In this document: positions 1-64,000 of the stretch, one piece after another | Layout: each line of letters opens with the position of its first letter | Position numbering within the stretch: position 1 is the stretch's first letter | Origin: Schlesneria sp. | GTDB lineage: Bacteria; Planctomycetota; Planctomycetia; Planctomycetales; Planctomycetaceae | DNA length: 64,000 bases | Assembly (NCBI GenBank): GCA_028291515.1 | Contig: JAQGHU010000008.1 | Span: 1 to 64,000, forward strand | Direction: 5' to 3' | The notes under the pieces: model-generated | Seen by the model: the letters and a program-made list of their open reading frames with translations, nothing else | The model's database searches: none | What the model was told of the DNA's origin: nothing | Program-made: the position numbers and the translations under genes

Positions 1-1
1 C

Positions 2-103
2 CAAGGCTACAGCAGCGGCACCGAATTCCGTGACAACATCGATAACTGCGATAATACCTGCGACGTGCAAGGTTTCGATGGCCGTGGCGAATACTCCGAA
101 TGA
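2..103 (+). CDS. C-terminal end of an unidentified protein (5' end outside window)
   Basis: An open frame enters from the left edge and stops at a TGA, giving 33 residues ending in DGRGEYSE. The tail is acidic and holds two cysteines in a C-D-N-T-C arrangement. It is followed by a strong terminator, which supports a real gene end on this strand. The piece is too short to name a family. Confidence 0.5.
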   Translation, partial: QGYSSGTEFRDNIDNCDNTCDVQGFDGRGEYSE

Positions 104-183
104 TTCTGATTCGGTAGTCACTCTCTCTCGCTTTGACCGTTTCTCTGAGTGATCTGACACTCTCCCACTGACGACAAACACAG

Positions 184-230
184 CCGCAGATCTCTTCTCA
201 AAGAGACCTGCGGTTGGTTTGTTTCTTTGT
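184..230 (+). terminator. Rho-independent terminator upstream of ssrA
   Basis: A 13-bp stem (184-196 with 201-213, one G-T wobble) closes a CTCA loop and is followed by a T-rich run. It ends the preceding gene before the tmRNA gene. Confidence 0.8.
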
Positions 231-369
231 CGCTGCGTTCGCTAGAACGCGGGTGATGAAGCTTCACGCGAGACTGCTAATTGTCGATTCCGGTCGCAGG
301 GTTTGACGACCGCACCAGATCGGCTACAGTTGTGTCGTCCGCACAACACGTGCGGACATGACCACTCCC

Positions 370-728
<359 letters not shown>

Positions 729-760
729 TTTTGACACCGGTTGACAACCGGCGACAATTG

Positions 761-803
761 ACGCCAATCCCTTGCAGTGACAAGGGGTTGGGCGTTTTCT
801 CTT
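761..803 (+). terminator. Terminator just inside element A, restoring ssrA termination
   Basis: A stem formed by ACGCCAATCCCTTG and CAAGGGGTTGGGCG (one bulge, one wobble) with a CAGTGA loop is followed by TTTTCTCTTTC. It lies about 30 bp after ssrA and lies within the neighbouring minus-strand gene. The right att copy is also followed by a terminator, at 43529. Confidence 0.7.
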
Positions 804-1114
804 TCTTGGCGTCTTGCCATCCGATGACACCGAATGACACGAAACGCCAGCACAACTGCACCGTGGCTGCAACGATACCCCCGAGACCGATGATCAAGCC
901 AAAGACGAGACCAACTCGAGAGTTTGTGATGTCGGACGATGTGATCTGAGATTCCAGGTGACGCCGATGGTCGGCCTGCTTCTCCGCCATGGCTAGAATC
1001 CGGTTGGCTGAGCCAGGAACAATCCGGTTGTAATCTTCCAAAATCTGGGGTGGCGGAAGCGGTCCTGCAAAGCTGGTCGCAGTGATCAAGTGCCGCGTCT
1101 CCGGTTTAGGAGAT

Positions 1115-1399
1115 TCAGCGTGTTGAAGGCTTGCCGATTCGTTCGCCATAAGCTTCGATCGAACCCCGGAGATCGTCTCCTGTAGCCATCCAATCGCTCA
1201 GGATTGCGGCAGCGTCGACATCGCGAGAAGGGATCAAGCCGCTCGGACTTCTAAGAGTAGTGCCGAGATCCAACACTCGCGACGCTGCCTCCCAAAATGA
1301 TGGGGCTGCCATTAGCGAGTAATTCTTGGATGTCGTGGTCATATTTCTACGATACAACAGCAACTGAAACTCTGCAAATCGAGATCCAGCATCCGTCAC
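1115..1399 (-). CDS. Small hypothetical protein upstream of the DUF2335 gene
   Basis: This 94-residue frame overlaps the start of the DUF2335 gene by 35 bp, as expected for translationally coupled partners. An internal ATG at 1342 would give a 75-residue protein starting MTTTSKNYSL. The second half is a likely helix-turn-helix-sized helical segment (DDLRGSIEAYGERIG) but I recognise no family. The small-upstream/membrane-downstream arrangement could be a two-gene module, which is inference only. Confidence 0.4.
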   Translation of the reverse strand: MTDAGSRFAEFQLLLYRRNMTTTSKNYSLMAAPSFWEAASRVLDLGTTLRSPSGLIPSRDVDAAAILSDWMATGDDLRGSIEAYGERIGKPSTR

Positions 1400-1519
1400 G
1401 TGTAATAACGCTGTTCGAACGCATGACCGTCAGTCGCGTTCTCCAAGCTCAAAACAATTGGATCGGACGACTTCGTCATTGGCCATGTCTCTCCTGCCTC
1501 TATAGGCGTGCGCCATGAC

Positions 1520-3100
1520 TTAGCGTGGGAATCTCAACTTGAAGGCTTCCCGCAGTAATCGCCTCACGACCCGTCGGTAACTATCAATGTCCGCATCGGA
1601 AATCCCGCTCGCCGCTCTCTTATGAATGAGATCACACCTAAGTTTGTAGAAGTAGCCCATCTTCTTCCAATACGCCGGATCGAATTGCAGATGCTTTTCA
1701 GCTTCCTTGTGAACGTCGACGCGATTCTTGAACAGATTTGCAAGCCTGTCGTCACTCATTGGCTGACTGATTTCATTAGCTAGGTAGTCCTTCAACGCAA
1801 TTTCCACGGTGCTATCAAGAATAATCAAGGACAAGCGGTTGCTTTGCTCAAAGTGCTTTTGCTTAGCGAGGATTTCCTCAGCAACAACTGCTTCATAAAG
1901 TCCGCGAACCCAGGGCTTCTCCTCTGCAACTTTTTCATTGAGCTCAAACACGGCATCTTTGAAGTTCTTTCGACTCTTCGGAATATCTGGAAGCCGACTT
2001 GGTTTTATCGATTCAGTCTTCGCCAAGTGCTCCGCAACAATTGCTCCGGTCGCATAGGGCTGAACCGCTGATTCAAAATCTGCCGCCAACCTGCGACTGA
2101 TTGCCGCGTAATTCTTCACGACCTGAATGATATCACCCTTAATTGCCTGGAACACGACATGGTTGAAATTAATCCGGTTCTTGCTGCTGTTCCAAGGCAT
2201 GTCTTTTGAAGGACCTGTTAGACTGACGATCACTCGCGCCAAAGAGGATCTATGGTGCGGAACTCCTGCGAGCCCCGACATGTATCCAAGTTCTGCATCC
2301 TTTGCTGCCCGTGCGATGAGGCGGCCATTGCAGTAGATATAGACTCCGTACTCTGAGGCGTCCGAATCCCGTTCACAAATCAGACCGCCGGTGATTTCGA
2401 AATGAATCTTTCCACCCGTGTTCTCCAGGCTGAGTGTTTTGGAGAACTGTGTCGGCGCACATCCCGGTGGGTACGCCCATGTGTCGAATGTGTGTGCCAT
2501 TATTGCACCGGAATTGAGTTGCAGAACAATCCCCCGATCTTCAACGAAATGTGCGTAGGTCATAGAGAGATGCTTTTGAAGGCGGCCAAGATCCAGCCCA
2601 TCTATTCGAAAACGCAATCGTGACAAATGAATCTCAGTTGTACTTGGTGGCAGCTTGTCCGCAACAATCGTATATGGAAGGTCCCAGCTTTCGGAGGTCA
2701 GCCACTCATCGTCGTATACCAGACGATACGTTCCCTGCGTTTGAAAACGCGTAGTAATCTGAACATGCTGAGCCAAAGCGACTACTGCGCGCTTGCTCCC
2801 GACACCGAAAACGCCAATTGTCGTTGAATCTCCAGTAGTGGAACTTTCGCCAGGGCTGATAAGCTTCCGAAGCTCAGACTCCTTAACCCCACCTGAATTA
2901 TCCGAGATTACAATTGCCTGCTGATCGACATCGATCTTCACATCAATGTGGAGCGAGTGATGTTTCCTTGGAGATATCCACGAATCGATGGCGTTATCTA
3001 TGAGTTCGCAGATCGCTGTCTCCAACCCATAGTCCGCGATAATTGATCGGTAGGTACGCTTGCTTGGAGTTGCATCAATCTGGCGAAGCGATTGGCTCAT
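1520..3100 (-). CDS. GHKL (Hsp90/MORC-like) ATPase with a C-terminal HEPN-type domain
   Basis: The N-terminal half is a GHKL ATPase. The N-box ELIDNAIDS lies at residues 32-40, the G1 motif ISDNSGG at 65-71 and the G2 loop GVFGVGSK at 96-103. The middle (about 110-330) fits the transducer region of MORC/Hsp90-like proteins. The last 120 residues are helical and contain RCDLIH (R488 to H493), which matches the R-x4-6-H motif of HEPN ribonucleases. Such fusions suggest a nucleotide-gated RNase used in phage defence or abortive infection. No methylase or toxin partner is adjacent. It stands alone on the minus strand, divergent from the DUF932 gene. The ATPase assignment is clear, while the HEPN call rests on the motif and on helix pattern. 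Confidence 0.75.
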   Translation of the reverse strand: MSQSLRQIDATPSKRTYRSIIADYGLETAICELIDNAIDSWISPRKHHSLHIDVKIDVDQQAIVISDNSGGVKESELRKLISPGESSTTGDSTTIGVFGVGSKRAVVALAQHVQITTRFQTQGTYRLVYDDEWLTSESWDLPYTIVADKLPPSTTEIHLSRLRFRIDGLDLGRLQKHLSMTYAHFVEDRGIVLQLNSGAIMAHTFDTWAYPPGCAPTQFSKTLSLENTGGKIHFEITGGLICERDSDASEYGVYIYCNGRLIARAAKDAELGYMSGLAGVPHHRSSLARVIVSLTGPSKDMPWNSSKNRINFNHVVFQAIKGDIIQVVKNYAAISRRLAADFESAVQPYATGAIVAEHLAKTESIKPSRLPDIPKSRKNFKDAVFELNEKVAEEKPWVRGLYEAVVAEEILAKQKHFEQSNRLSLIILDSTVEIALKDYLANEISQPMSDDRLANLFKNRVDVHKEAEKHLQFDPAYWKKMGYFYKLRCDLIHKRAASGISDADIDSYRRVVRRLLREAFKLRFPR

Positions 3101-3345
3101 TGTGCGGTACCTTTGAAAACCTTGCTCCTAACCAGGCGGTATCCTAACAGATGGATTCATCTATCACCATTCGCAGCGATCCTAATGGTTGGCGCGAGGC
3201 TGTGCTGAATCGCCTGCAATGTGCAAGTTCTCTCGTTATAGACTTCCTATTTGACTAGATGGCGGAAGTCGCGCTACGGTGAACTGAGTGGCTCTTTTGA
3301 CAACTTGATTGTCCATTCTTCCCTTTCACTGAGGAGGCGATTCCC

Positions 3346-4371
3346 ATGTCGAATCTTGTCCATGCTCACAGCGAATTGTTTCGCCGTTCGCCTGATGAAT
3401 GTTTTGCAAGTTTGCCAGAATTGGTTCAACACTGCCGTGCACAAAAGTACGCATCATCGGATCGTTGGCAACTGCCGCAGGCCCTGCTCCCCACCGCCAG
3501 AGATGATCAGTTATCATTAGACGTTGGTACTGACGGGGCGTTCCTGATGAACGATTGGAGCTTCAGTCAGCTTTGCGGTCTCGCGGCCGTGAACAAGGAG
3601 ACTGTCAACAGGCTTTCACCGGCCACCGCAACTCAGGTTTTCCGCGAAACGCTGCCGAGAAGCACGAAGCCACTCCAATTGCTCACCACTGGTGATTCCG
3701 TCCGATCAATTCACGGCGCCAGTTACACGCGACTTTGGAACACAGAACTCTTGGAAGTAATTCAAGAATTTGCGACGGACTTTCAGCCTCCTCAGAAAGC
3801 CGCTACCGGTGGAACCGGTTTATATGCCGGAGAGCAGGATATTTTCTGCTTTATGATCGATCCCACCGGATGGGCCGAAATTGGCGGGGAAGCCTTTGCC
3901 CCAGGATTCTTTGTTTGGAATAGCGAAGTGGGCAAACGGTCGGTTGGAATCTCGACATTCTGGTTTCAGGCCGTTTGCGCGAACCACATTGTGTGGGATG
4001 CAGTAGAAGTCACCGAATTCTCGCGGAAGCACACGGCAAACGTGCGTGACGGGTTGATTCGAATTCGCGAAACTCTCAGTCGCTTGGTTCAGCTACGAGA
4101 TCAGCGGCGAGATGGCTTCGTTCGCATGATGCAGAAAGCTGTTGAATCCACGCTCGGCAGCGATGCCGAGGAGGCCATGAAGATCTTGACCAAGTTGGGC
4201 ATCAACCGCAGCTTGGCCAAGGAAGCGTTGAAGATCGCGGAGCAAAAGGGACGCTTTACGATCTTCGCTCTGGTGGATGCACTGACACGGTTGGCTGGCC
4301 AACTGACGTATGCCGGCGACCGCATTGAGGCAGATCGCCAAGCGGCCGCGTTGCTGGCCTTGGCTGTATAG
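3346..4371 (+). CDS. DUF932 (phage/plasmid-like) protein
   Basis: The 341-residue protein matches the DUF932 family, recognisable by the region around SIHGASYTRLWN and by later IGGEAFAPGFFVWNSEVGKRSVGIS-type strands. Members are common on plasmids and phages and have no settled biochemical role; a link to DNA replication or repair has been suggested. An AGGAGG ribosome site lies 9 bases before the ATG, which fixes the start. The C-terminal third is helical and Ala/Arg-rich. The gene sits between the GHKL and STAND genes and is transcribed away from the first and towards the second. Confidence 0.8.
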   Translation: MSNLVHAHSELFRRSPDECFASLPELVQHCRAQKYASSDRWQLPQALLPTARDDQLSLDVGTDGAFLMNDWSFSQLCGLAAVNKETVNRLSPATATQVFRETLPRSTKPLQLLTTGDSVRSIHGASYTRLWNTELLEVIQEFATDFQPPQKAATGGTGLYAGEQDIFCFMIDPTGWAEIGGEAFAPGFFVWNSEVGKRSVGISTFWFQAVCANHIVWDAVEVTEFSRKHTANVRDGLIRIRETLSRLVQLRDQRRDGFVRMMQKAVESTLGSDAEEAMKILTKLGINRSLAKEALKIAEQKGRFTIFALVDALTRLAGQLTYAGDRIEADRQAAALLALAV

Positions 4372-4564
4372 AGCTACTTTTGACGATCAGCCAAACACGG
4401 CACGCGAAGAGTGTCGCATGGGAATGTGCCGGGCTGACCTTGGGTTCCGGAAGCTCGGCGGTTCGCGACGGCAGCAACGCCGTTGGGATTCGTCCCGACC
4501 TCACGCGATCTCCGACGGACCCTCGCCTCTTCGCGTGTCTATTTACAAAGTTCTTGAACTCTCT

Positions 4565-4592
4565 GCCGAACCTGATGGTTCGGCTTTTTCTT
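4565..4592 (+). terminator. Terminator after the DUF932 gene
   Basis: A perfect 8-bp stem, GCCGAACC and GGTTCGGC with a TGAT loop, is followed by TTTTTCTTTC. It lies between two convergent genes. Confidence 0.85.
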
Positions 4593-4652
4593 TCAACTGC
4601 GGTGGAAGCAGAATTAATCGCAAGTAACTGCTTCCGAATCTGGACTTGCCTC

Positions 4653-7600
4653 TCATTGCTTCGTGGTAGTCGAAAGTGGAGTCACGAAGTCATCGCGCAT
4701 TCGGTATGCGGAGGACGAACCGCACTCGACAAGTACGTCCAGTAGGTACAGTACAGATTCCTTCAGCGTTGCGACGCTCTTTAATTCGATTGGTCGGCCG
4801 TAGATGTAACGGCGCAAGAGTGATTCCAACATGAAAACCGTATTAGACATGCGCAGCATGTCAGGTGCACTACCTGACCGCAGTCTTTCGGCAACTCGAC
4901 AAAATGCCATTGGCAAACACGTTTCGCCGATGTGGTAGAGAAATCGTACATAGTTGTCCACGACGAAAGAACAAGGTGGTAACTCTCCAAACAAAGAGTG
5001 CAACCGATGCGCGTGCTCTCCTTGCGCTGCGCCGTCGAGCCCCTGCCAATGACGAATCCCCCTTGGCCAGTAACTCGCAAGAAAGATTGCGCGAAGTACT
5101 TCATGGCCTGCAGAATGCCGATCCTCAATTCTTGCGAGCCACGATGCCATTTTGATTCGATCTGCGAATAGCTGCCAGACAGGCCACAAGCGGCCATTGG
5201 ACGAGGAAGCATCTTCCGACGCAACTATCCCTTCAATAGTGCTTGCAACCTCACGTGGATGACGATCAATGGCATCTAGAATTGGTTTCAGAATCTCTGA
5301 TGCCGACTCTAGGTTCACCCGAAGCACAAAATCATTCACCTGAAACGTAAGTGCCAATTCCGTCTTGCTTGAGTGGTCCCGACGCTTTTTGTGTCTGTGT
5401 TCGCCACGATCCTGATCATCCCACCACTGCACGAGTACCGCTGCCGTGCGACAAAAGGCCGCAACTGACTCGGGATGGCTTTCTGCATACTTCAATATCA
5501 ACAGGATTCTGTGATTCGCGTCAGATCCAATCCAATCAGATAGCTCCAAGCTTCCATATGCATCACCCAGTGCTTCAGAGAAAAAATGCTTTCGAATCTG
5601 CGCTGCAGCATGAAACTCGATCTCGGCCAATTGCATTTGTTCAGCAAAAGGCCGCTTCTGTTCTTTTTTCCACACGGACTGGACCAAATCTGCTTCAAAT
5701 GCCAGTGCAGAGACACATCGACGGGCCAAGTTGTAGTTGTCCGCACAGAGGTGACGACCGGCCCCATTACTCGCACAACTACGAACTTCGCAATTAGGGT
5801 GGGTCAATGCCAAGACAAAAGCATTTCGGACACGAGTACGGAGCGAGTCGGTCATTGGTCTATCCACCAATGAAGATACGACCCACGCGCAAGGTCTGTC
5901 GCCACGCATGGAATTGATTTGGATTCGATCCAACTCATTCCACATATTGGCGGTCTGCTCAATCGCCTCGCACACTTTCTCAACGCACCAACAGCTTTCC
6001 TGGCTTGAAAGCTCAGCAAAGTGATCTCTTACACATATCGCGGCAACAAATTCGGGGCCACTACGCGCAAATCGCATGGCCTGCGACTTGGTCCTAATTT
6101 TTTGTGCCTGTTGCAATCGCGATTTCCATTCCCTAGGATCGTAGGGATGTCCACCCGCTCCCTCGAATACCTTGACGCCCCACATTTGCGACCCAACCTG
6201 CTGCTCAATTTCAGCTTGTTGAAGCGCTGCTTCATCGGACATCGCCTGAATATCTGAATCTTGCAGCTCCATCTCAAGACGGAGCATCTTACTACCGTCA
6301 GCGGCGCTGTCTGACTTTGGCACTTCGACGATTTCGCCTGTGCGGTAGCCACGAAGATCCATACGTCGAAGCGCCAGCAACCAGATTCGATCGTCTTCAG
6401 TTCGGCTTTCACTTGGCGGAACGGCTTCGACGTGGCGATCTATGATGGCCTGGGCTGTTGCAGCGTGTTCGCCCAGTTGCAGATTTAAGATTGCTGCTTC
6501 CAAATCGCGAGACCGATGTTCCCAGCGGGCAGCTTCCCGGCGTTCTCGATCATGCAACTTGTGATCCGAGGACGACATCGCTTCATTCAACATCACTGGA
6601 CAACGCGATTCATCAGCCATGCGCTGTCGGTCAAGTTGAATGCAGTCTCGCGATCGGAGCAATGTTAGAAGTGTTTCTGGGCAGGCATGCGGGAATGCGG
6701 TCGCAAGACTTGCCGCAATGGCCGTGAGAGCGGCTGACTTCGAGGATCGAAGCAGTGTGCCGAGCAGACCGTCCAGTAGTTCGACGTCGGTCACTGCAAC
6801 TTCGATCAAACGGCGTTCCAATGCCATTAGGGCTGACTGCAGTGGATCTGGGCCGACAGCCGTACCACGATATAGATTCCATAGTCGGCTATTGGCCCAT
6901 TGCTCTTGGAATGTCTGATCTCCAAAGTCCAACTGAATCTTGGCCGGAGGCTCAACATGTTGGATTCTGATTCGCTCGCTGCCGTACCATTCGGCGCTGT
7001 GGTTCGCAACCTCGATGATGAAGTTCATCCCCAACTTCAAATGATGGCGAAGCAAGAAGAAGTATGGTCCCTGGTAAGCGCTGGCCGGAAAGTCGTCAAA
7101 CTCCACGGTTGGCTGGAATCCAAAGCCAACCACAAGCTCACTTGAATATCCGAAGCCGCGCGAATTCCGGAACTCTTCATCAGTCATGAGCAGAGTTGCT
7201 TTGGTCACTGCAATGACCTCATGTGGGAAGTCACGACAAGCTGCATTGCCTTCTATCCCCGAAAGTATCAACTCTCGAAACTCTTCCTCGATCCCCTTGA
7301 CATCTTGTGACATTACGCCATTCACTTCGCCCAACAACAATCGAAATCTCACTTCGTCACATTTGGGAAGAGAGGCAATAATGGATAAGACCTCCCTTCT
7401 GTTTTCTTCTTCGCGATACCCTTCGAATTGCGCCAAGAGCCAGTACGAAATAGCGATCGTTGCTTCAGAGCCCGTGGGATATGGTGTTCGCCAGGAGACT
7501 CCTCGGGCCATGCCCTTCACAAGACCCAGCAATAACCCTGACTCTTCCGATGCAAAGCAGGAAAGTCGGTCACTGATAAGCTGCAAAATGCATTGCCATG

Positions 7601-9755
7601 ATTCGCCCGCAGGAACCTGAATTTCGAGGTCAGTCCCCATTCCACCCTCAAACCACGGAGGGATAGCAACGCAACCTACGCGCAACAAATGAATCATCCG
7701 CTTCAACAAAACCTTGTCGTTGCCGAACAAGACGTCGACGTGACGCCGAATGAAATCTTGTGCACAGCCTGAGCAAAGGAGAGAGACGAGAGTATCGTCG
7801 CGGAACTGAGCTGATACAGACTCTTGTATGAGCGCCTCTGTGAACAAGGCATCGGCAGATTCAGGAACGCGCTCGACAAGTTCGCCCAACCATTTTCGAA
7901 ATCCCCGTCGAATCGCAGGGAAGCCTCCGAGCGCCTCCGACAGCTTTAACAAGTCGTCGCCAGCAAGTGCATGCTGTTCGTCGATCCACTGCAGAATCGC
8001 CCAATCTTCTAGGACATCGTGTGCAGGTGCTATCAACTTATCTGTCCGCGTAGAAGTCATTATCAAAGAATCGCTTGTGAGCTTGTCGACGGCAACGTCG
8101 TCCATGCCGTCGCGCGGCACGTACGGTGCTAAAGACTTTGCTCGACGAAGTGCAATCTCCACGAATACCTCTTGTCGTCGACGGGGCATCCCGTCGGCCA
8201 TGTGCGAGTTCGCTCGAATAACCTCCGCCCAGAACTTGGCACGAAACGCGATTTCGTTTTCCGGCAGCGAGTGATCAAGTGGCCAAGGCATTTGCGTTGC
8301 CTTGTCCAGCATATAGGGATTACTCAGGAGTCTGCGGAGCCGAATGTTGGCCAACGGTTGCGCGACTTCTGGGCAAGCCACGGCAACTTGATTCAGTTCC
8401 AATTCGTCCAAAGGCGAAATAGACACGCAAGTATGATTACTTGTCGCAAACTGCAATAACGATGACCGTACTAAATCTGCCGAATAGTCACGACAAGTCA
8501 TGATCACTCGCCAGCTGGCATCATGGGCGATCAATGAAAGCAAGTCTGCGAAGGCATCGCGAGTCGTTGCCTCCAAGAGCCGCTCGATGCTTTCGACCAA
8601 AAGCAGTTTTATTGGCTGGGCACTCAGAATGGCACCAAGTGTAACGCCATTGAGGCCAACTTGAGCGGCGTTCAATGTTTGATCCAGATGTGCCACTGCA
8701 AATTCTTCGGCACGGAATGCAAACGTGAAGTAATCCTTAGATGCTAAATCGAGGACTCTCTTTGCGATGCCCGATTTCCCACTCCCAGCACTCCCTGAAA
8801 TCAATACGATGGACGACTCTTGGAGACGTTCAAGAACTGACTGCACGACGTTTCGGCGATCCAGTTCGATTCGCAAGCCAATTGTTGTTCGAATCCCATC
8901 AAGTATTAGCTTGGAATGCTCTCGCAGACGACTGAGGAGATTCTGCTCCCTCGTTGCAACTGGCGAATGGCGGGCACGAAGCTCCGGTGAGAAGTCGTCC
9001 CGTCGATACGCTTTGGCTTCGGGCTTTCCTTCGCCAACTTCACGCAAAAGCTCATTCCAAGTAGCGTCGGCCGCGGCGAGAGGGGCGTCGCTGGCTGTGT
9101 ATGCCAGAAGCGATTTGATCTGTGCTTCTGATTGGCGAGTCGTCGTGTTCAAATCGAGGCTCAGCACATGCAATAGTCGGAGAAATGCCCAAATCTCCGT
9201 CTGGTCGCCTCTTCTAGCATCTCTACTTTCGATGATCTTGGCGACTTCATGGAAATGACTCACCGCCTTCGAATGAACCAGACCCTTTGTGCTGAGTCGG
9301 TTTGCAAATTCTTCTGACGAACGAGAAGTTCGAGCACAATCCAGCAGACCACCGAAGTGGCGCAACAGCACTTCTGTACCACGCAGCGTAATGATCGCGA
9401 ATCGGTCTTTACTTCGATCGAACAATTCACCGTTCTTGAAATCGTGCCACGCGTCGGTCATCAACTTCGAGAACTCGGGATCGGACGCGCTCACGGTAAT
9501 TGACTGCTTGACCTGGCAAACAAGTTTTCTCTTCTCTCCGAGACCATTCTCCCCGATAAGCAAGATGTCGTCCGTCTTCCAATTCAGACGCTCGGTCTGA
9601 AAATGGACCTCTGCCAATGTGCAGTCGGTCAATATCGGGGGTATAGCACGCATAAGCAGCCATGCCAAAAATGCTGCTCCGACATGCTGCTCGAAGTGCG
9701 TTCCTCCCCCGCCGGTCGAATTAGGACTCGAAACATGCAATGGCTGTCGGTCCAT
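4653..9755 (-). CDS. Avs-like STAND ATPase with N-terminal Cap4/Mrr-like nuclease
   Basis: The 1,700-residue protein has the order nuclease, STAND ATPase, long C-terminal sensor. Residues about 18-110 look like a PD-(D/E)XK dsDNA nuclease of the Cap4 type: FE at 21-22, TDD at 61-63 and QVK at 81-83. The ATPase shows a P-loop GSAGSGKS (321-328), a Walker B-like LLLVESIERLL, and the sensor TCRD. A winged-helix segment with HDVLEDWAIL follows near residue 590. The remaining 1,100 residues are helical, as in the sensor arms of antiviral STAND proteins that recognise phage terminase or portal. The open frame extends 98 codons further upstream, but the domain begins at ATG 9755 and the extension would overlap the divergent primase gene. 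No small partner gene is visible. Family membership is likely; the phage trigger is unknown. Confidence 0.8.
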   Translation of the reverse strand: MDRQPLHVSSPNSTGGGGTHFEQHVGAAFLAWLLMRAIPPILTDCTLAEVHFQTERLNWKTDDILLIGENGLGEKRKLVCQVKQSITVSASDPEFSKLMTDAWHDFKNGELFDRSKDRFAIITLRGTEVLLRHFGGLLDCARTSRSSEEFANRLSTKGLVHSKAVSHFHEVAKIIESRDARRGDQTEIWAFLRLLHVLSLDLNTTTRQSEAQIKSLLAYTASDAPLAAADATWNELLREVGEGKPEAKAYRRDDFSPELRARHSPVATREQNLLSRLREHSKLILDGIRTTIGLRIELDRRNVVQSVLERLQESSIVLISGSAGSGKSGIAKRVLDLASKDYFTFAFRAEEFAVAHLDQTLNAAQVGLNGVTLGAILSAQPIKLLLVESIERLLEATTRDAFADLLSLIAHDASWRVIMTCRDYSADLVRSSLLQFATSNHTCVSISPLDELELNQVAVACPEVAQPLANIRLRRLLSNPYMLDKATQMPWPLDHSLPENEIAFRAKFWAEVIRANSHMADGMPRRRQEVFVEIALRRAKSLAPYVPRDGMDDVAVDKLTSDSLIMTSTRTDKLIAPAHDVLEDWAILQWIDEQHALAGDDLLKLSEALGGFPAIRRGFRKWLGELVERVPESADALFTEALIQESVSAQFRDDTLVSLLCSGCAQDFIRRHVDVLFGNDKVLLKRMIHLLRVGCVAIPPWFEGGMGTDLEIQVPAGESWQCILQLISDRLSCFASEESGLLLGLVKGMARGVSWRTPYPTGSEATIAISYWLLAQFEGYREEENRREVLSIIASLPKCDEVRFRLLLGEVNGVMSQDVKGIEEEFRELILSGIEGNAACRDFPHEVIAVTKATLLMTDEEFRNSRGFGYSSELVVGFGFQPTVEFDDFPASAYQGPYFFLLRHHLKLGMNFIIEVANHSAEWYGSERIRIQHVEPPAKIQLDFGDQTFQEQWANSRLWNLYRGTAVGPDPLQSALMALERRLIEVAVTDVELLDGLLGTLLRSSKSAALTAIAASLATAFPHACPETLLTLLRSRDCIQLDRQRMADESRCPVMLNEAMSSSDHKLHDRERREAARWEHRSRDLEAAILNLQLGEHAATAQAIIDRHVEAVPPSESRTEDDRIWLLALRRMDLRGYRTGEIVEVPKSDSAADGSKMLRLEMELQDSDIQAMSDEAALQQAEIEQQVGSQMWGVKVFEGAGGHPYDPREWKSRLQQAQKIRTKSQAMRFARSGPEFVAAICVRDHFAELSSQESCWCVEKVCEAIEQTANMWNELDRIQINSMRGDRPCAWVVSSLVDRPMTDSLRTRVRNAFVLALTHPNCEVRSCASNGAGRHLCADNYNLARRCVSALAFEADLVQSVWKKEQKRPFAEQMQLAEIEFHAAAQIRKHFFSEALGDAYGSLELSDWIGSDANHRILLILKYAESHPESVAAFCRTAAVLVQWWDDQDRGEHRHKKRRDHSSKTELALTFQVNDFVLRVNLESASEILKPILDAIDRHPREVASTIEGIVASEDASSSNGRLWPVWQLFADRIKMASWLARIEDRHSAGHEVLRAIFLASYWPRGIRHWQGLDGAAQGEHAHRLHSLFGELPPCSFVVDNYVRFLYHIGETCLPMAFCRVAERLRSGSAPDMLRMSNTVFMLESLLRRYIYGRPIELKSVATLKESVLYLLDVLVECGSSSAYRMRDDFVTPLSTTTKQ

Positions 9756-9933
9756 TTGGATTCCGATGAACTGCTGGGAAAGGTTCAAGAACTCAGATAA
9801 CTGAATCGACACATGCGATTTTCGCAATCCATTAATACGCGAAAATGGTTGTCTTTCGACGGCGAGCGGCAACGGGTGTAGGGTGGAAATAGTGTTCTTT
9901 CCATTCTCAGTTCCCCAACTCAGGAGCCGTTCC

Positions 9934-11028
9934 ATGCGCGATCGACCGTATGTTTCATTTGCCGAAATCAAGCAGCGCGTCCCGATTCCAGATGTACTGG
10001 CCGTGCTGGGCCTCGCCGATCGGTTCACACGAAAAAAGGGGACGCTCACAGGCGTTTGTCCCTTGCCAAATCACCAGCATGGCCCGAGCCCCAATTCCGA
10101 ACCGTTCAAAATCAATCAGCGCGATGGACTGTGGCTCTGGCACTGTTTTGGTGATTGCCAACGCGGAGGTGATGTCATCGAGTTTGTCAAAGCCATGACC
10201 GGATTTGACAACTCTCATGTCCGCTTCTGGTTTGCGGAGCATTTCCCTGATCGACTGACGCTCCAGCAGCCACGCAGAACCGAGAGAGAAACGTCTGAAA
10301 CGTCCGAGGCACCCGCAAAAGAAAAGGCCCCTGCGACTCCCGGCAAGGAAAATTCGCAAGAGGCCCCCACGGCAAGCGCTGCCAACCAAACGATACCGAA
10401 CGACACTTCCCCACTCAAGCCCCTACGTTTCATTTTGAATCTGAACCCGGATGTTCCCTATCTCTTCGAGCGAGGTCTGAAGCCAGAGACGATTCGTCGT
10501 TTCGGAATTGGGCTGTGTCGCAAGGGCTTACTCGCTGGCTACGTGGCGATTCCTGTTTATGACTATCCCCGCCTACCGGGTACCAACCCCGTCGGTTATC
10601 TCGGTCGGTGGCCCGGTGAGCCAGCGGATGCGCGTGGCGACGAAACGGGCCCACTGCGGTACAAGTTCCCGGAAAACTTCCCACGCAATCGAGTCGTCTA
10701 TGGACTCGCAGAGGCTTTGCATGGCACCGAAGGACGGCCGTTGATCATCGTCGAAGGGCCATTTAAGGTCTATCACCTGTTTCAATCCGGATTTCCAAAC
10801 ACCGGAGCAACGTTCGGTGCGTCAGTCAGTGACGAGCAGATTGAAATCCTGGCGGCAACTCGTCGGCCGCTGATTTTGATGTTTGACGGTGACGAGGCTG
10901 GTCAAACGGGAATGCGTTCTGCCGCTGAGCGACTCATCAGTCGGGCATTGGTGCGCGTCGTCAAGCTCGAATCTGGACGACACCCGGACGATCTTTCGCG
11001 CTCGGAGCTGGAAAAAGTTCTTTCCTAA
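9934..11028 (+). CDS. CHC2 zinc-finger/Toprim DNA primase of plasmid type
   Basis: The protein (364 residues) would make RNA primers for element replication. The N-terminal zinc finger has the CHC2 pattern: CPLPNH, then WHCFGDC, then GGDVIEFV. A Ser/Thr/Glu/Pro-rich linker follows (about 115-165). The C-terminal half carries a Toprim domain with the IIVEGPFK glutamate and the LMFDGDEAG aspartates. It lacks a helicase domain, so it is a stand-alone primase. The ATG at 9934 is chosen because AGGAG lies 10 bases upstream; a longer frame starts at 9883. The linker codes partly for the same AAACGTC motif that is repeated around parA. A terminator follows at once. Confidence 0.85.
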   Translation: MRDRPYVSFAEIKQRVPIPDVLAVLGLADRFTRKKGTLTGVCPLPNHQHGPSPNSEPFKINQRDGLWLWHCFGDCQRGGDVIEFVKAMTGFDNSHVRFWFAEHFPDRLTLQQPRRTERETSETSEAPAKEKAPATPGKENSQEAPTASAANQTIPNDTSPLKPLRFILNLNPDVPYLFERGLKPETIRRFGIGLCRKGLLAGYVAIPVYDYPRLPGTNPVGYLGRWPGEPADARGDETGPLRYKFPENFPRNRVVYGLAEALHGTEGRPLIIVEGPFKVYHLFQSGFPNTGATFGASVSDEQIEILAATRRPLILMFDGDEAGQTGMRSAAERLISRALVRVVKLESGRHPDDLSRSELEKVLS

Positions 11029-11037
11029 AACAACAGT

Positions 11038-11066
11038 GCACCGGACTCACGTCCGGTGCTTTTTCA
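11038..11066 (+). terminator. Terminator after the primase gene
   Basis: A perfect 9-bp stem, GCACCGGAC and GTCCGGTGC with a TCAC loop, is followed by TTTTTC. Confidence 0.9.
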
Positions 11067-11423
11067 ATGGCCATCGTGCCGCAAAAGCGACCCGCTACTC
11101 ACGCAGCGGCCCTGGAGACAGCGAGCCGCCCCCGCGAGAAGAATGCCTGGTATCGGCGTCGTATGCCGCTCTCGACACCCCTCCACAACGTTCCCCTCCC
11201 AAAAGAAGTCGTATCGACGGGAACCAAGCAGTGTGCGGTTGCCCAACGTCGCTCAGCGTCGCGGCACCGTCTCAGCATAGCACTCCACAGCCCGACCGCG
11301 CACACGATTTATCGTGGAAAAACAGCAAGATCAGACGTTCAAAACGTTCGGAGCGTTTCACTGCCAGCAGACGTCTGCGACGCTTCCAGCGTTTCGGACT
11401 CCTCCGTGATCCGAACACCTTAG
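11067..11423 (+). CDS. Doubtful small reading frame ahead of the partition region
   Basis: A 118-residue frame begins right after the terminator and runs into the first motif array. Its tail (SDVQNVRSVS, then DASSVSDSS) resembles the tail of the next frame only because both are written by the same repeated DNA motif in the same reading phase. It has no good ribosome site and no recognisable domain. I keep it as a weak call, since the stretch 11060-11480 may be purely regulatory or centromeric DNA. Confidence 0.2.
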   Translation: MAIVPQKRPATHAAALETASRPREKNAWYRRRMPLSTPLHNVPLPKEVVSTGTKQCAVAQRRSASRHRLSIALHSPTAHTIYRGKTARSDVQNVRSVSLPADVCDASSVSDSSVIRTP

Positions 11424-11440
11424 ACGTTTTGGACGTTTTC
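11332..11440. repeat. First array of GACGTTT/AAACGTC-type motifs
   Basis: About eight copies of a core resembling (A/G)ACGTTT occur in about 110 bp, in both orientations, for example CAGACGTTC, AAAACGTTCG, CAGACGTCTG and TTAGACGTTTTGGACGTTTT. The spacing is irregular. The array lies upstream of the parA operon and resembles the clustered binding sites used by RHH-type partition proteins. Confidence 0.6.
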
Positions 11441-11480
11441 CAACCTCCATGTTATCCTGACGGTAGTTATCCACATCACT

Positions 11481-11798
11481 ATGCCGTCACTTCTTCCCCA
11501 TCGCGTCCTCCCCACTGCCTATTTTGTCGATCAGCAAATCGCCTATGTCACCGACAATGATCGCGACGCAGAAGCCTTGAGTTGCCGCGTCGACGGGACT
11601 GTCATTATCAAGCGGGAATTGCCGCGTTCCCCCTCTCGTCAGACGTTTCAGTCACCCAAACGCTCGGGACGCTCAAACGTTCGAAACGTCTCACCGACAG
11701 CAGACGTTTCCGGCGTTTCGGAATCCGAAACGTTTCAGTACGTCTCAGACGCCCCCGACATTTCAAACGTCTCAGACGTTTCCACACTCGACCTATGA
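11481..11798 (+). CDS. Hypothetical protein translationally coupled to parA
   Basis: The frame encodes 105 residues and its TGA overlaps the parA ATG in an ATGA junction, which argues for a real, coupled gene. The first 50 residues (MPSLLPHRVLPTAYFVDQ and on) look globular but match no family I know. The second half is low-complexity and rich in NVS, DVS and VSD, because the DNA here is the second motif array. The protein tail and the DNA repeat are thus the same sequence. It could be a cis-acting site that happens to be translated. Confidence 0.45.
   Translation: MPSLLPHRVLPTAYFVDQQIAYVTDNDRDAEALSCRVDGTVIIKRELPRSPSRQTFQSPKRSGRSNVRNVSPTADVSGVSESETFQYVSDAPDISNVSDVSTLDL
11639..11783. repeat. 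Second array of GACGTTT/AAACGTC-type motifs, abutting parA
   Basis: At least ten motif copies occur in about 145 bp, often as TCAGACGTTTC or its reverse GAAACGTCT, ending 12 bp before the parA start. Together with the array at 11332 it flanks the small coupled gene. This is the expected position of a type Ib partition centromere and autoregulatory operator. Confidence 0.65.
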
Positions 11799-12595
11799 CG
11801 CGGCGGATTGCTTGGCTCAATGAAAAAGGGGGGAGCGGGAAGTCCACGAGTGCGTTGAATCTCTCTGCCAATCTCGCGTCACGGTTCGGGCAACGAGTGC
11901 TGCTGATTGACGTTGATCATCAAGCCAATATCACGGCCGTACTGACGCGGGGGCACACGGCGGAGAAAACGCTCACGGACGTCTTCTTGAACGACGTGCC
12001 AGTGGAACAAGCGGTCTTCCAGACGCATGTTTTGAACCTCGATTTGCTGCCTGCGGATTCCGCACTGGCGGACGTCAATGTCGCGATGGCCGATACCGGC
12101 AACCGCTTGGGGCTCGGGCGAGAACTGCGACTCAAGCGCGCGCTGGCTCCGATCGAGAAGAACTACGACTTCGTGATTGTGGACACGGGGCCCCAGCGAA
12201 CGCTGCTGAATATCAACGTGCTCAACTATGTCGACGAGGTTTTCGTGCCGATCGACCCCGGCTATTGGAGCATCATGGGGGTGCAACACTTGGAAAAGCT
12301 GGTGGAACAAATTCGCCTGCACATGGAGCATGACACACTGCGTATCGGTGGAGTGCTGCTGACGAAGGTGCAGAAGACCAACGTGGCCCGGGAAGTGGAG
12401 CAGCAAGTCCGAGAATACTTCGGCGAGCAGGTGTTTCGCACGGCGATCCCGCTCAATGTCAAAGTCGAAGAAGCTCACAGCCGGGGAATCTCCGTGTTGG
12501 ACTACTCGCCTGACAGCGCCGGGGCAGTGGCCTACCTGGAGTTCACTAAAGAAGTCTTATTCCATGCAGCCGACACGGAAAACCGGATTGGGTGA
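11795..12595 (+). CDS. parA: ParA-family partition ATPase
   Basis: The 266-residue ATPase has the deviant Walker A KGGSGKST at residues 11-18 and an IDVDHQANIT switch region. It then has FVIVDTGPQ at the Walker B position. It lacks an N-terminal DNA-binding domain, so it belongs to the short (type Ib-like) class that works with a small DNA-binding partner. Its start overlaps the stop of the preceding frame by 4 bp and its end overlaps the RHH gene by 32 bp. With the motif arrays and the replication genes downstream it should segregate the element when it is extrachromosomal, or stabilise it in the chromosome. Confidence 0.9.
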   Translation: MTRRIAWLNEKGGSGKSTSALNLSANLASRFGQRVLLIDVDHQANITAVLTRGHTAEKTLTDVFLNDVPVEQAVFQTHVLNLDLLPADSALADVNVAMADTGNRLGLGRELRLKRALAPIEKNYDFVIVDTGPQRTLLNINVLNYVDEVFVPIDPGYWSIMGVQHLEKLVEQIRLHMEHDTLRIGGVLLTKVQKTNVAREVEQQVREYFGEQVFRTAIPLNVKVEEAHSRGISVLDYSPDSAGAVAYLEFTKEVLFHAADTENRIG

Positions 12596-12926
12596 CTCGC
12601 TGCTCTTGCGGCGTACGGAGGAACCGGCACCAGAGGCGTCGGCGGTCTCTGCAGACGTTCCGATGGCCAGCGTCAGTCCCGCGCCGGAGTCTGAGCCCAC
12701 CGTACCGGTAGTGACCCCAATAGAACCCGTTTTGCCGCGAACCACGTCCACAAAGAAACGAAAGGAACAACTCGTCTTGCGAGATCGCAGTACGTTGTAT
12801 CTGGAACGATCCGTCAATGAACAATTGCGATTGGTGGCTCGCATTGAAGGTCGCGAACGATCCGAGGTGGCCACGGATATCCTGCGAAAGTACCTGCCCA
12901 AGTATCGCATTGAGCGGGAAGAATAG
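12564..12926 (+). CDS. parB: Small ribbon-helix-helix-like partner of ParA
   Basis: The 120-residue protein has a disordered Pro/Glu-rich N-terminal half. Its C-terminal domain (about 65-120) has the pattern of a ribbon-helix-helix fold: a strand RSTLYLER, a helix VNEQLRLVARIEG, a turn, and a helix RSEVATDILRKYL. It is the natural candidate for the centromere-binding protein that reads the GACGTTT-type arrays. The start ATG lies inside parA, a common arrangement for coupled partners. The parB name describes the role and does not imply homology to large ParB proteins. Confidence 0.65.
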   Translation: MQPTRKTGLGDSLLLRRTEEPAPEASAVSADVPMASVSPAPESEPTVPVVTPIEPVLPRTTSTKKRKEQLVLRDRSTLYLERSVNEQLRLVARIEGRERSEVATDILRKYLPKYRIEREE

Positions 12927-13219
12927 GGGAGCAAACGTCGCCATTCGCGACGCTCACAAAACGCCTCGATTCAATGGCCATAAATCACGCTCCCAGGCTG
13001 TTCAGGATCGCCCAGGTGCGTTCTTTGATGCGGTCAGACAACTTTGTACCTTCCCATGGTTGTTGCACGCATTCTGCACGCGCTCAAGAACGGATCCACA
13101 ACGGCACACCGACGCTTGAGCAATTGCTGGCCAGTGCCGCGAAGCCTGTTTCTGAAATGCCGAATAGCTGCTACTGTTCGTCGAGTTTTTTCGTTTTGCG
13201 GGGCCGCGAGTTGAGAGCG

Positions 13220-13444
13220 ATGGCGAAGACAATTGTCAGAAAACAAAGTGACTGGGCGTTCTACTGGGTCGTCATCACGGACGATAGCAGGATGATCGCA
13301 CAGTCCCCGAATACATACGCAACCAGCGAAGAGGCATTTACCATGGCACGCGGTAACGTCCGTCTTGGTGAAGACGTCATTGACGAGACAAGTGTGGCGA
13401 TTCCCCGCCCATCACAAAGCAGCACACATCCAACGATGGATTGA
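13220..13444 (+). CDS. Small protein resembling the YegP/DUF1508 fold
   Basis: The 74-residue product (MAKTIVRKQSDWAFYWVV and on) shows the short strand-helix pattern of DUF1508-type proteins. A W-x-FYWVV strand leads to a turn with ITDDSRMIAQSPNTYATSEEAF and a helix. These proteins bind nothing known. A longer upstream frame exists, but the segment before this ATG looks non-coding. The 293 bp between the RHH gene and this start hold no other recognisable gene. Confidence 0.4.
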   Translation: MAKTIVRKQSDWAFYWVVITDDSRMIAQSPNTYATSEEAFTMARGNVRLGEDVIDETSVAIPRPSQSSTHPTMD

Positions 13445-13520
13445 TCATCTTTTTGCGATCAGCGTTAAATGGCTGATTTGCGACCGACACGCCGCACCCG
13501 CTCATCCGCAGGTTGTAGGC

Positions 13521-13586
13521 GTGTACTTGGAACCGAGAAACCGTGTACCTCGTCCCGAGGAACCGTGTACTTGGAACCGAGTCCAA
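13521..13586. repeat. Three 22-bp iterons (candidate replication origin)
   Basis: GTGTAC begins at 13521, 13543 and 13565, an exact 22-bp period. The first and third units share GTGTACTTGGAACCGAG; the middle unit is GTGTACCTCGTCCCGAGGAA and differs in the centre. The units also contain a CCGAG core. An array with a two-helical-turn period directly upstream of a replication initiator is typical of iteron-controlled plasmids. The rest of 13445-13750 holds no gene that I can support. Confidence 0.8.
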
Positions 13587-13750
13587 TTTGCAGTCGATGG
13601 CTGCGTTGAGCCACCAATTGGGCGTTGGCACGGCCGACATTCTTTATATTCTCTTTATTACTCCGGTGAGCCAAGCATGACCCTGTGGAAAACGATTTCT
13701 GACCGGCGCGGTATGCTGGGGGAACAGATGTCTCACGACATCGAATCCCT

Positions 13751-15271
13751 ATGCCTTCCATCCTCGATGAATCCAAACCGACCTTCGCCGCCACATCATT
13801 GGCAGAGCGGCCGACAATCGTGGCCGAGGCGAACTTCCTTCGATTACCTCTGTTCGCGTTGCACACTAAAGGGCTCAAGCAACTCGACGGCTTTGAATGT
13901 CGGGGGACGACGACGCGCGACGACAAGACCTGGGAGTTTCTCTTTCGAACGGCCCGCAGCACGGCCACGCTCTATCCGGGATTGCTGTCTCGATCCGTTC
14001 ATTTGGCATTCTTGGGGATTGTCACGGAGAACGGATTGCCCTTTGCCAACCCCGTGACTTGGACGTGGCGCAATCTCTGTGTCCGGCTGGGCGTCCAACC
14101 ATCGGGGCAGATGGTGCAGCACCTGAAGGAGGCTGTCGAAGCCACGGCCGGGCTGACGATCTACAGCCAAGACGCCTTGTATTCCAAACCGGCGGGGCAA
14201 CGACTCAACACCCGCAAGGCGATGCACCTTTACGAAACCGTGGTCTTCGTCAACGAAACACTGCCAGATGGCCGCACGGCTGACACCAACTATCTCTGGC
14301 TCAGTGGCTGGTATCTCGACAACCTCAACGCCTTGTTCACGGCCCCGCTCGATCACGAACTGTGGCGGTATCTCGACAAACGGAGTCCGATTGCCAGTCG
14401 ACTATACGAATTCCTGCTCATTAACTTTCACGGCGGTATGCCGCAATTGCAGATCAATTATCCGCGACTGGCGCAGTTCCTGCCCGTCCGTCAGGAGCGG
14501 TACCTGTCCGACGCTCGCAAGCAATTTGAACCCGCCTTCAAATTACTTACGGAAACTCGTGTCACCGAGTCCGTGACGTGGCACAAACGGCGTGAGGACG
14601 TGGCCCAACTGAGATTTACGCGAGGGGCACGGTTGCTCCGTGGGAGAAAAGGGGAGATCGGTTCACTTCAACCTAACCGCGCCACTACGGCATTAGTCTC
14701 GGTGAGGGAAGTCCGGCGGACGCCGGAACAGGATCTTGTTCGCGAATTCTACCGCCAGTGGACAGGTCGTACCGATCAACAACCCCATTCCGCAGACTTG
14801 ACTCTCGCCAAGCGCATCCTCGTCGACTATGGCCGCTCCCAAGCCAAAGCCCTGCTGCCATCGGTGATCGAACAACTCAAACGCTACTGGCCAGGGGCCA
14901 AGACTTTCGTCGCGGTGGAACAGTACATCGCCGCCGCCGCTGAATCGCATGATCGGCAGCAGCGACGAGACCGGCGGCGTCAGCAACAACAGGAGACGGA
15001 ACGCCAGACCATGGAACAGGCGGAACGTCAAGCTGCGGAGCGTCAACAACTCGAAGCGAGTTGGCAACCGATCTGGGAGCAGTTGCCGGTGGGGAAGCAG
15101 GCTGCGATTCGCGACCGCGTGCTGAGTGTCCATCCGTTCCTGCGACATATGCCGCACGAATTGCAGTTTCGCTGTCTCCAAGAACTGGCCAGCCAGGGCG
15201 TCGAACGGGGCGATGCCGCTCCTGAGAGAGGGGAGAACCCCTTGCGAACGGCACGCAATCCACAGCTATGA
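13751..15271 (+). CDS. Plasmid replication initiator protein
   Basis: The 506-residue protein resembles RepA/TrfA-like initiators of broad-host-range plasmids. Residues about 25-260 form two winged-helix-like units with typical segments such as FLFRTARSTATLYPGLLSRS, HELWRYLDKRSPIASRLYEFL and LPVRQERYLSDARKQ. A second part (about 315-400) has helices and is followed by a Gln/Arg-rich coiled coil (about 395-440). It lies just after the 22-bp iterons, which it should bind. It overlaps the next gene by an ATGA junction. There is no strong ribosome site at the chosen ATG, so translation may depend on an upstream frame. Confidence 0.75.
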   Translation: MPSILDESKPTFAATSLAERPTIVAEANFLRLPLFALHTKGLKQLDGFECRGTTTRDDKTWEFLFRTARSTATLYPGLLSRSVHLAFLGIVTENGLPFANPVTWTWRNLCVRLGVQPSGQMVQHLKEAVEATAGLTIYSQDALYSKPAGQRLNTRKAMHLYETVVFVNETLPDGRTADTNYLWLSGWYLDNLNALFTAPLDHELWRYLDKRSPIASRLYEFLLINFHGGMPQLQINYPRLAQFLPVRQERYLSDARKQFEPAFKLLTETRVTESVTWHKRREDVAQLRFTRGARLLRGRKGEIGSLQPNRATTALVSVREVRRTPEQDLVREFYRQWTGRTDQQPHSADLTLAKRILVDYGRSQAKALLPSVIEQLKRYWPGAKTFVAVEQYIAAAAESHDRQQRRDRRRQQQQETERQTMEQAERQAAERQQLEASWQPIWEQLPVGKQAAIRDRVLSVHPFLRHMPHELQFRCLQELASQGVERGDAAPERGENPLRTARNPQL

Positions 15272-16689
15272 CGGAACCGCTCAAAAACGGCCAGGTAGAC
15301 CCACAACTACGACGTCGTCCTGGGGTGGCAGTGGCCAGCCCCAGGTCGACTGCGGCGGGCGCATTTCCTCGCGGGAGCGAGGACTCCGGGTCGGCAGGTG
15401 CCGTCCCTCCGGGGTTCGCAGGGCTCACCCAATCCACCCACCGCAGTCGACCTAGCGGACGACGTCGAACGGCCACCGGTGAAACAGCGACGTGGAACAG
15501 TTCTGACGGCTCTTCGAACGGCACTGGAAACGACTCCACGGCACCAACGAGTAGGGGAGAGAAGACCCGCCTGCGGACGGGATGGGAGTTGCCCGAGTTG
15601 ATCCGCCCGCTGCCGGTTCGCGAACGACGTTGTGCCCGCACGCCACGGCTGCAACATCATCAACCGGCCATCGTGGAGTACGTGTACTTGTCGCGATTCG
15701 CCACCGCATCCCAGGTGCAGCGTCGGTTTCCCAACTGGCTGCGAACAGCTCGTACGACGCAGTGGCAATTGGCCAACCTTGTCCAACTGGGGTTCTTGGC
15801 CACGACGCCGGTTCGGTCGACGTCACCAAATTTTCCCTTCGTCTATTTTGCGACCGGCAGGGGCGTGCGACTCATCAATGACACCTACGCCGCTCACAAC
15901 CTCGACACGACGTATCCTGTCGGCGAGGGCCGGAAGGCCAGTGGTGTCGCCGTGGACAGCATCCTGCATGAACTCTTGCTGACTGAGTTGGAACTGGCCG
16001 TGCGACTGACGGTGGAATCGCGAGATGACTTGAAGCTGCTGGCTACGGAGCGGCGCTACTACCGTCGAGATCGTCAATTGCGGTTCTACCAAGCCGGAAG
16101 GACACGTCGAGTGATCCCGGATGCAGGGTTCATGATCCGCGTAGGGAAGGCTGATTTAGCAACGTCGCAAAATAATTCTTTGGCGACAATGCTGAATTTT
16201 GTGGAGTTAGATAACGGCACCATGCCCCCCGGCCGGGTCTTGGAGAAACTACAGCAATACGCCGCCTGGGCCGAATCCGAGTCGGGACAGAAATATTTGC
16301 AGCTAACTTATTCTCGACACAGCGTGCCGGTTCCTCAGTCAGGATTCCGACTGTTGATTGTGGTTCACGACAAGCAACGGCCCGACGGTGACGAATCGCG
16401 GCTGGCGGCGCTGTTTCAGCAGGCGTTGGAACTTTCCCCCGCCATGCGAGATCGATTGTGGTTTGCGACGGCAACCGATCTAAAAGAACAGCAGTTCTAT
16501 TCCCCTCCCTTGGCTGGTGAAATCTGGTATCGGGCACGGGACGCCAAAAGCTGGCAGCAAGAATATCGCCGTCTGCCGGAACAGAAAGCGAACGGAATTC
16601 GCCGCCGGTTTGTGGCGGGTCAGCTTCGGTCACTCCCCCACCATCCCCTGTTTCCCAAGGAGACAGCACTCACTGAAGTGAGTCTTTGA
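15268..16689 (+). CDS. Replication-relaxation family protein (copy 1)
   Basis: The first 110 residues are a disordered Ser/Gly/Arg-rich extension. After that the protein follows the Replic_Relax family layout: a winged-helix segment (VEYVYLSRFATASQVQRRF), a wing ending in FVYFATGRGVRLI, then a mixed core with ERRYYRRDRQLRFY, a FVELDNGTMPPGRVLEKLQQY strand-helix pair and a RLLIVVHD strand. The core resembles an endonuclease fold with the E-L-D and K residues in place. Members are found on plasmids of Actinobacteria and Planctomycetes near replication genes. It is coupled to the initiator gene by a 4-bp overlap. A paralogue lies at the other end of the element. Confidence 0.7.
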   Translation: MTEPLKNGQVDPQLRRRPGVAVASPRSTAAGAFPRGSEDSGSAGAVPPGFAGLTQSTHRSRPSGRRRTATGETATWNSSDGSSNGTGNDSTAPTSRGEKTRLRTGWELPELIRPLPVRERRCARTPRLQHHQPAIVEYVYLSRFATASQVQRRFPNWLRTARTTQWQLANLVQLGFLATTPVRSTSPNFPFVYFATGRGVRLINDTYAAHNLDTTYPVGEGRKASGVAVDSILHELLLTELELAVRLTVESRDDLKLLATERRYYRRDRQLRFYQAGRTRRVIPDAGFMIRVGKADLATSQNNSLATMLNFVELDNGTMPPGRVLEKLQQYAAWAESESGQKYLQLTYSRHSVPVPQSGFRLLIVVHDKQRPDGDESRLAALFQQALELSPAMRDRLWFATATDLKEQQFYSPPLAGEIWYRARDAKSWQQEYRRLPEQKANGIRRRFVAGQLRSLPHHPLFPKETALTEVSL

Positions 16690-16740
16690 CGATCTGACGC
16701 TGGTGGAACCGGAGCGGCCTACCTCCGGCGATTTAGACGG

Positions 16741-17223
16741 TCACAGGCTTGAGATCAGGATCTGCCGCAAGTCCTGCTTTGATTCGTACGCCGACATGAG
16801 CGGCGTCTTCATCTTCGACAACATTCCCAGAATGAACGGAGATGGCCTTTCAGTCTTCTCATAGACAGCAATGACCTGCTTATTCCTCTCGAATGCGATT
16901 CCCAGCTCCGCGCCCATCCCACTGGACGCTTCACCGATAAAGGCCACAATGACATCTGCCGCCAACACGGCTGCGTAATCTTTAACGAAAACATCAACCG
17001 GCGACATCCCTGAATGGTGTACCGGATCACTGGTCTTGTGCGGCAAATAGGCGATGAAACCGCAACTCTCGCAAACGTCGGCGGCGAATTCATACAACTC
17101 GCGAGCGGTTGTGAGATCGCCAGCCGAATGCAGGGCTCCGCACACGTACACTCGGCGAGCAAGAACTGGCCGTTCGCCCACGTCCGTGTCGCGCGCTTGG
17201 CTACTTGATTCGACGATGCTCAT
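16741..17223 (-). CDS. Nucleoside 2-deoxyribosyltransferase-like N-glycosidase
   Basis: The 160-residue protein has the family's Rossmann-like core. It opens with RVYVCGALHS, continues with TARELYEFAADVCESCGF, and carries ADVIVAFIGEASSGMGAELGIAFERN. In that last segment the Glu of AELG is the expected nucleophile. Relatives either swap bases between deoxyribosides or hydrolyse nucleoside monophosphates. In the mildiomycin and bacimethrin pathways a member of this family cleaves hydroxymethyl-CMP made by a thymidylate-synthase homologue, and such a homologue is encoded two genes upstream. The ATG at 17223 is preferred over an upstream start. It overlaps the previous gene by 23 bp and is the last gene of a four-gene operon. 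Confidence 0.75.
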   Translation of the reverse strand: MSIVESSSQARDTDVGERPVLARRVYVCGALHSAGDLTTARELYEFAADVCESCGFIAYLPHKTSDPVHHSGMSPVDVFVKDYAAVLAADVIVAFIGEASSGMGAELGIAFERNKQVIAVYEKTERPSPFILGMLSKMKTPLMSAYESKQDLRQILISSL

Positions 17224-18187
17224 GCAAAAAGTGTAACAGCCACCGACACAACTCTGCAACTCGTTGCAACGCGACTATGCCGCACCACCCTGCGCCTAAC
17301 GCCGCCAAAAGGATCACAACGACAATCCACCAGGAGCTTGCGATTGCCGCAGCGGCGGCTTGAAGATTCGTCGCGAAATCCGGCATTTGCATGGTGGCCA
17401 ATGCGACAGACAGAGCCACACCGCCGAACGTTGCACAAATCAGGTAGATGCCGAACATCACGATTTGGTTCGACCCTGACTCCACTGCGGCCAGCCGTTG
17501 CTTGGAACGCCGCAACATGCCAGTAAACCGCCGCATTTCTTGCTTGGCTTCCTGAAGTTCAGATTTCACATCAGCCATGTTACGAAAGAAAATCAAGCCT
17601 ACATCCCCAGGGCCTTTGTTGGAAAGGAATTGTTCCTGCAGCGACTCGAAACCGCCGCTCGGGACATCAATCTTTTCGTTTGGTGCAGTAACGTACGAAA
17701 ACTGAATCGAAGCAATCCGTTCATTCCCGGGCTTCATCACCACCGGCCCTGGCCCCATATTGGCGAGCAGAAAATGAAGACGCTGATCATTCTTCGGAAA
17801 CCAGTTATTGCCATGCTGCTCTAGACCATATCCAGGGTCCACAAAACCACCGGTCAGAGTCAGGACTCCTTTGGCCGCCAGTGCGAATTTCGGCGCGATG
17901 TGCCCCGAGACATTCCAGGGCAGGCAAAGTCGTTCCTTGGTAGACACAAAGGCCACATCCCCTGGCAGCAGAATTACGTTTTCGTTTCGGTGCTCATCCA
18001 CAGCATAATACCGGCCCGAGGGATGGCGAGGCCGATCTGGAACAACAATGACATCCGTGGCCATTGTTAAATCGTAGCAGGCCGCTCGAACATTGTCGGG
18101 GCTCCACGTCATAGGTTTGAACACTTGATTGCCTGTGAGCAACTGGAGAATCTGCTCGTGCCCAAGAAGGGTGCCTGGTTTGGACAT
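17201..18187 (-). CDS. Membrane-anchored dCTP-deaminase/dUTPase-fold protein
   Basis: Residues about 1-200 follow the dCTP deaminase/dUTPase fold: FVSTKERLCLPWNVSGHIA, then a GGFVDPGY segment equal to the vdPGf-x-G motif, then MKPGNERIASIQF equal to the mriaQl-f strand. The usual R-S-S-x-A-R motif is replaced by PKFALAAKG, so activity is uncertain. A short coiled coil (about 205-240) leads to two membrane segments (about 245-268 and 285-310) and a basic tail. A membrane-tethered version is unusual. dCTP deaminases are known antiphage enzymes, but this protein might only sense nucleotides. The ATG at 18187 is preferred to the GTG one codon upstream. It follows the thymidylate-synthase homologue by 11 bp. 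Confidence 0.7.
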   Translation of the reverse strand: MSKPGTLLGHEQILQLLTGNQVFKPMTWSPDNVRAACYDLTMATDVIVVPDRPRHPSGRYYAVDEHRNENVILLPGDVAFVSTKERLCLPWNVSGHIAPKFALAAKGVLTLTGGFVDPGYGLEQHGNNWFPKNDQRLHFLLANMGPGPVVMKPGNERIASIQFSYVTAPNEKIDVPSGGFESLQEQFLSNKGPGDVGLIFFRNMADVKSELQEAKQEMRRFTGMLRRSKQRLAAVESGSNQIVMFGIYLICATFGGVALSVALATMQMPDFATNLQAAAAAIASSWWIVVVILLAALGAGWCGIVALQRVAELCRWLLHFLHEHRRIK

Positions 18188-18198
18188 CACTCGAAATC

Positions 18199-19197
18199 CT
18201 ACTGGCAGTATTGGAGAATCGCTCGCAGCGGCTCGGCGGCAGTGGCAACGAGTTCGCCCTCAAGGTCCGTCATTCCGAGCTTCCTGTAGGCGAACTGCAA
18301 CAAGATCGCAGCTGCCTGTTCCGAAAAAGAACCGCTCGGAAACTTGGAGTAAGCGAACGATGTGACAGCATCCTGGTCACCATTCAATACGGCACTTCTT
18401 AAAGCGGCCTCGTATTGCCAGAGGTTTGAAATGGCGTCCTCTTCTCCGTCGAACCAGCCGAGATCCGCCGCCGGAATTGTTTCAGCAGAAACAGCGCTGG
18501 CGAGTGCCCGTTCATCCTCATAAACATGCAATGTGCCGCACACATGAGTGTAGTGGCCGATGCTCGCTCGCAATTGCCAAGCGACATAGAACTGCAAAGC
18601 GACAAACAGAAAGACATCATGCGGCAGGAGGTTCAGCGCATGCTGGGCTCGCATATACGTTATCGAATGCAGTTTGCCGTCTCGAAGAAAATACTGTATC
18701 CCTGCGCTGCATGGAAACTCACGGGTTTCGGTGCGGTTATCGCTAGGTGTACAGATCGACGCAAATGCACGACGTGTGCCGGGATCGCGGCGAAGTCGCT
18801 CAATGACCTGTTTGATTTGGTTGATGCCATCATACGCAAACAGCCGCTTACCGAACGCTCCGCAAAGACTAATTCCATCGTGTGCAAAATGACGAGCTCC
18901 CGTGTGATAGTAGGAAAGCCATTCTGGATCATCGGAGCCCGCCAGCGCCCAAAGGAATTGGCCGATTGAATACTCCCATCTGATGTGCTTCGATTGCGGC
19001 AAGGCGAAGAGATTTCTGGGGTTCTCGATTGTGAAGGTGTAGGCCAGCAACTCAATCGAGGGACGCGGAGCAGTTCCAAAATGTGACGCTGGCGAAAGAG
19101 GATCGACGATTGGCGGTGCCGCTTCGCCATGTCTGAGCAAGTCGGACAGCCCGCTTGCCAATGCCGCCGAGAACGATTCATAAACGCACGGCGACAT
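18199..19197 (-). CDS. Thymidylate-synthase homologue, possibly a (d)CMP (hydroxy)methylase
   Basis: The 332-residue protein aligns with ThyA in its active-site block. The catalytic cysteine is in REFPCSAGIQYF. The phosphate-binding Arg is in TYMRAQ, and the ribose-contacting pair is in LHVYEDE. In ThyA the base is read by the Asn of LPFNI. Here the ungapped match is LPHDV, so Asp stands at that place, as in dCMP hydroxymethylases. This predicts a cytosine nucleotide as substrate, giving hydroxymethyl- or methyl-(d)CMP. The C-terminal 100 residues diverge. It lies 16 bp after the Nudix gene and 11 bp before the deaminase-fold gene. Substrate choice is inference from one residue plus context. 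Confidence 0.75.
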   Translation of the reverse strand: MSPCVYESFSAALASGLSDLLRHGEAAPPIVDPLSPASHFGTAPRPSIELLAYTFTIENPRNLFALPQSKHIRWEYSIGQFLWALAGSDDPEWLSYYHTGARHFAHDGISLCGAFGKRLFAYDGINQIKQVIERLRRDPGTRRAFASICTPSDNRTETREFPCSAGIQYFLRDGKLHSITYMRAQHALNLLPHDVFLFVALQFYVAWQLRASIGHYTHVCGTLHVYEDERALASAVSAETIPAADLGWFDGEEDAISNLWQYEAALRSAVLNGDQDAVTSFAYSKFPSGSFSEQAAAILLQFAYRKLGMTDLEGELVATAAEPLRAILQYCQ

Positions 19198-19213
19198 GCA
19201 TCACCATTCTGGA

Positions 19214-19627
19214 TTAAAGAAGATTGGCCGTAAGTAGATAAGGTAGAATCTGATTCGCAATGCTGGGAGCAAGTTGTTCTCGAAGAAGGGCGTCAGCGGG
19301 ATCAAGCCAGCGGTATTCGACGATTTCATTCGCGGGCAGCAGCAGTCCCTGGATTTCACCGTTGTAGAGACGGATCTCGACGATGGAGTCCGGTTCGTTA
19401 GCGGCTCGATCGGAGAAAGTGCCGATGAACGAAACCGAGGTGACATCCAATCGGGCGCTCAATTCTTCGGTAATTTCGCGTTCCAAAGTCATGGTGTCGT
19501 TTTCATTCGGCTCCGGCCTGCCCCCCGGCAGGATATACCAAGGGGAGCCGTCTTTGCGAACCACGAGTAAACGTCGTTCACGTATTACGACAAGGCCGAT
19601 TTTTGTAATTGTGTGCGATTGTGTCAT
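19214..19627 (-). CDS. Nudix hydrolase
   Basis: The 137-residue protein has a complete Nudix box: GGRPEPNENDTMTLEREITEEL, with the R-E-x-x-E-E core that binds the metal. Such enzymes split nucleoside diphosphates linked to another group, including (d)NTPs. It is the first gene of the nucleotide operon and would fit as the step that turns a triphosphate into the monophosphate used by the thymidylate-synthase homologue. A sigma70-like promoter with an internal palindrome lies just upstream. The exact substrate cannot be read from the sequence. Confidence 0.85.
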   Translation of the reverse strand: MTQSHTITKIGLVVIRERRLLVVRKDGSPWYILPGGRPEPNENDTMTLEREITEELSARLDVTSVSFIGTFSDRAANEPDSIVEIRLYNGEIQGLLLPANEIVEYRWLDPADALLREQLAPSIANQILPYLLTANLL

Positions 19628-19660
19628 ATGCTGATGATATCACGAATAAATTGGTGGCTG

Positions 19661-19689
19661 TAAATAAGTGTTTATAGAAACACGTTCAA
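19661..19689 (-). promoter_or_regulatory. Promoter with palindromic operator for the nucleotide operon
   Basis: On the minus strand TTGAAC (19684-19689) and TATTTA (19661-19666) are separated by exactly 17 bp, a good sigma70-like layout. The spacer is filled by the palindrome GTGTTTCTATAAACAC (19668-19683), the expected site of a repressor. The Nudix ATG lies 34 bp downstream of the -10 box. Confidence 0.6.
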
Positions 19690-19774
19690 TTGCTAAGTCA
19701 GGCGGGTGCGGTGCGAAGTGACAGCCATTATGAATCGACGAGATGCAGTAGGTCTTTGATCCCGATTGGAGCAA

Positions 19775-22126
19775 TTACGGAGAGTTGAGCAGAGTGTTTC
19801 TGAGGTCGGTTGGGACAATGTCATCAGGTAGCAGACGGAATCGTAGTACATAATTCCCGGTACGTGAAAAACCTGGGGATGGACCATTCCCGCGAATGCG
19901 GAGACGGTATTCGCGATGCGCGGCGGCGATGAAGACGATCCGGTCACGGTGCCTCCTAAGAAATGTCGTTTCCTCATAGAGCTCGACCAACGTATCCAGG
20001 CTGCTGTGCGGAGTTTCTGACCTGATCAGGATCACACCGTTCTCGGGTGGCTTCAGCACGATCCAATCTTCGTCGTCCGGCACTGAGATCGATCCGATCA
20101 GGACGGCATGGCCAGCCTCATCAAACCTCATAGCATGCGGTTCGGATGGTGAGTCTCCGTACGCGTCTTTCACCGGAGCACTGTGATCAGTGAGGAACGG
20201 CTCCATTTGTGGGGCCGATTTCGGTTGGGAAGCGACAACCAAAAAGGGGCCATTTCGGCCTTGTGTGCTGGTGATCGTGACGAAGTAATCGCCAGCCTGT
20301 ACTACCGACAAAACGACTTGGGAATCGTTCGCGGGCCCGGAGTTCCCGTCTTCAGCCAGTTCCTTCAAATCCGCATCAAAGACCGTCATCTTTCCGTCAA
20401 ACTCATCCGTCGGCGTTAAGGCTTCGATTAGCAGCAATCCAGTGTGGACGGACTTCACACAGAACCATTGCGTTTCGCTGGAACTGTTGACTTCCCCGGC
20501 GGCACTCGCCCGCCCCACTGGTCCGAGATCCAGCGGAACAGCGGTCGACGCATCCGTCCCCGGCGGAAGTGCGGTCAATGTCGCGGAACGGTGATCAACC
20601 TGGTCCGGAGTCGCCGGTGGCTTCCCATTCCCTGTCGACCCCTGCTGCCGTCCGCCAGCAAACCAGATAATCACAGACACTGCGGCCAGGCAACCGATGC
20701 CAACGGCAACTCGTTCCATCACCTTCCGTCGTCGCGGCGTCGGCGCACCAGTATCGATCACCGCTGGTTTTTCTCGGTGTTCCAGAGCGGCGGCAAAGTC
20801 ACCGGCTGTCTGGTAGCGGTGAATTCGCTCTTTGGCGATGGCTTTCAGACAAATGGCCGACAGCGTCTCATCGAGTTCCGGTCGTCGTGTCTGCGGGGCT
20901 GGCGGGTCTCGGTGCAGAATCCCCATGACGACTTCGGACAGGCTCCCCACAAATGGCAGTTCTCCGGTCAGGGCTTGGTACAGGACCACCCCCAGGCTGT
21001 AAACATCACTGCGCTGGTCGCTTGGCTCCCCGACTAATTGTTCGGGAGGCATATAGGCTGGTGTGCCCATGAATCCGTCGGGGGCGGCGGAGGTGCGAGA
21101 CGCCAAGCCGAAGTCCGTCAACAGTGGTTCGCCGTGCTCGTCCAGCAAGATGTTCTGCGGCTTGATGTCCTGATGGATGATGCCCTCCCGGTGGAGGCTG
21201 TCGAGCGCCTTCGCCACCTTAACGACGATCCCCGTCGCTTCATCGGGAGATGGCAACTGCCGTTTCCAGCGGACACTCAGGGCCTCGCCGTTGATCAAGG
21301 CCAGGATGATGTAATATTGACCGTCGATTTCTCCCGCTTCATAGATCGGGCAGATGTGGGAATGGCGGATGTGAGCCGCGACTCGCGCTTCTTTGAGAAA
21401 CTCCTGCGTCGTTTGCACGCTGTCAAAATGCGGGGCCTTGAGAGCGACTTCGCGCATCAGATTGGGATCGTAGGCGCGGTAGACGATCCCCATCGAGCCA
21501 TATCCCAGCACTTCACAAATTTGAAATCGCCCAAACGACTTCCCCACTGCCAGTGGAGATTCCGGCGCGGTGGAAATCGGACTGGCCGGGTGATTCGTCG
21601 TCCCCACTTCGTTCGCTCTGGAACCACCGCCAGTATCCGTGTCGGTCGTGCCGATACCGTCTTCGCTCCCCGGCTTTCGTAGTCGAGCGGAGGTTCGGTC
21701 ACTTTCGACTTCCGCGACAATGGCCGGAATATCCACGTCGGTCACCGTGGGAAATCGCGACCGCAGTTCGGCATCGGTCGGAGCGACGCCATAGACGATT
21801 CGAGTCCAGCACTCTGCCGTCAGTAACTCCCTGATGATCACAGCATCTCCGGCGAGGTGCGGATAGGCGCTGAGATACGCCTCCACGAATCGCTGTTCCC
21901 CGCTGCGCCAGCGACACTCCTGATCGACTTTGATCAGTTCCGCCAGGATGCGTTCGCGAAAGCAATCTTCCTCAGCCGGTATGAATGCTGCCAGATCTGG
22001 CGACGTTTCCTGTTTCCAGGCCGCTTCCAACCGATTCACGGCCTCGACCATCCGCGCCCAGGCGGCAGGGTTCCACTCCCCCGCACAGATGCTAGCTTCA
22101 GGCTCGATGTCGGTGGCCATTGGCAA
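19775..22126 (-). CDS. Ser/Thr protein kinase with C-terminal sensor repeats
   Basis: The 783-residue protein has an N-terminal cytoplasmic extension (about 1-195). A kinase domain (about 200-460) follows, with a glycine loop GYGSMG, catalytic Lys in VALKAP, catalytic loop HQDIKPQN and DFG. The Arg of the usual HRD is Gln here, so it is a non-RD kinase with the Asp kept. One membrane segment follows (about 480-500). The outside part has two copies of a pre-peptidase-like beta module, each near the phrase LLIEA or LIRSETP. It lies 85 bp after an ECF sigma gene; this pairing is typical of Planctomycetes, where the kinase is thought to control the sigma factor. Confidence 0.88.
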   Translation of the reverse strand: MPMATDIEPEASICAGEWNPAAWARMVEAVNRLEAAWKQETSPDLAAFIPAEEDCFRERILAELIKVDQECRWRSGEQRFVEAYLSAYPHLAGDAVIIRELLTAECWTRIVYGVAPTDAELRSRFPTVTDVDIPAIVAEVESDRTSARLRKPGSEDGIGTTDTDTGGGSRANEVGTTNHPASPISTAPESPLAVGKSFGRFQICEVLGYGSMGIVYRAYDPNLMREVALKAPHFDSVQTTQEFLKEARVAAHIRHSHICPIYEAGEIDGQYYIILALINGEALSVRWKRQLPSPDEATGIVVKVAKALDSLHREGIIHQDIKPQNILLDEHGEPLLTDFGLASRTSAAPDGFMGTPAYMPPEQLVGEPSDQRSDVYSLGVVLYQALTGELPFVGSLSEVVMGILHRDPPAPQTRRPELDETLSAICLKAIAKERIHRYQTAGDFAAALEHREKPAVIDTGAPTPRRRKVMERVAVGIGCLAAVSVIIWFAGGRQQGSTGNGKPPATPDQVDHRSATLTALPPGTDASTAVPLDLGPVGRASAAGEVNSSSETQWFCVKSVHTGLLLIEALTPTDEFDGKMTVFDADLKELAEDGNSGPANDSQVVLSVVQAGDYFVTITSTQGRNGPFLVVASQPKSAPQMEPFLTDHSAPVKDAYGDSPSEPHAMRFDEAGHAVLIGSISVPDDEDWIVLKPPENGVILIRSETPHSSLDTLVELYEETTFLRRHRDRIVFIAAAHREYRLRIRGNGPSPGFSRTGNYVLRFRLLPDDIVPTDLRNTLLNSP

Positions 22127-22211
22127 TCAACAAAGGATTGATGAAATTGGGCGACTTGTTCTCCGTCTCTCTCTAACAATCCGATTCTGGGCGGGCGGCG
22201 CGCGGGAATTC

Positions 22212-22802
22212 TCAGAATTCTTCCAATAATCTTTGTTTTAGTAGCTGCCGGATGTGGTTCCGGGTTCGCTGCACCGTACTGGCCGTCGAGCCGATTTGTC
22301 GGGCGATCTCCGTGACGGAGTACCCCTGCCACCAGAGTTGGAGAATCACAGGCTCGGGGTCCTGCAACTGCCGGACAAGCCAGTTGAGTTCGTCGGTGAG
22401 CGCAATGCCTTCGTCCAGTCCCGGTTCGGACATCTGTGCGGAAAAAGGTGGGGTTGAGGTTAACGGAATCTCGGCGTCCACGTCGCGCATTTCGGCTCGG
22501 TGAAACTGAACTTGGCCCCGCACTTTATTCAGCGTGATTTGGACGAGGAGCCGCCAGAGGGCTCCCGAGTGATCGATGGCATACTGCCCCGCCTTGACTC
22601 GCTTGAAGAACGTCCGAAAGACGGATTGGAGAATATCGTCCGGGTCCACGCGCTGGCGAAGCTTGGCACTCAAATAGGAGTCTGCTAACGCCAATAGCCG
22701 TTGAGCATAGCGCGCATAGAGCAACTCCGCTGCCGACTCTTCGCCAGCAGCCCACTGTTGCATGAGGTCGTTCGCGGAAGGAATGGCAGACATGCGGCGC
22801 AT
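22212..22802 (-). CDS. ECF-family RNA polymerase sigma factor
   Basis: The 196-residue protein has sigma region 2 (LLYARYAQRLLALADSYLS through DPDDILQSVFRTFFKRV) and region 4 with a helix-turn-helix (GYSVTEIARQIGSTASTVQRTRNHI). It matches the planctomycete ECF group linked to Ser/Thr kinases. A second ATG three codons downstream (22793) is an equal candidate start. The gene precedes and probably shares a transcript with the kinase gene. Its target promoters are unknown; the RHS operon is one possibility. Confidence 0.88.
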   Translation of the reverse strand: MRRMSAIPSANDLMQQWAAGEESAAELLYARYAQRLLALADSYLSAKLRQRVDPDDILQSVFRTFFKRVKAGQYAIDHSGALWRLLVQITLNKVRGQVQFHRAEMRDVDAEIPLTSTPPFSAQMSEPGLDEGIALTDELNWLVRQLQDPEPVILQLWWQGYSVTEIARQIGSTASTVQRTRNHIRQLLKQRLLEEF

Positions 22803-23072
22803 TCTCAGCCAGTCGACTCGTCAATGCAAGTCGTCTTGTCGGTGGCCGTGGTTGTCTGGCGAGGTGACGGGCGTCACAGGTTGGCGTGGATATGAACAAT
22901 GAAAAAGGTAAGTAAGCCGTGACACGCGGTTGTGAGATTCTTCGGCGGTTCCAGGGATTTTGGTCGGATTTTTTGGCCGCGCGGTGGCCACGTTCGGATT
23001 GTTAGTCAGAGGCCCTCGGTTGTGCGATGGCCCGGCGGCTGATCGACAGAAAACCTTTCAGGAACTTTTGCC

Positions 23073-23417
23073 ATGCGAACGCAGCGTCGGATCTGGTGGT
23101 CGATGATCGCCTTGTTGGTCGTGGTGTGGATGATCGGGGTGAATGCCAAACTGGATCTCGTGGCCGGGTCGGCCTTCGCAGCGATGATCGGTTGGTGGTT
23201 CGTGGGCGGATTCTGCTCGCGGATACTCGGGGCGATGATCGTCAGTTCCATTCGCTGCCACGGGTGCGGCCTGGAGATTCCAGCGGTGACCCACTGGCGG
23301 ATCGGCTCCTATACGGATCACCGCGCCCGACACTTCTTGTGGGCGAAGAATCCGCTGGATGGTGCTCGGCCCGGTCACATGGATTGTCCGCAATGTTCTT
23401 GCACCATTATCTTGTGA
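23073..23417 (+). CDS. Small membrane protein with a zinc-ribbon tail
   Basis: The 114-residue protein has two membrane segments (about 8-26 and 30-58). A soluble tail follows with CHGCG and CPQCSC motifs, likely a zinc ribbon. It lies 12 bp upstream of the coupling-ATPase gene and should be cotranscribed with it. I do not recognise the family. A role at the membrane beside the DNA-transfer ATPase is suggested by position only. Confidence 0.55.
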   Translation: MRTQRRIWWSMIALLVVVWMIGVNAKLDLVAGSAFAAMIGWWFVGGFCSRILGAMIVSSIRCHGCGLEIPAVTHWRIGSYTDHRARHFLWAKNPLDGARPGHMDCPQCSCTIIL

Positions 23418-23429
23418 AGGGGCCGTCTC

Positions 23430-25982
23430 ATGCGACAACCGCAAACTCTGTGGGAACAGTTGATCGGCAAGGCCCGCTCCGCCGGGGCGCGCGGGACGGG
23501 ACTCTGGCCGCTCCAGGCCGACCCGTGCGATTTGGAACCGCCCTGGGAACCGTTTGATCGCCAGAAACTGAACGTGTGGGAGGCGGCGTTTCAGGGCTGG
23601 GATGCGCCGTGGGAAGGACAGTGGTGGAAGCGACTCTTGTTTCCTCCCCCTTCCCTGCTGGCTGACGGGTGTGGCCTCGTGTTGCCGAAGCGGCCCCACG
23701 GCGAGACGGCCGATCTCGCTCAGATCGTCGTCGAGCAATTCCCCGAGGACTCATCGACCATTGCCAAGGCGGATGTGTTCCTCAGATCGCTGAGCAACCT
23801 GTCGGCTCCGGTGTCGTTCGAGATTCTCGGCTTGGGTGCCCAGCCGCAGTTCGATCAGGATAAGTTTCGCGAGTTGGTCGAAGCCGAACAAACGGAACGG
23901 CTGTCGGAGGCGATTTGCGGCTGGACGGAACCTTACGTCAAGACGCAGTTCGTGGCCCAACAAAGCGACGCCCAGCAGGTGGCTCACCAACTGCTGGCGC
24001 AGTATCCCAATTCGGCAATCTTGGCGACGAACGATGAGGACAGCGACTTCGCAGACTGGCGGATTTCCAGCGACATTCGCGGTGCCGAGGGGTTTGGCGG
24101 AACATTGGGATTACGGTATCCGTACTCTCATAGCCTGCGGATCTTCACGAAACTCGATCCTGATCCGTTAGGGGTGGCTCTCGCGGCGATGGATCACCTG
24201 GGGCCACGCGAATGGGCATTACTGCAGATCCTGTTTCAGCCGGTGAGGCAGCCCTGGCGGGACTCCTTGCGGGAGGCGTTCGTCAATCCCTACGACGGCG
24301 GCAAGTTCTGGTTTCAGGATGTCACGGCCCGGTCCCTGGACGACAAGTTCTCCACTCCCCTCTTCGCGGTCTCGATTCGGCTCATGGCCCGGACGCAAGG
24401 TGTCTACCAACACCTGCAGGGCTGGGCCGAACAGTTTACCGCGCCGCCACAAGGATTCGGTCACCTGCTTGAGGACGAAGAAGCGGAACTGCTGGCGGAG
24501 GCTATCGAATATCGCTGCACGTTTCGGCCAGGGATGCTACTGAATGTCTCCGAACTTGCGAGCCTGGTACACCTCCCCGGCGAATCGATCGTCTCCGAGC
24601 GGCTCAAACGGGTGAAGACCCGGACGCGACCGGCTGGTGATGTCCAATCGCTGGATGGCAGCGTGCTCTTGGGTGACAACGTGCATCGTGGGATCACGAA
24701 ACCGGCGCGGATTTCCGCCGACCTGCGACCGCGTCATTGCTATGTTGCTGGAGCATCTGGGACAGGTAAATCGACGCTGCTCTTGAACATGATCCTGCAA
24801 GACATCGCCGCTGGCCGAGGCGTGGGCGTCCTTGATCCGCACGGCGATCTCATCAATGACGTGCTGTGCCGCATTCCCGAGGAGCGGATTGACGATGTTG
24901 TGTTGTTCGACCCGACGGACGATCAGTTCCCGGTCGCGCTGAACATTCTGGAGGCCCGCGACGAAACCGAACGGGAACGCATCGTCGCCGAGACGGTGAT
25001 GTCACTAGAGCGGTACTTCCCTTCGTCGTGGGGGCCACGCCTGGAACGAATTCTGACGTTCACCTTATACAGCGTCTTGGACGCGATCCCCGGCGCGACG
25101 CTGGCGGATGTCGAGCGGATGCTCACTGATCAGAAGTTTCGCGAAGAGGTCATCTTCAAAATAAAAGACTCGCGGTACGTGGATTTCTGGAACAAACAGT
25201 TCGTGTTCCTGCCGAAGAACGCCGTTGATCCGGTCTTAAATAAGCTGTCGGTGTTTCTGCTGAACCGCACCGTGCGGAACATCATCTGTCAGCGACACTC
25301 GGCCATTGATTTTGATGAGGTGTTGAGTGGCGGCAAAATCTTGTTGGCGAATCTGTCCACCGGCCGTTTGACGGAAAAAATCGCCGGGACGTTGGGCAGT
25401 TTTCTGGTGACCAAGATCGTCAATGCGGCCTTCCGGCGGACCCACCTCCCCGCTGACCAGCGGCGACCGTGGCATTTATATGTCGACGAATTTCAGGCGT
25501 TCATGAATCTGTCGGTGGGCTTTGAGCGGATTCTGGCCGAGGCGCGCAAGACGGGATTGGTGCTCGCGGGGCTCGCGAACCAGTACGTCGGGCAGATCAC
25601 ACCGACGGTGCGCCAAGCGATCTTCGGCAACGTCGGAACACTGATTGTGTTCAGACTCGGAATGGATGACGCTCAACTCGTCTCTCGAGAATTAGGAGCA
25701 TTCACTGCCGAAGAAGTGCTCAATCTCGGCGTCGGTGAGGCGTTCGTCCGTAGCGGGATGTCCGCCGACACGTATAACCTGCAATCTCACCCGAAACCTG
25801 CGCAACTTGAGATTGATCCGACACCCCGCATTCGAGAGCGAAATCGCGATACCTACGCGAGACCGATTGCAGACGTCGAGCTGGAAACGGGCGGAAACTC
25901 GGCGGTACAACTGTCGAATCGGACTGATACGAGTTGGATGACAGACCCAGAAGATCCATCGGAAGATGATTTGGTTGTTTGA
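23430..25982 (+). CDS. VirD4/TraG/TraD-like coupling ATPase
   Basis: The 850-residue protein resembles type IV coupling proteins that bring DNA to a conjugation channel. The P-loop AGASGTGKSTLLLN is near residue 440, the LDPHGDL motif near 470 and the Walker B LYVDEFQAF near 685. The motif GLANQYVGQI follows, then a TraM-recognition-like C-terminal part. It has no clear N-terminal membrane helices; the small membrane protein upstream may supply the anchor. The large N-terminal region (1-400) is of unknown type. The start has AAGGGG at a good distance. With no relaxase nearby, the element is probably mobilised with outside help. Confidence 0.8.
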   Translation: MRQPQTLWEQLIGKARSAGARGTGLWPLQADPCDLEPPWEPFDRQKLNVWEAAFQGWDAPWEGQWWKRLLFPPPSLLADGCGLVLPKRPHGETADLAQIVVEQFPEDSSTIAKADVFLRSLSNLSAPVSFEILGLGAQPQFDQDKFRELVEAEQTERLSEAICGWTEPYVKTQFVAQQSDAQQVAHQLLAQYPNSAILATNDEDSDFADWRISSDIRGAEGFGGTLGLRYPYSHSLRIFTKLDPDPLGVALAAMDHLGPREWALLQILFQPVRQPWRDSLREAFVNPYDGGKFWFQDVTARSLDDKFSTPLFAVSIRLMARTQGVYQHLQGWAEQFTAPPQGFGHLLEDEEAELLAEAIEYRCTFRPGMLLNVSELASLVHLPGESIVSERLKRVKTRTRPAGDVQSLDGSVLLGDNVHRGITKPARISADLRPRHCYVAGASGTGKSTLLLNMILQDIAAGRGVGVLDPHGDLINDVLCRIPEERIDDVVLFDPTDDQFPVALNILEARDETERERIVAETVMSLERYFPSSWGPRLERILTFTLYSVLDAIPGATLADVERMLTDQKFREEVIFKIKDSRYVDFWNKQFVFLPKNAVDPVLNKLSVFLLNRTVRNIICQRHSAIDFDEVLSGGKILLANLSTGRLTEKIAGTLGSFLVTKIVNAAFRRTHLPADQRRPWHLYVDEFQAFMNLSVGFERILAEARKTGLVLAGLANQYVGQITPTVRQAIFGNVGTLIVFRLGMDDAQLVSRELGAFTAEEVLNLGVGEAFVRSGMSADTYNLQSHPKPAQLEIDPTPRIRERNRDTYARPIADVELETGGNSAVQLSNRTDTSWMTDPEDPSEDDLVV

Positions 25983-26036
25983 ACTACGGAACCCGGTAAT
26001 ACCATTTGCGACCTGCAGATCCTCAGCCTCTTTCCA

Positions 26037-26066
26037 TCACATTTTCCTCTGAAAAATGTGACTCTC
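26037..26066. terminator. Hairpin between convergent genes
   Basis: A 9-bp A/T-rich stem, TCACATTTT and AAAATGTGA, lies between the convergent coupling-ATPase gene and the RHS fragment. Its right side is followed by CTCTCTTGTTTG and it could end transcription from both sides. Confidence 0.5.
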
Positions 26067-26099
26067 TTGTTTGCGCCCATAACTGGGGCCTTTGATTCA

Positions 26100-26747
26100 T
26101 CACTGAATCGAGATTTCCTTCAGTGGCGGAGTCATCCGTGGTAGATTGCCGCGACGGCAGACGAGCGCCCCGGCTTCCGTCTCAAAGAATGTTCCCTCTT
26201 CGAGGGAATCGATCCACTTCGCTTCGGCATGACTCCAGAAGGCGGCAGCAACCTCGGTGATGCCGATCTGATGCGCTCCGATCGCCAACAACCATTTCGA
26301 CTCATAGCGAAACGTCGTGATCTCCATGCTCTGCCCTTTCGTGTTCGGCCACAGGTGCGAACCCGGTGGCAACGACTTGATCACGTTGCGCGACTGGTCA
26401 AACCAAGTGTGATCGGTCAGGCCGTTGCCGACCGTACCGGTGCTCGGATCAACGCCGTAGCGGATCGTCTGATAGGCCCGGCCCTGATCGTCATAGTTCG
26501 TTTCGGCGAGCTCGATCAGATACCCGGCGGCCGTGGTGTCGTACCGTTCGACCTTCACGACCCGGTTGAGGTTGTCGTAGTACCGCTTCTCGAAGTAATC
26601 GACTTCGCCGTCCGTCGCCACCAGCCGGTTGCGGAAATCGTAGGCCAGCGACGACACGCGCGCGGTCGTGCCGTTCAGCACGGCGAGATAAATCGGCTTG
26701 TGTATCTGCGCGAGCCGACTCTGTTCGTCGTGCTCGTAGTCGGTCAC
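26100..26747 (-). pseudogene. Orphan RHS/YD-repeat fragment with its own C-terminal tip
   Basis: Residues 1-130 match a part of the large RHS protein encoded next door (LAYDFRNR, then YYDNL-RVVK-ERYDT, then IRYGVDPSTG and NVIKSLP). They diverge throughout, so this is an old paralogue and not a recent copy. After IKSLPPGS the repeat stops and a different 80-residue tip begins (FRYESKWLLAIGAHQIG and on). The frame is open further upstream without a start, so the 5' part is lost. It looks like a displaced RHS tip of the kind left when a tip is exchanged. It may not be translated. Confidence 0.6.
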
Positions 26748-26861
26748 CAGGTTCTTGCCGCCTCCCGGCCGGAACGTTGATCCGCTGTATATGTACCTAT
26801 CCCCTTTGCCGAGCCTAGGGTGTTTGCTCAGGTGTCGACGCGGTCCCCTCGCAGGGCTTTC

Positions 26862-27260
26862 CTACGGGATTAACGACCGCCGCAGTGAACGACTACCAAC
26901 AACAATTGTCACTTCGCAATTGCTGGCGTCTACCGAAATCGAAACAGACTCCGATCGATTGTAGGTGTCCGACACCAATGACGAACTAGATCTGCCATTT
27001 GTATGGGGCCACGACATTTCCGCGTAGACGCCATCCTTTGTGTTTATGACCGCTATATCAACGATATGGCCAGAGCACGCCACTCTCTCGCGTGCTATCA
27101 CCGCGCCCCGGGTAAACATCAGAATTACAACCACACACACAACAGCTATGCAAATAGCGATACACACGCTCAGGAGCACATGACGCTTCCGCACTACAAC
27201 ATTGCCGCCACTCATGATATCTCTCTCAGTGTCGCTGTCGATTCCACGAAACTGGTCCAT
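26862..27260 (-). CDS. Small single-span membrane protein after the RHS gene (candidate immunity partner)
   Basis: The 132-residue protein has a basic N-terminus, one strong membrane helix (about 28-50) and an outside domain of about 80 residues with two cysteines. A second ATG at residue 16 (MSGGNVVVRK) is possible. It lies 54 bp downstream of the RHS gene on the same strand, where immunity proteins to polymorphic RHS toxins are usually placed. No family is recognised, so the immunity role is inference from position and topology. Confidence 0.5.
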   Translation of the reverse strand: MDQFRGIDSDTERDIMSGGNVVVRKRHVLLSVCIAICIAVVCVVVILMFTRGAVIARERVACSGHIVDIAVINTKDGVYAEMSWPHTNGRSSSSLVSDTYNRSESVSISVDASNCEVTIVVGSRSLRRSLIP

Positions 27261-27314
27261 GGTACGAAATAATGGGTTCCTACGGATCTAAAATGCACCC
27301 GCGCAGGGGAGCAT

Positions 27315-30300
27315 CTATTTGTATCCTCCAGGGAACAGCTTATCTTCGTCAGCTTTGCAGCAGTTGCAGCTAACTTTGATTGTTCCGGTATCGGCACTAT
27401 TGAGGCGCGCGTAATTACTGCCAGCATCGCCCTTGGCGGCATCGCGCTGGCCGTAGACATCTAGCTTCGCGTAGAGATCAAATTTCCCGTAGATCAGCAA
27501 TAATGGAACATCGGACGCTTGTGTGGACGTGCTTCCTTGTAGACCCTTCGAAGTGCAGCGTGACCTGCAGCACAGTTCCACAAAGATAATGTCAAGTGGG
27601 TTGCAAGTGAGATATTCGTCCACCGCCGAGAGAGTGTCGTTGAACCCAACTGGGCGCGGCCCCATAATCCAAGGCAGATCTTGCTCCCCGCAGTCACCCA
27701 CTACCTTCAACCTTCCGCTCGCAGGGCACGTCACCTCAGCTTCGGCGCAGATTTTGGAAATACCTCCACAGCCCAAGGTCGACGACGCGGGTACATCTTT
27801 ATTGATCTTGTCAAGAATGTTCACGATTCCGCCTACCGTGACACCGCCACCGCCAGCAGCACCAGCACCACCTGCACCAGCACCACCTGCTCCGGCAGCA
27901 CCAGCACCACCTGCACCAACAGCGATGCCTTGCATTCCGGTTGGATCCGTCTGCGAGGGTACGAACCAGCCAGCGTAAGTGCTTGCGCCATTCGGGTAGA
28001 GAATTGGATCTCGCGTAACGAAAGTGCCAACATTTGAGTCAAACCATCGGTTCCGAAACAGGTACAATTGAATTACGGTATTAAATCGCTGTCCAGTGAA
28101 CAGCACTTCACTTGCAATTGCAGACGCCACACGGACGGTGCCCATTGTTCCATCCAAGAACATTGGCGACCCAAACGGCGAATAGAGGTATCGCTCCTGA
28201 GCAGTTGCAGACGTATCGATCAAAGCGACAACGTTCCAGTTGGCATCTTGGAGTCCGTATAGCCGTTCGTCCAGCGTACCGTCGCCGTTGGTATCCCTGT
28301 CGCGGAGCACAAGGTCGTCAACATATCTCCGTCCCCAGATCTGCTGTAGCTCAGAGGTCGTCGAGTTCGGACTCGTCCCGAGACGTTCCTCGATCGATTG
28401 CCATTCCGACGTATAATAGAGATGTCGCGTTTCCGAAAGTGTTCCGCTAGCGTAGTTCTCCCGTTTCGTTCGGAACGTGCGAGCATCGTAGGCGTTCTGC
28501 TGAACGGTATTGGACGAAGTGGTGTCGACGAGCTTGACCAGCCGACTCCAAGCATCATAGGAGGCCGTATAACTCTTCGTCGGATCGACCGGTTGGGGAA
28601 CGGTCGTGGTATTTCCGGTGGCATCATAGGCGGGAGTGATCCAAGCGGCTCCGATCGAGTTGGTGATGCTACTGATTTCATTGACCTGATTGGCGGTTCG
28701 AGATTGAACTAACGTGGACGATCCACCGGTGGCGGCCTCCCGGAACCCGTACCAATTACTCGTGGGGTCCAGGCTCCAGCACTGCGCAAAGTTCTCGCCC
28801 GTTACGCCGGTATTCGAACCATTCAGCAGCCCGCGCTGCATGTCCTTCAGACGGTGCAGCCCGTCATACGAGTAGAGTTCATCGAAGTTCTTGCCAAGCG
28901 ACTGGGCGACGAGATCGGCTCGCCAGAGTCGGTCACTGGCCCGGTCATAGCCGTACTTCAGGCGCGCTGTATCTGTCGAGTGTCCGTTGTCGTACCAGCG
29001 GCAGTCCTTCACCCGGCCAAACCGGTCCCAACCGCTGTAGATGTCGCCCGTGTCCGGGTCATTTGTCCCGGAAAGATCGACGAGCGTGTACTTGACCTGG
29101 GGCTGCGTATAGTCGACCTCGACATAAGCTCCCAGGCCGACGAACGAGTAGTCCGCGAGATGGGTCGCTGAGATGTCGTTGTCGATGAGACTATTGATCC
29201 GGCTGACCGCGTCATCAATCCCATCTGCGGTCCCGTAGCCATACGTGAGGATGCGGCCATTCGGATATGTCAGCGTGGTGGGACGGGTCGTATTGGCGCT
29301 CCCGTCGGCGTAGCCGTACTGGACCTTGGGACTCGTGCTAGTGTTCACTGCGCCGCCGTGTTCCTGATAGTCGGTGATCAACTGCCTGAACGTGTTGTAA
29401 ACGAATTGGCATTCATTTACGACGCTGCCAGAGGAGGCGCTGGCATTGTTCCAACTGGTGAGCTTGGTCGCCATGCCTCGCACCTCATAGCTGGTCGACA
29501 ACCGCAACACGGCCGTATCGACGCCCGAGCCCGATGTCGTGACTCGGTCATGGGTGGAACGTCCCAGTTCGTCGAACTCATAAACATGGACGCAGCCACG
29601 CTGATCGGTCAGTCCTCGTCGTTGTCCCTGACGATTATACGAATACGACACGACATCGCTACCCCCTGTCGAGTCGGGATAGGTCACCGATCGCAGCAGT
29701 TGACTCGAAGCGATGTCCGAATTGCTGAGCGTCGTTCCATAGGTCCAGGTCGTCGTTTGATCGCCGGTCCGTCCATTCACTGCCACCAGGGTTGCCTGTT
29801 GTCCGTCGGGCGTGAACGTGAATTCCGTAGTCCGGTTGATGTCGTCTGAAGGGGCACAGCTTCCACCCGAAGAACTACTGGATGACGACGAAGAACTGCT
29901 CAACTTATAGTTATCGATCTGCAGGATATTCCTGCCGACGGCATCGTATCCAAACCTCGTTACCATCCCAGCCGGATCGGTGGTGTCGAGAGTGTTTCCT
30001 GCACTGTCAAATGACGTACGGGCGACAAGGACGAAATCTGACGCCACTGGCACGGTATTCGGGCGAGAAAGTGCGGCGCCGCCATTCGTTCCGTAATTTG
30101 CACTCGCTACCATCCTGCCGATGCCATCATGCCAGCTTGCTCCGTAAGTGACTCGCGCCTTCGGAGTTGTGGTTGGATTCTGGAGTTCCCCTTTCTGGGT
30201 ATCTGGCGCATTGTGATACCGCTGCATGGATGTCATCTGGATGGCGTTGTTCGCAGAATCGTAACTGGTTTCGGACTGTTCTAAAATCACGTCATTCGTC

Positions 30301-33300
30301 ACGGTCAGCGCATCGGCGTAGGAGGTCTCAGTAAGATCGTAGCCACTGTAGCGGAACGTCGTCCGCCCCAAGCTATCGAACCTGTTCTTCGTAAACAGGC
30401 TCGATCCAGCTGGCAACGACTTGATGACGTTCCCCGCCGCGTCGTACCACGTGTTATCCGTCAGTCCGTAACCAACTGCGCCGGTCGAGGGGTCGACTCC
30501 ATAGCGAATCGACTGATAAACGCGTCCGAGATCGTCGAACATTGTTTCGCTCCGCGCGATGAGATGACCTACCTCGGCAGTATCGTATCGTTCCGTCTTC
30601 ACGACACGGCTGAGATTGTCATAGTAGACCTTCTGGAAGTAGTCGATCTCGCCATCTGTCGTGACCCTACGGTTGCGGAAATCGTAGGCCAGCGAGGTGA
30701 CGCGTGTTGTCGATGAATCCACATATTGAGTCAATTCGGTCAGATTGCCGTCACCGCCATCGAGACCGTCGTCGTACTCATTGTCTGTAACAATCACCAT
30801 GTTGTTATCAGGATCGACTCCACCACCGGTGGGATCGTTTTCCGTCGCCCCATCATCGTTGGTACCGATATACATCCCGATCACGAGTCCTCGCGGCTCG
30901 TAAACGAGATCCGTGATGGTCCCGCCAGGACTGACAGTCCTGTTTCTTCGTTTCATCACGTCGTAGCCGTAGTCGGTCTCGTCATAGTTCGCTCCTGAGG
31001 TGCCAGCACCCGAAACGGGGATTGTGTGATAAACCCGTTGAGACGCAGCGAGGCAGCAATCGGTGTACTGATTCGTCGCCCAGCGGGTAAAGCTCGTTTG
31101 CGGGAAGGCCTCCGCTCCCCCGCCAGCAGCGGAAATGATCGCTGGCAGGCTCCCTGATGTCGTGTAGGCAGCCGCCTCGATCTGCTCGTTGATGCGACCG
31201 TTGGCGTCCATCTTCGTAATCGAAACCGGATTGATCAGTGTGTAAGTGTAGCTCGGACTGCTTCCCGTTGCGAAACCCTGTCCTGAATACGTGATGTGGT
31301 TGATATCGTCGTAGACTACCCAGGAGGCCGTCCGAATTAGAGTCGCTGTCCCGTTCAGATCGATGGTATGGCTCGGGCCGAGCGTCTGCGTAATTCTCCC
31401 TTGGGAGTCGTGTTCCAGATCGGTCACGAGATCGAGTCCACCCCCAGAAGGCGTCGTCCAGCCGGCCGGGGTATCGGTATAGAGCGACGTATCGACATCC
31501 TGAACCTGCTGAGTCACCGCTCCAGTGGGGATATCATAGCTGATCCTAGTGATGAACCCGCGTTCGTCCATCTTCCACGTCAGATTGCCATAGGAATCGA
31601 AGTATTCGCGATTCGTGTTGGCCACTCCCGATCCATTCTGATCGGTCAGGATGGCCGGCAGCGTGGTGATGTGCTGCTGCACGGCGCAGGTGCCGCTGTA
31701 GAACGAATAGCAGTGACTGGTGACGATGGTCTTGGCGGGATCGGTGTCAGACGGATAGGACGTGGAATTTGCCAACAGCCACACCCCAGACCCGCCCGCC
31801 CCGGCCGAGGACGAAGAACTGGAGGACGAGGAACTTGACCCGCAGCCGCAGTTCGTCCCACACTGACAGTATTCCATCGACTGCTGCAGGATGATCGTTC
31901 CCAATTGTCCCTCCTGAACTCCCCGGCTGGACACAAACCCTGACGCCTCGTGATAGGTATAGACATCGATCAGGCCTTCGTCGTCGCGCAGGTGCTGGAA
32001 CGTGTGCGTTCCACTGTCGTAGCTCATCAGGTCTGCAAGGGTCTCATCATAGCCCGCCACGGCGGATGGACGAGCACGCAGGATCGGTTTTGCCTTCGCA
32101 TCGTATCGCCAGAAGTCGATCCACTGGTTGCTCCCCGAGAGAAACACTTTCAGCATCACCTGACCGGCGTAGTTCGAGTAGACGATGTTCTGATTGCCGT
32201 CCGGCAAGGTTTCGATCGTCTTCGTCTGCCAGTTGTTGTAGCCGTTCGCGAAGGTGCTGGTCGCATACGAAAACTCATAAGTCTGCGAACCGCTCTTGAC
32301 CGTCTCCAGAATCACACGACGCTGGCTGTCATATTCAAAGTAGTAATCCGCATAGAGCGACAGCGTGGCATCCGAAGCGGTCAGCGGGTCATGTCCATCG
32401 GCGACCATCCGATCATAGGCAGAGGCATTGAGCGCGTACTTCAGCAGATCCACGACCGAGCTCGTGCCGCCGCCCGAACTGCTACTGCTGCTGGAGGACG
32501 ATGACGATGAGGACCCCATGAAGTAGTAGCGGTAATAGTCGGTTCCCATATCCTGCCAGGCAGTCCCCGACCAGACGGATTTGGTCGCCGTTTTGAGGTC
32601 GCCTGCACCGCCGTGCGAGTCTCCCGTAGAATAGTAGGCGTAGCTCGCACGAGAGACATCCAGCCAAGCGCCGGCCCCGATCTGCCGCTGGAGTGTCACC
32701 GAGAGCAACAATGGCGTCTGCGAATCAGGATTGTCGTAGGTGTACGCCAGTTGCTCCGTGACGATTCCGGCCGGGGTGGTCGCCGTGCGCTGGACTTGGC
32801 TGATGTTGGAACCATTGGTCGTCCAGTCGGTGACCGTGATCGTGTTCCCCGCCGCATCGACTTGACTCAAGAACTTTCCGGTCACGGCGGAATAGCTCAC
32901 CGTGCTGCCGTCTTCGTTGGTCTGCAGATAGGTCGAGCCCAGATAGCTCATCTGGATCTTGGAACCGTAGGATGCCTGGTAACTGCTGCCACTAAGCGTA
33001 AATGGCATCGTCGTGCCATCGCTGGAGACCAGTCGCACCTTCGGTGCTGCACCGAAAGTGGTGCCGTCGAACGTGAACGATAGCAGCGGCCATTGAGAGA
33101 CTTGCCAACTGTTGCCGAGTCCGAGATTGGTGTTTCGGGCGGGAAGATTCCCGTAAGACCTGGTCATTCCCCAGCCCTGACCGTAGCCGTCAGCTCCCGC
33201 TAAATCGCTGCTGCCGAGCTGAATGCTCCCGTTGCTGTAGCGAACTGGACCATCGCTGACCGGAGTCGCCCCTGCGGCCAGCGCCTGACAGAGCAGACAG

Positions 33301-33380
33301 TTCTCCTCATCATACGGACAGTTGATGTCGTCGGGATCCGGAAAGATAAGCTTCGTAGCGCCGATTGAGACCGAAGCCAT
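27315..33380 (-). CDS. Giant RHS/YD-repeat protein with three poly-Ser linkers and a Cys-rich tip
   Basis: The 2,021-residue protein consists of many YD repeats (for example GYDAVGRN, YDATGNTTTV). It ends its shell with a typical RHS core: RYLYSPFG, then NRWFDSNVGTFVTRDPI. After this boundary come a Gly/Ala-rich linker and a tip of about 170 residues with at least twelve cysteines, which matches no toxin family I know. The N-terminus lacks a signal peptide and has CPYDEENCLLC, a probable metal or disulfide site. Three serine runs of 13, 11 and 11 residues (near residues 295, 520 and 1165) interrupt the shell. An GGAG site precedes the ATG. It follows two Cys-rich genes and glycosylation genes in one operon. 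Confidence 0.85.
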   Translation of the reverse strand: MASVSIGATKLIFPDPDDINCPYDEENCLLCQALAAGATPVSDGPVRYSNGSIQLGSSDLAGADGYGQGWGMTRSYGNLPARNTNLGLGNSWQVSQWPLLSFTFDGTTFGAAPKVRLVSSDGTTMPFTLSGSSYQASYGSKIQMSYLGSTYLQTNEDGSTVSYSAVTGKFLSQVDAAGNTITVTDWTTNGSNISQVQRTATTPAGIVTEQLAYTYDNPDSQTPLLLSVTLQRQIGAGAWLDVSRASYAYYSTGDSHGGAGDLKTATKSVWSGTAWQDMGTDYYRYYFMGSSSSSSSSSSSSSGGGTSSVVDLLKYALNASAYDRMVADGHDPLTASDATLSLYADYYFEYDSQRRVILETVKSGSQTYEFSYATSTFANGYNNWQTKTIETLPDGNQNIVYSNYAGQVMLKVFLSGSNQWIDFWRYDAKAKPILRARPSAVAGYDETLADLMSYDSGTHTFQHLRDDEGLIDVYTYHEASGFVSSRGVQEGQLGTIILQQSMEYCQCGTNCGCGSSSSSSSSSSSAGAGGSGVWLLANSTSYPSDTDPAKTIVTSHCYSFYSGTCAVQQHITTLPAILTDQNGSGVANTNREYFDSYGNLTWKMDERGFITRISYDIPTGAVTQQVQDVDTSLYTDTPAGWTTPSGGGLDLVTDLEHDSQGRITQTLGPSHTIDLNGTATLIRTASWVVYDDINHITYSGQGFATGSSPSYTYTLINPVSITKMDANGRINEQIEAAAYTTSGSLPAIISAAGGGAEAFPQTSFTRWATNQYTDCCLAASQRVYHTIPVSGAGTSGANYDETDYGYDVMKRRNRTVSPGGTITDLVYEPRGLVIGMYIGTNDDGATENDPTGGGVDPDNNMVIVTDNEYDDGLDGGDGNLTELTQYVDSSTTRVTSLAYDFRNRRVTTDGEIDYFQKVYYDNLSRVVKTERYDTAEVGHLIARSETMFDDLGRVYQSIRYGVDPSTGAVGYGLTDNTWYDAAGNVIKSLPAGSSLFTKNRFDSLGRTTFRYSGYDLTETSYADALTVTNDVILEQSETSYDSANNAIQMTSMQRYHNAPDTQKGELQNPTTTPKARVTYGASWHDGIGRMVASANYGTNGGAALSRPNTVPVASDFVLVARTSFDSAGNTLDTTDPAGMVTRFGYDAVGRNILQIDNYKLSSSSSSSSSSSGGSCAPSDDINRTTEFTFTPDGQQATLVAVNGRTGDQTTTWTYGTTLSNSDIASSQLLRSVTYPDSTGGSDVVSYSYNRQGQRRGLTDQRGCVHVYEFDELGRSTHDRVTTSGSGVDTAVLRLSTSYEVRGMATKLTSWNNASASSGSVVNECQFVYNTFRQLITDYQEHGGAVNTSTSPKVQYGYADGSANTTRPTTLTYPNGRILTYGYGTADGIDDAVSRINSLIDNDISATHLADYSFVGLGAYVEVDYTQPQVKYTLVDLSGTNDPDTGDIYSGWDRFGRVKDCRWYDNGHSTDTARLKYGYDRASDRLWRADLVAQSLGKNFDELYSYDGLHRLKDMQRGLLNGSNTGVTGENFAQCWSLDPTSNWYGFREAATGGSSTLVQSRTANQVNEISSITNSIGAAWITPAYDATGNTTTVPQPVDPTKSYTASYDAWSRLVKLVDTTSSNTVQQNAYDARTFRTKRENYASGTLSETRHLYYTSEWQSIEERLGTSPNSTTSELQQIWGRRYVDDLVLRDRDTNGDGTLDERLYGLQDANWNVVALIDTSATAQERYLYSPFGSPMFLDGTMGTVRVASAIASEVLFTGQRFNTVIQLYLFRNRWFDSNVGTFVTRDPILYPNGASTYAGWFVPSQTDPTGMQGIAVGAGGAGAAGAGGAGAGGAGAAGGGGVTVGGIVNILDKINKDVPASSTLGCGGISKICAEAEVTCPASGRLKVVGDCGEQDLPWIMGPRPVGFNDTLSAVDEYLTCNPLDIIFVELCCRSRCTSKGLQGSTSTQASDVPLLLIYGKFDLYAKLDVYGQRDAAKGDAGSNYARLNSADTGTIKVSCNCCKADEDKLFPGGYK
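29868..29900 (-). repeat. Poly-Ser tract 3 of the RHS protein (11 Ser)
   Basis: Eleven Ser codons in a row use AGC, AGT, TCT, TCG, TCA and TCC. The mixture of codons means the run was not made by simple triplet slippage and is kept for the amino acids. Confidence 0.9.
31806..31838 (-). repeat. Poly-Ser tract 2 of the RHS protein (11 Ser)
   Basis: Eleven Ser codons follow a Cys cluster (CQCGTNCGCG). Codons are mixed: TCA, AGT, TCC, TCG, TCT. A short Ala/Gly linker follows. Confidence 0.9.
32475..32513 (-). repeat. Poly-Ser tract 1 of the RHS protein (13 Ser)
   Basis: Thirteen Ser codons, again of mixed type, lie between a YFMG strand and a Gly/Thr linker. The position is at the edge of two YD-repeat blocks, as in the other tracts. 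Confidence 0.9.
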
Positions 33381-33454
33381 GACATACTCCTCAGGAAACT
33401 ATTTAGAGTTCGATGGTGTTCTTGGATTGCGAGGACGAGAGGGGCGAACGATCG

Positions 33455-33892
33455 CTACTCCCACTTACCGAGCGGACATTTTTCGGTCGCCAGCGCGAGT
33501 TTGTTGACGACTTGGTTCGTTGCGATGCAGGCACAGCCGCATTTTGAGCAATGGTTGTTCTGCAGAAATTCACATGTCTGACAGATGGTCAGCCGTGCTT
33601 CAATCTCTTCTTGTGACCGGCGCGGCATCCCGGCGACTGCCCAGCGCGCCATCGCCGAGGCGAAGTTCCAACCGCGAATCAGCAGCGGTGGCAACGGGGG
33701 CGACGGCTCTGCTTCGGGAGCTTGCTCGCACCTCCGGTCCACGGTCTGTTCCAGCGACAGGGGAGCGAGCCCCCACGCGGCGCGATACGCATTGACCGAC
33801 TGAGAACCATTTAAAGGCTTCCCCGGCACTTCGTTCCTGCAGATCGCCCGCTTGTAACCATTAAACTGTTCGCATTCTTCGAAATGATGCAT
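33455..33892 (-). CDS. Small Cys-rich protein with a C-terminal metal-binding-like module
   Basis: The 145-residue protein ends in a module with CQTCEFLQNNHCSKCGCAC and, further on, EKCPLGKW. The cysteine spacing suggests two zinc or iron sites. Similar short modules occur in phage and planctomycete small proteins, and I know of no assigned function. The N-terminus has two more cysteines; the middle is Pro-rich. It lies between a second Cys-rich gene and the RHS gene, with gaps of 63 and 74 bp, so it probably acts on or with the RHS protein. Confidence 0.65.
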   Translation of the reverse strand: MHHFEECEQFNGYKRAICRNEVPGKPLNGSQSVNAYRAAWGLAPLSLEQTVDRRCEQAPEAEPSPPLPPLLIRGWNFASAMARWAVAGMPRRSQEEIEARLTICQTCEFLQNNHCSKCGCACIATNQVVNKLALATEKCPLGKWE

Positions 33893-33955
33893 GGGTCGTA
33901 CCGTCGAGGAGTCCGTAGTTTCGAAGACGAATGCAGCCGAAAATCCGCAAGAGCA

Positions 33956-34681
33956 TTATGCCCTGACCGTGACCGTGACTGCCGATTCCAGTGGCGGCGG
34001 GGGTTGGCAATTGCATTCTGGGATGATGTGCATTTCCATATGCTCGAAGACGGCCTCGAACGGATCGCAGGTCCAACCAAGCGACGCGGGTTTACCCGTG
34101 GGTGAGGGGCTTCCGCTGCAGATGGGATGCATCCCTAGGCCCGTCACGTCGCAAACCATTTGGAACGACCAGACGGCCCCGTCACACGTCGCGATGTCGC
34201 CCATCCATCCGTCGCGGTCGCTGATAAATGTCAGCTGTCCTGTTGATCCAGTCGGGTTACAGTTGGGACAGGGACCAGCGCTGGTGATTTCCGCGGTCAA
34301 CGTTCTCGGGACAACGCAACCGGGGCAACACGGATTGGAAGTTCCGGTCGCACTGACTCGAATCTGCATGCCCGCCGTACTGCAGGTTCCCTTCAATAGC
34401 TCTGAAGTATCGGAGATCGACAGCGGATAAGTTGTCACGACGTCGTTGACGGTGAAAGTGTCTGAGGCGATGACAACAAGTCCTTTATTTTCTGAGGACT
34501 GATCTTGAACCAATTCGACAAGGACTTTGACCTCGCAGGCCGCGTCGGTGGAAAGCGGGATCTGGATGGTCCACGGTCCCTCTTTCGGCTTCCACAGTTC
34601 GGGAATGTTTGCAACCGCGGACAGCGGGGGATCCTGCAGACCGAGATTACTAGGAAGACCTATCGGGATTTCATAAGGCAT
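33956..34681 (-). CDS. Cys-rich beta protein of unknown family in the RHS operon
   Basis: The preferred ATG at 34681 (MPYEIPIGLP) gives 241 residues; a longer frame starts at 34732. The sequence is mainly beta-strands with repeated Thr/Ser and carries NPCCPGC, GPCPNC and PECNC, so metal binding or disulfides are likely. No signal peptide is present. It sits between the hldE gene and the small Cys-rich gene. Position and shared cysteine content suggest a structural partner of the RHS protein. I cannot name a family. Confidence 0.55.
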   Translation of the reverse strand: MPYEIPIGLPSNLGLQDPPLSAVANIPELWKPKEGPWTIQIPLSTDAACEVKVLVELVQDQSSENKGLVVIASDTFTVNDVVTTYPLSISDTSELLKGTCSTAGMQIRVSATGTSNPCCPGCVVPRTLTAEITSAGPCPNCNPTGSTGQLTFISDRDGWMGDIATCDGAVWSFQMVCDVTGLGMHPICSGSPSPTGKPASLGWTCDPFEAVFEHMEMHIIPECNCQPPPPLESAVTVTVRA

Positions 34682-34746
34682 GTCGATTTCCTCGCTGATG
34701 GTCGAGATTCGCAATCTGCTCTGAGCAGTCACGGATGAGTAGTTGC

Positions 34747-36225
34747 TTAAGACGGGAAGACGGGGTTCGCTTGCAAACGTTGCACGATGTTGGTCGTCGA
34801 CAATTCGGGGACACTCGCGGTCCGCGTGACGAGCCCGCCGTAAGCGGCGACGATCTCGGCCCCGACGATGTGACCGGTGGTGCCTCCCTTCACGAGGACC
34901 TCCGGCCGAATCGCTTCCAGTAACCGATGCGGCGTGTCGTCATCGAATACGAGCACATGATCGACACAGCCCAACGCGGCGAGCATACGGGCTCGATCGC
35001 GCTCGCCGATAATCGGACGTTCGGCCCCCTTGAGCCTGTGGACGCTGGCATCGCTGTTGATAGCCACGATGAGTACGTCGCCCAGACGAGCCGCTTCTTC
35101 GAGCAGAGAGACGTGCCCGACATGGAGCAGGTCGAAGCAACCATTCGTGAACACGATCGATCGACCCGCTCGACGATGACGGTCGACATGGACCATCAGT
35201 TCGTCGAGACTGACTGGACCTTGAGAAATCCCCTGGTCACGATCGAGACCTCGGATCAGTTCCGACCTTGTAATCGGCTCGACCCCGAAGCGTTCAACTT
35301 CCAGTCCTGCCGCGGCATTCGCCAACTGGAGACTTTCGATCAACGGCACGTTGGCCGCGAAGCAGAGTCCCAGGATCGCGAGGACCATGTCCCCCGCGCC
35401 GGTGACGTCGCACACTTCGCGCGGTCGACACGGAACGATGCCTTGATCTTCCGAGGTGGCATAGGCGAGCCCATCACAATCGAGCGTCACCACAGCCGCG
35501 TCGAGCTGCAGCTCCTTGCGAAGTTCGCGAGTCACTTGTTCGATCGTCGCCTGGTCACGTAGCGCGAGACCTACGACTAACTCCGCCGCCGACCGGTTCG
35601 GGGTGATCAACGTCGCCCGAGCATAGCGCTGGTAATCCCCGCCGCGACTCGGATCGATCAGGACCGGCTTGCCGAACTCGCGAGCTCGATCGATCACCGC
35701 TCGCAACAGCGTCGGCGTGCATACCCCTTTGGCATAATCGGAGATCAAGACCGCGTCGCATGTCGGAATCGCAGATAGGACCGCATCAATCAATCGCCCC
35801 TCGATCTCTTGTGACAGCGGTGTCCGTGTCTCGCGATCCACCCGCAGGATCTGATGCGGTTGCCGCTGGGCCGCTCGACCGACGAACCGCTGCTTGGTCG
35901 TGGTCTGACGCGAATCGTCCGTCATGACGGCGGTGATTTCTCCAGAAATCACCCCCATCAGGTTCTTCAGAATCCGCCCCTCCGCGTCGTCCCCCACGAC
36001 GCCGGCGAGCACAACCTCCGCCTCTAACCCCTTGAGGAACGAAGCGACATTCGCCGCGCCTCCGGGCCGGACTTCGTCGAGGTTCTCGCGCAGGACGAGC
36101 ACCGGCGCTTCGGGACTGATCCGCTCGGCATCGCCCCAGACATAACGGTCGAGCATCAAATCGCCGACGACCAGCAGTCGGGGATGGCCGAAGTCGATGG
36201 AGCTAGGCTTGGCGCGTACGTTCAT
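34747..36225 (-). CDS. hldE: Bifunctional heptose-7-phosphate kinase / heptose-1-phosphate adenylyltransferase
   Basis: The 492-residue enzyme makes ADP-heptose, the donor for heptosyltransferases. The N-terminal kinase (about 15-330) is of the ribokinase type, with RPGGAANVA and the active-site DVTGAGDMVLA. The C-terminal half (about 360-490) is a cytidylyltransferase-like domain with FTNGCFDLLHVGHVSLL. The ATG at 36225 has GAGGTG upstream. In most bacteria this gene serves lipopolysaccharide synthesis. Here it is 56 bp behind a five-domain glycosyltransferase and ahead of Cys-rich and RHS genes, so the heptose may go to a protein or to an element-specific glycan. Confidence 0.92.
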   Translation of the reverse strand: MNVRAKPSSIDFGHPRLLVVGDLMLDRYVWGDAERISPEAPVLVLRENLDEVRPGGAANVASFLKGLEAEVVLAGVVGDDAEGRILKNLMGVISGEITAVMTDDSRQTTTKQRFVGRAAQRQPHQILRVDRETRTPLSQEIEGRLIDAVLSAIPTCDAVLISDYAKGVCTPTLLRAVIDRAREFGKPVLIDPSRGGDYQRYARATLITPNRSAAELVVGLALRDQATIEQVTRELRKELQLDAAVVTLDCDGLAYATSEDQGIVPCRPREVCDVTGAGDMVLAILGLCFAANVPLIESLQLANAAAGLEVERFGVEPITRSELIRGLDRDQGISQGPVSLDELMVHVDRHRRAGRSIVFTNGCFDLLHVGHVSLLEEAARLGDVLIVAINSDASVHRLKGAERPIIGERDRARMLAALGCVDHVLVFDDDTPHRLLEAIRPEVLVKGGTTGHIVGAEIVAAYGGLVTRTASVPELSTTNIVQRLQANPVFPS

Positions 36226-36281
36226 CGCGAACACCTCAATGGACTTGAGTTGAGACAACAGACGCCGTCGATACGGGAGAA

Positions 36282-39200
36282 CTAACCTTGACCGAGGCCG
36301 GTGAGCGTAGCCTCTTTCCAGACATCGGGAGTGGGCGTTCTCTTCCAGAGAACCACTCCCAGGACGGGGAACTCGGTCCCCAGGAACTGTGATGGTCGCA
36401 ACAATGTCGGGTTCGCGCCGGATGTGTCGGCACTCGCCAACATGTCGAGACGTTCGACATCTGGGAAACTCGACAACAGATCGAGTAACAACGCGGGAGA
36501 GTATTCGCGGATGTGGTACGGGTTGCCGCAATGCGAAACCCAGATGTTCGGGGTCGTGAGCACGACGGCCGTTCGGGCAATGCGGAGCAACTGTTCGACG
36601 AACCCCACATCGTCGTCAACATGTTCGATCACATCGAACGCCGAGACGACATCGAACGAGGCCTCGGCAATGTCGGCGACGTCGCCATGCTGATCGACAG
36701 GGAGCTGCGGTGCGACGTCAAGCGTCGTCACGCGATTGCCGTTGGTGGCGAGCCGATGCTTCGAGCGACCAAGCCCCGCTCCCACGTCGAGGATTTCTTG
36801 ATTGCAAAACCAGTTCCCGAAGAACGAGTGCCAGCCGCTCTGCAGATCTTCGCGGCCGCGCGGTCCGCTCTGCGTATGGCCCGCCACGAACGCGGGATTC
36901 TGCCAGGTCTCGTGTGGCCTGACGAGGTAGGTCGCTTCCGGCCTCCAGACCAGTGGCGTGTCCGGGTTCTTCTCCAACGTCGACGTGATGAAATCCAGGT
37001 CGCCACCGTAGCGCGGTGTGTAGGCTCCCAGTTCGAGCCCGGCGGGATGAACGAACATCCCGGTCCCGATGTTGCCGAACCGCAGTTGCGGCTCGAACGC
37101 GACACTACGCCCGTCGGGATAGACCGCTCGAAACACGAAACACGCGTTGGGCTGTCGGCTCACCTGTTCTCGGATCGTCGCAATCGCGAACGGTGCGAGG
37201 GCATCGTCGTCGTCGAGGTTGACGACGTACCCCGAGGAGACCTCCGGTAGATAGCGATTGCGGGGCGTGTGTCCCCAATCGGCGTGCGGGCCATCCGGCA
37301 GTTCGACAAACCGGCCGGGAAGTCCTAGTTCTCGCCAGAGTTCGTGGACCCACTCGGCAGCGGGGCCATCATGGATCAGCCAGACCTCGTCGGCGGGTTG
37401 CCAGGCCTGACGGCTCAGACTCTCCAATGCGCGTCGCAACGTGGGACGGCCGCTGGTGACACACATGACCGTGATTCGTGGGGGCTCGACGACCTTGCGG
37501 GCGACGAACCAGTCCCAGTCGTAGCGGCGCAAATAACTGTCGGCATGCATCCAGAGAAACGGTTCGAACTCGGCCGAGCAGTCTTCCCAGCCGTTGGCGG
37601 CAAGTTGCTCGGTCCACCAGGCGCGCGGCTTGATGCAGATATGCGTCGGATCCTCGGTCGACATGTCGCGCTGCTGCCGCGCAAACAGTTCCTCGGTATC
37701 GAGGGAGCAGAAGAACAACCCGCCGGGGAGCGTGATCCGGGCCAACTCTTGGAGGATCTTGGGCACCGCTTCCGGGGGCCAGTGTTCGGCGACTTGCGCC
37801 GAGTGGATTGCTTCCCAACTCCCGTCGCCGAACCTGGGCAGATCGGAGGCATCCGCCACGTTGAGCAGTGGTGCCATGTCGGGCCACTTCTTCCGACCGA
37901 GTTCGATCATGTGTTCGCTGAGATCGATCCCCTCAACGATCGCTCCCGCTTCGCCCAATCCGCGCAGGATCGAGCCGCACGCGCAGCCGACATCAAGGAC
38001 CCGCTTCCCTTGGAACCCGAGCGATTCGACAAACCAGCGGCCATAGCGCTGCTGCCATTCGCCGTAGTTGAGGTAATCGAGTCCCGCCTGCTGGTGCTCT
38101 TCGTAGTATTGGCGGTCGTAGTTGACCGACGTGAGGATCGCCTTCAGGACCGCGGGTGGTACTGGAGTCCCAGTATGTTTATCAACCGGCTCGCCCGTGA
38201 GCTGACTGCGAACATGGGGGGCAAGATCTCCCCCGAGATCCTCGTAGAGATCGTGATCGTAGTGGCTCGTAAAGAAGTCCACCGCCGCCGAACCGCGGGC
38301 GAGCCGGGCCTGGTTACGGGGGACGAGATGCTTGACGTTCGGGCAGAGATCGAAGTAATGGACCGGATGATGCCGTGTCCAGACTCCCAGCGTGGGCGTC
38401 GACGTTGCTCCCGCGACATGCAGCGGTCCGCTGTCGATGCCGATCATCAGCGACGACGCTTCGATCAGTGCCGCCAAGGCCTCCGCGTCTCCCGTCCCCT
38501 GACCGCCCCACAAGGCATGGTCTGCTTGCGGACAGTGGACCGTCTGCTGGTCGATCAGCGGCGAACGGAAATCCCAGTCCAAGATCACGGGCACATAGCC
38601 GAGTTCGCGGGCCGTATCGCAGGCACGGCGGGCGACCTCATGCGAGAGATCCTTCTTGTCGCACGACGTGTTTCCCTGGTAATGGATCATCACCGCGGGG
38701 AATCGACCATTGAGCAGCGGTCCCTCGGGGCAGAGACTCGCGAGGTAATCCCGAGCCCGCTGTTCGGCAGCCAGACTGCGGGCGATCTGATAACCGTAGA
38801 GTTCCAGCTTCGGCTCCAGCCGGAATACTTCTCGCAGGCAACGAGTTGGCTTCGTACTCGGCCACTGTGAATACGCTTCGGAGCATTCGTCCCAGTCCAA
38901 CGAAAAAATCTGCTGATAGCCGACCGGTCGACGGTCTGTCGAATTGAGGACGATAAGGTTCTCGCAGAACCCGCGGCCGACAGACTGTTTCCCGTGGAGG
39001 GCCGCGAGATCGATTTCCCAGTCGGGGTGATAATGCTTCAAGTGCCTGAGCACGACGGTGAACTGGGCCGCATCGCCGAGACCGTGTCGAAACTGAATCA
39101 GCACGCGATGTTTTCGCGGGACGGGAGGATCGGCCGTTCTCGTCGCGAGGCGACGACGCTGCGCCGTGGGGTTACAGACGATGGGGCGACGGCCGTAATG

Positions 39201-40316
39201 CGCCACCACCGTTCGCTCCGCAACGGCCACACCGCCATTCGTTGCCGCCGCGACGTCTGGGGCGGGTCGCGGAAAAGCCATTGCCATTGGTACCGGTACC
39301 GGTACTGGGGTGGGGACGATGACCTTTGGAATCGGGATCACCTGCGGACGAGGGATCGCAACCGCGTTGGCGTGCGGACCTTCGAGGTACATCTCGATTC
39401 GTCGAATCACGTCTTCCGGCTTGATCATGTCCAGGCAACGCGGAATCCTCAGGTCGGGGGTGATCTGCACCGGTTGCTCGCAGATGTCCCGACGATCCTT
39501 CTCGTCGCCGTCCCCGACAAGTTGACATCGCGACTTCCAGCAACCCCCTTCGAGGCAACACGACAGCATCCCAACCGTGCTGATGTATTGATGTTGCGGA
39601 TACGCCTCCCAATGCGTCGGTTCACGTCCACCGCCCAGCACGACGCACGGTCTGACCTTCGGTATCCCCGGACGCGTCTCGACCGCGGCCGCGAGATGCA
39701 TCGCGAACGTCACCGGACAGACGACGCCGGCCGCATGGTGCATCAGCCGAATGAACTGACGCAGCGAGGTCTTGCCAACGAGGTTCGTGACACCGGTCAG
39801 CGGCGGATGCCAGTGTCCCGCTTCGCCGCATTGCACGAACTGAAGCTTTCCCTGGAAGTAATCGACAACCCTTTGATAACTCGCCGGATTCCACCATTTG
39901 GCCGTAAAGTCATACTTCCCGCCCGCGATCATGATCCAGAACGGGTCGGGGAGGTCCTGACCCGGCAATGGCGACCGTCGTTCTTCGTCGTCCAGAAAGA
40001 TCTCACCGCCGAACCGCGTGACCGGGATCGGCACACCAAGCTTCTGCTCCAGGTACTGCGCGTAGCCATGCACAAAATGAAATGGCCGTTGGTTGCTTTC
40101 ATGCACGAGCGGGTAATGCATGTCGATCACTTCGACTTGCTTGTCCCGGTCCGAGAGCGACGTGACGCGCGGGTTCTGCTCCCAGATCGCGTCGGCTGAT
40201 GTTCGCACATCGGTCTCGAACGCGCCCGCATGCGCGGCATGCAGATCGCGGACTGCGGCCGTCAGCATCAGGATGTCCCCCGGACTCTGATGCGACCGCA
40301 AAATGACACGTCGCAT
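36282..40316 (-). CDS. Five-domain glycosyltransferase/methyltransferase
   Basis: The 1,344-residue protein holds, in order, these domains. First is a GT9-like (heptosyltransferase) domain (about 1-310). After a Pro/Val-rich linker comes a second GT9-like domain (about 400-680) with GPLHVAGA. Third is a class I methyltransferase (about 750-930) with VLDVGCACGS. Fourth is a GT2-type glycosyltransferase (about 940-1140) with LDDDDALAP. Last is a second methyltransferase (about 1160-1320) with ILDVGAGLGRS. Such a fusion would build and methylate a short glycan in one enzyme. HldE next door supplies ADP-heptose for GT9 domains. It is the first gene of the RHS operon. The ATG at 40316 is preferred to a start 23 codons upstream, where the fold begins. 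Confidence 0.8.
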   Translation of the reverse strand: MRRVILRSHQSPGDILMLTAAVRDLHAAHAGAFETDVRTSADAIWEQNPRVTSLSDRDKQVEVIDMHYPLVHESNQRPFHFVHGYAQYLEQKLGVPIPVTRFGGEIFLDDEERRSPLPGQDLPDPFWIMIAGGKYDFTAKWWNPASYQRVVDYFQGKLQFVQCGEAGHWHPPLTGVTNLVGKTSLRQFIRLMHHAAGVVCPVTFAMHLAAAVETRPGIPKVRPCVVLGGGREPTHWEAYPQHQYISTVGMLSCCLEGGCWKSRCQLVGDGDEKDRRDICEQPVQITPDLRIPRCLDMIKPEDVIRRIEMYLEGPHANAVAIPRPQVIPIPKVIVPTPVPVPVPMAMAFPRPAPDVAAATNGGVAVAERTVVAHYGRRPIVCNPTAQRRRLATRTADPPVPRKHRVLIQFRHGLGDAAQFTVVLRHLKHYHPDWEIDLAALHGKQSVGRGFCENLIVLNSTDRRPVGYQQIFSLDWDECSEAYSQWPSTKPTRCLREVFRLEPKLELYGYQIARSLAAEQRARDYLASLCPEGPLLNGRFPAVMIHYQGNTSCDKKDLSHEVARRACDTARELGYVPVILDWDFRSPLIDQQTVHCPQADHALWGGQGTGDAEALAALIEASSLMIGIDSGPLHVAGATSTPTLGVWTRHHPVHYFDLCPNVKHLVPRNQARLARGSAAVDFFTSHYDHDLYEDLGGDLAPHVRSQLTGEPVDKHTGTPVPPAVLKAILTSVNYDRQYYEEHQQAGLDYLNYGEWQQRYGRWFVESLGFQGKRVLDVGCACGSILRGLGEAGAIVEGIDLSEHMIELGRKKWPDMAPLLNVADASDLPRFGDGSWEAIHSAQVAEHWPPEAVPKILQELARITLPGGLFFCSLDTEELFARQQRDMSTEDPTHICIKPRAWWTEQLAANGWEDCSAEFEPFLWMHADSYLRRYDWDWFVARKVVEPPRITVMCVTSGRPTLRRALESLSRQAWQPADEVWLIHDGPAAEWVHELWRELGLPGRFVELPDGPHADWGHTPRNRYLPEVSSGYVVNLDDDDALAPFAIATIREQVSRQPNACFVFRAVYPDGRSVAFEPQLRFGNIGTGMFVHPAGLELGAYTPRYGGDLDFITSTLEKNPDTPLVWRPEATYLVRPHETWQNPAFVAGHTQSGPRGREDLQSGWHSFFGNWFCNQEILDVGAGLGRSKHRLATNGNRVTTLDVAPQLPVDQHGDVADIAEASFDVVSAFDVIEHVDDDVGFVEQLLRIARTAVVLTTPNIWVSHCGNPYHIREYSPALLLDLLSSFPDVERLDMLASADTSGANPTLLRPSQFLGTEFPVLGVVLWKRTPTPDVWKEATLTGLGQG

Positions 40317-40475
40317 GTGTCGTTGCTCCGGTCGTCTCCAAACTGTGGTGCGAGCGCGGTGAGTATCTTGTCGTCCGAATCTCAAAATGCAACAATAAAG
40401 TGTAGCGTTTCGGAATTATCTCTGAATTAAGATTGCGTTAAGACGCATCATCATGTCTCTCTATATCGATATTGG
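40317..40475. promoter_or_regulatory. Shared upstream region of the RHS operon and the divergent PRTase gene
   Basis: The 159 bp between two divergent starts must contain promoters for both. It is A/T-rich near 40395-40440, with GAATTATCTCTGAATTAAG in the middle. I do not see a convincing single -35/-10 pair. Confidence 0.3.
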
Positions 40476-41636
40476 ATGTCCATGATGCCATCGATCCCCG
40501 GTCGCTACTTCTACCATCGCATCGGGCATGATGAACGCCCGTTGGAACTTCTGGCGAATGGAGCCATCGGTGAAGGCGGGAACACCGTCGAACAGCGCTG
40601 GGAACTGCGTAATGGCGGCAATGTCGGGTGTCTGTCGATCTTGGGTGAGTGCGGAGAGATTTGCCGTCTCGAACTGGCACAAGACGGCTGTTGGCGTGGA
40701 GCCTGGACACAGTTTGAGCAGATGCCGGTGGAACTCATGCCGCAACGGCTGCAACCGCTGCGGTCTTTACAAGATCGCGGAAGCCTGGAACATGAGCCGC
40801 ATCGATTCCATTACATCAGCTATCAACAGTTAGTGCAGGACTGTCATGCGTTTGCGAGATCTTTGCCACCCGTCAAGGCGGTAGCGGGTGTTCCGCGGAG
40901 CGGGATGATTCCCGCGACGCTCATTGCGCTGGAACTCAATGTCCCGATGATTGCGGTCGAGACACTGATCGAACAGGAGAATCCCGAAGTCCCGTTACCC
41001 CGTCGAGGATTTAAGAACCGCGTTCACGAGGGAATGATCCTCGTCGTCGACGACACCTGTGCGAGCGGTCGCCAGGCGGATCGGCTGCGAGAGTTGATCA
41101 AAGCGCCTGTCCAACTTGCCGCCATCTATGTGGAAGACCGAACAAAGATCGCGGTCGACTATTACCATGCGAAGCTGCCAGCGTTCGCCCAATTCTATGA
41201 GTGGACGATGCTGCACGATGATAACAATAGCTTAATCCTTGTCGATCTGGACGGGGTGCTGTGCGAGGACTGGCACGGCGGTAACGAGGACGAGCACGCC
41301 GATCAGTACGCCGAGTTCCTCGCGAACGTGCGGCCGCGACGGCTCCCGACGATGCCACTCCGGGGGATCGTTACGAATCGACTCGAACGGCACCGGCCCG
41401 AAACCGAAGCCTGGCTCGCCAGGCACGGCGTCGAATACGGCTCGCTCACCATGTCGCCGCATCCGACGTTCTCCGCCCGCGATCGAGCCCAGGATGCGGC
41501 CGAGCGGAAGGCGCAGGCTTACCTGGCTGATCCGACGCTCCGGCTGTTCATCGAAAGCGATGACATCCAAGCCCTGCAGATCGCCCGCCGGAGCGGTCGC
41601 CCCGTGTTCTCGATCGCTCGCAACGGCTTGGTCTAG
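40476..41636 (+). CDS. Phosphoribosyltransferase-HAD hydrolase fusion
   Basis: The 386-residue protein has a poorly conserved N-terminal part (1-110). A type I phosphoribosyltransferase follows (about 110-240), with AGVPRSGMIPA and the PRPP-binding VVDDTCASGRQ. The last part (about 250-386) is a HAD-like domain with motif I LILVDLDGVLCEDW and a TNRLERHRPETEAWL segment. Such fusions occur in phages and glycan clusters. It could salvage a base or make an activated sugar phosphate for the divergent operon. An ATG two codons later is an alternative start. Confidence 0.7.
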   Translation: MSMMPSIPGRYFYHRIGHDERPLELLANGAIGEGGNTVEQRWELRNGGNVGCLSILGECGEICRLELAQDGCWRGAWTQFEQMPVELMPQRLQPLRSLQDRGSLEHEPHRFHYISYQQLVQDCHAFARSLPPVKAVAGVPRSGMIPATLIALELNVPMIAVETLIEQENPEVPLPRRGFKNRVHEGMILVVDDTCASGRQADRLRELIKAPVQLAAIYVEDRTKIAVDYYHAKLPAFAQFYEWTMLHDDNNSLILVDLDGVLCEDWHGGNEDEHADQYAEFLANVRPRRLPTMPLRGIVTNRLERHRPETEAWLARHGVEYGSLTMSPHPTFSARDRAQDAAERKAQAYLADPTLRLFIESDDIQALQIARRSGRPVFSIARNGLV

Positions 41637-41733
41637 GAGCGTCCCGTGGATGATCGGCTCGTTGCAATCGATCCCGACCGGGGATACCTTGGCGCGCCTC
41701 CCCATCGGCCACGCTTCGCGAGGAACCTCACTC

Positions 41734-42120
41734 ATGGCTGCTCCAGCGACTCTGAGCATCCCCGACATGGAACGACTGCTCGTCGAGAAGACGAAGCGAC
41801 TGGAATCGCTGATTGAGCAGCGCGACAAGCTTCAGAAACAGATCAAAGCTCTCGATCGTCAGATCCAGGACGCGGCCCACCTGGACGGAGCGCCTCGTCC
41901 TCGGCGACGGCGTTCCAAGACTCCGCTCCGCAAGTTCGTGCTGGAGGCGCTCGAGCAGAACAAGGAGGGGTTGAGCATCGCCGAACTGACTAGGCAAGTG
42001 CTCGCCGCGGGCTACCAGAGCCGGTCCCGTCGGCCCGAGAACGTGGTTCACCAGTGTCTCTACAACACCCCCGCGATCGAGCGTAACGCCAAGACGAAAC
42101 GCTACTCGCTCAAGAAGTAA
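41734..42120 (+). CDS. Coiled-coil and winged-helix DNA-binding-like protein
   Basis: The 128-residue protein begins with a coiled coil (about 8-45: MERLLVEKTKRLESLIEQ and on). A basic patch RPRRRRSK follows, then a winged-helix-like domain with LRKFVLEALEQNKEGLSIAELTR and a wing ending in TKRYSLKK. The C-terminal domain is common in planctomycete proteins of unknown role. It is 97 bp after the PRTase gene. It may regulate the local genes. Confidence 0.6.
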   Translation: MAAPATLSIPDMERLLVEKTKRLESLIEQRDKLQKQIKALDRQIQDAAHLDGAPRPRRRRSKTPLRKFVLEALEQNKEGLSIAELTRQVLAAGYQSRSRRPENVVHQCLYNTPAIERNAKTKRYSLKK

Positions 42121-42226
42121 TCGATGACACGCGCCCGCTCGATCGTTGTGGACCGCCGCCGCAAGTCAGTGACCACGCTGCAGAAGACCTCGCCCGACGC
42201 GACTCCTTTGTTTCTGTTCTGATCGC

Positions 42227-43282
42227 TCAAGCCCCGAAGACTGCATGTCGCGAAATATTGGGAATGGCAGTTGGACTCTCCAGAGTCGTGGCTGACAAAT
42301 CACGCAACCGCAACCAGATTTGCTCACTCAGCCCGTTGCCTGTTTCCGCCAAATCGTGATGTTGCGCGATCGTGCTCAGCCAGATCCGGTCGCGAATTGA
42401 TTTGGGGATCTTCGATGCGATGGCAATCAGGCATCGAAGCCGTCGATTCTCCGATTTCTCGTTTCGACCTCCCGCGACGATCAGTAGTCGAAAAGCTGCC
42501 GTGGGTGCTGTGGCTCCATACTGTTGATAGGCTTCTTTCAGGTACTTCGCGGCCTCAGACGATTCTGCCCAAACTTGGTACCGCCGCAATTTGACTACCA
42601 TTTGTTTGGCACTCATCGAATCCATGTCGATTTCGACGAAGCAGCACATCATCCCCTTCTCTTGCTGACGGTAGAGAAACATCGCGTCTGGCTGCAAACG
42701 AGTTCGACGTCCGGCAACCACAACTCGAAAGGCATCGTGCTTTGCCAGTGAGCGGCGCTGTACGGTCAAGAGTGTCAGGTCATCACGGACTTGCGTTGTT
42801 TCCCATGCCATCGTCAGGAATTCCGTGATGAACAGTTCGTGGAGCACGTGTTGAGCTGACGTACCTTCCCCCCGCCTCCGATCCAGACGGCATTCCGTCC
42901 ATTCCTGACCTTGGTTGTGCAACGCTTGCTTGAGCGCTGCCAAGCCGCGACGAGTGACGAAGTAGACTTTTGGCCACAGTGGACTGACATGGTTCGTCTC
43001 AACGACGCCGAGGAATCCGAGCGATTCCATTTCTGCCAAATGCCGACGAGCAGTCCGATCTGATCGCAAATACATGGAGAATCGGCGCTGGATCTGATTC
43101 GCCACTGCGAACCGATTCCGATGAACGAATGCCAGGATCGCCCGGAAATGTGAGCGTTCACGAACAGGCTTCTTCATCGTCTTTCGATGACCGTGAACGG
43201 ACTGTAGCAACTTCGGAAGCTCCCAGACGCTCAGCGGTTGTCGCCTTGATTGGGCTCCCTTCAATGTTGGAGGCTTGTTCAT
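42227..43282 (-). CDS. Replication-relaxation family protein (copy 2)
   Basis: The 351-residue protein shares the layout of the protein encoded after the replication initiator: a winged helix with FRAILAFVHRNRFAVANQIQRRF, a wing ending in VYFVTRRGLAAL, and CCFVEIDMDSMSAKQMVVKLRRYQ. The last match includes the V-E-x-D strand and a helix. It lacks the long disordered N-terminus of copy 1. The ATG at 43282 has GGGGAG upstream. It is the last gene before the right att copy. Two diverged copies suggest separate roles, for example origin control and transfer or excision. Confidence 0.7.
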   Translation of the reverse strand: MNKPPTLKGAQSRRQPLSVWELPKLLQSVHGHRKTMKKPVRERSHFRAILAFVHRNRFAVANQIQRRFSMYLRSDRTARRHLAEMESLGFLGVVETNHVSPLWPKVYFVTRRGLAALKQALHNQGQEWTECRLDRRRGEGTSAQHVLHELFITEFLTMAWETTQVRDDLTLLTVQRRSLAKHDAFRVVVAGRRTRLQPDAMFLYRQQEKGMMCCFVEIDMDSMSAKQMVVKLRRYQVWAESSEAAKYLKEAYQQYGATAPTAAFRLLIVAGGRNEKSENRRLRCLIAIASKIPKSIRDRIWLSTIAQHHDLAETGNGLSEQIWLRLRDLSATTLESPTAIPNISRHAVFGA

Positions 43283-43354
43283 TGTTCGCTCCCCTCTTGG
43301 GAACAAACTAGTCCAACGATTGCCCGTCGAATTGAATCCGGCAGACGATCCCAC

Positions 43355-43409
43355 GAATTGACGATTCGTTGCAGATCAGTGTCAATCGTTGCCAGGAATT
43401 GACAATTCG
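43355..43409. repeat. Two GAATTGAC(G/A)ATTCG repeats near the right att site
   Basis: The near-palindromic 14-mer occurs at 43355-43368 and 43396-43409 with one base changed. A partial third copy, GTCGAATTGAATCCG, lies at about 43327. Their place, 90-150 bp inside the right att copy, fits arm-type sites for a recombinase or excisionase. Confidence 0.5.
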
Positions 43410-43499
43410 GGCCAGGCAACTGCAGCGCTGGTGCAGCGCAAGGGTTTTCCTGTTTTTTGCAACTGCAAGTGGCATCGTCGGTTGTCTGTGAATCAGAAT

Positions 43500-43525
43500 G
43501 GGGGTTCAATTCCCCCCGCCTCCAT
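43500..43525. repeat. Right att copy of the 26-bp ssrA repeat
   Basis: This is identical to the ssrA end at 704-729. Sequence left of it (TGTGAATCAGAAT) is not a tmRNA body, so this is a repeat and not a second RNA gene. The recombinase gene of the next element starts 174 bp to the right. Confidence 0.9.
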
Positions 43526-43528
43526 GCA

Positions 43529-43566
43529 ATAGCCACTTGCGTTTTTGTCGCAAGTGGCTATTTTCA
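43529..43566 (+). terminator. Terminator right of the second att copy
   Basis: A perfect 13-bp stem, ATAGCCACTTGCG and CGCAAGTGGCTAT with a 7-base loop, is followed by TTTT. It lies 4 bp behind the att copy. It would have ended ssrA before element A entered. Confidence 0.9.
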
Positions 43567-43698
43567 TTGGTAATTCAGCGTTTTCTAGAGGCTCTGGGCG
43601 AGCCGTGAAAACACCCCAAACCCCCTGTTTTCTGATAAGTGTTCTGATAAGGGCCAATTTTAGGGCCAAATGTTCTGATAAGACACGTCAGAATAGGA

Positions 43699-45634
43699 GT
43701 GCAAATGGCCACTCGAAGTCGCACGCGGAAGCCAGATGCTCGCGGAAATTATACCCGCAACATCGGTTGGATCCGCAGCAAGGCTGGCAACGTGATCCAG
43801 CCAAAATTCAATTTGGGAACGGATCGCAAAGAGGCCGAGCGTCGCGAACGAAAGCTGCGCGAACTCTGGGGCGACTTCGAGAAGACCTGTCAGGAACGTC
43901 GGCCGCTCTGGCCTGATGGACTCCTCGAAGTGGCGATGAGGGTCGCCAAGGGGGCAATCAATATCCCCGTTCCCCGCGGTGCCAAGGAAAAGCAGCATCA
44001 ATACGCGGCACGCATTCAACGGATGCAGATGAAATATCCTGTGATCTGCTTCCTACCTGAAGATCAACATGCGTTCGAGATCGGTCAAGCTGCGCTGGAA
44101 ATGTTTGAGTCCATTCCGGATTTGCCTGATCTCAAAGTCGAACCCCTTGATCTCGAAACGATACAGGCCATCGAACGGGTTCAACAAGCCGCCAGTGAAG
44201 AAGGAGTTAGTCTTGGTCCATGGCTGGGAGGCTGTTCCGAACTCGTGCCAGCCCAACCGGAGCAGAAAGTCTCCAGTATCGGTGCGCTGGGTATTCTCAA
44301 GCCCAGTGATCCCGCCGCCAGAGCACAACCACTCGAATCGACGGACCGACTCGTCAAGCCACAGCCCGGAACTAACACCACGCGTTCTCTGCCCGCACCT
44401 CCCACGGCAACATTGCATCAGGCGTTGAAACGCTACCAAACCTACCTTCAGAAAGAATACTTCCGAGCCGACACCGGCCACATTTCAGAGTGGGGCCAGA
44501 TGCAAGTTCGTCAGGCCCAGAATCTCACGAAGCACCATGCAGACACGCTGCTGAGTCGTTTAGACAGCACAGCCGTTGAGGACCTGATTGGATACTGGCG
44601 ACGGCGACCCAGCAAGCTCGATCAAACAGGTCCCATGACTCCAAAGTCGACGAGTAACTACCTCGGGACGTTGATGCGATTCCTGGGGTGGCTACACGCG
44701 TCCAGTGAGTTCGCCTGGACCAAACCACAGGCATTCAACGACTACGACACCCGTATCCGTCGCCTTCCGATCGATCACGCCCGACGAAGCCTGGAACAGG
44801 TAGATACTTTTTCGCTGGAAGAACTGCGACTGCTGATGCGGTATGGCCAACCGCCTGCTGCTGCTGCTTGGATTGAACTGCGGCTTCGGCCGGGCAGAGA
44901 TTTCCTCGCTGCTGGTGGGTGAAGTCCGACTCTACACGGCCCATTCGGCACGCGAACAGGAGATCCTCGGGTTTCAGACGACCGACGCGGATAGCTTCAT
45001 CAAACGAATCCGGCGCAAGAGCGGAGTTTATGGCGAACACATCCTCTTCCCGATGACAGTTCAAGGACTGGAGTGGGTGGCAGAACGGCGAAAGCGATTT
45101 GCTGGATACTCACCTTCTGCACAATTGATTCTCAACGAGAAGGGTAAGCCACTAGATCAGCAGACCAAAGGCAGCAACACTAATCAGACGATCCCCAACC
45201 AGTTCGCCAAATTGATCAAACGAATTCAGAACGACGGCAAAGAGATCCGCGATTTGTCGTTCGGCAAGATGCGAAAAACAGCCAGCGATCTCATCAAGCG
45301 TCATTCCACCGGCGAAATTGCTGGGGTGTTTGATTGTCATGGTGAGCCCGTCAAAACGGACTCGCTCTCGGACGTCTACACGAACCGTCCCTTTGGCAAG
45401 GTGTTCCAGACGATCCGTGATGTCCAAAAATACCTAGAGCCCGTCTTTCTAGAAGCTGGTTCCACTCCGTTTGCGCCTCAAACGCAGGCGTACACGAAGC
45501 GATCAGTTATCGAACGCATCATAGAATTGCATGAGCAGGGTCAACCTACCGACAAGATTGCCGCGGCAGTCGGCGTGTCGGGCCAGACGGTCAGTCGCCA
45601 CGTCCAACAACACGTCAAAAGCAACCTGAATTAG
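43699..45634 (+). pseudogene. Tyrosine recombinase (integrase) interrupted by one frameshift
   Basis: Two overlapping frames together make one protein of about 644 residues. The first (to 44922) has a basic arm-binding N-terminus, a long linker and a core-binding domain (about 235-350). The second (from 44843) continues with the catalytic domain: CGFGRAEISSL for the first Arg box, KMRKTASDLIKR for the second Arg box, and VYTNRPFGKV for the likely Tyr. A helix-turn-helix tail (IAAAVGVSGQTVSRHVQ) ends it. The reading must skip one base near 44842, where CGG-T-ATGGCC lies. The second part has its own ATG, so two chains could still be made. It sits directly next to the right att copy and opens element B. 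Confidence 0.7.
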
Positions 45635-45690
45635 AAGGTCAACGAGCCCATCGCTGCCCATCGTCGGCGACGAGCGATACGGACTTTCGG

Positions 45691-47139
45691 GTGTCGACCC
45701 GTAACATCTGCCGCAAGCAGCAAATTGCCAGGCAGTCTCACATGACCTCAGGGACAGATCGCCAAGTCGGTGTTAGCGGAGAATACTTGGTCACTCCACC
45801 AAAACGCCGACGCCAAAAACAATCGAGTGCAACTGAGACATCTCAGCCCTTCAGATTGGTAGCGATTCGCTCCGTCAATTCACTGGCGACGCCGGACGGA
45901 ACGGCATTGCTGCTCCTGGAAAACTTTCACCGATTCCTTTCGTCAGCCGAGATCGTACAGGCGCTGGCTCAGCAGATCCTGGCCGGGAAACAGAACCGAA
46001 CGATCGTCGTGATCCTTGCACCGGTAGTCCAGTTGCCGGTGGAACTCGAAAACTTGTTCGTGGTGATCGAGCACGAACTCCCCGATCGGGAGCAATTGAC
46101 TGAGATCGCCCGTGGGATTGCCACGGAGCCATCTGAACTCCCGAACGGGCAGGAACTTGAAACGGTGCTCGACGCGGCGGCCGGGCTGACTCGGCTGGAA
46201 GCCGAAAATGCCTTCAGCCTGTCGCTCGTTCGACAAGGCAAGATCACCAGTGACACCGTGTGGGAACTGAAGTCGGGGATGCTGAAGAAGTCGGGCCTGT
46301 TGGAGCTGCATCGAGGTCGTGAAGACTTCGGTGGCTCGGTGGTCTGGCATCGCTCAAGAGCTTCTGCAAGCGGGCACTGTTGCAACCCAGCCGCGGAAAT
46401 TCCGCCAAACGTCCCAAAGGTGTCCTGTTGTTGTCGCCGCCGGGTTGCGGAAAAAGTCAGTTTTGTAAGAGCCTCGGAACCGAGGTTGGGCGACCGGTCT
46501 TGATTCTGGACATCGGTAGCTTGATGGGATCGCTCGTCGGGCAGAGCGAGGAGCGGACTCGCCAGGCTCTGAAGATCATCGACGCCATGGCCCCCTGTGT
46601 GTGCATGATCGACGAAGTCGAGAAAGCCTTCGCAGGGGTTAATGGTAGTGGGGATTCGGGCGTGGCGTCCCGAATGTTCGGGACGTTTTTAAGTTGGCTG
46701 AACGACCACGAATCCGATGTCTTCGTCGTGTGTACGTCGAATGAAATTTCGCGATTGCCTCCAGAGTTTGGGCGTTCTGAGCGATTTGACGGAATTTTTT
46801 TTCCTCGACCTGCCCACACGCGAGGAGAAAGAGGCGATTTGGAACATCTACCGTGATCAGTTCGACATTGATGGCAATCAGAGGATGCCGGATGACAACA
46901 ACTGGACTGGGGCAGAGATCAAAGCCTGCTGCCGGTTGTCGACGTTACTTGATGTACCGCTCGCCCAGGCGGCGCAGAATGTCGTTCCCATCGCTGTAAC
47001 TGCGGCTGAAAACATCGAACGACTTCGCAACTGGGCAAGTGGACGCTGTTTGTCGGCCCAACAACCAGGAATCTATCAGGCTTTGGATGGGAAATCTGGG
47101 TCGCGGCGGAAGGTGAATCGCGATTCTTCGAGGAACTGA
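45691..47139 (+). pseudogene. AAA+ ATPase gene broken by two compensating frameshifts
   Basis: Three frames join into one AAA+ protein of about 480 residues of the Ycf46-like type. The first part has a degenerate N-terminal ATPase-like domain with LLLLENFHRFL. The second has the P-loop LSPPGCGKSQ, the Walker B CMIDEVEKAF and the sensor VVCTSNEISRLP. The third begins at LDLPTREEKEAIW. The first shift lies near 46338, in a GGTGGCTCGGTGG stretch. The second lies in a run of eight T at 46795-46802; seven T would restore frame. The net shift is zero. Either the gene has decayed, or the T run allows slippage, or the sequence has errors. The true start is uncertain; ATG 45742 is an alternative. Confidence 0.65.
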
Positions 47140-47190
47140 AGTGCATCTGTTAAGCCATCCGGCAATATCTAGCGGCCCGGCAATTTCACC

Positions 47191-47412
47191 TCATAACCCT
47201 TCCATTAACTCGGATAGGGCGATTCCCAGTGTATCGGCGATTGCTTCAATGTTCCGCAGTGCCACATTGCGTTCGCCTCGCTCGATCCCACCCATGTAGG
47301 TTCGATCGAGTTGGCAAGCTGCCGCGAAGCTCTCTTGGGTATAGCCTTGCTCCTTCCGCAATTCGCGGACTCGCAGTCCAAATCGCTCCAAGATGTCGGC
47401 TCGTTTTCCCAT
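47191..47412 (-). CDS. XRE-family helix-turn-helix regulator
   Basis: The 73-residue protein is almost entirely one Cro/C1-type domain: [20 protein letters not shown], then [17 protein letters not shown], then [16 protein letters not shown]. It resembles small regulators of restriction-modification and mobile elements. Direct repeats upstream of its own start are likely operators. A start three codons upstream (47421) is possible. It is the only minus-strand gene in this block, divergent from the genes to its right. Confidence 0.85.
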
Positions 47413-47433
47413 ACGAACCATTGGATGTTGACA

Positions 47434-47489
47434 ATAAGCATCACTCTACGGACTATGAGTATCATTTTGGTCTGACGACAATGAGTATC
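47434..47489. promoter_or_regulatory. Direct-repeat operators of the XRE regulator
   Basis: ATGAGTATC occurs at 47455-47463 and 47481-47489, 26 bp apart. A weaker copy, ATAAGCATC, lies at 47434-47442. They stand just upstream of the regulator start and in front of the divergent genes. Confidence 0.55.
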
Positions 47490-47640
47490 GTCTGCTGCAG
47501 CAAATAGTGGCCCACAGGAATTCACGGAGTCACCGCCTCACATGTCGGTGTGTCCCAGACAGAGCGATGAACGTCTACGTCATTGACAAACCGATGACAG
47601 GCCAACAGTTCCCAACACTACCTCTTCGGATGCCATCACT

Positions 47641-48642
47641 ATGACCTCAGAACCTGCGTCACCACCTAACAAAGAGCCCGCGGTTCCGCCGCATAGCGTG
47701 CTTCGAGCGGTACGCCCGTGGCTCGGCTCCGCTGCACTTCTGTCCGGTGGAGTGTTAGTCATCGTCGTTCTGCTAATCGGCAGGGCAGTCATGCATTGGT
47801 GGAAAGGCGAAGGGAGCGCCTTTGCCGAGACTTTCGCGACTTGCTTATTCCTCGTGGTAGGCTTGGCGGCCTTTCTATCTATTTGGTGGGTCGCGAACAA
47901 AATCGAACAACGTTTTCGTTCGGACGCTCAAGCGAAGACAGAGCCGGCTGGGGTACTGCAAGAACTTAAGGGATGTCTATTCGGAAGTGTCTCATTGCCG
48001 GTCGTCTTTCTGATGATGGCGTTGGCCGGTCGAGGACCTCAACAAACTCAGCAATCATTCCACCGGGGCGGCGACACAGATAAACAAGTCATTTGGATGA
48101 GCCCAGAGGCGATTAAAGAACGCGTCCAACGGAAGGATGCAACCCTTCGCTTCTGGAACATCGCTGTGACTAATCTCCATTCGGTCCGATTTCAAACTCC
48201 ATCAGGTCAGGAACTCGCCGAGAAATACTACGAACGAATGTTTCAACAATTGCGACAGCAGTCTGAAGCGGCGAAACGAGCATCGACGGTAAATGTGGAT
48301 GCGGACTTGGTGCAAATGGTAGCGCGCCAATTGGCAGTTGAGGACGAGCTTCTCCAACTTAGAAGTCAGTTGGATGAATTCATGAAGAACGAAAAACTCG
48401 CACCTCCCACTGATTCTGTCGATCAACGGATGGCGCTGACTAAGCTTCTGGCTGAGTCAGTCCAAGCGAACCCCGCTGTTCTTGAGAAGATACCTCCTGG
48501 CCCGATCGGCGAATGGATCAAAACGGGGCTGCGCGTCGAAGAACAGAGGCAAGAGCAGCTTCGTGATATCGAACTCATGCAGGCAGTTTTGCAGGAACGG
48601 TACAAAGGGACCAGCTTCCCTCTTCCTACGATTGCCCCCTGA
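47641..48642 (+). CDS. Membrane protein of unknown family
   Basis: The 333-residue protein has three likely membrane segments (about 28-48, 62-84 and 112-130). A soluble C-terminal half follows, with two helical stretches that may form coiled coils (about 190-260 and 290-320). I recognise no domain. It begins a series of plus-strand genes that look like a conserved block of planctomycete elements and ends at a terminator. Confidence 0.6.
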   Translation: MTSEPASPPNKEPAVPPHSVLRAVRPWLGSAALLSGGVLVIVVLLIGRAVMHWWKGEGSAFAETFATCLFLVVGLAAFLSIWWVANKIEQRFRSDAQAKTEPAGVLQELKGCLFGSVSLPVVFLMMALAGRGPQQTQQSFHRGGDTDKQVIWMSPEAIKERVQRKDATLRFWNIAVTNLHSVRFQTPSGQELAEKYYERMFQQLRQQSEAAKRASTVNVDADLVQMVARQLAVEDELLQLRSQLDEFMKNEKLAPPTDSVDQRMALTKLLAESVQANPAVLEKIPPGPIGEWIKTGLRVEEQRQEQLRDIELMQAVLQERYKGTSFPLPTIAP

Positions 48643-48674
48643 CTCCTCAATTCAGTGTCGTCGCGAAATCAACG

Positions 48675-48712
48675 CCGTTCGATCCCTTCCGGGACCGAGC
48701 GGCTTTTTGCTT
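48675..48712 (+). terminator. Terminator between element B genes
   Basis: A 12-bp stem with one mismatch and one wobble, CCGTTCGATCCC and GGGACCGAGCGG with a TTCC loop, is followed by CTTTTTGCTTTT. Confidence 0.8.
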
Positions 48713-48744
48713 TTCCACTTGAGAACTCCTGAGAAAGGAACGCC

Positions 48745-49707
48745 ATGGCGACTTCACTCCTCGATGAACCATCGACTGATTCGTCAGACGGTACAACCGC
48801 CGCGGAACGCTTACGCGGCACGATGGCAGCTATCAAGCTGAGTTTCACTTGGCTTGGTACGCGGAAGACTCTCACGGTCGAACAGAAGAACCAAGCTGCC
48901 GACTCGTTCGGTGCTGAAGGGAAATTCCTGTCGGCAGGAAAGAAGTTACTCGACACATCGCATCCAGCGTTCAAAGCAGTGACAGCGATCAAAGGACGCT
49001 GCCTGAGCTACTGGCGGGCGGTGTCATTGCCATATCCCGAGCCCGGCATCCGTCTGATTTCGCAGCGAACAATAGGCGAATTCGATCAGCAGATGTCAAC
49101 ATTCCGCGAAGAACTGACGGAAGCTGTCGAGACACTCGATCAGCAATACGAGGAGCTTCGAGTCGCCGCGAGGCGACGGCTCGGAAATCTGTATAACCCC
49201 GGTGACTACCCAGTGTCACTGATCGGCCTATTCGGTATCGAGCACGAATACCCATCGGTGGAACCGCCGGACTACCTCCGGCAGCTTAATCCACAGCTGT
49301 ATGAACAGGAATGCCAACGTGTTCAGTCACGTTTCGATGAAGCGGTGCAACTAGCCGAGCAGGCGTTTCTCGAAGAATTGTCCAAGCTGGTCGAACATCT
49401 CGGCGATCGATTGAGCGGCGAAGCTGACGGCAAGCCCAAGGTGTTCCGGGACACCGCTGTAACGAATCTGACTGAATTCTTCGAGCGGTTTCGCTCGTTG
49501 AATGTTCGCTCAAACGACCAAATGGATGAACTCGTCCAGCGAGCCCAACGCGTTATGAATGGCGTGGGACCGCAGCAATTACGTGACAACGCTTCGCTGC
49601 GCCAGCGTTTGGGAACTCAACTGTCGAGCGTGCAATCGGGGCTCGATGGCCTGATGGTCGATCGTCCTCGCCGCAACATTCTGCGTCGACCGCAACCGGA
49701 GGGATGA
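48745..49707 (+). CDS. Helical protein of unknown function, DUF3150-like
   Basis: The 320-residue protein is rich in helices. Features include the N-terminal IKLSFTWLGTRKTLTVEQK, then LDTSHPAFKAVTAIKGRCLSYW, and a long helical C-terminal half with AQLAEQAFLEELSKLVEHL-type repeats. The N-terminal phrase and length resemble DUF3150 proteins of plasmids and phages, but I am not sure. GAGAAAGG precedes the ATG. It overlaps the next gene by an ATGA junction. Confidence 0.55.
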   Translation: MATSLLDEPSTDSSDGTTAAERLRGTMAAIKLSFTWLGTRKTLTVEQKNQAADSFGAEGKFLSAGKKLLDTSHPAFKAVTAIKGRCLSYWRAVSLPYPEPGIRLISQRTIGEFDQQMSTFREELTEAVETLDQQYEELRVAARRRLGNLYNPGDYPVSLIGLFGIEHEYPSVEPPDYLRQLNPQLYEQECQRVQSRFDEAVQLAEQAFLEELSKLVEHLGDRLSGEADGKPKVFRDTAVTNLTEFFERFRSLNVRSNDQMDELVQRAQRVMNGVGPQQLRDNASLRQRLGTQLSSVQSGLDGLMVDRPRRNILRRPQPEG

Positions 49708-49952
49708 TGGACATCATCATTGCACCGACCGGTGGCATTCGTTGCGTCTACGACGAATCGATTGATCTGAGCTCCCTCGGCCAAGTCTCAATTCGACGAG
49801 GCTCGCACGTTGAACCAACCTCTGACGGGCAATGGACTGCTGATCTCTCACCGGTCAATGGGCCGATGTTGGGACCATTCGCGATTCGGTCTGATGCCCT
49901 GAGTGCCGAAGTCACCTGGTTGCGGGACCACTGGTTGATCCCAGGCGGTTGA
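49704..49952 (+). CDS. Small conserved protein coupled to the preceding gene
   Basis: The 82-residue protein has the motif IRCVYDE-x-IDLSSLG, then SIRRGSHVEPT, then GPFAIRSDALSAEVTWLRDHWL. I have the impression of many close relatives in planctomycete mobile elements, all without known role. The start overlaps the previous stop by 4 bp. The even strand-turn-helix pattern suggests one small folded domain. Confidence 0.65.
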   Translation: MMDIIIAPTGGIRCVYDESIDLSSLGQVSIRRGSHVEPTSDGQWTADLSPVNGPMLGPFAIRSDALSAEVTWLRDHWLIPGG

Positions 49953-50004
49953 TCTGAATTAAGTGAATTGTCGCCTCGCAGATGCGGGGCGGTTGTGTTT
50001 CTCA

Positions 50005-50035
50005 CGACCGCCCACGCCGGGCGGTCGTTTTCCTT
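50005..50035 (+). terminator. Terminator between small element B genes
   Basis: A perfect 9-bp stem, CGACCGCCC and GGGCGGTCG, is followed by TTTTCCTTTT. Confidence 0.8.
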
Positions 50036-50052
50036 TTCCTACGGAGAATGAC

Positions 50053-50283
50053 ATGTCTCGACGACACCAACACGATCTCGACTGCGCCGTCGCCACCGCC
50101 ACAGGCGAAGAATTACGTGTCATCCGCCGCCGCGGCTTTTCCCTGATCGATCTCCAAGACGACAACTTCGACCCTGAAGTGGATCAACGTCTGCCGCTCG
50201 TCTTCGACTGGGACGAACACGAGTTGTCCCACGAATGTCATCGTCCGTTCCCCACTATGACTTTGCTCGCCGAGGTGGCTTGA
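50053..50283 (+). CDS. Small acidic protein, unknown
   Basis: The 76-residue protein (MSRRHQHDLDCAVATATG and on) has a central RVIRRRGFSLIDLQDD segment and an acidic region after it. GGAG precedes the ATG. Its end lies just before a GTG start of the next gene. No family is recognised. Confidence 0.55.
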   Translation: MSRRHQHDLDCAVATATGEELRVIRRRGFSLIDLQDDNFDPEVDQRLPLVFDWDEHELSHECHRPFPTMTLLAEVA

Positions 50284-50284
50284 G

Positions 50285-50530
50285 GTGGATCAGAACGAGC
50301 GACGCCAACGGCTGGACCGACTGGAGGCAGCCAGTGAGAAATACGTCGTGTTCTGTGGTGTCATCTGTTTCGTCGCGTTCATCCTGCTGGGCTGGCCTGC
50401 GCTCATTGCGTGGGCCGGCCTGGCTTGGGCAATGGACCAATTCTGCCAGGCGATGCGGGGTAGCACCCCGACCCCACGTCCTCAACAGACCCGTCACACC
50501 AAAAAGTCAAAAGGGAGGTGCTGTGATTGA
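50285..50530 (+). CDS. Small membrane protein, GTG start
   Basis: The 81-residue protein has a short helical N-terminus, a long membrane hairpin (about 20-50) and a Pro/Arg/Lys-rich tail ending in GRCCD. It starts with GTG one base after the previous stop and overlaps the next gene by 8 bp, as in a coupled operon. Function unknown. Confidence 0.55.
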   Translation: MDQNERRQRLDRLEAASEKYVVFCGVICFVAFILLGWPALIAWAGLAWAMDQFCQAMRGSTPTPRPQQTRHTKKSKGRCCD

Positions 50531-51102
50531 GCTTTCTCGCAAACAAATCCAATGTATCCGATCAACTATGCGTCAGGCTCTGGGACGGCGAGTACCAGTC
50601 ATGACAATTCAAGCGATTTCCGATGCACTTCTCATCCGTGCCACTAATGACTTTGTCGCCATCGAATGTCGACTTACTGGCAGCGACCAACCTGCATGCT
50701 TTGCAATTCCCTTTGATGCACTCGCTGCGCGCGAAGGGCGTCAGGACGACACCGTCCGATTCGAGCAGGCCACCGACATGGTTACGTTGCGATGGTTCGA
50801 CGCCGATATCCCTCAGTCGGCTCAGTTCTCAACGTCTGAACCGATTTCGATGCCGGAATTGCCAAGCGCCTTCATGGCGATTGATCGGCAGTTTCTCGAT
50901 GCGATGGCCGATGAACGGACGTACGGCGACGAAATCACAAATCAGGGCGATCAAGACGATCTCGGGTCGCCAGCGACTGGACCTCGGGCCGCAATTGGAA
51001 AAATTCGGCGTTTGCGCCGTCGAGGACCTCGGCATCCAACAGGCGTCGCAGTTAATCGACGACCTGAAATCCCAACCCGTGGGGATGGGAGGAAGCCGAT
51101 GA
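50523..51102 (+). pseudogene. DnaN-like (sliding clamp) gene with internal frameshift or deletion
   Basis: The first 140 codons, from a GTG with AAGGGAGG upstream, resemble the N-terminal domain of a DNA polymerase III beta-like protein found in planctomycete elements (LSRKQIQCIRSTMRQAL, then FAIPFDALAAREGR). Near 50940 this frame loses sense. The next frame then carries a convincing tail (LEKFGVCAVEDLGIQQASQLID) whose TGA overlaps the ATG of the nuclease gene. So the original gene or genes ended in that tail. A deletion joining two genes, or one frameshift plus loss of the clamp's middle, explains this. It should not make a working clamp. Confidence 0.5.
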
Positions 51103-51923
51103 TCGCTCCGGCCGTTGGGGCGAACACCGTAGTGCAATCACCACCCCAGCGCGACTACATCAGCTTTTCTGCGATCAGTACCTATCAGCAGTGTCCGCTG
51201 AAGTATTTCTTCAAGTACATCGAGGGACTTGAAGATAAGTTCGCCACCACGAGCCTGGCTTTGGGTGGTGCGATTCACTCGGCCGCTGAATTCCACTTCA
51301 ACGAATTGCTGGCCGGTAGTCCACCGCCTGATCACGACACGTTGCGGGGAGTGTTTTGGGAGGAATGGCAGTCGCGATGCAATGCTGCTTCGATCCGCTT
51401 TGGGAAAGGAGAGGACCTCGACTCGGTTGAAAAAACAGCAGATCGCGTCATCGCTGCGTTTCGGGATAGTGAGTTCGCCCGACCGACGGGCACCATTCTC
51501 GGCATCGAGGAAGAACTACGGCTACCATTGATTCCTGGACTTCCAGATATTCTGGGTCGCATCGACCTCATCGTCGATACCGACGATGCGCTGAAGATCA
51601 TCGATCTTAAAACCGCTCGGTCGCGATGGAGCACTGACCAAGCCGAACGAGCTGGGGAGCAACTGATGCTCTACGCGGCACTCGCGAAGGATCTGGTTCC
51701 GGGCAAGCCGATGCAACTGGAATTTGCTGTCATCACAAAGACCGCGAACCCTACCGTGGAGTGCTTTCCCGTCTCTCTAAGGGAATTCCGGATCGAGCGC
51801 ACCAAACGAGTCATGGAAAGTGTTTGGTCCGCAGTGCAATCACGGCACTTTTACCCAGCACCATCTCCGATGACCTGTCCTAGTTGTTCGTTCCGGAACG
51901 AATGTGACGCGTGGATAGGATAA
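51099..51923 (+). CDS. RecB-like PD-(D/E)XK nuclease
   Basis: The 274-residue protein belongs to the PD-(D/E)XK nucleases of the RecB/Cas4/AddB type. It starts with ISFSAISTYQQCPLKYFFKYIEG, has LGGAIHSAAEFHF, then GRIDLIVDTDDALKIIDLKTAR, where D and K make the active site, then GEQLMLYAAL. The C-terminus has CPSCSFRNEC, which with the first Cys could hold an iron-sulfur cluster. GGAGGAAG precedes the ATG, and the start overlaps the previous frame by ATGA. It should process DNA ends during element replication or recombination. Confidence 0.85.
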   Translation: MIAPAVGANTVVQSPPQRDYISFSAISTYQQCPLKYFFKYIEGLEDKFATTSLALGGAIHSAAEFHFNELLAGSPPPDHDTLRGVFWEEWQSRCNAASIRFGKGEDLDSVEKTADRVIAAFRDSEFARPTGTILGIEEELRLPLIPGLPDILGRIDLIVDTDDALKIIDLKTARSRWSTDQAERAGEQLMLYAALAKDLVPGKPMQLEFAVITKTANPTVECFPVSLREFRIERTKRVMESVWSAVQSRHFYPAPSPMTCPSCSFRNECDAWIG

Positions 51924-51957
51924 CAATCGACTTCACTCGAACACTTGGAGGATAGAC

Positions 51958-52095
51958 ATGGAATCGTTATTGGCGATAGCGATCTTGGCAGCAATCGGCT
52001 GCTGGGCCTACAAGGTCGGTAAACAGACCGGCTCGCGTGGCGGTTTCCGGGCCGGATGGCGGCGAGGTCGCAACTCAGCGGGTCGAGTGAAATAG
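51958..52095 (+). CDS. 45-residue membrane protein with an Arg/Gly-rich tail
   Basis: The frame codes for a short N-terminal membrane helix (LLAIAILAAIGCWAY) followed by a basic tail (KQTGSRGGFRAGWRRGRN). TTGGAGGA precedes the ATG at a good distance. It is followed by a strong terminator. The basic tail could bind nucleic acid at the membrane. Function unknown. Confidence 0.5.
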   Translation: MESLLAIAILAAIGCWAYKVGKQTGSRGGFRAGWRRGRNSAGRVK

Positions 52096-52130
52096 GACGC
52101 GACAAGAGACATAACAGGTGTCGTTGACCT

Positions 52131-52168
52131 TGGGGGCGGGCGTTATTGCCCGCCCCCAATCGTGTTTT
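52131..52168 (+). terminator. Strong terminator closing the element B gene block
   Basis: A perfect 11-bp G/C stem, TGGGGGCGGGC and GCCCGCCCCCA with a GTTATT-type loop, is followed by ATCGTGTTTTC. Confidence 0.9.
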
Positions 52169-52170
52169 CT

Positions 52171-52618
52171 TAGCTATCAGCCGAATCGGAAACTGATCAA
52201 GAGTGTCACAAATGATCAGGATGCCATCCAACCAGCTACAATCGCGATCCGCTTTTTTCTCCAAGCACTTCGATGTGTCGGACCGACGCAAAAGATACTG
52301 AGAAAAGGCAGACACAACCCGATCTCCCAATCATTTGGTCCCGACGACCGAGGTTGAGCTTCGCGCCCTATTTCTCTCCGCCGGCTTTCGTACACCTGCG
52401 CGGGTGGCGACGAGTCGCCTAAGCTTGTGAGAATCGTAATCTACCGAGATACGCAATCCTCCGAGTAATAACCTCAACTTAGAAATCGCCGACCATAAGG
52501 GCGAAGACGGCCAAAAAGCGCCAAGCAGCCGATTCCAATGTCCGCAAGCTCAGGATAAAGCTCGCGAACGCCAGTATACAGAATTATGTCCGCAAACCTC
52601 GCCAGAATGCCGACTTCA
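52171..52618. other. Stretch without a supported gene
   Basis: This 450-bp region between the last small element gene and the DUF3147-like gene shows no frame with a ribosome site or recognisable protein, no obvious repeat and no third copy of the att sequence. It may hold the right edge of element B. Confidence 0.4.
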
Positions 52619-52954
52619 CTACGTCGGTGTCAGCCACAACCACAACCCGATCGTCGCGATTGCCAAGGCCAGGCCGATCACGAATGCAAGCCAGAAGTCG
52701 AGGCGGAAGCATTGTGCAAAAGCAAGCGGCACGAAAAATGGCAATCCCAGCGGCACGAGTATCAGGGTTTCGCGAGCCAGTCGGCTGATGGCGGGCAGGT
52801 CACGGTGTTGCTGCCACGACATCACCAGCGCGATCAAACTGATGATTGGTAATGTAAGTAAGAAGGCTCCTAGACGCGGTTGACGATGGGAGACTTCGGA
52901 CACGGCGACGATGATCGCGGCCGCAATGGCTGTTTTGATGATGATCCACCACAT
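52619..52954 (-). CDS. DUF3147-like four-helix membrane protein
   Basis: The 111-residue protein has four membrane segments (about 3-18, 26-44, 66-84 and 88-108) and the phrase SHRQPRLGAFLLTLPIISL. It resembles DUF3147 proteins, which are small and uncharacterised. It lies downstream of a cobalamin riboswitch on the same strand. Known targets of such riboswitches are B12 synthesis and cobalt or cobalamin uptake genes, so a part in cobalt or corrinoid transport is suggested. This role is inference. Confidence 0.6.
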   Translation of the reverse strand: MWWIIIKTAIAAAIIVAVSEVSHRQPRLGAFLLTLPIISLIALVMSWQQHRDLPAISRLARETLILVPLGLPFFVPLAFAQCFRLDFWLAFVIGLALAIATIGLWLWLTPT

Positions 52955-53045
52955 CGCAAGTTCCTATCCATCGAGACCGACGTTTGTATTGAGTAGCCGT
53001 GGCTCGCGGGTTGTAACGCGCGACAACCATTCAAGCCGTTTGGTT

Positions 53046-53170
53046 AAAAATGTGACTTCACATGACACCTTTTGAGTGGCAAAAGAACCCACCCGGCGGC
53101 AACGTCTGGACGGACTTTCCGTCGCCGAGTGGGCCTGCTCCGGATTTGCACCGGATACAGTTCGATCAAT
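53046..53170 (-). promoter_or_regulatory. Cobalamin riboswitch
   Basis: On the minus strand the sequence contains CCGGTGCAAATCCGGAGC, then GGCCCAC, then CGACGGAAAGTCCGTCCAGA and finally TTTTGCCACT. These are the conserved blocks of a cobalamin aptamer, with the short GACGGAAAGTCCGTC stem-loop close to that of the compact class II form. A palindrome ATGTGAAGTCACAT followed by TTTTT (53046-53063 region) comes after the aptamer and could be the switching terminator. The first gene downstream is the DUF3147-like gene, 90 bp away. Confidence 0.75.
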
Positions 53171-53245
53171 CAGCGAAATTATCTTTGTGTTCTGCTGTTC
53201 CCCAGTGAGTTGATAGTCATCATCATTTGCCGGGTAGTGAAGCCA

Positions 53246-56200
53246 TCACTTCCCTTCGGGGAGTGGCGGTGTTGGTTGGTGTGTCGGATCGACGACCATT
53301 TGCGTTACGGGCATTGGGATGCCGACTGGTTGCGATGTAAAATTCGGTTCAACGTTGGGTTCCTGCGGTTTGTACTCATAGACCTTGCGGCCGAATTTGA
53401 AGAACAGCGCGGGCGTGACCACTTGGTCAAGAATTGTCGATGTCAACATTCCGCCGAAGACGACCAGAGCTAGTGGGTAAAGAATCTCCTTGCCGGTCTG
53501 TCCCGCTCCGAACAGCAACGGCAGCAGGCCGATGAAACTCGTCATCGCGGTCATCATGACCGGGGAAAGGCGTTCCAGACTGCCACGCACAATCATCTGC
53601 TCAGAGAACGTCTCCCCCTCGTGCTGCATCAGGTGGATATAGTGCGAGATCATCATGATGCCGTTGCGGCTGACGACACCGATGAGCGTGATGAAACCGA
53701 CCCAGTGTGCGACGGACAAGCTCGTGACGCTGACCCAGACGCGCGGCCAGTCCCACCACGGGGCAGCTTGCAGAGCCGCCCATTCAGGGCGATTCACGAT
53801 GAGCAGTGTCAGTACCGAGCCGAACGCGGCGAGTGGGATGTTGACGAGAACTTGCAAGGCGGCCCGCCAAGAATCGAGGGCTTTGCAGAGCAGCAGGAAC
53901 ACCCCGACGATGCTGAGCGAGCCGAGAATCGCGAGGCGGCGGTTAGCTTGCTGCTGAGCCTCGAACTGGCCGCTGTATTCAACGTAGTAGCTGCCAGGAA
54001 GTTGCCGCAGGTTTTCTTCTACGGGTGCGACTGCCTGCTTGATGTCGGCCACCACGCTGGCTAAGTCTCTTCCGTGGACATTGCAGAAGACCACGATGCG
54101 TCGCTGAACATTCTCGCGGTTGAGTGTGTTGGGGCCAGTCGTATCGAGCACTTCAGCAACTTGCCCCAGCGCGACGCGGCGACCAGAAGGAGTTTCCAGA
54201 ATCGTCTCGTTGATGGCTTCGGGGTCGCTACGTGAGGCTTCGTCGTACCAGACAACGAGGCCGAAGTAGCGGTCTTCATCTAAGACCTGCGAGACAACTT
54301 GACCCTTGTAAGCCGTTTCCAGCAGGTCGGCGACGTCGCCGGGAGCGAGCCCGTAGCGGGCGGCTTCGTCTCGCTTCACCCGCAGGCGAATCTGCGAAAT
54401 CTCGATCTGCGGCTCGATCTGCAAATCAACGATGCCGGGAATAGGCTGCATTCGGGTCTGCATATCGTAGGCGGCGGTACGGAGTTCACGTAGGTCTTGA
54501 CCGAAGACTTTCACGGCGATCTGAGCTCGAATCCCCGACATCATGTGGTCCAGCCGATGCGAGATCGGCTGACCAATATTGATGGCGGCGCCGGGGATTT
54601 GCGTAATGCGGTCGCGCACATCAGCGATGACGACCTCGCGTGGACGGCCGACTTTTTCAAAGCCCCACAAGTGAGCGATTGGAATTAGCCGCAATGCTCC
54701 CCAACCCCAGCCCGGCTTCGCAACGTTGTGTTCGGCCATTTGTACGTCAATCTCGGACGAGTTGACACCTTCGGCGTGCTCGTCCAGTTCCGCCCGGCCC
54801 GTGCGGCGTGAGACGGACAAGACTTCGGGCACATCGAGAATCAGACGATCGACTCGTTCGGCAATACGCTGACTTTCGTCGAGGCTGGTGCCCGGTTCCA
54901 TGCGCAAACTAATGGTCAGTGTCCCTTCATTGAATGGCGGCAGGAACTCGCCTCCCATCCACAGAATACTCGCGCACGACAGAGTCACCAGTACACCGAC
55001 TCCGCCAAGAATCAGCCATGCATGACGCAGCGTAAACCGCAATACGGTCGCGTCGACTCGCTTCAACCAGCGCAGAAACAACGGATCTCGTTCATCATCC
55101 AGGAGCTTCGCTTGGGGCAATAGGAATGAACCGAGCACCGGCGTAAACGTCAATGAGACAACCAGCGAGCACAAGAGCGCCACAATGTATGCCACCCCAA
55201 GCGGCGCAAACATGCGGCCTTCTAATCCGGCCATTGAGAACAGCGGAAACATGACCAGTACCACGATCAGCGTCGCGTAGACGATCGAGTTCCGCACTTC
55301 GCACGACGCATCGTAGATGACATCCAAGGCTGGGCGTTGCAGGCCGATTGGCAGGTGCCGATTCTCCTTCAAGCGACGGTAGATGTTCTCAATGTCCACA
55401 ATCGAGTCGTCGACCAGATCACCGATCGCCACCGCGATACCTCCTAGCGTCATGGTGTTGATGGTGATGCCGAATCTTTGAAACACGAGGATCGTGAGCA
55501 GAATCGACAGCGGCATCGACGTGAGCGAACTAAGGCTCGTGCGGAAGTTGCCCATCAGCAGGAACAGAACGACGATGACCCACAGCGCGCCGTCGCGCAC
55601 GGCTTCAGTAACGTTCTCGACAGCCGCTTCAATGAAGTCGGCCTGCTTGAAGATGCGGCGTTCGATGACGACATCCGGCGGCAACTCCTTCTGGAGAGAG
55701 TCGAGCACATCGTTGATTTTGCGGTCGAGGACCAGCGTGTCGGCGTTGGGTTGCTTCTGCACCGTCATCATGACCGCCGATCCACCGCTGATCTTCGTCG
55801 TTGTGTGCTCCTCGTCAGGGTTCTTTTCATCGTCACGTTTCTCGGTCGGCTCATGGGGAAGCGATTCGCGAACGGCGGCATTCACGTCGGGCTCGAGCTT
55901 CACCCAGGCACTGCCGTCACCTCTTTTGATCGGTCCGCCGAAGCGGACTTCGGCCACGTCCTTGATCCGCACCGGCATCGGCTCGCGCCACAGAACCGGC
56001 GTGTTTTCGATCTCTTCCAGCGTGAGACTCTGCCCATTGATCCGCAGCAGCGACTCTTTCGGAGACCGCACGACGATACCACCCCCTGCGATGACGTTCG
56101 CCTTCTTCGCAGCGGCAACCAATTGATCAAGCGTCACGTTCTGAGCGGCCAGCTGCGCGGGCGACGTGATGATTTGATACTGCTTGAACGTGCCTCCCAT

Positions 56201-56758
56201 CACCGTAACTTGCGATACACCTCCCACTGCTAATAGCCGGTTACGTAGCGTGAACTCGCCCAGCGTGCGCAGCTCCATCGCCTTCGCGGCTTGTTCTTCG
56301 GGATTGTTCAGTTCAGCGGTGGACCGCAGGCCCAGCAGCATGATTTCGCCCATGATTGACGAAATCGGAGCCATCACCGGGTTCGAGTCCTTCGGCAATC
56401 GTTCACGGGCTAGTTGTAATTTCTCAGACACGATCTGCCGATCGCGGAAAATGTCGGTACCCCACTCGAACTCAACCCACACGATTGACAACCCGATGCC
56501 CGATGCTGACCGTACGCGCTGTACTCCGGTGGCCCCGTTCAGCAGGAACTCGATCGGCCGTGTAACCAGAACTTCAACTTCTTCGGGAGCTAAGCCGGGA
56601 GCTTCGGTCATGATGGCCACGGTCGGCCGGTTCAGATCGGGGAATACGTCGACAGGCATCTCGCGAAGTTGAATGACTCCGTAGACCATCACGGCGAGCG
56701 CCCCGATCATGACGAGCGCCCGATTCTTCAGCGAGAATGAGATGACCCAATTTAGCAT
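53246..56758 (-). CDS. CusA/CzcA-type heavy-metal RND efflux pump
   Basis: The 1,170-residue inner-membrane protein follows the RND layout with twelve membrane segments and two large outside loops. Typical family phrases are MPVDVFPDLNRPTVAIMTEAPG, ATGVQRVRSASGIGLS, ANVIAGGG-like strands, and AVAIGDLVDDSIVDIENIYRR, with the proton-relay acidic residues in the fourth membrane helix. It should pump metal ions such as Cu, Ag, Co or Zn out of the periplasm with the adaptor encoded 12 bp upstream. An outer-membrane channel is not in the window. Which ion it prefers cannot be said from sequence alone. Confidence 0.9.
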   Translation of the reverse strand: MLNWVISFSLKNRALVMIGALAVMVYGVIQLREMPVDVFPDLNRPTVAIMTEAPGLAPEEVEVLVTRPIEFLLNGATGVQRVRSASGIGLSIVWVEFEWGTDIFRDRQIVSEKLQLARERLPKDSNPVMAPISSIMGEIMLLGLRSTAELNNPEEQAAKAMELRTLGEFTLRNRLLAVGGVSQVTVMGGTFKQYQIITSPAQLAAQNVTLDQLVAAAKKANVIAGGGIVVRSPKESLLRINGQSLTLEEIENTPVLWREPMPVRIKDVAEVRFGGPIKRGDGSAWVKLEPDVNAAVRESLPHEPTEKRDDEKNPDEEHTTTKISGGSAVMMTVQKQPNADTLVLDRKINDVLDSLQKELPPDVVIERRIFKQADFIEAAVENVTEAVRDGALWVIVVLFLLMGNFRTSLSSLTSMPLSILLTILVFQRFGITINTMTLGGIAVAIGDLVDDSIVDIENIYRRLKENRHLPIGLQRPALDVIYDASCEVRNSIVYATLIVVLVMFPLFSMAGLEGRMFAPLGVAYIVALLCSLVVSLTFTPVLGSFLLPQAKLLDDERDPLFLRWLKRVDATVLRFTLRHAWLILGGVGVLVTLSCASILWMGGEFLPPFNEGTLTISLRMEPGTSLDESQRIAERVDRLILDVPEVLSVSRRTGRAELDEHAEGVNSSEIDVQMAEHNVAKPGWGWGALRLIPIAHLWGFEKVGRPREVVIADVRDRITQIPGAAINIGQPISHRLDHMMSGIRAQIAVKVFGQDLRELRTAAYDMQTRMQPIPGIVDLQIEPQIEISQIRLRVKRDEAARYGLAPGDVADLLETAYKGQVVSQVLDEDRYFGLVVWYDEASRSDPEAINETILETPSGRRVALGQVAEVLDTTGPNTLNRENVQRRIVVFCNVHGRDLASVVADIKQAVAPVEENLRQLPGSYYVEYSGQFEAQQQANRRLAILGSLSIVGVFLLLCKALDSWRAALQVLVNIPLAAFGSVLTLLIVNRPEWAALQAAPWWDWPRVWVSVTSLSVAHWVGFITLIGVVSRNGIMMISHYIHLMQHEGETFSEQMIVRGSLERLSPVMMTAMTSFIGLLPLLFGAGQTGKEILYPLALVVFGGMLTSTILDQVVTPALFFKFGRKVYEYKPQEPNVEPNFTSQPVGIPMPVTQMVVDPTHQPTPPLPEGK

Positions 56759-56770
56759 GCTTGTACTTTC

Positions 56771-58963
56771 TTATCTCACAGCCGCGAACGCGGTTTGAAT
56801 TTGAGCGACGCCGCTGGTCGCGACCGATTCGCCGTGTTGGAGACCGCTCTTCACTTCGACGAGACGGTCATCGGCTCGACCCAACTCAATGCGACGGCGG
56901 TCAAACGTGCCATCCGCCTTCCTGACGAAGACGAAACTTCGCAACCCATCGCGAACGATGGCGTTCAAGGGGATGGCCAGCGTCGGTGACGGGCGATCCG
57001 TGGTCAACGTGACCCGCGCTGCCATATTGTGTTGCAGCAACACAGATGGCGGTGAAGGGAACTCAATCCACGCTGCATGCGTGCGGCTATCGACTCCGAC
57101 CACCGGACCGATGCGAGTCACCGTTCCCTCCGTTTCCAACTCGGGGTATGCGACCAGTCGGATGCGGGACGTCTGACCAACTTTCACGAGGGCCGAATCG
57201 CGTTCGCCGACGAATACCTGAACCGAGACACGTGACATGTCATGGATTTCGAATAGGGCTTCGTCGGCTCTCACTACCTGACCAAGCATCCGATCAAAAC
57301 CCACGACGGCCCCACTGATCGGGGCACACACGGGCAGAGCGTCGATGATGCGGCCCGTCTTGAGCAAGTCGTCCATCTGCGAGGCCGTGATACCCAGCAT
57401 GAGCAATTTCTGTCGCAGACTCGCCACTAACGTATCGAATGTTTTCACTTGGCCCTCGGTTTCCAGAATCGTCCGGCGTGGGACGGAATCACCTGCGGCC
57501 AGTCGTCGGACCAGCGTGTCTCGCCACATCGCACCGTCGAGATGCGCGCGGAGCAAGGCCAATTGAATATCGCGCAATTCGAAGCTGGCGATTTCGGCGA
57601 GAATGTCACCCGCTTGTACGGATTGTCCCCGATCAACAAGGATGTTCTGTAGCTTGCCGCCGAGTTGCGTCGAGGCCGTCGTGCGTCGATCCGCTGAAAC
57701 ATCAACACCCCCGTCAAAGTTCTGAATATGTTCGACGACGTGTTCGGAGACCGGTTCCACCTTGAGTCCAATCGTGCGGGCCGTTTCTGGCCCGATGCGC
57801 AGCACTCCAAGGAAGAAGAGGCTCGACAGTTGATGCCCTCCCCGTGTGACCACGCGGTCGCCCGGAAGCACCTTCCCTGCCAGAATCTCCACTCGCCCTG
57901 CGGACTGCCGACCGATAACGACGGCAACCTTTTGGTACTCTGACCCTTCTTTCAGTCCCGATTCTTCGACGAGGACATAACGCTCTGCCCCATCACTTTG
58001 CACCGCAGCGGACGGGACTGACAGGACTGCCTTATCGGTCCTCCAATTCAGTTCGGCCTGTCCGTTCATTCCCGGTCGGAACACGGGCAAATTCCCGGAG
58101 TTGTGGACCTCGGCCCAAGCGATGCTCTGATGAGTGAGCGGATCCAGCATCAGGCCGAGCTTATCGATCTTGGTCTCGAACACCTGACCGTGCAATCCGC
58201 TGAGTGACAATCGCACCGACTGGCCGGTTGCTACGCGATGCCAATCACGTTCGAGGACTCCAATCTTCACCCACACCGTGGAGAGATCGACGATATCCAT
58301 CAGATGCTCGGTCGGCTCTACGAACTTGCCAACCGCCAGGTCAGAATGCACGACCACGCCGCGCACGGGACTCTGTACTGGTAGCCGCAGTGGTTGCTCT
58401 TGGTTGGCAGTTAGTATCTCTTCCGCGACGCCCAGCGCAGCCGCTTTCGATTGCAGGACTCGCAGCATGTTAAGGTTCTGCTGGTGAGTCAGTTGTGTTT
58501 CGAGTAACCGTTGGCCGGAGACTGCTCCCGTCTTTGCCGCCGGTTCTAAGCCTTCGAGGATCTTCCCGGAGACATCGATGTCATTCTGGGCCTTCTGATA
58601 GTCGAACCGCAGCGTATGCAGGTCGAGGCTGTCAAGTTCCGCGAGCACCTGACCCACTTCAACCAACTCTCCGGGCCGCACGCGCAGTGAGATTACGCGC
58701 CCCGACAAGCGCGACGTAACCACGGCGTATTTCGTCCACGGAGCCACGAGCGTCGCGTAGGCCCGCAAATGCTCCGTCCCTTCCCGCCGCTCGACCTCCG
58801 CCGTCTGTACGTCAATTAAATCTCGAGCCGCCCGACTGAGCGAGATGCGACCCTTGGCCAAGTCCACTTGCACGCCCCGCGTCGGCAACGGTTGATGCCC
58901 TTCATGCCCGAATGCCGCCGTAGCGAGTATCCAGGCCAGTATCGACCAGACGAATCGTTTCAT
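56771..58963 (-). CDS. Tandem-fused RND periplasmic adaptor (two CusB/CzcB units)
   Basis: The 730-residue protein has a signal peptide (MKRFVWSILAWILATAAFGHEGHQ ends near residue 20) and two adaptor units. The first unit (about 30-390) has RVRPGELVEVGQVLAELDS and the barrel-sandwich strands. The second (about 400-725) has VDRGQSVQAGDILAEIASFELRDIQ and ends with a third-domain region near EVKSGLQHGESVATSGV. Ordinary adaptors are half as long. The fusion should supply two adaptor protomers per chain, half of the six needed dimers. It lies 12 bp before the pump gene. Confidence 0.85.
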   Translation of the reverse strand: MKRFVWSILAWILATAAFGHEGHQPLPTRGVQVDLAKGRISLSRAARDLIDVQTAEVERREGTEHLRAYATLVAPWTKYAVVTSRLSGRVISLRVRPGELVEVGQVLAELDSLDLHTLRFDYQKAQNDIDVSGKILEGLEPAAKTGAVSGQRLLETQLTHQQNLNMLRVLQSKAAALGVAEEILTANQEQPLRLPVQSPVRGVVVHSDLAVGKFVEPTEHLMDIVDLSTVWVKIGVLERDWHRVATGQSVRLSLSGLHGQVFETKIDKLGLMLDPLTHQSIAWAEVHNSGNLPVFRPGMNGQAELNWRTDKAVLSVPSAAVQSDGAERYVLVEESGLKEGSEYQKVAVVIGRQSAGRVEILAGKVLPGDRVVTRGGHQLSSLFFLGVLRIGPETARTIGLKVEPVSEHVVEHIQNFDGGVDVSADRRTTASTQLGGKLQNILVDRGQSVQAGDILAEIASFELRDIQLALLRAHLDGAMWRDTLVRRLAAGDSVPRRTILETEGQVKTFDTLVASLRQKLLMLGITASQMDDLLKTGRIIDALPVCAPISGAVVGFDRMLGQVVRADEALFEIHDMSRVSVQVFVGERDSALVKVGQTSRIRLVAYPELETEGTVTRIGPVVGVDSRTHAAWIEFPSPPSVLLQHNMAARVTLTTDRPSPTLAIPLNAIVRDGLRSFVFVRKADGTFDRRRIELGRADDRLVEVKSGLQHGESVATSGVAQIQTAFAAVR

Positions 58964-59032
58964 GATGGGTTCTCCGAACGCAGCCCCATCGAATATGCAA
59001 CAGGGCTGCGTTGTTAGTTCTTCGCCACGAGC

Positions 59033-59638
59033 CTATTCCACATGATGGGCGTACTTTTTCGGATTGAAATTCTTCCAGCGGCCTAAGACTTCCTTGCCAT
59101 CCAATCTGAACTTGGCGACCACGAGCAAATCGTCTTCCGGCTTCATCCACGGAGCTTTTGCCACGAAGTGCGAGCACGTCCCGGCCTTCTCTCCCACCGG
59201 TCGCTCGTCGGCCGGAGCTGGTTCAAATGTCAGCGTCTGGCTCTCACCTTCTCCCGCTGTGGCCTGCGCCTCGAATGATTCAACGGCGATTGCCACCGGC
59301 TGCGGGTCCTTATCAACGGGCGTCTCGAAGAAAATATCGAGTTCATTTCCATCCGCCGCGAGGTGCGCGGTCAGCAGGGCATGTACCGACCCGGCATCAG
59401 CGATCAGCATCTTGCCGCGTTCGTGGCTGTGTCCGTGAGCCGTTTCACCTTCTTTTTTGTGGCCCGCATCTTTGTGGGACGCTTGGTCTCCATGCTTGTG
59501 GTCGGCATGGTCAGTCTGAACGGGAGTTGTCACAGGCTTGGCGGGCTTCACGGGTGTGGAACTCGGCCCGCCGCAACCGGCAACAAACAACAACGTGCCC
59601 GTCCAACAACACGCGTCTGTGAAACATCGAACAAACAT
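59033..59638 (-). CDS. His-rich lipoprotein of the metal cluster
   Basis: The 201-residue protein has a lipoprotein signal with LLFVAGCGGPSS. A His/Lys/Asp-rich stretch follows (about 45-80: HADHKHGDQASHKDAGHKK), which is a metal-binding spacer. The C-terminal domain (about 85-200) is a beta-type domain that ends NFNPKKYAHHVE. The ATG at 59638 has AAGGGGA upstream. It probably holds metal at the membrane and passes it to the adaptor. Confidence 0.7.
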   Translation of the reverse strand: MFVRCFTDACCWTGTLLFVAGCGGPSSTPVKPAKPVTTPVQTDHADHKHGDQASHKDAGHKKEGETAHGHSHERGKMLIADAGSVHALLTAHLAADGNELDIFFETPVDKDPQPVAIAVESFEAQATAGEGESQTLTFEPAPADERPVGEKAGTCSHFVAKAPWMKPEDDLLVVAKFRLDGKEVLGRWKNFNPKKYAHHVE

Positions 59639-59789
59639 AGAAATCCCCTTCGAAAAAACGTGAATCGTGATACTCAACGGCTAGCCGCAGAACGGAAACA
59701 TTCCGCACGGATCGCAGCCGGTTGGTTTTCAGGCGAGACAGACATGCACCGGCAGCGGGCGAATTGACCCGATCACCGTGGACTTCTCG

Positions 59790-60320
59790 CTAGATTCTGA
59801 GGACACCTGAGCGCTCTCGGCGCGCAGTGTCACACACTTGCGAGACATCGGGCGGCGCGGATGGCACCATATGCGGCAGCGTTAAAATAACGAACGCCAT
59901 CGCCTGAGTATTACCGCCGCTGAGGTTGGGATCATCCGTGACGACCTCAACTTGGGCTTGAACCATCTCACCCAAAAGCGGAGCCCACTCATCCCCGGTG
60001 TCAGAGCGATCTGACGAGTTGGCGGGGAGCGCGGGGAGAGTCAGGTCGAAACCGAGCCATACCAAATGGATATGTTCAACCGTCGACACTGTTTGCATCG
60101 GCGCAGACGTTGCCCGCTCACTGTGATCGTGATGTCCATGCGAATGAGCATGGCTGTGGGAGTGGCGATGCGGATGCCCGTGCGAAAGCGGTTTCGCCTC
60201 ACGTTGCGGTTGACGATGGTCAGTTATCGCATGAATGTGCCGCAATGCCGGTGACGACATGGTACTACTCGCCAGAACGGCGATCAGCAGCACGGCCGCA
60301 ACCCGGCGGAACACAAACAT
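59790..60320 (-). CDS. Secreted or membrane-anchored His-rich protein
   Basis: The ATG at 60320 starts a signal-like segment (MFVFRRVAAVLLIAVLASS). A His cluster follows (HGHPHRHSHSHAHSHGHHDHS, about residues 46-66). The remaining part is mostly acidic and without cysteines. The preferred protein is 176 residues; a longer frame starts at 60551 but adds a segment that does not resemble a protein domain. It resembles periplasmic metal-binding factors such as those linked to Co/Zn or Ni handling. Confidence 0.6.
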   Translation of the reverse strand: MFVFRRVAAVLLIAVLASSTMSSPALRHIHAITDHRQPQREAKPLSHGHPHRHSHSHAHSHGHHDHSERATSAPMQTVSTVEHIHLVWLGFDLTLPALPANSSDRSDTGDEWAPLLGEMVQAQVEVVTDDPNLSGGNTQAMAFVILTLPHMVPSAPPDVSQVCDTARRERSGVLRI

Positions 60321-60579
60321 CACCAAAGCTCCACGAGCAACCCGTCGATGAGACGCGACATAAAACTTTGCTTCCTCAACGATTGGAAGTGTACCGGAAG
60401 CATTGGTTCGTCGCATCTCATTGCGAGAAAGTTCCTGTTGACGGGCGACCGCCCTCTGGACAAATCGGTTCGCGAAACCGTGCGGGGTGGATGGCATCAA
60501 GGCATCTCCTTCGGGAGGTGGCCAATAAGTCCGGAAGCAATCTAGCAGCAAGACAATCGATTGACGGGAGCGAACGATG

Positions 60580-63213
60580 TCACAATTTCACCCTTCGCAA
60601 TCGGAGCGCATTGCCCACTACAGACAGTGAACTGAGGCTCATCGCCACGCTCGCCCAGACTGGTGAGATCAACAGGCCGAAGAAGGGATAGAGCAACCCA
60701 GCCGCAACGGGAATGCTGGCCACGTTGTAGATAAATGCGAGACCCAGATTTTGCCTGATGTTGGCGATGGTGGCCCGGCTCAGGTGCAATGCACGCACGA
60801 GCGCTTGCAGATCGCCGTTAACGAGCGTGATTCCCGCACTCTCCATCGCCACATCCGTGCCTGATCCCATCGCGATGCCGATGTGAGCCTGCGCCAGCGC
60901 GGGAGCATCATTGATCCCATCTCCCGCCATTGCCACCGTATGACCATCGGCTTGTAATCGCTTGACCACGTCGAGCTTTTGATCCGGCAGCATCTCGGCG
61001 ATCACTTCGTCGATGCCCAGTGTCTGGGCGACAGAATCTGCCGTCCGGCGGCTATCGCCGGTCAACATGATGATTCTCAATCCTGCCTCGTGCAGTGCGC
61101 GAATCGCATCAGGTGTGGTGGGCTTAATTCGGTCCGCCACGCCGATCATTCCCGCGAGGTGTCCGTCGATTACCAGATGCATCACCGTTTGCCCTGCGCC
61201 ACGCAGTTCGTCCAGGCGGGCGGCATAGTCTTCGAGGTCGATCGCATGATCCGCCATTAGCCCCGCGTTTCCGAATGCGACTCGTTTCCCTTCCACGACG
61301 CCGGTGACTCCTGTACCAGTGATGGACTGAAACTCACTCATTGGGACCAGCGCAATGCCCCGATCTTCGGCTCCCTTCACAATGGCATTGGCCAGCGGAT
61401 GTTCGCTGCCTCGCTCCAGCGACGCTGCCAGCCGCAAAACTTCGTCGGTCGTGAAGCCCTGCATCGGTTCGACGTTGACCAGACGCGGTTTGCCTTCAGT
61501 CAGTGTCCCGGTTTTGTCCACGACCAGCGTGTCGGCTCGTTGCAGGACCTCCAGAGCCTCGGCGTTCTTGACGAGGATGCCGTTTTCAGCCCCACGTCCG
61601 ACGCCGACCATGATCGACATGGGCGTGGCGAGCCCTAGCGCACAGGGGCAGGCGATGATCAACACGGAAACCGCATTCACGAGGGCATGGGCGAGCCTTG
61701 GTTCGGCTCCGACCAGGCTCCAGACGACGAATGTCAGGACACTCGCCGCCATTACTGCGGGAACGAAATATCGTGATACCTGGTCGACGACTCGCTCGAT
61801 GGGAGCACGAGTTCGTTGGGCGTCACCCACCATCCGAACAATCTGCGCAAGCAGTGTCTCGGAACCGACCATCTCCGCCCGGACCAACAGGCTGCCCGTG
61901 CCGTTGATGGTCGCCGCGATGACTTTGTCGCCTGCTTGCTTTTCGACGGGCAGCGGTTCCCCGGAAATCATTGACTCATCGACAGAACTGCGCCCTTGGA
62001 CAACGACCCCGTCAGCGGGTACCTTCTCACCGGGCCGAACGCGGAGCAAGTCATCGCGCCGGATCAGGTCCAACGACACGTCCTCTTCCGCGCCGCCGGG
62101 TGCGACTCGTCTGGCCGTTTTCGGCGCGAGGCCCAGCAACCGTTTGATGGCCCCGCTCGTTTGGCTGCGGGCCTTCAGTTCCATGACCTGGCCCAGCAGG
62201 ATCAGCACGGTCACCACCACCGCCGTGTCGAAGTATGGCATCACCGAACCGCTGGCATGGCGGAAGCCTTCTGGAAAAACCCCCGGTACGATGGTGGCGA
62301 TCAGGCTGTAAGCATAGGCTGAACCCACCCCCAGCGCAATCAACGTGAACATGTTCGGGCTGAGATTGCGAATCGAGAGCCATGCCCGCTCGAAGAACGG
62401 CCAACCACACCAAAAGACGACCGGGGTGGCGAGCAGCAATTGGCCCCAGTTCAGCAGCGTCGCCCAATAGTGAAGAGGATTGTGGGGGAGCATGTCGGCC
62501 ATCGCCACCACGAACACGGGCAGTCCGAGGATAACGCCCACCCAGAATCGCCGCAGCATGTCCGTCTGTTCGTGGCTTGGTCCGTCTTGCAGTTCGATAG
62601 TCCGAGGTTCAAGCGCCATCCCGCATTTCGGGCACGGGCCGGGATGATCGCTCACGACTTCTGGGTGCATCGGGCAAACATATTCCACCGTCGATTGCGC
62701 CGCATGGTCGACCGGCTCCAGGCCCATCCCGCATTTGGGGCAGATACCGGGACCGATCTGTCGTACCTCCGGATGCATGGGACAGGTGTACTCGGTCCCA
62801 GGAGTAGTAGCCGCAGTCGGCACCGCGACGACGTCGTCCAAATAGAGCGCGGGATCGGCCACAAATTTCTGGTGGCAGTGCGAACTGCAGAAGTAATAGG
62901 TCTCTCCTGCATGGCTGGCAGTTGCTGCGGCCGTTGCACGCTCGACCGTCATGCCACAGACGGGATCGAGTGCCGTCACTGCCGCCTGCGAGTTGTGAGC
63001 GCAGCACGAATGCGTGGCTGGTGGTGTCACGAAGCGATCCGGGGTGGCGCTGAACCGTTGCTGGCACGATGCCGAACAGAAAAAATAGGTGGCCCCGCCA
63101 TGTTCAGACGAACCGACAGCGCGGGCTGGATCGATAGTCATGCCGCACACCGGGTCAATCGTGGACGGCGAGGCGGAGCCGAGAATGGGTAGAACGGATT
63201 CATGCGAGTTCAT
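60580..63213 (-). CDS. P1B-type metal ATPase with doubled YHS and HMBD modules
   Basis: The 877-residue ATPase exports copper-like ions. It begins with two YHS domains (about 19-65 and 80-128), each with DPVCGMT and a later C-C pair. Two heavy-metal-binding modules follow (about 140-165 and 172-200), each with CPMHPEV and CPKCGM. The core has six or eight membrane helices, the [10 protein letters not shown] ion site, the phosphorylation site [11 protein letters not shown], and the hinge GDGINDAP. The N-terminal duplication is visible from sequence and unusual in degree. It lies 27 bp behind the upstream gene and is probably cotranscribed with it. Confidence 0.93.
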
Positions 63214-63240
63214 GATGCACTCCTAACTGCGATTCGATAC

Positions 63241-64000
63241 TCAATCAACTTCCAGAACCGCGGGGACGGTGAAGACCCGCCCGTTTCGCTGGAATTGCCC
63301 CCAGGCCTTGTAGATTCCAGGCTGTGCGATGTGTGCGGCGAATTTCACCCGTCCATCGGGTGCCGACTGCGTTTCGGCGTGTGCGTGGACGTATTCGCCC
63401 GTCGCTGCTCCGATTACTACCAGATGCCCCATGGCCCCGAGGTACGGTTCCAAATCCGCCAGGGCTTTTCCGGCGAGGTCACGGTGCGCGAACGTCACCA
63501 ACCACTCACCTTCGCCGCGCTGCACAGAAACTTCCGTCTTCGTCTTGGCCTCGGTGACGACTACGGGCACGTTCGCTTTCAACTCGGCCACGGCAGGCGA
63601 GTCTCCAGCGACGCGCATTTCGTGGCGAACGGTCTGTTGTCCTTCCCCTTTGGCCTGGCAATCGACAAACAGCCAATATTTTCCAGGCGTGGGAAAGGCG
63701 ATTTCGACTTTAGCCAGACCATCGTCCGCGACGGTCGGATGCAAATGCTGGAATTCGTCGAGGGCGTCTCGCACCACAATGAAGTGCATGACCCGTTCAT
63801 GCAGCAGTACAAACTCACGCAGCGTCTTGCCATCGCGTTCCAAGTGAAACCTGAGCGTCGTGGACTCGCCATGTTTCAGATCGTCGCCGCCGGAATCCAC
63901 GACAAATTTCGCCGATGCGGCCATACCTGTCATCCCCGCCATCCCTTGATGCCCGGCGTGATCGTCCGGGGGAGTCGCGTGTTCCTGATGTGAGGAATGG
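63241..64000 (-). CDS. Copper-binding beta protein, start outside window
   Basis: The frame enters from the right edge and ends before the ATPase gene. Visible residues begin with a His/Met-rich stretch (HSSHQEHATPPDD, then MAGMTGMAAS). Two beta domains of the YtkA/FixH-like type follow, with REFVLLHERVMHFIVV, HLHPTVADDG and AMGHLVVIGA, and then PGIYKAWGQF. It resembles periplasmic copper carriers in Cu-resistance clusters. An internal ATG at 63942 would give 233 residues, but the upstream residues fit the same protein. Confidence 0.65.
   Translation of the reverse strand, partial: HSSHQEHATPPDDHAGHQGMAGMTGMAASAKFVVDSGGDDLKHGESTTLRFHLERDGKTLREFVLLHERVMHFIVVRDALDEFQHLHPTVADDGLAKVEIAFPTPGKYWLFVDCQAKGEGQQTVRHEMRVAGDSPAVAELKANVPVVVTEAKTKTEVSVQRGEGEWLVTFAHRDLAGKALADLEPYLGAMGHLVVIGAATGEYVHAHAETQSAPDGRVKFAAHIAQPGIYKAWGQFQRNGRVFTVPAVLEVD

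What the first reader, a model, noticed from the sequence alone, without database searches (positions are those of the whole stretch)
16741..19689. Four-gene nucleotide operon: Nudix, Asp-type thymidylate-synthase homologue, membrane dCTP-deaminase-fold protein, deoxyribosyltransferase-like protein
The four genes are packed with gaps of 16 and 11 bp and one 23-bp overlap under one promoter. Seen: the thymidylate-synthase homologue has Asp (LPHDV) where ThyA has the base-reading Asn (LPFNI), and keeps the catalytic Cys. Known: this Asp marks dCMP hydroxymethylases, and in mildiomycin and bacimethrin synthesis a TS homologue makes hydroxymethyl-CMP that a deoxyribosyltransferase-like enzyme then cleaves. 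Inference: Nudix makes (d)CMP, the TS homologue modifies it, and the glycosidase releases the modified base, with a membrane nucleotide sensor or deaminase as fourth part. This could be antiphage nucleotide depletion or a base-derived signal or antimetabolite. I know of no described system with these four parts.
Basis: partly seen in the sequence, partly recalled or inferred. Interest (0 to 1): 0.8.

Follow-up and report, generated by a model that had tools for sequence, protein, structure and literature searches.

The report
Cytosine-nucleotide modification operon with membrane sensor
On a mobile DNA island in an unnamed bacterium, four packed genes look able to make, sense and destroy a modified cytosine nucleotide, with a thymidylate-synthase-like enzyme that seems to have lost its folate site; if they work together this could be a new kind of nucleotide-based signalling or anti-phage system, but that is untested.

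Summary
The four genes are real and packed (Nudix, TS homologue, DCD-fold protein with two TM segments, NDT-family N-glycosidase). They are cargo of a ~42.8 kb element at the tmRNA gene that also carries an Avs4-like defence gene. The Asp at the base-reading position is confirmed, and the genome has ThyX, so the TS homologue is accessory.

The enzyme assignment needs correcting. The TS homologue sits in an 18-member clade (Streptomycetaceae loci, one cyanobacterium, this window) that keeps Cys, cytosine-reading Asp and sugar/phosphate residues, but lost the folate-activating Glu (kept by 98 of 100 other homologues), the pterin Asp and a folate-pocket Gly. Six phage proteins of the AfhB kind (AfhB: PDB 'dCMP hydroxylase') lost the same three. 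Non-folate C5 modification of (d)CMP, perhaps hydroxylation, is thus likelier than hydroxymethylation. The glycosidase has DNPH1's Tyr-Asp-Glu triad. The DCD protein lacks the deaminase Glu, as do all 8 family members compared, and looks like a membrane receptor; four such genes adjoin TS-family genes.

The complete four-gene set was found nowhere else searched, so joint function is inference. Best guess, about 0.33: a make-sense-erase nucleotide signalling module.

The parts
19214..19627 (-). Nudix hydrolase, 137 aa; Nudix box intact except last Gly -> Ser; proposed eraser of the (modified) dNTP
   Evidence: Pfam NUDIX 5.6e-13; box at residue 36; PADLOC candidate family PDC-S07 1.4e-9, probably general Nudix similarity
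18199..19197 (-). Thymidylate-synthase homologue, 332 aa; C163, R142, D194 (cytosine-reading), H224, Y226 kept; folate-site Q80/H186/L190 in place of Glu/Asp/Gly; proposed non-folate C5-modifying (d)CMP enzyme
17201..18190 (-). dCTP-deaminase-fold domain (about residues 1-170), helical linker and two C-terminal TM segments; catalytic Glu and Arg lost; proposed nucleotide receptor/effector in the membrane
16741..17223 (-). Nucleoside-2-deoxyribosyltransferase-family protein, 160 aa from ATG; triad Y26/D82/E106 and phosphate residues S100/G102 as in DNPH1; proposed N-glycosidase of the modified dNMP
697..729 (.). Left copy of a 33-bp direct repeat at the 3' end of the tmRNA gene (370-728): att-like element end
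43493..43525 (.). Right copy of the 33-bp repeat (94% identical): att-like element end
4653..10049 (-). Avs4-like STAND NTPase on the same element (context, not part of the operon)
   Evidence: PADLOC Avs4 1.3e-146; nSTAND1 1.2e-7

Best explanation
A make-sense-erase module for a modified cytosine nucleotide, carried as cargo by an integrated mobile element. Make: the TS-fold protein uses its Cys and Asp to activate (d)CMP and modifies C5 without the canonical folate site; 5-hydroxylation with a flavin, as reported for phage AfhB, is the likeliest chemistry. Sense: after phosphorylation the modified (d)CTP is bound by the catalytically dead DCD-fold domain, which drives its membrane segments (gating, leakage or growth arrest). 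Erase: Nudix cuts the triphosphate and the DNPH1-like glycosidase cuts the monophosphate, so that the signal stays low except under a trigger such as phage-raised dNTP or kinase levels. Shown from sequence: domains, packing, kept and lost residues, membrane segments, location on the element. Inferred: every activity, the substrate, the signal, the trigger and the joint function.
For: Packed genes. ThyX elsewhere and no other PF00303 match in the genome, so the TS homologue is accessory. 18-member clade (FastTree 0.995; 7 representatives 100/98 with the signature columns left out). In it C, R, D, H and Y are kept 18/18; the Glu is L16/Q1/N1 against E98/D2 in 100 others; the pterin Asp is Q16/H1/S1 against D99/E1; the Gly is V17/L1 against G99/Y1. 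Roles of Glu60/58, Asp171/169 and Gly173 in folate binding: passages of PMC6400193. Six AfhB-type phage rows have F, N and V/T at the same three places and keep Cys and Asp. PDB titles: 9iqu 'dCMP hydroxylase-AfhB', 9iqc 'Monooxygenase dependent on riboflavin with dCMP and FAD'. PMC13390438 section 7: mosigviruses make 5-hydroxy-dCMP with a TS-superfamily synthase. Glycosidase triad as in DNPH1. DCD Glu lost in 8 of 8 family members and Arg in 7 of 8; TM segments in 8 of 8; solved E138A E. coli DCD holds dCTP (title of 1xs4), so loss of this Glu need not end binding. DCD-TM genes adjoin TS-family genes in the window, L042, L044 and L122. Same element as Avs4.
Against: No second copy of the four-gene set. 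MilA (folate type) is still the best sequence and fold match of the TS homologue; by Foldseek AfhB (rows 13, 21) ranks below several canonical TS. The data neither join the clade to AfhB (AU p 0.224) nor to MilA (p 0.295) and reject neither. AfhB keeps no Glu in one alignment but a Glu aligns there in another made with a trimmed stretch. Sugar markers conflict: Ala184 is MilA-like (ribo), Arg142 and Tyr26 of the glycosidase are deoxy-like. Of 5 DCD-TM genes found by DCD searches and examined, 2 adjoin a TS gene. No trigger protein is visible. PADLOC finds none of TS, DCD or glycosidase.
Confidence: 0.33

Rival explanations
1. Antimetabolite or small natural product: TS homologue and glycosidase make a free modified cytosine, as in mildiomycin/bacimethrin, with Nudix and the membrane protein for self-protection or export.
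For: The TS clade's other members sit in gene clusters with radical SAM enzymes: B12-type in 13 of 17 loci, and in L049 and L050 a MilB-like glycosidase, a radical SAM and a DegT aminotransferase. MilA and MilB are the best PDB hits.
Against: No transporter or tailoring gene was recognised beside the operon (neighbours are Replic_Relax on one side, Ser/Thr kinase and a sigma-like gene on the other); the P-F-(R/K) motif is missing; a pseudo-deaminase membrane protein has no role in those pathways.
Confidence: 0.2
2. Nucleotide poisoning or depletion of phages: the modified dCMP (or loss of dCMP) harms phage DNA synthesis directly; no signal is sensed.
For: Location on an element with Avs4; nucleotide-pool defence exists (Clover, abstract of PMC12265719).
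Against: Does not explain a conserved dead DCD fold on TM segments.
Confidence: 0.14
3. Sanitation of oxidised pyrimidine nucleotides: Nudix and glycosidase remove 5-hydroxy- or other damaged (d)C nucleotides, TS homologue and DCD-TM bind or trap them.
For: Nudix and DNPH1-type enzymes are typical cleaners (DNPH1 acts on 5-hydroxymethyl-dUMP, passages of PMC10483697).
Against: Retained nucleophile Cys in 18 of 18 clade members speaks for chemistry, not trapping; the set is on a mobile element and not in the relatives searched.
Confidence: 0.12
4. No joint function: four separately acquired nucleotide genes side by side on a mobile element.
For: The four-gene set was not found again.
Against: Tight packing with a 23-bp overlap; TS-family/DCD-TM neighbours recur in three other loci.
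Confidence: 0.18

Closest known systems
MilA/MilB pair (CMP hydroxymethylase and hydroxymethyl-CMP hydrolase, mildiomycin)
   Same: TS fold with Cys and cytosine-reading Asp, Ala at the ribose position; paired with an NDT-family N-glycosidase; best PDB hits
   Different: Glu68 and the pterin Asp are lost, Lys133 is Arg; glycosidase has Tyr for Phe and lacks P-F-(R/K); extra Nudix and DCD-TM; not in an antibiotic cluster
Phage AfhB / 5-hydroxy-dCMP synthase of mosigviruses
   Same: Loss of the same three folate-site residues, Gln at position 185 (4 of 6 phage rows), Cys and Asp kept
   Different: Shorter (238 aa against 332), Ser for Ala at the sugar position, phage DNA modification context; common origin not resolved
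DNPH1 (5-hydroxymethyl-dUMP N-hydrolase)
   Same: Tyr-Asp-Glu triad and Ser/Gly phosphate residues
   Different: Low similarity (E 0.065 and worse); substrate unknown
Trimeric dCTP deaminase / dUTPase family
   Same: Fold (Foldseek 2qlp E 1.3e-11; profile hits from 1.1e-27); DPG Asp kept
   Different: Deaminase Glu and Arg lost, TM segments added
Clover and other nucleotide-signal defences
   Same: Idea of dNTP-derived activating and restraining signals (abstract of PMC12265719)
   Different: None of its proteins; here a base-modifying enzyme and a membrane DCD fold

Membership tests
Folate-dependent (d)CMP hydroxymethylase (MilA, T4 gp42) | Nucleophilic Cys and cytosine-reading Asp | tested here: met
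   C163 and D194, 18 of 18 clade members
Folate-dependent (d)CMP hydroxymethylase (MilA, T4 gp42) | Glu that activates methylene-THF (Glu60/58/68) | tested here: not met
   Q80 in the window, L16/N1 in the rest of the clade; E98/D2 in 100 others, of which three are second copies of one locus
Folate-dependent (d)CMP hydroxymethylase (MilA, T4 gp42) | Pterin-site Asp and folate-pocket Gly | tested here: not met
   H186 and L190; D99 and G99 in 100 others
AfhB-type (flavin) dCMP hydroxylase | Loss of the three folate-site residues with Cys and Asp kept | tested here: met
   6 of 6 AfhB-type phage rows and 18 of 18 clade members; the Glu column of AfhB itself depends on the alignment
AfhB-type (flavin) dCMP hydroxylase | Common branch with AfhB | tested here: inconclusive
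   FastTree joined them at 0.989 with signature columns in; careful tree without them did not; AU p 0.224
AfhB-type (flavin) dCMP hydroxylase | Flavin binding and hydroxylase activity | not testable with these tools
   needs purified protein
NDT superfamily 2'-deoxynucleoside 5'-phosphate N-hydrolase | Tyr-Asp-Glu triad, Ser/Gly phosphate site | tested here: met
   Y26, D82, E106, S100, G102 (DNPH1 residues)
MilB subgroup (hydroxymethyl-CMP hydrolase) | P-F-(R/K) motif | tested here: not met
   A30-L31-H32 (motif from passages of PMC4081090)
dCTP deaminase | Deaminase Glu (E138 in E. coli) and Arg (R115) | tested here: not met
   Leu and Ala in the window; Glu missing in 8 of 8 and Arg in 7 of 8 family members, present in the two solved enzymes aligned
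Nudix hydrolase | Nudix box | tested here: met
   Box at residue 36 with the last Gly replaced by Ser
Anti-phage defence system | Recognised by a defence library | tested here: not met
   PADLOC: 0 families for TS, DCD and glycosidase at E <= 1; Nudix PDC-S07 only
Anti-phage defence system | Protects cells from phage | not testable with these tools
   needs a phage challenge in a laboratory strain

The most novel reading that the evidence does not exclude
A previously undescribed immune or stress signalling module in which a folate-free TS-fold enzyme makes a hydroxylated (or otherwise C5-modified) cytosine nucleotide, a dead dCTP-deaminase fold on membrane helices is its receptor and effector, and Nudix plus a DNPH1-like glycosidase are its two erasers; more widely, membrane DCD-fold proteins would be a receptor family for modified pyrimidine nucleotides paired with different TS-family synthases.
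Probability: 0.25. Interest if true: 0.88.

Novelty: new variant of a known kind. Interest (0 to 1): 0.6.

Why it matters
If true, it adds a modified deoxypyrimidine nucleotide to the known bacterial signals, gives a function to catalytically dead dUTPase-fold proteins on membranes, and shows that the TS fold left folate chemistry in cellular genes, not only in phages. Even without the signalling idea, the 18-member clade is a clear test set: one purified protein would tell whether cellular TS homologues hydroxylate cytosine nucleotides. That also bears on the Streptomyces clusters in which the clade occurs.

Tried and rejected
Rejected or downgraded: (1) the TS homologue as the cell's own dTMP source: ThyX is present. 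(2) A plain folate hydroxymethylase: lost residues. (3) A working deaminase: lost residues. (4) PADLOC PDC-S07 on the Nudix as proof of defence: likely family-level similarity. (5) Grouping with AfhB as shown ancestry: the FastTree grouping did not survive a careful tree without the signature columns. (6) 'DCD' structures 8y1w and 9ln0 as counter-examples of a Glu-less deaminase: their entry titles call them dUTPases.

Led nowhere: IMG/VR scans with single TS and DCD proteins; DCD in phages; glycosidase in plasmids; promoter and terminator scan; a look for an integrase (none among the element proteins I scanned by Pfam, which were not all of them). The DCD model has mean pLDDT 64.2 and only its DCD core is usable. 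No model of the glycosidase or of a trimer was made. One search used a wrong record for the four window queries (a script error); one search repeated it correctly, and only the non-window queries stand.

Papers. Seen as passages: PMC5175136, PMC4081090, PMC10853773, PMC12697855, PMC6400193, PMC10483697. Section 7 and passages: PMC13390438. Abstract and outline: PMC12265719. All others only as search listings. That no paper describes these four genes together rests on ten listings in an open-licence library only. Recalled, from no call: the older prediction papers on nucleotide-centred conflict systems and hypermodified bases, the Phe-to-Tyr sugar switch of MilB, E. coli TS and Dcd residue numbers beyond the passages cited, the weak activity of TS Glu58 mutants, bacimethrin genes.
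Full report
WHAT IS THERE. They lie between a Replic_Relax gene (15268-16689) and a Ser/Thr kinase gene (19775-22126), inside a segment bounded by a 33-bp direct repeat, 697-729 and 43493-43525, 94% identical, start-to-start 42796 bp. The left copy is the 3' end of the tmRNA gene. This looks like an element integrated at ssrA; I did not identify its integrase. It also holds an Avs4-like STAND gene (PADLOC 1.3e-146), a Toprim/primase-like gene and a ParA-like gene, and a second Replic_Relax and a weak TrwB-like match.

THE TS HOMOLOGUE IS ACCESSORY. The genome has one PF00303 match, this one, and a ThyX (E 1.5e-49).

FAMILY OF THE TS HOMOLOGUE. A genome scan matched 230 stretches, 196 encoding relatives, of which the best 80 were kept. 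I aligned the window protein with 117 ORF segments from those 80 loci and from 36 other loci held (29 loci and seven others); three of the loci are present twice. Eighteen rows form one clade: the window, 16 Streptomycetaceae loci (15 Streptomyces, one Streptantibioticus; two of them in one genome) and one cyanobacterial MAG (FastTree 0.995). Seven of these rows form a 100/98 branch in an IQ-TREE analysis with the signature columns left out.

LOST FOLATE SITE. In the clade, Cys, phosphate Arg, cytosine Asp, His and Tyr are kept 18/18. The Glu that activates methylene-THF is L16/Q1/N1 (window Q80), against E98/D2 in the other 100 rows. The pterin Asp is Q16/H1/S1 (window H186), against D99/E1. 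The folate-pocket Gly is V17/L1 (window L190), against G99/Y1. [quoted passage not shown] Position 185 is Gln 18/18 in the clade and 2 of 100 elsewhere.

A PRECEDENT. In PDB sequence searches the TS homologue finds MilA first (7.2e-27), then 9iqu/9iqc (1.5e-15), then canonical TS (1.5e-11); a clade-only profile gives the same order (9.9e-48, 2.4e-20, 5.9e-17). Titles of these entries: 'phage HY126 dCMP hydroxylase-AfhB' and 'Monooxygenase dependent on riboflavin with dCMP and FAD'. PMC13390438 states that mosigviruses make 5-hydroxy-dCMP by a TS-superfamily synthase (section 7). I fetched ten phage TS-family genes: eight from the AfhB search and two. Six of the ten (HY126, Apostate, PTm5, phiM9, N34, PAU) have Phe, Asn and Val/Thr at the three folate places and keep Cys and Asp; the other four keep Glu, Asp and Gly.

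AGAINST IT. In an alignment with a trimmed AfhB stretch a Glu falls on the Glu column. MilA leads every search, including Foldseek on the confident model (mean pLDDT 90.2; MilA rows 1-7, AfhB rows 13 and 21 behind some canonical TS). With signature columns removed, neither clade+AfhB (AU p 0.224; 0.335 with PAU added) nor clade+MilA (p 0.295) is rejected. So shared or parallel loss of the folate site is open, and so is the chemistry. In two of 17 clade loci (L049, L050) a MilB-like glycosidase lies near; that of L049 has the F-x-G-G-P-F-K motif, which speaks for an active enzyme whose product carries a 5-substituent.

SUGAR. MilA's ribose markers are Ala176 and Lys133 (PMC5175136, passages). 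The window has Ala184 but Arg142, so the prediction is mixed.

THE GLYCOSIDASE. Y26, D82 and E106 with S100 and G102 match the DNPH1 residues Tyr24, Asp80, Glu104, Ser98 and Gly100 (alignments). PDB similarity is weak: MilB 0.0022 and DNPH1 entries 0.065 or worse. The hydroxymethyl-reading motif of MilB (PMC4081090) is absent.

THE DCD PROTEIN. Foldseek finds dCTP deaminase:dUTPase 2qlp (1.3e-11), though the model is good only in the core. I compared eight members (window, L041, L042, L044, L046, L112, L122, L131). The deaminase Glu is missing in 8 of 8, the Arg in 7 of 8, and the two solved enzymes aligned have both. Hydropathy gives at least one TM segment in 8 of 8. Two solved Glu-less relatives are entitled dUTPases.

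NEIGHBOURS OF THE DCD PROTEIN. A TS-family gene adjoins it in four of the eight loci: the window (folate-less type), L122 (folate type with Asp), L042 and L044 (folate type with Asn). Three of these loci were found by TS searches, wholly or also, so the fraction is biased. Of the five found by DCD searches and examined (window, L042, L041, L046, L131), two adjoin a TS gene. DCD hits in G139 and G634 were not examined further. L042 carries HMUDK_hel and Peptidase_M78 genes (Pfam); L044 holds proteins that look alike by eye; L131 has an HMUDK relative (8e-130), and beside it MazG-like and TIR-like proteins judged by eye only.

CONSERVATION OF THE SET. DCD: 4 of 392 same-phylum and 3 of 397 same-class genomes match, the window's own included. 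TS: 127 of 392 match at 1e-3, the next best at 6.3e-29 being of another type (only the 29 best of the others were aligned); 1 of 397 at 1e-20, the window itself. The two samples overlap. In the 17 other clade loci, queries with the window's glycosidase, DCD and Nudix found nothing at 1e-4. The set is therefore a singleton in what I searched.

INTERPRETATION. A maker (TS fold), two erasers (Nudix for triphosphate, glycosidase for monophosphate) and a non-catalytic membrane binder are what a nucleotide signalling module needs, and the element also carries a defence gene. The idea that bacteria sense phage-type modified nucleotides has been proposed for another system (DndF, passages of PMC10853773). 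Everything beyond residues, folds and location is inference. My odds: TS homologue modifies (d)CMP without canonical folate use about 0.6; DCD-TM is a non-catalytic binder about 0.6; the joint signalling reading 0.33.

Noticed in passing
Loci L066-L128 (56 of 80 loci), also L039, L040, L043: A widespread bacterial gene set: Asp-type TS homologue, often a protein without Pfam match, an aGPT-Pplase3/ADDT-family protein, a convergent ImmA/IrrE-like protein and a small protein. aGPT3 and ImmA relatives occur together in 56 of 80 loci.
   Followed up: partly
L042:2131-7381 and L044:1578-6591: Two same-phylum loci with Peptidase_M78, a Pfam-less protein, HMUDK_hel, Asn-type TS and DCD-TM, suggesting a hydroxymethyl-uracil version of the TS/DCD-TM pair (L044 partly by eye).
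   Followed up: partly
L131:3413-11400: DCD-TM beside an HMUDK relative, a MazG-like protein and two TIR-like proteins (the last three by eye).
   Followed up: no
L049, L050 and L037, L051, L053-L061, L063, L064: Streptomycetaceae clusters with the folate-less TS clade: with MilB-like glycosidase, radical SAM and DegT in L049/L050, with a B12-type radical SAM in 13 of 17 clade loci; product unknown.
   Followed up: partly
window 697-43525: Integrated element at the tmRNA 3' end with an Avs4-like gene, an HATPase gene with a weak EAD1 match (1520-3100) and replication/partition genes.
   Followed up: partly
L062:402-5261: Cyanobacterial clade member lies in a run with a guanylate-kinase/methyltransferase fusion, a radical SAM and a Ham1-like gene.
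   Followed up: no
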